DNA from: Parcubacteria group bacterium GW2011_GWF2_45_11
GTDB taxonomy: Bacteria > Patescibacteriota > Patescibacteriia > UBA1558 > UBA10009
NCBI GenBank assembly: GCA_001001205.1
Contig: LCKE01000006.1
Span: 1-33,045 of the forward strand
Length of the DNA: 33,045 bases
Reading direction: 5' to 3'
The position numbers were made by a program, and so were the translations under genes. The notes beneath the pieces were generated by a model. The model ran no database searches. It was not told where the DNA came from and saw only the letters and a program-made list of their open reading frames with translations. Each line of letters begins with the position of its first letter. Within the stretch, counting starts at the first letter, position 1. Positions 1 to 33,045 of this stretch are shown piece after piece.

Positions 1-274
1 GGAAAAGCTGCCAAAACGCTCGGCAAAATTTCTGGCCACCGTGGTTAAAGCCTGTTCGGTTTGAGTTAAAGCCGGCGGCGTCAGCTCAGGCTGGTTATCT
101 AATGGCGGCTGATTCTCAACAGGCTGATTAACTCCGGCGTTCAAATTATCCTGCACAGCCGGATTTAAACCGGGAATTAGAAAACTTTGATCAGACAAAA
201 GCAAGGCCACGGCCAAACCGATAACCACCACTATTACCACGGCGATCATTATCAGGGTTCTTTTTCTAAGCATA
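1..274 (-). CDS. Partial membrane-anchored protein, truncated by the left window edge (MLRKRTLIMIAVVIVVVIGLAVALLLSDQSF...ALTTVARNFAERFGSFS)
   Basis: Manual minus-strand translation from ATG (CAT at 272-274) is open to the window edge. It has an N-terminal TM helix followed by a Pro/Gln/Asn-rich linker. Confidence 0.7.
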
Positions 275-403
275 AAGATAGTACCCGCATATTAGCTTAT
301 GTCCTTTTTTTATCTCCTTAATGGCTAAAAGGACAGGCAGACATACCGGATAATTAAATATTAAAATCGTCAAATCAATAAAACAAGAAATCATGTGCCT
401 ACA

Positions 404-459
404 TTTGTCATTTTAGGCCGAGGACGGACTTTAGTGAGGACGAACGGAAAAATGACAAA
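404..459. repeat. Intergenic element with 11-bp perfect terminal inverted repeats (TTTGTCATTTT / AAAATGACAAA) and internal GAGGACG direct repeats
   Basis: Arms at 404-414 and 449-459; interior CCGAGGACGGACTTTAGTGAGGACGAACGG. Confidence 0.65.
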
Positions 460-516
460 CATTACTCTTAACCCTTAGCTCATAACGCTGACGTAAGCTG
501 ACTACTGACAATCAAG

Positions 517-2403
517 CTATAAATCAGCGGAATTGTCAGAGGCCATTTCCGCGTCAAATTCCTTTTTGGAGGCCTCAATTTCCAACAGTTGCCGGGGATC
601 CGAAGTAATAATCTGATCTTCGGTATAGGAAGCCCTGATTAAAATGGCCACGTGCTTATTACCCGCAAAAAATATGCCCTCGCCGACATTACCCTCAAGC
701 AATAAATATTTCTCGCCGTCGGTTAAACGGAAAGTTTTTTGAATCACGTCAATGCCGGCCGGAGACTGTTTAAGTAAAATCTGCAAAGCTGAATTGGTCA
801 CAATGGCCTGCCCGTACGGCGAGCGCAAAAAGTCGTTGACGTCCTGCGTGATGGTCGTTACGCCCAAATAGTATTTACGGCAGCGCTTAACCAGGGCAAA
901 AATAAACTTGGCGCTGTCTTCCCGCTGCATTAGCCACCAAGCCTCATCAATGACTAAAATTCTCTTGCGGATCTCTGAACGGACGGTGTTCCAGATATAA
1001 TTGACTATCGTGTAAATGGCTATCGGCTTAAGCTCGTCTTCCAAATCCCTGACCGAAAAACAAATCAGCTGATTTTTAACGTCAATATTGGACGGGCTGT
1101 TAAACAATCCGGCAAAAGTGCCTTCGGTGTATTTTTTCAGCCGGATAACCAAATCGTCGCCGCCTTCCATGCCCGCCAGGACTTCTTCAAAATCTTTCAT
1201 CAGCGGCGGCTCAATGGCGGCGAGATTGCTGTCCGGGGTAATGTCTTTTTTGGCGTAAGTTTCAATCAAAGCGCGATCCACCAAAGAGTCCTCCTTATGG
1301 GATAATTCCCCCAGCATCAGCCTCACCAGACCTTTTAAAGTAATGACGGCGCTTCTGATAATATCAGCCGGGCGGCTGTCGTTGCCGACCGGCCTGGGCA
1401 GATCAAAAGGGTTAAGCTTGCTTTCCGAATTCAAGGACAGGTTGATATAGGCGCCGCCGACAGCGTCGCACAGATATTTATATTCGTTCTCCGGATCAAT
1501 AATAATCACGTCCGTGCCCATCATTAATGAACGGAGTATTTCCAGCTTGATGGCGTAACTTTTGCCGGCGCCCGAAGTGGCAAAAACCACCGAATTGGGG
1601 TTCTGCAAAGAAAAACGGTCAAAAATAATCAAACTGTTATTATGGCGGTTAATGCCGTACAGAATGCCGTCGTTGGAGGTCAGCTCCGAAGAAATAAAAG
1701 GAAAAGAAGTGGCGATCGGCGAAGAATTCATGTTAAAAGAAATCTGCAACTCGTCGTTATTTAAAGGCAGGCAGGAATTAAAACCCTGTTCCGCCTGATA
1801 TAAGGCCCGCTTGGTATAAACCAATTTGGAACCAAAAACCGATTCCAGCCTCTCCACCAGGCTTTCCAGCTCCTCGCGGGTCTTGGCGTAAATGGTCACG
1901 TAAAGGGAAAACTGGAAAAATTTCTCCGTGCCCTGGGTCAGGTCGTCACGCAGTCTTTCTATATCCCTTAAGGCCGTTTCCCGCAGAGGATCCCGGGGCG
2001 CGCCTTTTTCGGCGTCAGCCATCAGCTGCGCCTCCAGAGCGCCCACCTTTTTTCTCAATTGCTTTAAAATAATTTCCGTTTTCACCTGGTAAAAAAACAT
2101 GGAAACATCAAGAGGCGAACTATAATTGATGACCGGCGAAAACCAGCCCACGTTGATATACCTGGGGTAATTAATGACAAAAATCGTGGCTAAATACTGG
2201 CCATTGATCTCAACCAATCTCGGCTCCACCCTAAAACTGGCCGGCGCGATTAGATCTTTAACCGAAGTCACGCCCTGACGGTAAACTTTTTCGGCTTCCA
2301 GAATCTCTTTCTGTTCCGATTCTTTAATCTGCACTTTGGATTTTTTAGCCTTTTTCCGGATGGCGGTTTCTTCCGCTTGAATTTGTGACGTCTTAAAAGC
2401 CAT
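517..2403 (-). CDS. VirB4-like type IV secretion ATPase
   Basis: Walker A FATSGAGKSYAIKLE, Walker B RILVIDEAWWLMQ, late motif TTITQDVNDFL; 628 aa. Confidence 0.9.
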   Translation of the reverse strand: MAFKTSQIQAEETAIRKKAKKSKVQIKESEQKEILEAEKVYRQGVTSVKDLIAPASFRVEPRLVEINGQYLATIFVINYPRYINVGWFSPVINYSSPLDVSMFFYQVKTEIILKQLRKKVGALEAQLMADAEKGAPRDPLRETALRDIERLRDDLTQGTEKFFQFSLYVTIYAKTREELESLVERLESVFGSKLVYTKRALYQAEQGFNSCLPLNNDELQISFNMNSSPIATSFPFISSELTSNDGILYGINRHNNSLIIFDRFSLQNPNSVVFATSGAGKSYAIKLEILRSLMMGTDVIIIDPENEYKYLCDAVGGAYINLSLNSESKLNPFDLPRPVGNDSRPADIIRSAVITLKGLVRLMLGELSHKEDSLVDRALIETYAKKDITPDSNLAAIEPPLMKDFEEVLAGMEGGDDLVIRLKKYTEGTFAGLFNSPSNIDVKNQLICFSVRDLEDELKPIAIYTIVNYIWNTVRSEIRKRILVIDEAWWLMQREDSAKFIFALVKRCRKYYLGVTTITQDVNDFLRSPYGQAIVTNSALQILLKQSPAGIDVIQKTFRLTDGEKYLLLEGNVGEGIFFAGNKHVAILIRASYTEDQIITSDPRQLLEIEASKKEFDAEMASDNSADL

Positions 2404-2463
2404 AACTTAATTTTTCAATTTTTTAATTTTAATTATCGGGTAACAGCCAGCGATCTTCACAAC

Positions 2464-3147
2464 TCAGACTTCTTCAATCCTTAATTTGCTGACATCCTGC
2501 ATCTTTTGCGATTCCACAATTTCGGGGTTGTAAGCGTTATAAAATAATTCAATAAGGCTTTGGGTGTCCAATTGCGCGGCGTTAAGGCCGATACTGCCCA
2601 GGCCGTTCATAATATAACCGACCCGCTTATCCAGCTCTTCCCGGTAACGCTCGTAATTCTTTTTGCTCATGGTGACCGAAACCGCCGGCCTGAAAGTTTC
2701 CGATAACCGTTCTAAAAACTTCTTTTTGGCCTTTTGAATGCCCATAAAAGGCACGGACACGTAAAACTTTTTTGTCATAATCTGTCCGAGATCCAAAAGC
2801 TCTTTTAAATAAGCGCGGTAATCAACTATCTGCTGGCGCATCAGCTCGTTGGTTTGCTGTCTTTCCAAAACCAAAAGCTTTTCTAAATATTTATCAATAT
2901 TCAGGCGCCGCGACTGGATCACAATCTGCAAGGGAAAATCTAAGGTGTTTAAAAAACTGATGTAAGCCTGAATCAGGGCGTTTTGCTCATCTTCGCCTTT
3001 TAAGGCGAAATTAATGGAAGAAACCAGTAAAACCGCACGGACGGTGCCGTCCCTGAGGATAACAATATCATCCCGGATTTGGGCAATGTCTAAATGTTTC
3101 TGAGTTGAGGCGGCAGTTTTACTGGTAGCCAGATTATTCTTTGGCAT
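2464..3147 (-). CDS. TraC-like / VirB4 N-terminal-like conjugation-associated protein
   Basis: 227 aa with the pattern DIVILRDGTVRAVLLVSSINFALKGEDEQNALIQAYISFLNTLDFPLQIVIQSR, between the VirB4-like and PrgI-like genes. Confidence 0.7.
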   Translation of the reverse strand: MPKNNLATSKTAASTQKHLDIAQIRDDIVILRDGTVRAVLLVSSINFALKGEDEQNALIQAYISFLNTLDFPLQIVIQSRRLNIDKYLEKLLVLERQQTNELMRQQIVDYRAYLKELLDLGQIMTKKFYVSVPFMGIQKAKKKFLERLSETFRPAVSVTMSKKNYERYREELDKRVGYIMNGLGSIGLNAAQLDTQSLIELFYNAYNPEIVESQKMQDVSKLRIEEV

Positions 3148-3173
3148 AAAAATAAAATCCCCTGATATTAAAC

Positions 3174-3644
3174 TTACTTATGATCATTAAAATGAATTTC
3201 CCCCAGCTCCGCCTCTTCGCCGTGATAAATGCCGCCAGTATCAATAATTAAGGCGATATCAGAAAGCTTGGAACCGGTTAAGGGCTTGCGTGAAATCAGC
3301 AGGGCCGTTTCGGCCGCATGACTGATTTTGGCCTTATCTTTCTGGCGCGCCGGCGCCACCACAGCATCACGGATCCAAATCCTTAAATGGGGTTTTTTAA
3401 AAGTCTGCACCATGTTTAAAACAAAATAATGGAAAGGCATGCCGTTAATTTTAACAAAAGCAAAAACGGCAAAAAAAGCCAGAGTCGGTATGGCCAGCAG
3501 AATAAATAAAAAAATATCTGATAATTTATATTCTAAAAATAATATTAAGCCGCCGACCACCAGCATTAAAAACTGCCTCACCGTGATCGGTCCTATAATT
3601 TTATCTTCAACATCAATAAATTGCGGAACGGTCGCTTGTCTCAT
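3174..3644 (-). CDS. PrgI-like membrane protein of a T4SS locus
   Basis: 156 aa; N-terminal VPQFIDVEDKIIGPITVRQFLMLVVGG followed by two hydrophobic helices; next to TraC-like and VirB4-like genes. Confidence 0.75.
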   Translation of the reverse strand: MRQATVPQFIDVEDKIIGPITVRQFLMLVVGGLILFLEYKLSDIFLFILLAIPTLAFFAVFAFVKINGMPFHYFVLNMVQTFKKPHLRIWIRDAVVAPARQKDKAKISHAAETALLISRKPLTGSKLSDIALIIDTGGIYHGEEAELGEIHFNDHK

Positions 3645-3674
3645 AGTTCATAAGATGTTATGGATAATCAGTGG

Positions 3675-4787
3675 CTAAAATCTAAACTTCTTATTCAAAT
3701 CGGAAATGGCCTCAAATTCTTCCAGAGTCAGGATTTCTTTGCCTTGTAAGACATACTGCTCAATTATTTTTTGCACCGACAGACCGTGCTCCATGCTGGC
3801 CTGACCGATCGCCAGATACATTCTATACAGGGGGCTTCGGCGCCAGGCCTGGATGCCCTGAGACTTTTTAGCCAATGACTGCTCCCCTAACAGGTAAACC
3901 TTGGCGTTAACCTTGTCTGACTGGGAGGCGGCGTCTGGTCCTAAGCGGCGAAAAGTCTGCAAGGTTAAGCTGGCGAGTTCTTCCACCGGCCCAACTAACT
4001 TATAATCCCTCTGAATGTCCGCCATGGGTGACTTGCCTCGCTTGCGCGCCATACTGGACATAGTCGGCCTTTTGGCAAAAGTCCTGGCCGGCGGCGGGCC
4101 AAAAATGGCAGGAGCCTCTTTAAGCGCCGCGGGTGCAGCCGGCTTAAGCGGACGGGCGGCCAGCGGCGGCCGGTTCAGGGTTAAACCGGTTTTAAGCGGC
4201 AAGGAGCTTTTAAACACTGAAGGCAACGGCTTGGCTTTAGCTTCTTCCGCCTGAAGGCTTTCATCAATCACCAGGCCCTTTTCGCTGACAATTTTGGCCT
4301 TAACGTCAGTTAAAAATTTTAAAACCTGGTCAGCCAAAGTCTGGGCAAACTCCAGTCCGCCGGCAGTGTTTTGGCGCTGCAAAACATCGGCGGTCTCAAC
4401 TTTAGTCCTTCTGTCCCTTAAAAACGAATAAACCACGGCGCGTAATTTTTTTTGATTATCGGGCGTCAACGACAGCTGAAAGGTTGTCAGCGCCCGTTCT
4501 AAAATTTTATCCAAAGAATATTTTTTTTGCGGCAACAAGTCAGCCGGCGGCTTATGCTTGGCCGCCTCTTCTTCGTCTTCCGGATGAAAATAAAAACTGG
4601 CGGTGGCTTTGCGGATTACCGGCGGCGGTGGTTGCAACATCAGATCTTCCTTGCCCGTATCCATCAGTGCAGTTACCGGGGGCGGGGGCGCAAGATCATC
4701 CCTGCCTAAACTTAAAACCTCGCCCGCTTCATCCATAAACATCAGCTCGTCAGCGGTAATATTTGATTGTTGGTTTGAATCTGCCAT
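3675..4787 (-). CDS. Hypothetical protein, Pro-rich N-terminal half
   Basis: Long ORF (370 aa) collinear with the T4SS genes; PPPP tracts; helical C-terminus. Confidence 0.6.
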   Translation of the reverse strand: MADSNQQSNITADELMFMDEAGEVLSLGRDDLAPPPPVTALMDTGKEDLMLQPPPPVIRKATASFYFHPEDEEEAAKHKPPADLLPQKKYSLDKILERALTTFQLSLTPDNQKKLRAVVYSFLRDRRTKVETADVLQRQNTAGGLEFAQTLADQVLKFLTDVKAKIVSEKGLVIDESLQAEEAKAKPLPSVFKSSLPLKTGLTLNRPPLAARPLKPAAPAALKEAPAIFGPPPARTFAKRPTMSSMARKRGKSPMADIQRDYKLVGPVEELASLTLQTFRRLGPDAASQSDKVNAKVYLLGEQSLAKKSQGIQAWRRSPLYRMYLAIGQASMEHGLSVQKIIEQYVLQGKEILTLEEFEAISDLNKKFRF

Positions 4788-4805
4788 AAACTCGGGATAG
4801 GTCGC

Positions 4806-4846
4806 AAATAGCCCGCTAATGACACACGAAGATTCGCGGGCTATTT
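4806..4846. repeat. 11-bp perfect inverted repeat (AAATAGCCCGC / GCGGGCTATTT), 19-nt loop
   Basis: Read directly in the intergenic gap 4788-4863. No strong U-tract follows it, so it is not called a terminator. Confidence 0.75.
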
Positions 4847-4863
4847 ATGCACAGTTTGCGCTA

Positions 4864-5835
4864 TTATAAAGTGGTAATTGGCCTAGACTGTAAAATATAA
4901 AACTTATTCTTGGCGATGGCCCATTCAACATCCTGAGGACAGCGGTAATGCCGCTCAATATGTTTAATGATTTCGGCCAGCTCCATAATCTGTTTGCCGC
5001 TCAGCTTTTGCTTAGCCTGTCTTGCTTTAGGGACGGGCTTTAAAACGCTACCGCCAGCAGGCTTCATGACAATCTGTTTTTCCTGGGCGCTGATATTGAT
5101 GTCTAAAATCGTACCCTCTTTTTTATGAACAACGTAAGAATCCGGAGTAATGGTGCCGGAAACAATGGCTTCGCCCAAGCCGTAGCCGGCCTCAATAATC
5201 AATTGATTTTTATCCCGCGTCACGGGATGGACCGAAAAAGCCACGCCGGAAACTTCGGAATCCACCATCTGCTGGACCACCACGGCCACGCTGACCGAAA
5301 TTTTTAACAGTTTTTTTTCAAAGCGATAAAAAATCGCTCGGGGCGTAAATAAGGAGGCCCAGCACTTTTTGACCGTTTTAACTAAATCTTTCTCTCCGAC
5401 ATACAAAAAGGTATCCAATTCCCCGGCCCAGGAAGCGATTTTGGAATCTTCGGCCGTAGCTGATGACCGAACGGCCACCCATTGGCATTTCATTTTTTTA
5501 AACTCCTGTAAAACGGCCGCGGAAATATTGGCGGGCATCTTGGCGTCCAAAATCATGTCCTGAATGACATGGGAAGCCCGGTCAATGGAGCTTATGTCCT
5601 GATAATTGACTTTGCCCAGCTCCGCTTCAATAAAAACGTTAAGATCGCCCTGTCCGGGACCAACTGGCGGCGGCGTCTCATTTAAAAACGCGTCAAAAGC
5701 CGAGGCTAATACCACGTAACCGGGCGGCACCGGCAGTTTGGCGTTGGTCATTTCGCCCAAAGAAGCGCCCTTGCCGCCGGCAATGTTGACACTTTTAAAA
5801 TTTAGTTTGCCAAATGGCAGAATATCCTCTTTCAT
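4864..5835 (-). CDS. Stand-alone PEP synthase/PPDK/rifampin-phosphotransferase-type ATP-grasp domain
   Basis: GGKGASLGEMTNAKLPVPPGYVV, VAVRSSATAEDSKIASWAGELDTFL, SGVAFSVHPVTRDKNQLIIEAGYGLGEAIVSGTITPDSYVV and terminal DVEWAIAKNKFYILQSRPITTL. It stops at the end of the PPDK_N-type domain, with no His or TIM-barrel domain. Confidence 0.92.
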   Translation of the reverse strand: MKEDILPFGKLNFKSVNIAGGKGASLGEMTNAKLPVPPGYVVLASAFDAFLNETPPPVGPGQGDLNVFIEAELGKVNYQDISSIDRASHVIQDMILDAKMPANISAAVLQEFKKMKCQWVAVRSSATAEDSKIASWAGELDTFLYVGEKDLVKTVKKCWASLFTPRAIFYRFEKKLLKISVSVAVVVQQMVDSEVSGVAFSVHPVTRDKNQLIIEAGYGLGEAIVSGTITPDSYVVHKKEGTILDINISAQEKQIVMKPAGGSVLKPVPKARQAKQKLSGKQIMELAEIIKHIERHYRCPQDVEWAIAKNKFYILQSRPITTL

Positions 5836-5854
5836 AAAGCAGAATTCGTAGTTA

Positions 5855-5860
5855 ATTATA
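5855..5860 (-). promoter_or_regulatory. Candidate -10 element (TATAAT) for the stand-alone ATP-grasp gene
   Basis: Minus strand reads ...ATTTTATGGTATAATTAACTACG...ATG, about 20 nt upstream of the start. The -35 is weak. Confidence 0.5.
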
Positions 5861-5953
5861 CCATAAAATTATCCTTTAATGAAAGGGTGTGGCATTCCAA
5901 AGATACAAGCGCCTTACACTACCTTTTCGCGGGTCTGGATAGCATAACTCACT

Positions 5954-6580
5954 TTACAAACTCTTTTCATTTTTTAAAACGTCTAACAAGCTCCCCGCGA
6001 CCAAATAATTTTCTACTTTATTAATGCCTGAGTCATCATTTTTTAAGTGGTAACCTCGGACATGCAAATCCGATAAATTTAATTCACCGGCCGCGCCGTA
6101 AAAATCTTTAACGCTCTGAACTTTATCATCGGCATATACTATTTCCCTGTAACCTTCATGATATTTTTCTTTCAGCCACTTAAGCCAGAACGCTTCATTC
6201 TTACCATTTTCTGTCGGGTCATCATGATAATTAAAAGTACTAATGACCCCTTTAATGTATTTCATGATGTCAAAACCCTCATAAAACAAGATGATTGCCC
6301 GGCGTAAGCTTGTTTGCTTGACCGTACCGGTAGTAACCACAAAATTATTTTTGGTCCATTCTAACAATTCTTTGAAGCCGTCATTTGCCCAAACCTTAAA
6401 ATATTCCTTTTCATAAGCTTCTTCATCGGCCCTCTCATCATCTAATTTATTATAGCGTCCGTCGGGAAATTTGGATAATAAAAAATCCTGATAAGTCTTC
6501 AATTGGGGATGCTGCCATTTTTCCGGAAACAGGGTATTGCCGGCGTCCCAAAGATAAAGCTTTTTATTTTGGCTCTTCAT
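5954..6580 (-). CDS. HAD-like hydrolase (divergent motif I)
   Basis: N-terminal LYLWDAGNTLF and distal IVYADDKVQSVKDF resemble HAD motifs I and IV. 208 aa; 17-nt overlap with the upstream gene. Confidence 0.6.
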   Translation of the reverse strand: MKSQNKKLYLWDAGNTLFPEKWQHPQLKTYQDFLLSKFPDGRYNKLDDERADEEAYEKEYFKVWANDGFKELLEWTKNNFVVTTGTVKQTSLRRAIILFYEGFDIMKYIKGVISTFNYHDDPTENGKNEAFWLKWLKEKYHEGYREIVYADDKVQSVKDFYGAAGELNLSDLHVRGYHLKNDDSGINKVENYLVAGSLLDVLKNEKSL

Positions 6581-7598
6581 CTTGCGGTTTAAACCTTACT
6601 TCCGCCTTTTTTGCCAACTCCCTGACCTTGTCCCAGTCAAGGTAGACTTTTTTGCCTTTAAAAAATTCCGCGCGCTCGGGATCGGTAAACTGATATTCAA
6701 ACCGTGTATCATCTTCAAGATGTTCCAAATCTTTATTTTCTAAACCTTTGCTTAAATCCCTTTTGGCGATAATGCGGAAAGCCGTGGCCTGTTTGGTAAA
6801 ACCGCCGATTTCATCCACGTCGTCAAAACCGACTTTTTTTTCACCGGTTTCTAAATCTTCAACAACTAAAGCGTATTTAAATAAAGATTCGGCGAACATG
6901 CCGCTGCCAACGTTAGGAATGGCCGCGACCTTGTCAACCTTCACACCGCGTCTGAACAATTTCATAATATGCATAAGCTCTAAAGCCTCATTCTCTGCAG
7001 CAATGCCGGTAGCCTCATCATCTTCCATAGCCTCTTTTAAACCAGCAATTTGAGCTTGTTCGCGATATTTGGCACGCAACTCTTTATTTTCCGGCTTAAT
7101 AAATTCCTCTTGCTGTTCCGGGGTTAAACTACTGACTATCTTATTCAATTCATTTTTAATAACGTCTTTTACTCTTCTTAATAATTCCATGGACATGCCG
7201 CTGGTTTTGTAATCCAATCCAAGTCCCCGGCGCGAACCTTTAACTGTACCGGGTTCTACCTGGCTCATCACTGGCGCCGCCACTGGCCTTAAATCACCCG
7301 ATGTACTAAAACCAAACCTGTGGCTGCCAGAAACTATATCTTCACCGGTTTGTCCATGACGCTCTTTTTCCCCCCGCGGATGAACTAACGTTATGTCATC
7401 GGGGTAATTTGCTCCAAAATCTTTGGAGCCGTCCCGCCCCCGCAAAGTTAAGGATTCCTCGTCATCAAATTCATATGCCTGACCGCCTACTTCCACTTTC
7501 ATCTTGCCGCCAAACCTGTTGCCATGACGCGTTAGATCAATGTAAGTTGTAGCAATCTCTGACTCTCTTGGCTCTAATTTTGGTTCGCCTAATTCCAT
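6564..7598 (-). CDS. Histidine-phosphatase (phosphoglycerate-mutase-like) superfamily protein, divergent
   Basis: TTYIDLTRHGNRFGG resembles the RHG motif and SLTLRGRDGSKDFG the LTxxGxxxA segment; 344 aa. Confidence 0.6.
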   Translation of the reverse strand: MELGEPKLEPRESEIATTYIDLTRHGNRFGGKMKVEVGGQAYEFDDEESLTLRGRDGSKDFGANYPDDITLVHPRGEKERHGQTGEDIVSGSHRFGFSTSGDLRPVAAPVMSQVEPGTVKGSRRGLGLDYKTSGMSMELLRRVKDVIKNELNKIVSSLTPEQQEEFIKPENKELRAKYREQAQIAGLKEAMEDDEATGIAAENEALELMHIMKLFRRGVKVDKVAAIPNVGSGMFAESLFKYALVVEDLETGEKKVGFDDVDEIGGFTKQATAFRIIAKRDLSKGLENKDLEHLEDDTRFEYQFTDPERAEFFKGKKVYLDWDKVRELAKKAEVRFKPQDEEPK

Positions 7599-7615
7599 AA
7601 AATTTTAGGTTAATT

Positions 7616-8221
7616 TTAATGTATTGCCTTTGCCAATTCTTCCTTAAACTGTTGAAAATTGTTTTTATAAATAATAATCCGCATGCCCGATTCCTTGGCG
7701 CCATCAATCCTGTCTGGCCGGTCATCAACATAAATAGATTCCTCCCCTTGGATGCCGGCCTGCGCCAGAGCTATTTGAAACATTTTTTTATCCGGCTTAC
7801 GTTCATGAATGTAGCAGGAAACAATTTTATACTTGACGGACTCGTCCAAATTAACTTTCTTCATCAGCGACTCAAACACTTCTTTAGAATTATTGGAAAT
7901 TATTCCGATATTGTAATGAGGGGCGAGATCTTGCTTAATATAATTAATGAGCTCAATATTAGGAACGGTCGCTTCATTTATCAGCTCAATAAAGCGGCGG
8001 GCGTTAAAAAAGTACTCCCGGGCGCGCTTCTGACACATGGCTAAATACTCTGCCTGAGTGATTAGCCCTAAAGTAAAATCTTCCCAACCTTGATGATCAT
8101 GAACAATCTTGTAAAATTCGCCCTTGGGGATGTTAAATTCCTTTTCATAATTTTGAACGCCTAAAGTATAACCCTCTTGACAGAGCACGCCGCCGTTATC
8201 AAAAAAAATTGCTTTGGTCAT
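7616..8221 (-). CDS. HAD superfamily hydrolase
   Basis: AIFFDNGGVL (motif I), IGIISNNS (motif II), RKPDKKMF (motif III), SIYVDDRPDRIDGAKESGM (motif IV); 201 aa. Confidence 0.88.
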   Translation of the reverse strand: MTKAIFFDNGGVLCQEGYTLGVQNYEKEFNIPKGEFYKIVHDHQGWEDFTLGLITQAEYLAMCQKRAREYFFNARRFIELINEATVPNIELINYIKQDLAPHYNIGIISNNSKEVFESLMKKVNLDESVKYKIVSCYIHERKPDKKMFQIALAQAGIQGEESIYVDDRPDRIDGAKESGMRIIIYKNNFQQFKEELAKAIH

Positions 8222-8228
8222 TTATGAT

Positions 8229-8783
8229 TTATTTAGCTTTTTTGAAAAAATATTTAAGATCTGTAATCGTCGGCTCGGTCAATTTTATTTTTTTATCCTG
8301 ATATAATCGCCAAATCCCGTTTATTTCAAAAGCTTTGATTTTTTCAACCTCTTCCGCGTTGATGGCAAAAGGACCGTTGTAGTCGCCGACAAAAACATAA
8401 ATAAACATGCTGCTGGTATTTTTGCTCTGATGATATAAAATTTTCTTGAATTTGAAATTAATGTCAATGCCTAATTCCTCCTTAAGTTCTCTTTTGGCTT
8501 CGGCTAAAATCTGTCGTTCGGAATCCGCGCCCGCCTTAACATAACCGGCAGCGGCGCAAGACCAATGAAGAGGCTGAATATCCTTATTTTTGCTTCTTTT
8601 CTGAAACCAATATTCGCCTTTTGAATTCTTTAACCAGACATGACAGCTTCTTCTGATTAAAACAGGATTTTCTAAAAATTCTATTCGCCGGGCTTGGCCG
8701 ATAACCTTATTTTTCTTATCGACATTATCATGCCATTCCAGAAATGAGTCGGTTAACTTTTTATTATAATTTGTCTTAACCAT
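8229..8783 (-). CDS. NUDIX hydrolase, IPP-isomerase-like subgroup
   Basis: RRSCHVWLKNSKGEYWFQKRS and Nudix-box end RELKEELGI; 184 aa. Confidence 0.85.
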   Translation of the reverse strand: MVKTNYNKKLTDSFLEWHDNVDKKNKVIGQARRIEFLENPVLIRRSCHVWLKNSKGEYWFQKRSKNKDIQPLHWSCAAAGYVKAGADSERQILAEAKRELKEELGIDINFKFKKILYHQSKNTSSMFIYVFVGDYNGPFAINAEEVEKIKAFEINGIWRLYQDKKIKLTEPTITDLKYFFKKAK

Positions 8784-10280
8784 TTAAGCTCTTTTAATAA
8801 TCTTGACTATCCCCTTTTGGGCGTCAATTTCCAATAAATCATTATCCTTGATGACTCTGGTGCCGTTTTTGGTGGCGATAACGCAGGGCACGCCCAGCTC
8901 CCGGGAAACAATGGCGGCGTGGGATGATAAGCCGCCCTGATCGGCGACAATGGCGGCGGCCTTTTCCATAGCCGGCACAAAATCAGGCGTAGTATACTGG
9001 GCAACTAATATGTCCCCTCTTTCAACCTTATAAATTTCCTCCTTATCCAAACATACTTTGGCTCTGCCTTTAATAATTCCGCCTAAACAGGCCATCCGGC
9101 CATGAATCTCTTCGGTTTCAGCCACCTCTACCGAATATTCATTTTCCAGCTCCTTAATCTCTTTAAGATCTGTAATAAGCCGAGTCTCGGCGCCTCTAAC
9201 TATCATGGCATAATCATGAAAACGAATGTTCATTTCCGCCTCATCCGGCAAGGCCGCGCCTTGTTTCAAAAAATTTATCATCTCTGGTACGGATATTTCC
9301 ATAATCCAATCCTGATTAAAATTAGCCCGCTTAGCCACCTCTGCATAAGCAAAGCTGGCGCCGTAATCGGCATTAAAAAAAGCTTCAACGCGTCGATTAC
9401 GTAAATATGAATGTAATCTGGCCAAATCAATCACCCTTTGGAGATCAGGCTTTGGCTTTACCTGTTCTAAAGCCCGCCTATATTCACTTTCAATTTTACC
9501 CGCCGAGGCTTCATAAATTAAATCATCTATCACCTTGCCATCAGCAACTTGCTGTTTCATCTCCTTAACGCGTTCAATTATATCGGCAAAAGAATAAGGC
9601 TTACTGGTAGCCAGCCCCCTGTTAATATAAGCGAACTTATCCAGATGATCGTTCAATCTGGAAATTGTCTCGCCGGACAAGTTGTCTAAATCTTCATTAT
9701 GATCAAAAATGTCCTTAGCTATTTGAGTAAGTTTCCAGCGTTCTTCCGCCACTTCGGTCATTTCCTTAGGATCGGTAAAAATCAAAACATACCTACGAAA
9801 ATTTTTGTCATCCGCTTTCAGATAATTCAGTAATTTTTTTTCAATGATATCTTCAAAATATTCATCCAAAGAATACTGAGCATACCACGGACAAGCCAGC
9901 TCCCGGTATTCCTGCAACAAAGGCCCAATAATTTCAACAATTTCCTGATTGGATTTTTTGCTCCAGTCTGTTTTTTTTAATTCCAAACCTTTCTGATATA
10001 AATGCTCAGATTTTTTTAACTCTTGCTGGCAATAATTCTCAAACCAGCCATCGTCGGTTTTCATGTGATTAATAATCTCGTCTTCAAAAGCATTATACTC
10101 GCTGGCGGGCCAATACATCATATGATGCAAATACGTTCGGTTAGCCAAAACCGTTTTAATACCCGCCTTATGAGCATTTTCCCTGGTAAAAGAAGAATTA
10201 ATCATAAATCGTAAGAAAATGGGCAACCGGCCCGAAGGCTTAATCCGCCATTTTCCTGAATGCATGACTGCTCCCGGCAT
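8784..10280 (-). CDS. Paralog A: helical domain + C-terminal PEP-utiliser swivelling-His domain
   Basis: C-terminus GRAKVCLDKEEIYKVERGDILVAQYTTPDFVPAMEKAAAIVADQGGLSSHAAIVSRELGVPCVIATKNGT; no ATP-grasp; 498 aa. Confidence 0.85.
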   Translation of the reverse strand: MPGAVMHSGKWRIKPSGRLPIFLRFMINSSFTRENAHKAGIKTVLANRTYLHHMMYWPASEYNAFEDEIINHMKTDDGWFENYCQQELKKSEHLYQKGLELKKTDWSKKSNQEIVEIIGPLLQEYRELACPWYAQYSLDEYFEDIIEKKLLNYLKADDKNFRRYVLIFTDPKEMTEVAEERWKLTQIAKDIFDHNEDLDNLSGETISRLNDHLDKFAYINRGLATSKPYSFADIIERVKEMKQQVADGKVIDDLIYEASAGKIESEYRRALEQVKPKPDLQRVIDLARLHSYLRNRRVEAFFNADYGASFAYAEVAKRANFNQDWIMEISVPEMINFLKQGAALPDEAEMNIRFHDYAMIVRGAETRLITDLKEIKELENEYSVEVAETEEIHGRMACLGGIIKGRAKVCLDKEEIYKVERGDILVAQYTTPDFVPAMEKAAAIVADQGGLSSHAAIVSRELGVPCVIATKNGTRVIKDNDLLEIDAQKGIVKIIKRA

Positions 10281-10336
10281 AATTTTATAAGTTAATAATC
10301 AATCAGAAATATAGGAACTCTTCATGAGTGATATTC

Positions 10337-10342
10337 ATTATA
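10337..10342 (-). promoter_or_regulatory. Candidate -10 element (TATAAT) upstream of paralog A
   Basis: The 102-bp gap between B and A is the largest spacer in the array and contains TTAATATAATGAATATC on the minus strand. Confidence 0.35.
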
Positions 10343-10382
10343 TTAACAAATCAACTGCCATAATTCAAGTGAGATAAACTGA

Positions 10383-11873
10383 TTATTTGAGCAACCGGAC
10401 AATGCCCTGAAAAGCATCAACCTCAACCTCGTCACCGTCATTAAGCCGATTTGTCGCTACTTGAGTCCCAATAACACAAGGTATATTCAACTCGCGGCTT
10501 AAAATGGCGGCATGCGAGGTTATGCCACCCTCATCAGTCACAATCGCCCCGGCTTTTTTCATTATAGGCAAAAATTCCGGCCGGGTCATTTGGGTTACCA
10601 TAATGTCGCCTTTATTAAATTTTTTAAAATCTGACTTGGTAATAACAAGCTTTGCCGTACCTTTAATCTTACCGGCGCAGGCCGATACGCCCTGAAGGTT
10701 TTTAAATTGATGGTTAAAAACCCGTAAAAAAATGGCGTGAATCTCCCTCGCTTCTTGTCCGGAAACAATTTTAGCTTTTTTACTTTTTTCGTCCCACAAC
10801 AACAGATAATGTTTTTTTCTACATTCTAATTCACTGATATAGCCTGGAGAAAATTTAATATCAGTCAATTCTGATAGATCGGAAAATAACAACAACTCAG
10901 GTTTAATCTTATTTCTGCGGGCGATCTCTGTCCGTAATAAATCCATATAGAATTCATCAAGCATATTCCTGGCTTTACGGACCTCTCGCCAGTCAGATTG
11001 TTTAGCAAAAAAATAAAAAATGTTTTTAATGTGAGGCGGGAGTTTAGAGTTTTTTAATATCTGTTTTCGCATTTGCTGTTGCTTATTGTGAAAATCAATA
11101 ATTTTTTTCCTATCATGCAAATATTTTTGTTTGTTATTAATTATTTTTTTAAATTCTCCATAAAAATAATTAAGTGACAACAGCTTAGTTGACGCCCAAC
11201 TGTTTGCCGCCCAAAAATAATTTTTTTGAATAACAGACAGTTGCTTCAATATGCGCTGGCCTGGCTTATAATTTTTAAAATCACGCAAACTTTTCTTTGA
11301 TATACTTTTCATAGCAAAACTACCTTGATATCGTAAAAACAAATTTACAAGTTCTAATTTTAATTGGTGCAAATAACTTAAATTGTAAGGATACGTTAAG
11401 GCTTTCAATTGATCTTTGGAAAATTGACTGTTGATATTCTTTAAACTCTGATTTAAAATCTCTTCGCCGCAGGAATCAAATGATTCAATTAAGGCCCCGA
11501 CTTTCCAAAGATTAAATTGATTAGTAGAAAAATTTTTGATTAATTTAAAAAGTTGAGTATTAGAAAGCGTAGAAAAATCAACCTGATTAATTTTAGTTAT
11601 CGCCTGATTTGATAATGCCTGGCGCTGATTCCATTTAGCAAACAAAATATCAATATATTTTTTATTCTTTTTTTGTTTGGCCATCAATGAGTCTGCCATT
11701 TGTCTCTCTTTGGTCATATCAAGATAACCATAATTATTCTCGCCCTGATTATATGAACAGCCGGCGTAATACGTCATGGCCGCCCGATATGGTTGATTTG
11801 AGTAATAAGGCATTATGGCGCCGCCTTGGCGGTACCACTTGGTTTTAGAAATTATTTTATAATTAATTTTCAT
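10383..11873 (-). CDS. Paralog B: helical domain + swivelling-His domain
   Basis: C-terminus GDIMVTQMTRPEFLPIMKKAGAIVTDEGGITSHAAILSRELNIPCVIGTQVATNRL; 496 aa. MPYYSNQP is an alternative start. Confidence 0.88.
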   Translation of the reverse strand: MKINYKIISKTKWYRQGGAIMPYYSNQPYRAAMTYYAGCSYNQGENNYGYLDMTKERQMADSLMAKQKKNKKYIDILFAKWNQRQALSNQAITKINQVDFSTLSNTQLFKLIKNFSTNQFNLWKVGALIESFDSCGEEILNQSLKNINSQFSKDQLKALTYPYNLSYLHQLKLELVNLFLRYQGSFAMKSISKKSLRDFKNYKPGQRILKQLSVIQKNYFWAANSWASTKLLSLNYFYGEFKKIINNKQKYLHDRKKIIDFHNKQQQMRKQILKNSKLPPHIKNIFYFFAKQSDWREVRKARNMLDEFYMDLLRTEIARRNKIKPELLLFSDLSELTDIKFSPGYISELECRKKHYLLLWDEKSKKAKIVSGQEAREIHAIFLRVFNHQFKNLQGVSACAGKIKGTAKLVITKSDFKKFNKGDIMVTQMTRPEFLPIMKKAGAIVTDEGGITSHAAILSRELNIPCVIGTQVATNRLNDGDEVEVDAFQGIVRLLK

Positions 11874-13390
11874 TTCATTATCTTAACCACGCCGTGGTTG
11901 GCGTTAACTTCAACATAATCACCGTTTTTAAGGGTGGCGGTGGCAATCTTAGTGCCGATAACACAAGGCTTTCCTAGTTCCCGGCTGATAATGGCGGCAT
12001 GCGAGGTTATGCCGCCCTCATCCGTAACGATAGCAAGGGCTTTTTTCATGGCCGGCACAAACTCGGGCCTGGTCATGGGCGCCACCAAAATATCGCCGGC
12101 TCTAAACTGAGCGATGTCTCTGACTGTCCGGCAAATTGTGACCCTGCCCACAGCCTTGCCGACCGAAGCGCAAAGGCCGTTTAATTCTTTTTGATCATCT
12201 TTTTTTTCTTGCCCGGCAAGTTGTTTTTTAAAAATTTTATAATCACTACCGGAAAAAATTTTTATTTTTTTAGACAAACCTATAACCAAACAGCCGTGCT
12301 GGCGTCCGCTTAATTCAATTTTGTTTAACTTGGCTAAATCAGCCGCCCAGATCTCTTGCGGTAAAGCGTAACGCATCAACGATATGGGCAAATTAAAGCG
12401 GTCACCTATTTCTTTTAATAATTCGTCCAAATAATGAATAGCGATTAAGAAAAATTTTTTACGGTCATCCTGCCAATAGGACATTATATCAGACATTTTA
12501 AACATTTTGACAAAACCGCGGCCGAAGCCGTATTTTTGAACTGCTTTATCTTTAGCCTTTTTATTCTGTTTAAAAATATTTTTGTAATAACTTAAGCCAT
12601 CCTTTATGCCCGTTTTAACTTCGTTGAGAAAATAATTTATGGTTAAAACTTTAGCGCCGCTATAATTATTATGCATCCAAAAAAAATTTTCTTGAAGACC
12701 GTAAATCATGCCTTTTAATTTAGGCTGCTGGCTGAGATATTTAATTATCTCACGATTGCTTAATTTAAAAATTTTTGACAACTTTTGTTTGTTAATTTCT
12801 TTAATAACATCAGACAAAGCTTCAATCATCTCATGAAAAAAGGTTGGCCTAATCGGCTGAGTCAAAACATTAAAAACTTTATTAAAATCCTGCCCTTTAT
12901 TTTGCCGTTCCAGCTCTTTGAACAGTTGATTCTTAATCTTAATATCGGCGGTTAAGGTAAAGCCTTCAATAATGTGAGAAATACTGATCGGTTTAACATA
13001 ATAATCATACGCCTGATGATATAAGCCAATTAACTCCGGTGTGGGCAGCTGATCCAGGCGCAACGAATCAATGCGCCGGAAAAACTTATAGGCCTGTTTA
13101 GTCAACCGGTCGCTTCTTTGCACTAACAACTCTAAATATTTGGGATTCTTTTTAACTTTAGCGAAAAGTTGATGAGCGATATGATGCAGATCATCCCGAT
13201 CGTAATACATGGTGCCAAACCCGTTTTTATAAAAATTCAAAAAATGAGTATAGCCATAACCCAAATATTTCTTGCAGCCCTCAATCCCGGACATCGCGCC
13301 CATGGTCAACAAATTAGGGGTGGAATTAAAGCTTTGAATATACCACCTTCTTTTAAATAAATATGCAAATTTTTTTAAATCTGACTTCAT
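11870..13390 (-). CDS. Paralog C: helical domain + swivelling-His domain
   Basis: C-terminus GDILVAPMTRPEFVPAMKKALAIVTDEGGITSHAAIISRELGKPCVIGTKIAT; 506 aa; 4-nt overlap with B. Confidence 0.9.
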   Translation of the reverse strand: MKSDLKKFAYLFKRRWYIQSFNSTPNLLTMGAMSGIEGCKKYLGYGYTHFLNFYKNGFGTMYYDRDDLHHIAHQLFAKVKKNPKYLELLVQRSDRLTKQAYKFFRRIDSLRLDQLPTPELIGLYHQAYDYYVKPISISHIIEGFTLTADIKIKNQLFKELERQNKGQDFNKVFNVLTQPIRPTFFHEMIEALSDVIKEINKQKLSKIFKLSNREIIKYLSQQPKLKGMIYGLQENFFWMHNNYSGAKVLTINYFLNEVKTGIKDGLSYYKNIFKQNKKAKDKAVQKYGFGRGFVKMFKMSDIMSYWQDDRKKFFLIAIHYLDELLKEIGDRFNLPISLMRYALPQEIWAADLAKLNKIELSGRQHGCLVIGLSKKIKIFSGSDYKIFKKQLAGQEKKDDQKELNGLCASVGKAVGRVTICRTVRDIAQFRAGDILVAPMTRPEFVPAMKKALAIVTDEGGITSHAAIISRELGKPCVIGTKIATATLKNGDYVEVNANHGVVKIMK

Positions 13391-13391
13391 A

Positions 13392-14831
13392 CTACTTACT
13401 GAGTCTGGTGACGCTTCCCTCCTTAGTGTCCACGCTGACCAAATCGCCGTTCTTTAAAACGAACGTGGCGGTTTTGGCGTTAACTATGCAGGGAACCTTT
13501 AACTCGCGGCTGACAATGGCGGCGTGGCAGGTCATGCTACCGCCATCGGTAATGATCGCCTTGGCCTGACGCATGGCCACAATGTATTCAGGCGAGGTCA
13601 TGGGCGTAACCAAAATTTCGCCGGCTTTAAAATTTTTAAGCTGCTGAAAACTTTTAATAATCCTGACTCGCCCTTGCACTTTATCGCCCTGGCTGACAAC
13701 CAAACCCTTAATTTGCTTTATATATTCCGAGGATTTAATAAACCGGCCGGCGATCACTTTGGCTCTTTGATCAACTATGAATTTTAAGTTCTTATTGTCA
13801 TAATAAAAAATAAAATACTTACATTGTCTAGCCAGGGCAATGCCAGAAATTTTTTTATTATTCAAAACTGCGATAATCTCCGCAGGTAAAAAAGATTTTA
13901 ATTCGTTAAGGCTGTAAATGGTCCGCCGGGCAATTGACTTGAGCAATAAATCAAGATAATAGTCAATCTGCAAAATTAAAGCCTTTCTTTTATCCTGCCA
14001 GCAGATGCCATAGTCCAAACTTTCAATAATCGCCCGTTCCTGAACGTTTAATTTTAATTGTTTTATCAGCTTAGTTTTATTTTTAATAATCAAGCGGCGC
14101 TGATTGATGCGTGATGTAATCTTATCATTATCATCCCTGATGACTTTTAATTTATTTTTAAAAAAATTCAATGATAAAATTTTTGATTGATAATAATTAT
14201 TTAACAACCAAAAATATTTCTGCTGATGCTGCTTTAATTTATTCTGAAAAAGATCGGGTTGTCTTTTATATTGCAAAATTTTCAATAATTCAATTTCTTC
14301 CTCCTGATAAAAAGAAAGCTGTGCGGGGACGGTCAAGAGTTCGTAATATGCATTAAAATTTTCCGACTGACCAATCTTCCTGGTTAAAATATCCGCGACC
14401 AGTTTTTCCCCTCCCCAATTGCAAATCTCCGGGACTGCTCCGTGAACCCAAAATTGAATCAATAATTTTTGCCATTTTTTGAAAGTCTGTAAAAAATCAG
14501 CATCGCTTAAGGAATCCAGGTATTTTAAAGAAAACCTGATTTGCCAAACAAACAATTCCTTGGTCGCCTTTTTATAGGCAATTTCAACTTTTTGCCTGTT
14601 TTTTTTGTTCATCATCCAGCGATAAAAATTCTCCCGGCCGGATTTTTTCAACTCAGCCTCGCTATTAACCCAGGTTATGTAATTTTTATGAAATATAAAA
14701 TAAGTTTCGGGCCAGAAAAACTGGTATGTTTTCGGATATTCCTTAAAAACTGCCTGACTATAATAATATAACGGCAATATTCTTCCGCGAATCGGCCCCC
14801 ACTGATATAGCTCTGAATTGGGATTGATCAT
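13392..14831 (-). CDS. Paralog D: helical domain + swivelling-His domain with altered Gly loop
   Basis: C-terminus GEILVTPMTSPEYIVAMRQAKAIITDGGSMTCHAAIVSRELKVPCIVNAKTAT; 479 aa. Confidence 0.88.
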   Translation of the reverse strand: MINPNSELYQWGPIRGRILPLYYYSQAVFKEYPKTYQFFWPETYFIFHKNYITWVNSEAELKKSGRENFYRWMMNKKNRQKVEIAYKKATKELFVWQIRFSLKYLDSLSDADFLQTFKKWQKLLIQFWVHGAVPEICNWGGEKLVADILTRKIGQSENFNAYYELLTVPAQLSFYQEEEIELLKILQYKRQPDLFQNKLKQHQQKYFWLLNNYYQSKILSLNFFKNKLKVIRDDNDKITSRINQRRLIIKNKTKLIKQLKLNVQERAIIESLDYGICWQDKRKALILQIDYYLDLLLKSIARRTIYSLNELKSFLPAEIIAVLNNKKISGIALARQCKYFIFYYDNKNLKFIVDQRAKVIAGRFIKSSEYIKQIKGLVVSQGDKVQGRVRIIKSFQQLKNFKAGEILVTPMTSPEYIVAMRQAKAIITDGGSMTCHAAIVSRELKVPCIVNAKTATFVLKNGDLVSVDTKEGSVTRLSK

Positions 14832-16297
14832 AGCTTTTTAATGACTCCTTTATTAGCATCTACCTTGATCCTGTCCCCGCTTTTTAAGACTTTTGTCGCT
14901 ATTTTAGTGCCAATAATGCAGGGAATGCCCAGCTCGCGGCTGACGATAGCGGCGTGGCAGGTTAAGCCGCCTTCATCGGTTATAATTGCCGTTGCTTTAT
15001 TTAAAATTACTGTGTAATCCGGCCTGGTCATGGAAGCCACTAATATCTCGCCCTTTTTAAAATTTTTAAACTGTCTGGACGAGGTGATAACCCTGGCTCG
15101 ACCCTGAGCCTTTCCCTGATTAGCCACCACGCCCCGAATGACTTTAACGCTATAGTCTGTTTTTGGAAACATCCTCTGATAAAGCTGGCGGGCCTTAGGA
15201 TAAGCTAAAACGTCAATGCTTTTAGGCGTCACCACTACTACAGAACATTTCAGACGACGCCGCAACAATTCTTGATCAATCTTTTTAGTTTTAAAAGCCA
15301 GCGCAACCTCGGCGGGGGTCAGATGCTTCAACAGCCAGTAGTCAACTTTGGTCCTCTTAGATAATTCCCTGATAAACTGATCAATAATCCAGTTGGCGAT
15401 CATATTGGCCTGCTTGCGCTGATCCTGCCAGTAGCTAAAGTGGTCTAAAATTTCCAGACCCAAAGCCGTCTGCCGATCAAGGTTCAATTTTTTTATATAG
15501 AGATCTTTTTGCTTTTTAATATTTTTAAAGTCTGCCCGTTCCTTTTTTAAAACTGCCAAACAATCTTTCTTAATATATTTTTTAACTTCCTTGAGCCAAT
15601 AATTTTCGTCTAAATATTGGCTGCAAGTGTAATTATTGTGAAGCCAATAATAATTTTTAGTATGCTGAGCTAAATCTGATTTGATGTTTTGTCCTTGTTG
15701 TAATCTGGCGGCCATTTTTAAAACCGACCAATGGGCTTCTTTAATAAAAGATGGGTTGGTTGGTTGAAGTAAGATTTGATATATCTTATCCTTCTCTTTA
15801 TTGGATATATTCTTTAAGAATTTCAAAATTTGAGGTAACAAAGTTTTCTCGCTATATCCGTGATAGTGATCGGTTAAGAGAGGCAGAGCGTATTCCTGCA
15901 AATAAGTTTTGGAAAATTCTTCAAAAAGGTTGATGACTCTGCCGCGCGATAATCGGGATAAATTCAATTTATTTATTTTATTGACTAATTGATTGTAAGC
16001 ATGAATTTGCCGTTGCCATTTCTGATAAAGTTTCAAATAATACCGGCGGTTGCCCGATGCCTGTTTCATTAACAAATTGGATATCCGCAACATATCGCCG
16101 GCTTCATAAGCCCAAACAAATCGTTTATTAATGACAAAACATACGGTCACCCTGGCGCTAGTGGGAAAATAATCTTTTAAAAAGTAGGAGGAAGCAACGG
16201 CCGGATAATAAACGTTAAGCAGGCAACCGTCCCCCGCCTGCGTCCACCAGGCGGGATTTTTTATACCGAACAAATTTTTGTTTTTTAAATCAAGCAT
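14828..16297 (-). CDS. Paralog E: helical domain + swivelling-His domain
   Basis: C-terminus GEILVASMTRPDYTVILNKATAIITDEGGLTCHAAIVSRELGIPCIIGTKIAT; 489 aa; 4-nt overlap with D. Confidence 0.9.
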   Translation of the reverse strand: MLDLKNKNLFGIKNPAWWTQAGDGCLLNVYYPAVASSYFLKDYFPTSARVTVCFVINKRFVWAYEAGDMLRISNLLMKQASGNRRYYLKLYQKWQRQIHAYNQLVNKINKLNLSRLSRGRVINLFEEFSKTYLQEYALPLLTDHYHGYSEKTLLPQILKFLKNISNKEKDKIYQILLQPTNPSFIKEAHWSVLKMAARLQQGQNIKSDLAQHTKNYYWLHNNYTCSQYLDENYWLKEVKKYIKKDCLAVLKKERADFKNIKKQKDLYIKKLNLDRQTALGLEILDHFSYWQDQRKQANMIANWIIDQFIRELSKRTKVDYWLLKHLTPAEVALAFKTKKIDQELLRRRLKCSVVVVTPKSIDVLAYPKARQLYQRMFPKTDYSVKVIRGVVANQGKAQGRARVITSSRQFKNFKKGEILVASMTRPDYTVILNKATAIITDEGGLTCHAAIVSRELGIPCIIGTKIATKVLKSGDRIKVDANKGVIKKL

Positions 16298-17476
16298 TTA
16301 TTTGATAATTTTAACCACGCCGTGGTTGGCGTTAACTTCAACGATCTGGCCATCCTTTAAGACTTCGGTGGCGATTTTAGTGCCGATTATGCAGGGAATG
16401 CCCAATTCCCGGCTGACAATGGCCGCGTGGCAGGTGACCCCGCCTTCGTTGGTAACTACGGCTACGGCTTTTTTCATGGCCGGGATGTAATCCGGCCTGG
16501 TCATAACCGCCACCAACACATCGCCCGGCTTTATCTTATGACTGTCCTTGACGCTTTTCATAAGGCAGACCCGGCCGCTGGCCACGCCCTTGGAAGCTGA
16601 CATGCCCCGAAAATCATCCGGAATCTCTTTCTTATCACGCTTCAATAATCGTAACAAAATTTTATCGGCCTCGGGGCCGGAACTCAAATCAAAAGCATCG
16701 CCGACCTGATACCAAAGACAGCTTTTTATTCTGCGATTTAACTCGGCTTTAGCAGGTTTTAATTCAATATTTTCGCCAAATAAAGATAATATTTCCGGAT
16801 AAAGAAAATATTTCATCTGCAACAAGGAAAAGCCAAATCTCCTGCCCATTTCCGCCAAAATCAGACTAAGATAATGCGTATACCAGTAGGTTTTCTTTTT
16901 GCGCTGATCCTGCCAATAAGTAAAATCTTCGGAGATAACCAGGAGATTTTTAAAATAAGTCGGTAAATTTAATTCTTTCATTAATTTTTGTTTGGCCCGT
17001 TTATTTTGTCGCGGGATCTGGGCCAGCCTTTTTATTTCCCGCTCAAAGTCAACATCTTGTTTGACTAAGGCTAGCAACTCTTTCAGAAAAAACCTTAATG
17101 ATAAGACATTGTTATCCACGTAATTATTGCGAGTCCAAAAATGGTTTTGCTGATATTCATTTAATTTTAGAAAAATCTCGGAATATTTTTTTAATTTTTT
17201 TTCAATATCCGCCAGGCTGGCATTTTTTATGAATTTTATTAATGCGTGGTGTTTTTTTATCTCCAGGCCTATCTGTAAAAGCTTTATTTCCGCTTCAGCC
17301 ATAAATGACTGATGAACCGGCGCCGTCAGAATGGCAAAATAACGCTGGCGCTGTCGCTCCAATCCCTTAGCTTTTAGTAGCTGATTCAAGTTTTTAAAAA
17401 TATAATCGTCAGAGCCTAGAGCAAAACCGTCAATTAAAGAGCTTGAAGTTACGGCCTTGACGCTGTTATTCAGCAT
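16298..17476 (-). CDS. Paralog F, downstream part: most of the helical domain + swivelling-His domain
   Basis: C-terminus GDVLVAVMTRPDYIPAMKKAVAVVTNEGGVTCHAAIVSRELGIPCIIGTKIAT; 392 aa. The missing N-terminus is in ORF 17479-17871, one frame away. Confidence 0.88.
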   Translation of the reverse strand: MLNNSVKAVTSSSLIDGFALGSDDYIFKNLNQLLKAKGLERQRQRYFAILTAPVHQSFMAEAEIKLLQIGLEIKKHHALIKFIKNASLADIEKKLKKYSEIFLKLNEYQQNHFWTRNNYVDNNVLSLRFFLKELLALVKQDVDFEREIKRLAQIPRQNKRAKQKLMKELNLPTYFKNLLVISEDFTYWQDQRKKKTYWYTHYLSLILAEMGRRFGFSLLQMKYFLYPEILSLFGENIELKPAKAELNRRIKSCLWYQVGDAFDLSSGPEADKILLRLLKRDKKEIPDDFRGMSASKGVASGRVCLMKSVKDSHKIKPGDVLVAVMTRPDYIPAMKKAVAVVTNEGGVTCHAAIVSRELGIPCIIGTKIATEVLKDGQIVEVNANHGVVKIIK

Positions 17477-17478
17477 CT

Positions 17479-17871
17479 TTAAATAAATTTTTTTAAGCTC
17501 GCTATCTGATAATTTTTTAAATTCAGGCGGTCAATGCCATAACAGTATTGATAAAAATTTTTTTCATCAGTCTGCCATTTCTTTATAAGACCCTTACTTA
17601 AACCACCTTTCTGTTTACTCAAAACAATAAAATTATTAGTAATCCTTTTAATGTCCTGCTGATCAATATACCAGTCGCATGTATTATCTTTAAAAAATCC
17701 CCAGTGCCTGCCAAAACTACCCCAGACGAACTTTCTGGATTCCTTTTTTAATTCGGCTTCCGAAATTACCAATATAAATTGAGGGCAGCCGTCAAACCGT
17801 TGGTGATACCATTGATTCTTTTGAATAAATTTTTTATCTTGCTTTATTAAGCCGGGTTTAATTTTCATCAT
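17479..17871 (-). CDS. Paralog F, upstream part: N-terminal fragment
   Basis: 130 aa matching the N-termini of other paralogs (KNQWYHQRFDG...; NFYQYCYGIDRLNLK vs KFFRRIDSLRLD in C). Ends at a stop just after an A7 run. Confidence 0.75.
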   Translation of the reverse strand: MMKIKPGLIKQDKKFIQKNQWYHQRFDGCPQFILVISEAELKKESRKFVWGSFGRHWGFFKDNTCDWYIDQQDIKRITNNFIVLSKQKGGLSKGLIKKWQTDEKNFYQYCYGIDRLNLKNYQIASLKKFI

Positions 17872-17872
17872 T

Positions 17873-18208
17873 TTATTTCTTTATAATTTTTACCGAATTA
17901 TGATTGGCGTTAACTTCAACCAACTCGCCGGTTTTAAAAACTTTAGTGGCGTTTTGCGTGCCGACCACGCAAGGGACGCCTAATTCCCGGCTGACTACGG
18001 CCGCGTGGCAGGTCACGCCGCCTTTATCGGTAATAATCGCCCCGGCTTTTTTCATGGCCGGCACGTATTCCGGACTGGTCATTGAGGTAATTAAAACTTC
18101 GTCTTGCCTGAATTTCGCTAAATCGGCTAAATTTTTTATAATTCTGACCGGGCCGCTAAATTTACCGGCCGAGGCGATAACGCCCTGCAAAGATATCAGA
18201 TTATCCAC
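17873..18208 (-). CDS. Paralog G, downstream part: swivelling-His domain called as its own ORF
   Basis: 111 aa: GVIASAGKFSGPVRIIKNLADLAKFRQDEVLITSMTSPEYVPAMKKAGAIITDKGGVTCHAAVVSRELGVPCVVGTQNAT. The frame stays open upstream toward ~18290 without an ATG. Confidence 0.85.
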   Translation of the reverse strand: MDNLISLQGVIASAGKFSGPVRIIKNLADLAKFRQDEVLITSMTSPEYVPAMKKAGAIITDKGGVTCHAAVVSRELGVPCVVGTQNATKVFKTGELVEVNANHNSVKIIKK

Positions 18209-18278
18209 TTTTCCGGCCTCTGGAGCGGCCTCACGTTTAAATATGGCTTGAGCGGCCGGGCCTTCATAAATCTTAAAT

Positions 18279-19406
18279 TTATCTTTGAGACCAATATTCT
18301 ACAGAATATTTGTAGCGATTCTGCAATTTTATTTTTGATAGTCTTTGATTATTCAGCAAGGCTTTTTTTAATTCCGCCGGAGCGTAAAACCTGGCCTGGG
18401 TTTCGGTCAGGCCGAATCTTTTGGCAACTTCTTTAAAAACCGGCATTATTTGATAATGAGATTTTGTGAATTCTTCCTTTTTGTAATCAAGCAAGTAGGC
18501 GCAGGTTCGCAAAACTTTAAACAATTTTCTATGATAGTCGTCTATTTTATATTTTTTAATCAGTCGCCGGCGCGCGGCTTGAAGCTGGTTAAAATATTGC
18601 GCATCCTTTTTCAGCTTAACCGCCAAACCGCCATTTTTAACCATATCTTTTATAACTTTTAAAAAATAAGGCATTTTCCAGATATAGACGCCATAGTCAA
18701 AAGGCACCCAGCAATACTCGCGCTCATGGTTTTTTAACCGGTAATAAAGTTTGGGGTGACATCTTTTTAAGTCACTGGCGGTGATGCGTTGACGGCTGAA
18801 AAATTCAACCTGATTTTTATCTTTTTGAATATTTATAATAATTTTTAAAAGCTCGTCTGACTCTCTTTTAACAAAAGACTTTTCTTCGGGCGAAATCAGA
18901 TGATTATAATCTTCGTTTAAAAATTTTTGATTACCTAAATCGGCCTGCCCCTTAAGATAAGATTTTAGATAATCGCCTAAAGAGTCCTCAAGCCCGAGCG
19001 TGATCGGTTCGGCCCAAGAGTATATTTTATTATACAATTTTAAATACCGCTCAATAATTTGCCAAATCTGCCTGTTAGACAGCCCGCTTAATGATTTTTG
19101 AAAAACTGCTGAAGTAAAATTGGTTAATTCGGGTACCAGTTGTTCAAATTTTTTTCTAATTTCAAAAACATATTCGGGGTTATTTTTAGCTAATCTTAAG
19201 GCCTGCTGTGACACCTCGGCCATTTTGTCTGGCCAAGCATACCAATGCATGGCTCCGTTTTTGGTTAAGGCCACGGTACTGCCGAAATTAACTCCTGGTA
19301 AAACTTTAGTCATGCCGTAGGTATAAGCATAGCCCACTCCATAAATACCGGGCAAAATATAAGCGTGAGTTTTCTTTTGCACGAAAACGCGTTTGTTTTG
19401 TTTCAT
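18279..19406 (-). CDS. Paralog G, upstream part: helical domain without its His domain
   Basis: 375 aa aligning with paralog H throughout (LSNRQIWQIIERYLKLYNKI vs LSNQELIEIKNKYNNLYDQI; REYCWVPFDYGVY vs QKYKWILFDYSSI). Confidence 0.82.
   Translation of the reverse strand: MKQNKRVFVQKKTHAYILPGIYGVGYAYTYGMTKVLPGVNFGSTVALTKNGAMHWYAWPDKMAEVSQQALRLAKNNPEYVFEIRKKFEQLVPELTNFTSAVFQKSLSGLSNRQIWQIIERYLKLYNKIYSWAEPITLGLEDSLGDYLKSYLKGQADLGNQKFLNEDYNHLISPEEKSFVKRESDELLKIIINIQKDKNQVEFFSRQRITASDLKRCHPKLYYRLKNHEREYCWVPFDYGVYIWKMPYFLKVIKDMVKNGGLAVKLKKDAQYFNQLQAARRRLIKKYKIDDYHRKLFKVLRTCAYLLDYKKEEFTKSHYQIMPVFKEVAKRFGLTETQARFYAPAELKKALLNNQRLSKIKLQNRYKYSVEYWSQR
18293..18310. repeat. 8-bp perfect inverted repeat with 2-nt spacer (AATATTCT-AC-AGAATATT)
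   Basis: Read directly; abuts the frame break in paralog G. Confidence 0.85.
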
Positions 19407-20815
19407 ATTTTCTTTATAATCCCCAAATTAGCATCCACCTCCACTAAATCACCGTCTTTAAAAACCTGGGTGGCAATTTTAGTGCCGACAATGGAGGGTA
19501 TTTTTAATTCCCGGCTGACGATGGCCGCGTGGCAGGTTAAGCCGCCTTCATTGGTGACGATAGCGGCCGCTTTCTTTAACGCCGGCATAAAATCGGGCGT
19601 GGTGTTGCTCACCACCAATATCTGGCCTTTTTTAATTTTATTGTTTTCCTTGGCGCTTTTTAAATAGCAAACGGTTCCTCTGACTTTACCGGCAGACGCC
19701 GGCGTACCTTTAAGCTTATTAACCAAAGCCTGCTGATCAGCCCTGATATCTTTTACTATTTTTTGGGATTTCCCAAAATCTAAAAAATCAGCCCGCCCCT
19801 CATAAAATTTAATGACGGAAAATTTTTCACGGCTGGCGGCTATTTTTCCGGTTAAAGCCGGTTTATTCTCTAAAACGTCTTTTAGTTCGGACCATAAAAA
19901 CCATCTGACTTCCTCTAAGCTTAAACCTAGCCTGCGGCCGACCTCCTTATACAAAGGCGTGATGGCAAAATGAAAATGGGTTAAAATCTCTTTCTTTTTA
20001 TCCATTAAATAATACAGCTTGTCTAAAATATCCAAATAGTATTGAAACTTTAAATCAACTTTGTATTTTTTAATAATTCTAGACTTCTGTCTTTTAAGTT
20101 TAGCGTAGTCGGCAATCTCCGGAGGAGTTTTGCCAAAAACTCCGGCCCTTTTTTGAAAGTATTTTAAATTAACAATAATACTGGAATAATCAAATAAAAT
20201 CCATTTGTATTTTTGGTAATGCCGCTTTAATTGATTGTTTAGATAATCGGGAAACCTGGAAAATTTTTTAAATATTTTAAATAATTCTTGATTCTCTTTG
20301 CTTAAAAACGACTGATAGTTGGGGGTAATTAATAATTCAAACTCAGCCTCGGTTATTTTTTTCTGATCAATAAAGTATTCTTTTAAAACAGAATGCAGTT
20401 TTTCCTTTAAAAAATGAGGTAGCGGCTCGCCGTAAGGCAGAATTTGATCATAAAGATTATTATACTTATTTTTAATCTCAATCAATTCCTGATTGCTTAG
20501 TGAACGAAAATGGCTGGTCTCCAGTTCCTTAATAAATTTCTCAATCACTCTAGACCGCTGATCAAAAATGTCCTTCACTTTTGTTATATAAGCTTTATTT
20601 TTGGAAATTTTATTAAAAACATAATTAATGATTTCTTGATGTTTTGACTCGTAAGAATAAATTAAACACTGGCCTTTTTGATAAAGAAAAAATAAAGGCG
20701 CTTCACCGCTACCCACGGTTTTTTTAATATGGCCCGACCAGTTCCTGGCCACATTTTCCACGGCTAATGGCGGGTAATCCCCCCGTTCATGAATAAAATG
20801 ATATTTTTGAGTCAT
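19403..20815 (-). CDS. Paralog H: helical domain + swivelling-His domain
   Basis: C-terminus GQILVVSNTTPDFMPALKKAAAIVTNEGGLTCHAAIVSRELKIPSIVGTKIAT. The listed ORF starts at 20878, but MTQKYHFIHERG at 20815 lies just past the stop of the upstream gene and is the likelier start. Confidence 0.87.
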   Translation of the reverse strand: MTQKYHFIHERGDYPPLAVENVARNWSGHIKKTVGSGEAPLFFLYQKGQCLIYSYESKHQEIINYVFNKISKNKAYITKVKDIFDQRSRVIEKFIKELETSHFRSLSNQELIEIKNKYNNLYDQILPYGEPLPHFLKEKLHSVLKEYFIDQKKITEAEFELLITPNYQSFLSKENQELFKIFKKFSRFPDYLNNQLKRHYQKYKWILFDYSSIIVNLKYFQKRAGVFGKTPPEIADYAKLKRQKSRIIKKYKVDLKFQYYLDILDKLYYLMDKKKEILTHFHFAITPLYKEVGRRLGLSLEEVRWFLWSELKDVLENKPALTGKIAASREKFSVIKFYEGRADFLDFGKSQKIVKDIRADQQALVNKLKGTPASAGKVRGTVCYLKSAKENNKIKKGQILVVSNTTPDFMPALKKAAAIVTNEGGLTCHAAIVSRELKIPSIVGTKIATQVFKDGDLVEVDANLGIIKKI

Positions 20816-20816
20816 C

Positions 20817-22070
20817 TTAAATCTTTTTAAACACAAAAATTTCCCGCCTAACTCTCTGCCCAGGCCGCGCGTAAACAATGGACTTCCTGGGACAGTCGCT
20901 CAAAGGCAGACTGACAAAACCCAAACACTTGACGTCATTAATAATATCAACCGTTTGGTTATTAATAATCGGCAAGATAATCACCGCTTTCCCCTCTTTC
21001 TTTAAAACCTGATGAAATTGAGCAAAGGCTTTTAGGTATAATTTGGATAATTCATCTATTACATCAATTTCCGGGTTTGAAACTTGCGATTTAGAAGTTG
21101 AAATTTTTTGGCCAGCCGGCCGGACGGGCAGGTATTTTGCGTCCTGTGAGCTGGGGATTGCCCGGGCCGGCCCAAGATACGGCTCGGTCACAATAACGTC
21201 AACCGACTGCGGCTGTATTTTGGCCGAGAGGCTTTTAACATCCTGCTGAAAAATTTTAACCCCGGCAATGTCCTGTTGTAATTTGACTTTAAGCCATTCC
21301 AGATTATTAATGGTGTCGGACACGGCTTTGGCGGCAATATCCGAGCCAATGATTTTTTTATAGCCCAGCAACAGAGCCTCCTGAATGACCGTGCCTGAGC
21401 CACAAAAAGGATCCAAAATTGTCTGATCAAAACCGGCCCGGCCGAGGTTAATCATCATCTTGGCGAGCTTGGGCGGTAGCATGCCCGACTGATCGTCGCG
21501 CTGAGGCCGGCCATAATCCCTTTCGGAGTATTCCTGAAACTTTTGGGCGCTGACCGTGTAACCAAGATAATATTCTTTGCCTGAATTAATCACGACTACG
21601 TCGGCGCCCTGATCAATTAATTTTTCCTTGTGCACGATGACTGACGATAAGGCTGATTCTTTGGAAACCACGAACCTTGATCTGACTTTTTTTAACCGCA
21701 AGACTCTCTTGAGATTCAGACCGATCTGCTTAAGCTCTTTCATGTTCACTCGGCCGTAAGCGCTAAAACCGAACTGAAACCTTTTATTTTTTGCCGGCGG
21801 CTGTTGTTGGATAAGTTTTTCTATAATCTCCTGTTTGATACTTGATGCTTGAAACTTAAGGCTGGCTATCTTGATGGTCCCGCCCAGCCTTGCCTGAAGC
21901 CAATCAATCTCCGCTTTCCTCATGGCCAGCACCAAAACCTGCTCGTTATAAAAAAGCTCTTCAAAATCCAGGCTGGCGTGCTCCAAAATGGCCATGATTT
22001 CCGCTCTGGCTAAAGCCGGGACTTGCCCTAAAATAAAGGCGTATTTTACCTTATTTTGACTGAATATCAT
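20817..22070 (-). CDS. TRM11-like / RNA or DNA methyltransferase (SAM-dependent)
   Basis: ILDPFCGSGTVIQEALLLGYKKIIGSDI (SAM motif) and VDVIVTEPYLGP (catalytic-motif position); 417 aa. Confidence 0.8.
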   Translation of the reverse strand: MIFSQNKVKYAFILGQVPALARAEIMAILEHASLDFEELFYNEQVLVLAMRKAEIDWLQARLGGTIKIASLKFQASSIKQEIIEKLIQQQPPAKNKRFQFGFSAYGRVNMKELKQIGLNLKRVLRLKKVRSRFVVSKESALSSVIVHKEKLIDQGADVVVINSGKEYYLGYTVSAQKFQEYSERDYGRPQRDDQSGMLPPKLAKMMINLGRAGFDQTILDPFCGSGTVIQEALLLGYKKIIGSDIAAKAVSDTINNLEWLKVKLQQDIAGVKIFQQDVKSLSAKIQPQSVDVIVTEPYLGPARAIPSSQDAKYLPVRPAGQKISTSKSQVSNPEIDVIDELSKLYLKAFAQFHQVLKKEGKAVIILPIINNQTVDIINDVKCLGFVSLPLSDCPRKSIVYARPGQRVRREIFVFKKI

Positions 22071-22122
22071 GAATTTATTTAATCATTTTTTGACCCTTTT
22101 AACAATAGCCCCGTAAAAAGCC

Positions 22123-22151
22123 TTGACATTTCCTTAATTTTTTGCCAAAAT
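22123..22151 (+). promoter_or_regulatory. Candidate sigma70-type promoter for the rpsF operon
   Basis: TTGACA at 22123-22128, 17-nt spacer, CAAAAT at 22146-22151. Confidence 0.55.
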
Positions 22152-22213
22152 ACTGGGGTCTACTCTAAAATTGCAAGCACTAAAAACATCGCTTGCCCCG
22201 GGCTGACCATTTT

Positions 22214-22334
22214 TTAAGATTAACACTAAAAATCTTAAATGACTGCCTGAGGGTAGATAGTTTAACCATGAATCTTTCAATTAAGATTCTCCTGAACCTA
22301 AATCAGACTGGTGGACCAGTCAGACGGTTTTAGG
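22214..22334 (+). promoter_or_regulatory. Structured 5' leader of rpsF: three candidate stem-loops
   Basis: Perfect arms: TTAAGATT 22214-22221 / AATCTTAA 22231-22238; GAATCTT 22270-22276 / AAGATTC 22283-22289; CCTAAA 22297-22302 / TTTAGG 22329-22334 enclosing GACTGG/CCAGTC and an AGACGG internal loop. Confidence 0.55.
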
Positions 22335-22397
22335 ATAAATTATCTCCGCGTCCTTAAAAGGCTTAACACGCCCCTAAAGGTTAGCGGCGGAAATCGT

Positions 22398-22874
22398 ATG
22401 AAAAATGATCTCCCATTTTATGAATTGACCTATATCATTTCCGGCAATCTGCCGGAAGACCAGCACCCGCCGGTTCTGGAAAAAGTCAGTTCCCTCTTAA
22501 ATCAGGCTCAGGCCCAAATTGTTCTTAACGAAGATTTGGGTAAAAAAAAGTTGGCTTACCCCATAAAAAATCTCAGGCATGGTTTTTATAAAACCATGAC
22601 TTTTTATTTGGAGCCGGCCAAGCTTAAAGCCATTGAAAACGAGCTGAAGCTGGAAAATAAAATTCTGCGGTTTTTAATTATTAAAAGTTATGAAAAAACC
22701 GCCGAGGAAATTGCCTCCGAAGCCAAGGCTAAAAACAAACGAGCCAAGGAAAAAATTGCCGAAAAGGTCAAAGAGGTAACCAGCGTTAAAGAGGCCAAGC
22801 TGGAAAAGCAAAAAGTCAGCCTTGAAGATCTGGATAAAAAGCTGGATGAATTGTTAGACGAAGACGTCATTTAA
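22398..22874 (+). CDS. rpsF: 30S ribosomal protein bS6
   Basis: MKNDLPFYELTYIISGNLPED...KKKLAYPIKNLRHGFYKTMTFYLEP; followed by ssb and rpsR. ATG at 22398 preferred over the listed GTG at 22311. Confidence 0.93.
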   Translation: MKNDLPFYELTYIISGNLPEDQHPPVLEKVSSLLNQAQAQIVLNEDLGKKKLAYPIKNLRHGFYKTMTFYLEPAKLKAIENELKLENKILRFLIIKSYEKTAEEIASEAKAKNKRAKEKIAEKVKEVTSVKEAKLEKQKVSLEDLDKKLDELLDEDVI

Positions 22875-23015
22875 TTACTAATTTTCAATTTTTAGTAATT
22901 TAATAATTCATTTACCTTGATATAAATTCGGAACATGAAATTAATCAAAAGCCGTCCGCCTATGGCTGGTGATTGATCGGCCTTGGGCCGAGAAATTAAA
23001 AATTAACCAAAACAT

Positions 23016-23468
23016 ATGGACTTAAATAAAGCGATGATCATTGGCAATATGACCAGGGATCCGGAGGTTAAAACCACGCCTTCCGGACAAACGGTGGCTA
23101 ATTTCAGCGTGGCCACCAATTTAGTCTGGACCGATCAAAGCGGGCAAAAGCAGGAAAAAGCCGAATTTCACAATATTGTCGCCTGGAGAAAACTGGCGGA
23201 TATTTGCGGACAATACCTCAAAAAAGGCGGCAAAGTCTATGTGGAAGGCCGTTTGCAAACCAGGTCCTGGGACGATCAAACCGGCAATAAAAAATACCGC
23301 ACCGAAATTATCGCCGACAATGTAATTATGCTTGACCGGGCTGGCGCGTCCAGGCCGGATAGCCGGACCGAAGCCACTAACAACTATGCCCAGCCGGAAC
23401 CCCCGCACAACGAACCCGCCGCCGCCGAGACGGAAGAGGAAATTAACGTTGACGATATTCCCTTTTAG
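23016..23468 (+). CDS. ssb: Single-stranded DNA-binding protein
   Basis: MDLNKAMIIGNMTRDPEVKTTPSGQTVANFSVATN, EFHNIVAWRKLADICGQYLKKGGKVYVEGRLQTRSW, acidic tail EEEINVDDIPF. Confidence 0.97.
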   Translation: MDLNKAMIIGNMTRDPEVKTTPSGQTVANFSVATNLVWTDQSGQKQEKAEFHNIVAWRKLADICGQYLKKGGKVYVEGRLQTRSWDDQTGNKKYRTEIIADNVIMLDRAGASRPDSRTEATNNYAQPEPPHNEPAAAETEEEINVDDIPF

Positions 23469-23525
23469 GAATTAATACTACTTGGAAAACTAACTTACTA
23501 TTTCCTAATTACTAATTATAAAACT

Positions 23526-23756
23526 ATGGGAACAACTAAAAACTTACTTAATAAAGAGCGCTACTGCCACTTTTGCGTTAACTCAATCAACGATATTGAT
23601 TACAAGCAATGGCAAATGCTGCAACGCTTTACTTCGTCATATGGCAAAATTGTGCCGCGCCGACGAAGCGGCGTTTGTCATAAACACCAGCGTAAATTGG
23701 CCATTGCCATAAAACAGGCCAGATTTATGGCCTTATTGCCGTTTACGGCCAAATAA
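23526..23756 (+). CDS. rpsR: 30S ribosomal protein bS18
   Basis: CHFCVNSINDIDYKQWQMLQRFTSSYGKIVPRRRSGVCHKHQRKLAIAIKQARFMALLPF. Confidence 0.96.
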   Translation: MGTTKNLLNKERYCHFCVNSINDIDYKQWQMLQRFTSSYGKIVPRRRSGVCHKHQRKLAIAIKQARFMALLPFTAK

Positions 23757-23879
23757 GCTTTTAAATCTTAAGTGATTCTGAATTCCACCATAATATATAG
23801 AGCGCCTTTTCTTAAGGATACCCATAAGCGCCAATTACCGGCGCGGGGCCTTGGCAAAGGTGCTGGATACAATAATCAC

Positions 23880-24440
23880 ATGCTATCAATCAACGATATT
23901 AAAGTCGGCTCTATCATCACGCATGATAACCAGCCCTACTTGGTCACCCAGGCCCAACACGTAAAAATGGGACGCGGCGGAGCCAACCTCAAAACCAAAC
24001 TCAAAAACCTGATCAGCGGACAAACTCTTGAGCTCACTTATTCCGGCGGAGATAAAATGGCGGAAGCCGATCTGGAAAGAGCCAAGGCTAATTTTCTCTA
24101 CGCCGAAAACAACACCTATGTTTTTATGGATAACGCCACTTACGAACAGTTTGAACTAAATGAGGAAGTCATCGGGCCACAGGCCGACTTTTTAAAAGAA
24201 GGCCTAACCGTTGATGTCTTAATCTTTCAGGGACGGCCGGTGAGCATTAAATTACCGGTAAAAGTTGACTTAATAGTCAAGCAAAGCCCTCCCGGGGTTA
24301 AAGGCGATACGGCCGGTTCCGCCACTAAAATGGTTACCTTGGAAACCGGCAGAGAAGTGAAAGCTCCCCTCTTTATCAATGAAAACGACGTCATTAAAAT
24401 CAATACCGAAACGGGAGAATACGTGGAAAGGGTAAACTAA
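23880..24440 (+). CDS. efp: Elongation factor P
   Basis: MLSINDIKVGSIITHDNQPYLVTQAQHVKMGRGGANLKTKLKNLISG and C-terminal NENDVIKINTETGEYVERVN. ATG at 23880 preferred over the listed start at 23772. Confidence 0.95.
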   Translation: MLSINDIKVGSIITHDNQPYLVTQAQHVKMGRGGANLKTKLKNLISGQTLELTYSGGDKMAEADLERAKANFLYAENNTYVFMDNATYEQFELNEEVIGPQADFLKEGLTVDVLIFQGRPVSIKLPVKVDLIVKQSPPGVKGDTAGSATKMVTLETGREVKAPLFINENDVIKINTETGEYVERVN

Positions 24441-24442
24441 TC

Positions 24443-24532
24443 AAAAAAGACTTTATCAAAGTCTGCCTCTCTCCCCAGAGTTGCTCTGGCGCGCGCTAAG
24501 GGAAGAAAATTAAAGACGATAAGGTCTTTTTT
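24443..24532. terminator. Candidate bidirectional terminator between convergent genes
   Basis: AAAAAAGACTTTATC (24443-24457) pairs with GATAAGGTCTTTTTT (24518-24532) with one G-U. T-runs sit at both outer ends, and smaller nested hairpins are present. Confidence 0.6.
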
Positions 24533-24534
24533 AA

Positions 24535-25821
24535 TTATCCAAAAACAAAGTGATGATTGTCCAGTTGAATCTTGCGCCATTTAAAAACCGCGGACTGGCT
24601 ATCGCCGTAAACCATGTTCAAATATTCTTTAGAGCCGTTTTTAGCCAGCTGGTTGGCCAGATACAAAGATAAAACAGCGCTCTCTTCCGGGCTTAAAGAC
24701 AAGCGCCCGGTAAAAATTGACTGGAAGAGCAGGCTGGCCACCGGCGGCCCCAGTTTCTTGATTAATTCCGGCTCGGCAATGTTATAATGCGTCTTAATGT
24801 ATAAAAGCAAAGCCTGCGCCTGAGCGCGGTCCTGTAAAACTTCCGCTAAAAGATTCTGTTTAATCAGGCTTTCCAGATTGGCCAAAACGGCTGTTGTATC
24901 TTTTAAGGCCAAATTGCTGTTCAGATCATTAATGACCACATTAAAAGACCGGGAGCTGGCCGCCTGAGATAAATTATTATATCTCGGCAGGTCAACCAGC
25001 TGATTAAAAGTCTGATGATAATATTCTCTTAACTGCTCCAGCGAACCGCGGTCAGCGGCTTTAGCCTGATTATCAGCTGACGACTGGTATATAAATTCAT
25101 TAACGATTTTTTTCGTGCCGGCATCCAAAGGCGGCAGGGTGATCAGTTGCCCGCGTTCAAACACTTTTAACTTACCGTCTTCCACAATATCAACCGCTTC
25201 GTCAAGACCCTCCGGCGATTGTGAAGAAAACAGGCAATATTTGTATAAGCCTATAATCTGCTTTAAAAATAACTGGTCGGCATTTTTTAGCTGGCGGTAA
25301 TTATTATCCCGCAGATAATATTCTTCCTCTTTAAGCCGATCGTTAAACTCCCAGCCGACTTGGCTGATAATATCCCTAAGCCACGAACCGATTTCCTTAA
25401 CGTCGGCCTGGGGATCAATGACTTCGCGGTTAGCAAGCAACGCCTGCCTCGCTTTGATTTTAAAATCGTCACGTTCATCATAATCAATGATGCCCAGCAT
25501 ACGAGTTCTGATGCTTTGAGTTAAATTAAAAAACTCCTGATCAAATCCCCTGATGGCCGATAAATTCTTTTCCAGCATTGTCAGCGCCTCTTTAACCGTA
25601 AGCCTGGGCACCGCCAGCCATTTAACATTGAAATACAACTGGTTGAATTCTTTTTCAAAGACAGCCTTGGCTTCCGGGCTAATTTTGGGCAAACCGCTTT
25701 CTATATTTTTAACCGCCCAAAAACACTGATTAACTTCGTTATCCTTAATCGCCCGCTCCAAAACCAGCCTAAAATCTTTTTTTAGCCGGTTATCGGTTAA
25801 TAGTTGTTCTAATTCATTCAT
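24535..25821 (-). CDS. Hypothetical helical protein of the T4SS locus
   Basis: 428-aa ORF, 3 nt downstream of the VirB6-like gene; no recognised motif. Confidence 0.6.
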   Translation of the reverse strand: MNELEQLLTDNRLKKDFRLVLERAIKDNEVNQCFWAVKNIESGLPKISPEAKAVFEKEFNQLYFNVKWLAVPRLTVKEALTMLEKNLSAIRGFDQEFFNLTQSIRTRMLGIIDYDERDDFKIKARQALLANREVIDPQADVKEIGSWLRDIISQVGWEFNDRLKEEEYYLRDNNYRQLKNADQLFLKQIIGLYKYCLFSSQSPEGLDEAVDIVEDGKLKVFERGQLITLPPLDAGTKKIVNEFIYQSSADNQAKAADRGSLEQLREYYHQTFNQLVDLPRYNNLSQAASSRSFNVVINDLNSNLALKDTTAVLANLESLIKQNLLAEVLQDRAQAQALLLYIKTHYNIAEPELIKKLGPPVASLLFQSIFTGRLSLSPEESAVLSLYLANQLAKNGSKEYLNMVYGDSQSAVFKWRKIQLDNHHFVFG

Positions 25822-25824
25822 AGG

Positions 25825-28800
25825 TTATTTTGATCCAATTGAAACGAACCGCTCAACGATCCTTCTGATTTCGTCTTCGCTGGCATTAACGTTCTTTACG
25901 CTGGCGGCAATATCTTTTAAGCTGGTACTTGGATTATTGGGCAGGCTGTGATCCAGCTCTTCAATCCGATTGCCTAAAACTCCAAAATCCTGATAGCTAG
26001 TGCCTTGCGCCATTGCCGTTTCTTTCATATTATTATGGAGTTTTTTTAGCAGATTCCTGACAATCCAAAACTGCTGTAAATTTTGATCATTGGTAAAGTT
26101 TAAATATCCGGTTTTTTCCGGAGCGGTGGATTCCCTAAGAGCGCGGACCGTGTTCGTAATATTAATGTGGTTTTCTTGGCTGGGTGATGATTTAACGTTA
26201 GTAATAATTCTATTGGTAGACTCATTATCACGTTCTGATTCATTACCAGCATGATATCTGGTTAAGGGCTGGTCGGTGCCGCTGTAGCCGAAATTATGCT
26301 GAACCACCCGGGCGGCGGTATCCGCGACCGATTCGCCGGATGAACCCAGCCTTTGTTTAAAAGCATCAATTAGCCCCTTGGCGGCATTAACATTTTTACC
26401 ATCAACTTTTACAACGATATCACCTATGGCCTTGGTTATGCTGCCTTCACGCCTTTCGGCTTCCATTAATTTTTCCACCACGCTGCCGTTTAAGTGTTCC
26501 ATAATAATTCGCGGATTCTGCAACCAGGCCGGCACGTGCTGGCGTAAAATAGCAGCGCCCGTACCAGACATCACATATGAGCCGTCCGCCCGTTCGCCGC
26601 CATAGCCCAAGCGGTTAAGCTTGTTGGCGATAGTTCTATCAGACTGTTTGGTGATTTCCGAGGTCGCCACCTGAATATGCTCTCTTTCGGAATACCAGCG
26701 CCAGCGGCCGTTTTCCATGGTGGTCATTCTGGCGGTATTGTAATGGGACCTTGATTCATTAATATAAGAAATATCGTTAGCCAGAGACAGCATTTCCTGA
26801 TCGCCGAAGCCGGCTTTGCCTTTAAGCTCTTTTTCAAAAAAATCTCTCATGCCCGAACTGGTTGATTCATAGCCAAAATTATTCAAAAACTCATTGTCGT
26901 TATAATCATTGGCCATCTTTTTCATAATCGCCCCTATTCTGGCCTTATCTTTTCGAACCATGGCTTCGTTGAGCATGGTTAAAAGCTCGGTATCGCTTTC
27001 GGTGCCTTCCACTTTCTTCATTTCTTCGGATTGAAGTTGCCGCGTGGCCATTTGGGCGTTAAAACCGGAGGTCGGCATGGCTTTAGCGGATTTAGCCTTA
27101 AATTTCTGGACTTGCTCGTGGTATTCTTCAGCCTTTTTTTGATACTTTTCTTTTTCTATATCGGTAAAGTGCCTGGGGCTTTTTTCCTGCTCTTCTATAA
27201 TTGTTTGCTGGGACTCCAGATCGGTTTTTTCTTTGCGCAAATTGCTTAAAGTATTGCTGGAGCGCTTTTTCTTTTTTTCTTTATCTTTTTGAAGTTCGGT
27301 TTTTTCCGAGGTGGTTAAATAATACAAACCGTCATCATGAATGGAGCTTTCTTTAATATCTTTCTCAACGGTTTCTAATTCTTTTCCCAAAGCCTGCTTT
27401 TGATCGGGCGTGCCGGCAGACATAATATCCACCTTCAAACGCTCCCGTTTTTCATTAAGCTTGGTTATTTTAGCTTCCCGTTCATCCACTTCATCGCCGG
27501 TTAAAACATCGGTGTTATTGCTGGCCAAAACACCATTGACGGTCGAGAGTCTTGTAGCCACCGCCTCTTTGCGGTTTTGCAAGCGCTGATCCGATTTTTT
27601 GGCAACAGCATCTCTAATGCCCCCCACACTGCCTATTCTTTCCTGAGTTGTCTTATCTTTAACCGCTTCACGCCATTTAGATAAATCTTCTTGGTTTATT
27701 GTGATTATTTCTTTCTTCGCTTCAAGCTCTTTAAGCCTAACTTTATCTTCAGCCGTTATCTCGTTATCTTTTTTTTGTACTAGTTCAAATTTTTCATTAC
27801 CTTCATCATCAAGTTCAGCTTTACCAGTCACCGGATCTATTACCTTTTTCTTTTTATATTTAATGCTTGTTTCCTCCTCTTCTATGCTCTTTTGTTCTTC
27901 TGTCAAATTATTGCCTTGTTGCTCATAAAAACGATCCAAATCAGCCCCTTCCAAAACATCGCTATCAACGCTGGCAAAAGTTAAAACGGCCCGCAAATTT
28001 ATTTCTTCCTCATCCAATTGTCTCAATTCCTTATCTATGTTTGCCGCTTCGTCACTTTTACCTTCACCCCTAAGTTTTTCACTCTCCTGCATTTTAGTCT
28101 GCCGTTCATTATCAATTTCCGCCAAACGGTTTTTTTGATAATAATCCTGGGAGCCGCCCTGGGCTAAAGCCAGGCTGGCTTCTTCCTTTTTTTTGGCTTC
28201 TTCGGCCTCATCGGATTTTTCTTTAGCCCTTCTGGTTGCCCCCCGCCCCAAGCCTCTCATCATTCTAAGCCCGCCTTTTAAATAGCCGTAATTTTCCATG
28301 TGTTCGCTAACGCCGGTGGTCATGGCGGCCAGCCTGGAACCGACAAAACCGCCCTCTTTGATTCTTTTATCAGAGGCTTTAATGCCTTCCTTATAAGCTT
28401 TTTCTTTGCGGGCCTTGCGGCCTTCCTGGAAGTTGGCCCAGTTCCGCTTAACATTCAAATCCACGCCGCTTTTTTGCTGAAGCTTGTCAATGCCGGCGTT
28501 TATGGGTAACATAGGCGACTTAAGGGCGGTTTTGCCCAGTTTAGACAATCCGCTCATAGCCGCGCCGGCAAATTTGCCGGCAAAACCGCCGGCCTGCTGA
28601 GCGTACTGCAAGCCCATTAACAATAAAACAATGGCCACGATGTAAGTGAACAAATTTTCCGGATTGCTGGCTTTAGTCACAGCCACGGCCTGCGAAACGG
28701 CTGGGGTGGCCGCCTGACCGCCGGATAATTGGCTGGTATCCGCTGTTTCTTTGTTAACGTTAAACTCCTGAGCAACATTGCTACTGGCCGCTAAAATGGT

Positions 28801-29670
28801 CAAAGACAGCCACATAAAAAAAGCCATGGCCACGCCGACCGTTAAAATATTCCAAAATTTTGACCAAAAATCAGCAGCCTGCTTTTGCAAGCCGGGAAAA
28901 GCCTGGCCCACAAAAGCCAGAGGCGATAAAATAACCGCCACCCATAAGGAAATAATCCGCCACAATAACACCACCATGTAAACCACCATGACAAAACAGG
29001 CGACCACCACCAAAGCCAAAGCCAGAATTAAACCCATAATCAACGAGCTTTTATCCAGATCGCCGGCGGCCACGGCCTTATCATCAAACTGCAGCAAATT
29101 TCCCACGCCAAAGGAGTTGGCCAGATTGATTTCCATGGCCGCTTTAAAACCATTAACAAAAGTCATCATGATCACCTGGGTAAAATCTATAATAAAGCCT
29201 AAAATGGTTTTGGAAAAATTAACCAAAATCGCCATGATGATCAGCTTCCACAAAATGCCTTTATAATGATAGCGGGAGATATGGAGAATGGTGGAAAAAG
29301 CCACAATCAGCAAAATTATGACGAAAGCGATATTCATTAAATCGCGCATCAAAGGCCAGCCGATTTCCACCGCCTGCGCGTGAATAAAATTATTATACTG
29401 AAAAAGCTCAGCCACCATCTTCATAAAGAACAGCAAAAGATGGCCAACTAAAGTAATGAATAAAATCAGCAAATTGCCGAAAATCGTCACGATATGATCC
29501 CAGGGATTAAATCCGGTAGCCTTTAACCATTCGCTTTCGGTGGTCTGAATCTCGGCTAAGCCTTCCGGAAGGTTGACCAATAACAAACCAAATAAAACCA
29601 AGCTGATCAACAGGGCTAACTTGGCGGGCTGGCGCCCGAATTTCTTTAATTGTCCGTTAATAAAATTCAT
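25825..29670 (-). CDS. VirB6/TrbL-like polytopic membrane protein with very long charged coiled-coil-like tail
   Basis: Several hydrophobic helices in the first ~370 aa (IFGNLLILFITLVGHLLLFFMKMV; IAFVIILLIVAFSTILHI; LILALALVVVACFVMVVYMVVLLWRIISLWVAVILSPLAFVG), then ~900 mainly charged residues. Confidence 0.75.
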   Translation of the reverse strand: MNFINGQLKKFGRQPAKLALLISLVLFGLLLVNLPEGLAEIQTTESEWLKATGFNPWDHIVTIFGNLLILFITLVGHLLLFFMKMVAELFQYNNFIHAQAVEIGWPLMRDLMNIAFVIILLIVAFSTILHISRYHYKGILWKLIIMAILVNFSKTILGFIIDFTQVIMMTFVNGFKAAMEINLANSFGVGNLLQFDDKAVAAGDLDKSSLIMGLILALALVVVACFVMVVYMVVLLWRIISLWVAVILSPLAFVGQAFPGLQKQAADFWSKFWNILTVGVAMAFFMWLSLTILAASSNVAQEFNVNKETADTSQLSGGQAATPAVSQAVAVTKASNPENLFTYIVAIVLLLMGLQYAQQAGGFAGKFAGAAMSGLSKLGKTALKSPMLPINAGIDKLQQKSGVDLNVKRNWANFQEGRKARKEKAYKEGIKASDKRIKEGGFVGSRLAAMTTGVSEHMENYGYLKGGLRMMRGLGRGATRRAKEKSDEAEEAKKKEEASLALAQGGSQDYYQKNRLAEIDNERQTKMQESEKLRGEGKSDEAANIDKELRQLDEEEINLRAVLTFASVDSDVLEGADLDRFYEQQGNNLTEEQKSIEEEETSIKYKKKKVIDPVTGKAELDDEGNEKFELVQKKDNEITAEDKVRLKELEAKKEIITINQEDLSKWREAVKDKTTQERIGSVGGIRDAVAKKSDQRLQNRKEAVATRLSTVNGVLASNNTDVLTGDEVDEREAKITKLNEKRERLKVDIMSAGTPDQKQALGKELETVEKDIKESSIHDDGLYYLTTSEKTELQKDKEKKKKRSSNTLSNLRKEKTDLESQQTIIEEQEKSPRHFTDIEKEKYQKKAEEYHEQVQKFKAKSAKAMPTSGFNAQMATRQLQSEEMKKVEGTESDTELLTMLNEAMVRKDKARIGAIMKKMANDYNDNEFLNNFGYESTSSGMRDFFEKELKGKAGFGDQEMLSLANDISYINESRSHYNTARMTTMENGRWRWYSEREHIQVATSEITKQSDRTIANKLNRLGYGGERADGSYVMSGTGAAILRQHVPAWLQNPRIIMEHLNGSVVEKLMEAERREGSITKAIGDIVVKVDGKNVNAAKGLIDAFKQRLGSSGESVADTAARVVQHNFGYSGTDQPLTRYHAGNESERDNESTNRIITNVKSSPSQENHINITNTVRALRESTAPEKTGYLNFTNDQNLQQFWIVRNLLKKLHNNMKETAMAQGTSYQDFGVLGNRIEELDHSLPNNPSTSLKDIAASVKNVNASEDEIRRIVERFVSIGSK

Positions 29671-29733
29671 GACATTTCATTACGCGATGTTTGATCCTGG
29701 ATTAAGCCGGCGTTGACTAAAAAGTTTGCCGGA

Positions 29734-32700
29734 TTAAAACGCCGGATTAACGTAAATATAGCCGGTCTGGCCGGGTCCGGTGGTGAATTGAATACCGTCT
29801 TCCGGTAACACGCACACTGCGTCTTCGCCTTTCCAGCCATTGTTGTTAGTTGGCGTACTGGGGCAGAATTCCCAATGATCCTGAATAGTGATATACGGGC
29901 CGGGGTAACGGCAACTGCCGGCGGTGGATTCCACCCAATCCGCCTGCGCTTCATCCCAGCAATAAACGCAAGCATTGCCCTCGGAATTGGTCACGCAACT
30001 GTAAGTGTGGACAACCCGGTGAGGGCTTAAAGGTGACGGCCGGTCGTACATGGAAACATCCATGTTTTGAAGATTGTTCGGTCCGTCGTTCCATTTAATC
30101 TTAATGTTATCTATGGGCAGTTGATCGTCAACAACATCCGTGGTAAAGCTTAACGCCACTGATCCGCCCGGCGCCGTTAAATTAACGTTTTGGGCTTTGC
30201 CGTTAAGTAAAATATGGCCTACTTGCGGCGCTTCCCCTTCTTCCACCACGCTATTATCATCAATAGGATAAATCTGATAATCATTATCGTAGCCGCTCCA
30301 CCGCCAAACGTTCCCAATCTTGGCAAATAAATTCAAGAGCCGGTTAGAAGCGGCTAATGACGGAGTACTCTCGTGCAAACTCGGCAAATTGCAGTTTACA
30401 TAAGGAGGCGCGCTGCAGTCAGCGTTGGCATTGCATTTAACGCCGTTAGTCATCCCGCCGCTTGGTTGGTCATAACAGTATTCGCCTATGCCGATACAGA
30501 ATCCACCGATACCGCAATCACTAGAATCGGCACAGTAATCACCATCATTATCGCCGTTAAAACTATACAAACAACGGCGTTCCGGCACCGGTACGGAAGC
30601 GGGTACTGACAACGGCGAGCCGGCTAATAATGGGCTCGCTAGCGGCGGGCCGGAATAAATTTCCAAAGGCGCAGTTAATGCATCAATATTATCAATACCG
30701 ATAGCACCGTAAGGATAATAAGTCATATTTTTATTATAACCCATAACATTGCCCTGGGCTTCCTGCCAGCCATTCTGCCAGCGGGTAAACCAGGTTTTTT
30801 CCGCGCCACTCTCGCCAACGGTCTCGGCCACATAAGTACAATATTCGCGCAAATGAAAGATTAATTTTATGGCCCATGGATCTTCATTATCTCCATCTCC
30901 ATCAAGATCGTATTCATACTCAATAATCTCCTCAATATCGCCCTGAGAATTAAAATCAATTTTAACACCTAATTTTACACAGCCTGCGCAAAAGACAGGG
31001 TCGGGGTCCCAAATGTCAATCGGCTCCCCAGATTCACCAATATCAGCAAACCAAGAAAAGAAAATAGAATTCTCATCGGCATCAGAATTATCTAATTCAT
31101 AAGTAGAAAAAATAATAGGAAATTGAGGGTCTCCACCATTGGCGGTGGTCTTAACCTCCACCTTGTCTATTTCATATTGTTTTAAACCCCAAATTTCACT
31201 ATAATTCGGATAATTATAGTCAAAATGACTAAAAAAGAAATATTCATCATTAGGTGTAAAACTGTGAGTGTGATCGCTGAAGTCAAGTGTAGCATAAGTG
31301 GTCCATCGGTAGCCGCAGTAACCCGAGGCTTCTGGGTTGGTACAGCTGGAATCGTCACGGTAATTACCCTTGGCTTGCAAACAATAATACAAGGGCGCAG
31401 GGCCGTTATAACCTATAGCCTGCTGGCCTAAAACGCTTAATGATTCCCCGGCCACGCTGTCAATGGGGTACCACTGCAAGCAGGCGCCGGAATTATTGGG
31501 ATCAGACTCCAGACAGTAGCCGTACCAGCCGTGGTAAACCTTATTATCCGTATATTCGCAGGCCGGCGCGTTATCGGCCGGATACAAGCGGCACTCTTTG
31601 ATGGCGCGCTCGTCAGCGGCAATTTGCAAAGCCGGCGCCACCTTGAGATCGTCAAAATAGACTGTGCCGGCTAAATCGCCGGGCTGGTTATACCAGGAAC
31701 TGCCGACTTCCAAACCTATTCTAAAGAACTTGGCCCCAGCCGGTATCGGCTGGCCGGCCACCCCGATCACGCCAGAAAAATAAGTCCAAATTGAAGGCGC
31801 CAGCTGATTAATCACCAGCTGATTGCCAAGGCGGCTATTAGGATCATTGTTTTCATAATAGGTGATAACCGCCGTCACCCTTTGCGCCCCATTTAAGGAA
31901 CGGGCGTAAAAAGACAAAATATAATTCTGCTCCGGGTTAAGGGGATATAAATCTTGGGAAGCGGCGAGGCACCAATAACCCTGAACCGGCAATAGATCAA
32001 ATTGATCCTGGGAATAAACCTCCTCAATCTTTAAGCCTAAAGCGTAGGTGCCGCTGTGAGGATTAACGTTGCTGTGGACCAGACTGCAATTGCCGGCGGG
32101 CACATTGCCATGGCCGTCGTTATCGTTTTCATCCCAGCCTAACACCAAGGCGCCGTTAAAATCTTCAAAACCGGCGTTATAAATGGCCTTTTCTTCGCCT
32201 AATTGCAACATCTGTTCCGGCGGATAATTGCCCCTGATAATCTTGTTGTTCTCCGGCTGGCTGTTATCTTCATACCAGATCAGGCCGGCCTGGCTAAAGC
32301 CGGATAAATTTCTGATGTCTTCGGTGCCGGTGGGATTATAATTGCCGTCATGAACGGCGTAAGTCTGCTCGGCCGGATTAATGGAATTAACAATACTCAA
32401 ACACTCGGAAGTATTGGCCGGGTTAAGCTGGCGGCAACGGCCCAGGCTTAAACAAACGTTGGAAGTCTTATTATCGGCATCGGTAATTTCCACCGAAGAA
32501 GTGCAGAACAGGCTTTCGGCGCATTCGCGGTCTTTTCTGACCTTAATGCCGGACTGGGTGTTGGAGTCGCAATCGGCCGAGTCGGCGCCGTCATTATAAA
32601 ACTCCGGAGTACACACGTCTGGGCTGGCCGGTGACTGGCCGTCGGCCGTTATATCGGCGCTAAAATTAAGATCCGGATTGCTGGTATCGTTAAACAGCAG

Positions 32701-33045
32701 GCAACCGGCCTCGCGGTCAATAATGCCGTCGCATTGTTCCACGCTATTGTGCAGATAATAATAAGATTCACAGGCTAAGGAATAATTGCAGGAACGCTGG
32801 CCGTTAATCACATAACAAACCTGCTTATTGCCGATGGGGCCGATGGCGCAGTATTCCCCGGCGCAACCATCGCCCGGCCCAGAGCAGGCAACATGACCTA
32901 AATCGCAAATCCAGTCGTGTTCGGTATACGGGCAAGGCGTGCAATCATTAATGTTATCGCACAGCAAAGGCGCCTCAGCCGGGTTGGGGTTAGGCATGTA
33001 TAAAGTACAGACATTCTGGCTGACGCCGTTAATTTCCTTCTGGCA
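29734..33045 (-). CDS. Giant Cys-rich secreted/surface protein, N-terminus beyond the right edge
   Basis: The frame stays open from the listed Met at 32997 to the window end (CQKEINGVSQNVCTLYMPNPNP). Many Cys-rich segments, a CBM-like beta-sandwich stretch (ILSFYARSLNGAQRVTAVITYYENND...TYFSGVIGVAG...VYFDDLKVAP), and a PKD-like C-terminal segment. Confidence 0.8.
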   Translation of the reverse strand, partial: CQKEINGVSQNVCTLYMPNPNPAEAPLLCDNINDCTPCPYTEHDWICDLGHVACSGPGDGCAGEYCAIGPIGNKQVCYVINGQRSCNYSLACESYYYLHNSVEQCDGIIDREAGCLLFNDTSNPDLNFSADITADGQSPASPDVCTPEFYNDGADSADCDSNTQSGIKVRKDRECAESLFCTSSVEITDADNKTSNVCLSLGRCRQLNPANTSECLSIVNSINPAEQTYAVHDGNYNPTGTEDIRNLSGFSQAGLIWYEDNSQPENNKIIRGNYPPEQMLQLGEEKAIYNAGFEDFNGALVLGWDENDNDGHGNVPAGNCSLVHSNVNPHSGTYALGLKIEEVYSQDQFDLLPVQGYWCLAASQDLYPLNPEQNYILSFYARSLNGAQRVTAVITYYENNDPNSRLGNQLVINQLAPSIWTYFSGVIGVAGQPIPAGAKFFRIGLEVGSSWYNQPGDLAGTVYFDDLKVAPALQIAADERAIKECRLYPADNAPACEYTDNKVYHGWYGYCLESDPNNSGACLQWYPIDSVAGESLSVLGQQAIGYNGPAPLYYCLQAKGNYRDDSSCTNPEASGYCGYRWTTYATLDFSDHTHSFTPNDEYFFFSHFDYNYPNYSEIWGLKQYEIDKVEVKTTANGGDPQFPIIFSTYELDNSDADENSIFFSWFADIGESGEPIDIWDPDPVFCAGCVKLGVKIDFNSQGDIEEIIEYEYDLDGDGDNEDPWAIKLIFHLREYCTYVAETVGESGAEKTWFTRWQNGWQEAQGNVMGYNKNMTYYPYGAIGIDNIDALTAPLEIYSGPPLASPLLAGSPLSVPASVPVPERRCLYSFNGDNDGDYCADSSDCGIGGFCIGIGEYCYDQPSGGMTNGVKCNANADCSAPPYVNCNLPSLHESTPSLAASNRLLNLFAKIGNVWRWSGYDNDYQIYPIDDNSVVEEGEAPQVGHILLNGKAQNVNLTAPGGSVALSFTTDVVDDQLPIDNIKIKWNDGPNNLQNMDVSMYDRPSPLSPHRVVHTYSCVTNSEGNACVYCWDEAQADWVESTAGSCRYPGPYITIQDHWEFCPSTPTNNNGWKGEDAVCVLPEDGIQFTTGPGQTGYIYVNPAF

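Follow-up and report, generated by a model that had tools for sequence, protein, structure and literature searches.

What does an ATP-grasp domain do when it is encoded as a protein of its own, with no His domain on the same chain to accept a phosphate? The question arises from a stretch of 33,045 nucleotides of Parcubacteria group bacterium GW2011_GWF2_45_11 (the window), which is contig C6 of a draft genome of 1.14 Mb in 69 contigs, 93 % complete (G000). A first-pass annotation had noticed there a PEP-synthase-type ATP-grasp domain as a stand-alone protein (AD), and had argued that it could find an acceptor only by working in trans. The nearest named relatives of the window are Patescibacteria, the best being a stretch also present in G003, followed by Buchananbacteria and Falkowbacteria. 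Here, we propose that the AD is the phosphoryl-donor subunit common to several acceptors, namely the RD-HD proteins, most of which are encoded in a nearby array (Table 1).

Table 1. Features of the window around the ATP-grasp gene and the RD-HD array
Feature	Coordinates	Strand	Support
Hairpin, 12-bp stem	4805..4847	(-)	Fold prediction; between AD stop and downstream 370-aa/PrgI/TraC operon
AD, stand-alone ATP-grasp (PPDK_N) protein, 323 aa	4864..5835	(-)	PF01326, E 1.2e-95
Extended -10 promoter TATGGTATAAT (putative)	5855..5865	(-)	20 nt 5' of AD start codon
HAD-like protein (LYLWDAGNTLFPE), cassette gene	5954..6580	(-)	No Pfam match; homologues adjoin RD-HD genes in G072, G276
RHG histidine-phosphatase-like protein, cassette gene	6564..7598	(-)	LTRHG motif
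HAD hydrolase, cassette gene	7616..8221	(-)	PF00702 1.5e-14; homologues in G276, L161
Nudix hydrolase, cassette gene	8229..8783	(-)	PF00293 1.8e-8; homologue in G276 cassette
RD-HD protein 1, 498 aa, array's most divergent	8784..10280	(-)	PF00391; RD vs G276 protein 578 bits
RD-HD protein 2, 496 aa	10383..11873	(-)	PF00391; RD model
RD-HD protein 3, 506 aa, overlaps protein 2 by 4 nt	11870..13390	(-)	PF00391; RD model
RD-HD protein 4, 479 aa	13392..14831	(-)	PF00391; RD model
RD-HD protein 5, 489 aa	14828..16297	(-)	AlphaFold pLDDT 91.7; best PDB match RPH, E 7.9e-14
RD-HD protein 6, frameshift-split (17479-17871 + 16298-17476)	16298..17871	(-)	
RD-HD protein 7, split: RD 18279-19406 (stop), HD 17873-18208 (other frame)	17873..19406	(-)	
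RD-HD protein 8, 491 aa	19403..20878	(-)	PF00391; RD vs G107 protein 325 bits

Anatomy and fold of the ATP-grasp protein

The AD lies on the minus strand, a point absent from the first-pass annotation. It covers model positions 2-311 of the 328 of PF01326 (321 bits), which bears out its description as a complete domain. Its reading frame had been said to begin at GGKGASLGEM; the motif is present, at residues 20-29, and the start lies 19 residues N-terminal of it, a spacing equal to that of Listeria rifampin phosphotransferase (RPH), with K22 numbered alike in both. As had been stated, the protein ends exactly at ...LQSRPITTL (L323). Being a solo frame with its own stop codon, it does not fulfil the single-chain AD-RD-HD layout of RPH, and no His-domain coding was found 3' of it in the 76-nt, hairpin-bearing intergenic stretch 4788-4863, in agreement with the first reading.

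The ATP-binding residues of the Listeria enzyme are K22, R117, T136 and also E297 (PMC4844700). In an alignment read by eye, with the RPH roles taken from that work, RPH K22, R117, T136, E297, Q309 and R311 correspond to AD K22, R123, T142, E304, Q316 and R318, the last two falling on the QSRP strand of RPH, and the recognisable motifs are retained, as claimed. Except for T142, whose position is occupied by Ser in some, these catalytic positions are invariant in 11 stand-alone homologues. The top PDB matches of the predicted structure (pLDDT 82.9) are the RPH ATP-grasp domain and then HpeI (9goj), so that the AD qualifies as a separate ATP-grasp polypeptide of the RPH/HpeI fold, as in two-component dikinases of the HpeHI type. 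Solo copies of the same length are present in dozens of genera.

The label "PEP-synthase-type" holds in so far as the ATP-grasp domains are homologous, but the AD is no piece of the canonical PEP synthase of its own genome. The latter is intact elsewhere (799 aa, contig C50) and falls outside the AD clade with 100 % support, and a truncated copy of it was rejected on these grounds. The full-length PEP synthase model reached only 310 bits on the AD, far below its cut-off of 598 and over the ATP-grasp part alone. While the AD clade itself is well supported, its branching with respect to the RPH, haloarchaeal two-component and PEPS-like references remained unresolved in our tree, which was built without HpeI, CreI and PpsB.

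Putative promoter and hairpin

The TATAAT previously placed about 20 nt upstream of the gene was located at 5855-5860 of the minus strand, as part of TATGGTATAAT. Because no good -35 box was found in a generic scan, this element would be an extended -10 promoter. The pattern occurs once in the window against 0.12 occurrences expected, the same element precedes the homologous AD gene in G003, G046, L089 and L111, and G001 carries a one-letter variant, TGTGTTATAAT, at its position. This single occurrence and conservation support a separate AD promoter in the lineage of G000, and with it the suggested expression apart from the array, albeit on sequence evidence. In many other genomes, the AD gene lies within an operon-like run together with an RD-HD gene. 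A terminator 3' of the AD is only weakly supported: the hairpin exists, yet its fold is no better than that of shuffled sequences (z only -0.92). No Rfam match was obtained for an RNA element in the region.

The array as a repertoire of putative acceptors

The array (8784-20878) consists of eight RD-HD units, each with a C-terminal PF00391 His domain (HD), two of them broken in frame: protein 6 comprises an RD fragment and an RD-HD remainder, and protein 7 an RD-only and an HD-only part. Either misassembly or gene decay could underlie these breaks. The model of protein 5 fits RPH along most of its length, its other significant matches being mostly to the His domain only, and the RD-HD profile matches RPH 446-866; thus, in RPH terms, the AD is one protein and RD plus HD another. 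Judged by model and profile, the RD-HD partners possess the RPH-like substrate domain and C-terminal His swivel domain that characterize the HpeHI type. As read from the translations, the catalytic histidine is kept in all eight HDs of the window.

To compare repertoires, 78 RD-HD proteins from 14 genomes were used, at least 75 of which carry the catalytic histidine according to a motif search. Both within and between genomes, their HDs share about 50 % identity and their RDs only about 17-18 %, and for 71 of the 78 the closest relative of the RD resides in another genome. This divergence, together with the scattered nearest relatives, makes the array a repertoire of different enzymes instead of local duplicates, and an origin by local tandem duplication was rejected. 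Arrays thus gather old and distinct enzyme types, which have probably been exchanged between genomes. Since HDs cluster by genome no more than RDs do, the within/between difference being as small for either domain, there is no sign of co-adaptation of the HDs to their own AD. Phage and plasmid cargo were also considered and dropped: a scan of viral contigs yielded one distant relative only, and every plasmid match was below 60 % identity.

Neighbouring genes

The closest relative of RD-HD protein 1 occurs in G276, a member of a different family, where it is surrounded by homologues of four cassette genes: the Nudix gene, the two HAD-like genes and the RHG-phosphatase gene. The RHG-phosphatase-like protein itself has no Pfam match, similar neighbours elsewhere weakly match His_Phos_1, and homologues lie beside RD-HD or AD genes in G276 (345 bits), L161 and L095. 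Genes of this kind recurrently adjoin AD or RD-HD genes in many genomes, at further loci (L046:8624-9568, L052:6623-7507, L049:7873-8775, L074:5634-6677, L080:8298-9155 and L070:2375-3295), and their products may act in the same pathway. The recurrence of RHG-phosphatase-like, HAD and Nudix neighbours suggests phosphorylated small molecules as a theme, without indicating any substrate.

Other neighbourhoods differ from locus to locus. Genes of the dTDP-rhamnose type (RmlA-, RmlB- and RmlD-like by reading) are interspersed with RD-HD genes at L048, L050 and L051 (G014, G017 and G025). At L076 and L078 (G107 and G072) the solo AD adjoins, again by reading, an apparent SAH hydrolase, a PfkB-type kinase, an adenine phosphoribosyltransferase and an MTA phosphorylase, a possible link to the AMP expected from the AD. 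Another recurrent neighbour of AD or RD-HD genes is a conserved gene encoding about 115 aa with a GDMVKAVVDIE motif (L077:5779-6126, L079:18563-18907, L073:804-1151). Finally, the window holds at 24535-33045 open reading frames of 428 aa, 1281 aa and over 1000 aa, the first without Pfam match.

Solo ATP-grasp genes travel with His-domain genes

A survey of solo ATP-grasp genes and RD-HD arrays, as the first-pass annotation had recommended, was run with a profile of solo ADs on 381 genomes of the phylum, in which nearly all members of the clade scored at least 450 bits and PEP synthases at most 377. His domains were present in all 44 genomes with solo-type or closely similar ATP-grasp matches, at a mean of 5.2 per genome, as opposed to 1.4 in the 44 control genomes (p = 1e-11, without correction for relatedness). 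Among the matches listed, every test genome except G251 and G339 had a His-domain frame outside the size of PEP synthase or PPDK. Across 53 relatives, RD-HD genes accompany intact solo ADs (for instance 12 in G000, 19 in G003, 11 in G017 and 7 in G014). Solo genes lacking any partner, which would have refuted a role in trans, were encountered only in G032 and G027, at contig ends or in incomplete genomes.

The association also holds at the level of loci. A sequence-only scan for named loci gave 80, of which 56 are solo and 24 fused. A His-domain gene lies within 6 kb at 50 of the 56 solo loci, which supports the inference that an AD without acceptor in cis acts in trans; three of the remaining six are on short contigs, and L124 is a contig of G107, whose array is on another contig. 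For 29 of 77 solo ADs an RD-HD gene directly adjoins on the same strand. Of the controls, G226 alone has an array, and the AD that directly precedes it is broken. In a few controls (G059, G080 and G064 are examples) no solo AD accompanies the stand-alone His-domain proteins, nor does one in G004, which has two such proteins but is only 72 % complete.

Fusion and joint loss

The 24 fused sister loci encode AD-RD-HD proteins. Five of these (1047-1311 aa) read AD-RD-HD-RD-HD, with two His domains, and are a covalent case of one ATP-grasp domain joined to two acceptor modules. Fused AD-RD-HD genes of this clade also stand on contigs labelled Micrarchaeota and Woesearchaeota (L160 and L162), which points either to gene exchange with DPANN archaea or to misbinned contigs.

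A fused enzyme at the AD locus of close relatives would have spoken against the first reading, and none was seen: among relatives of the same family, the gene is solo in G003 and a broken solo gene in G001. The latter genome, from the same family as G000, retains the matching flanks (the PrgI/TraC operon on one side and RNA methylase-rpsF-ssb-efp on the other), but its array is absent at the matching locus, its AD is frameshifted, and a single His-domain fragment of 48 aa is left. The AD of G046 carries a frameshift at another position, and no RD-HD gene was found in that genome. Neither AD nor RD-HD is present in G002, also of the same family, 96 % complete and in one contig. Frameshifts in G001 and G046 that coincide with loss of the partners are what a dependent subunit predicts, although assembly error is not excluded.

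A proposed shared donor for many acceptors

Precedents for a split enzyme exist in the two-component dikinases HpeHI, CreHI and PpsAB (PMC12167813). In HpeHI both parts are required and the acceptor histidine is essential, yet HpeH and HpeI work in trans without a stable complex (PMC12167813). Similar to our system, HpeHI, CreHI and PpsAB (phenylphosphate synthase) combine a separate ATP-grasp protein with a separate substrate/His swivel protein of RPH folds, conserve the catalytic histidine and are encoded by genes near each other. They differ in being 1:1, in their phenolic substrates and in acceptors of about 610 aa, whereas in the window system a single ATP-grasp protein is matched by about 12 acceptors, which measure about 340-510 aa and whose RDs are near 18 % identical. 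Furthermore, the residue before (Ser/Cys)-His in the His domains of the array is Thr, which PEP synthase shares, whereas it is Met in HpeH (PMC12167813). RPH shares the AD-RD-HD logic, is the best structural match of both parts and matches the domain order of the fused sister loci, but is a single chain with only one substrate domain and not a split, multi-acceptor system. PEP synthase (PpsA) has homologous ATP-grasp and His domains, and the NCBIfam PEP-synthase models give the top full-length scores, but the AD system lacks its C-terminal PEP/pyruvate domain and the AD forms a separate clade.

We consider it probable that the AD supplies the ATP-binding part of a split RPH-like dikinase and is the one donor for all RD-HD proteins. 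The AD would bind ATP and, with release of AMP and Pi, phosphorylate separate RD-HD proteins at the catalytic histidine of their His domains. By homology with HpeHI, each His domain would most likely be charged in a transient encounter; both this docking and the charging chemistry are inferred from homology. The charged domain would then swing to its own RD and hand the phosphate to a small molecule, each RD steering it to its own, unidentified substrate. Action of the AD in trans is well supported by comparative genomics (anatomy, catalytic residues, folds, co-occurrence, fusions and joint loss), without biochemistry. That one AD may serve the entire RD-HD set of the cell is inferred from gene numbers: beside its single solo AD, G000 encodes 12 His-domain proteins outside PEP synthase, eight in the array and four elsewhere, and the 1:1 ratio of the HpeHI type is replaced by 1:12, or 1:19 in G003. 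There is no direct evidence for this part, and some RD-HD proteins could be charged by PEP synthase or be inactive; the two frame-broken members of the array also count against a shared AD.

The alternative that survives best, though we hold it to be unlikely, is that the AD pairs with one RD-HD protein only, probably its cassette neighbour at 8784-10280, the others being charged otherwise (e.g., by PEP synthase) or inactive. Two-component dikinases have so far been described only as dedicated 1:1 pairs (PMC12167813), the haloarchaeal pairs found in this analysis are 1:1 as well, and in G014, G017, G025 and others the AD adjoins one particular RD-HD gene. Such exclusive pairing is difficult to reconcile with genomes that combine as many as 18 or 19 non-PEPS His domains with one or two solo ADs, with the rarity of large RD-HD sets in the absence of a solo AD, with the AD-RD-HD-RD-HD fusions that tie one AD to two modules, and with a catalytic histidine kept by nearly all His domains.

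Far less plausible is that the AD is a soluble ATP pyrophosphatase or a regulator to which His-domain partners are merely incidental. It is true that ATP-grasp mutants of RPH still hydrolyse ATP (PMC4844700), but this hydrolysis uses the His domain, and co-occurrence, adjacency, fusion and joint loss bind the AD strongly to RD-HD genes. Least credible of all is a functionless, decaying fragment of a formerly fused enzyme, for which the frameshifted copies of G001 and G046, the two broken array members and the full PEP synthase kept in the genome might be cited, but which fails to account for an intact frame ending exactly at the domain boundary with all catalytic residues, a promoter conserved in relatives, and the widespread same-length solo copies, among which the fused forms are nested in the tree and not basal.

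If one AD indeed serves the whole set, it is the RD-HD repertoire that determines the range of substrates. The shared-donor arrangement is reminiscent in outline of the PTS, in which one general donor (Enzyme I/HPr) supplies many substrate-specific acceptors (EII) via phosphohistidine, but here the expected donor is ATP and not PEP, and HPr, EII and membrane transport parts are missing. Tentatively, and with somewhat more doubt than confidence, we hypothesize a hub-and-spoke phosphorylation in Patescibacteria, where a generic ATP-to-histidine charger would operate with swappable, horizontally exchanged RD-HD acceptors, each phosphorylating its own small molecule, whether scavenged or toxic; this would be a soluble equivalent of the PTS for cells with very small genomes. 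What is new here is the one-donor-to-many-acceptors design, as two-component dikinases and the RPH fold were already known; we found no description of such an arrangement in CPR/Patescibacteria in the open-access literature searched. If true, a shared ATP-grasp protein with many divergent acceptors would represent a new, cheap route to many kinases, and would account for one of the larger gene families that lack an assigned role in some Patescibacteria, organisms that are missing most metabolic capacity.
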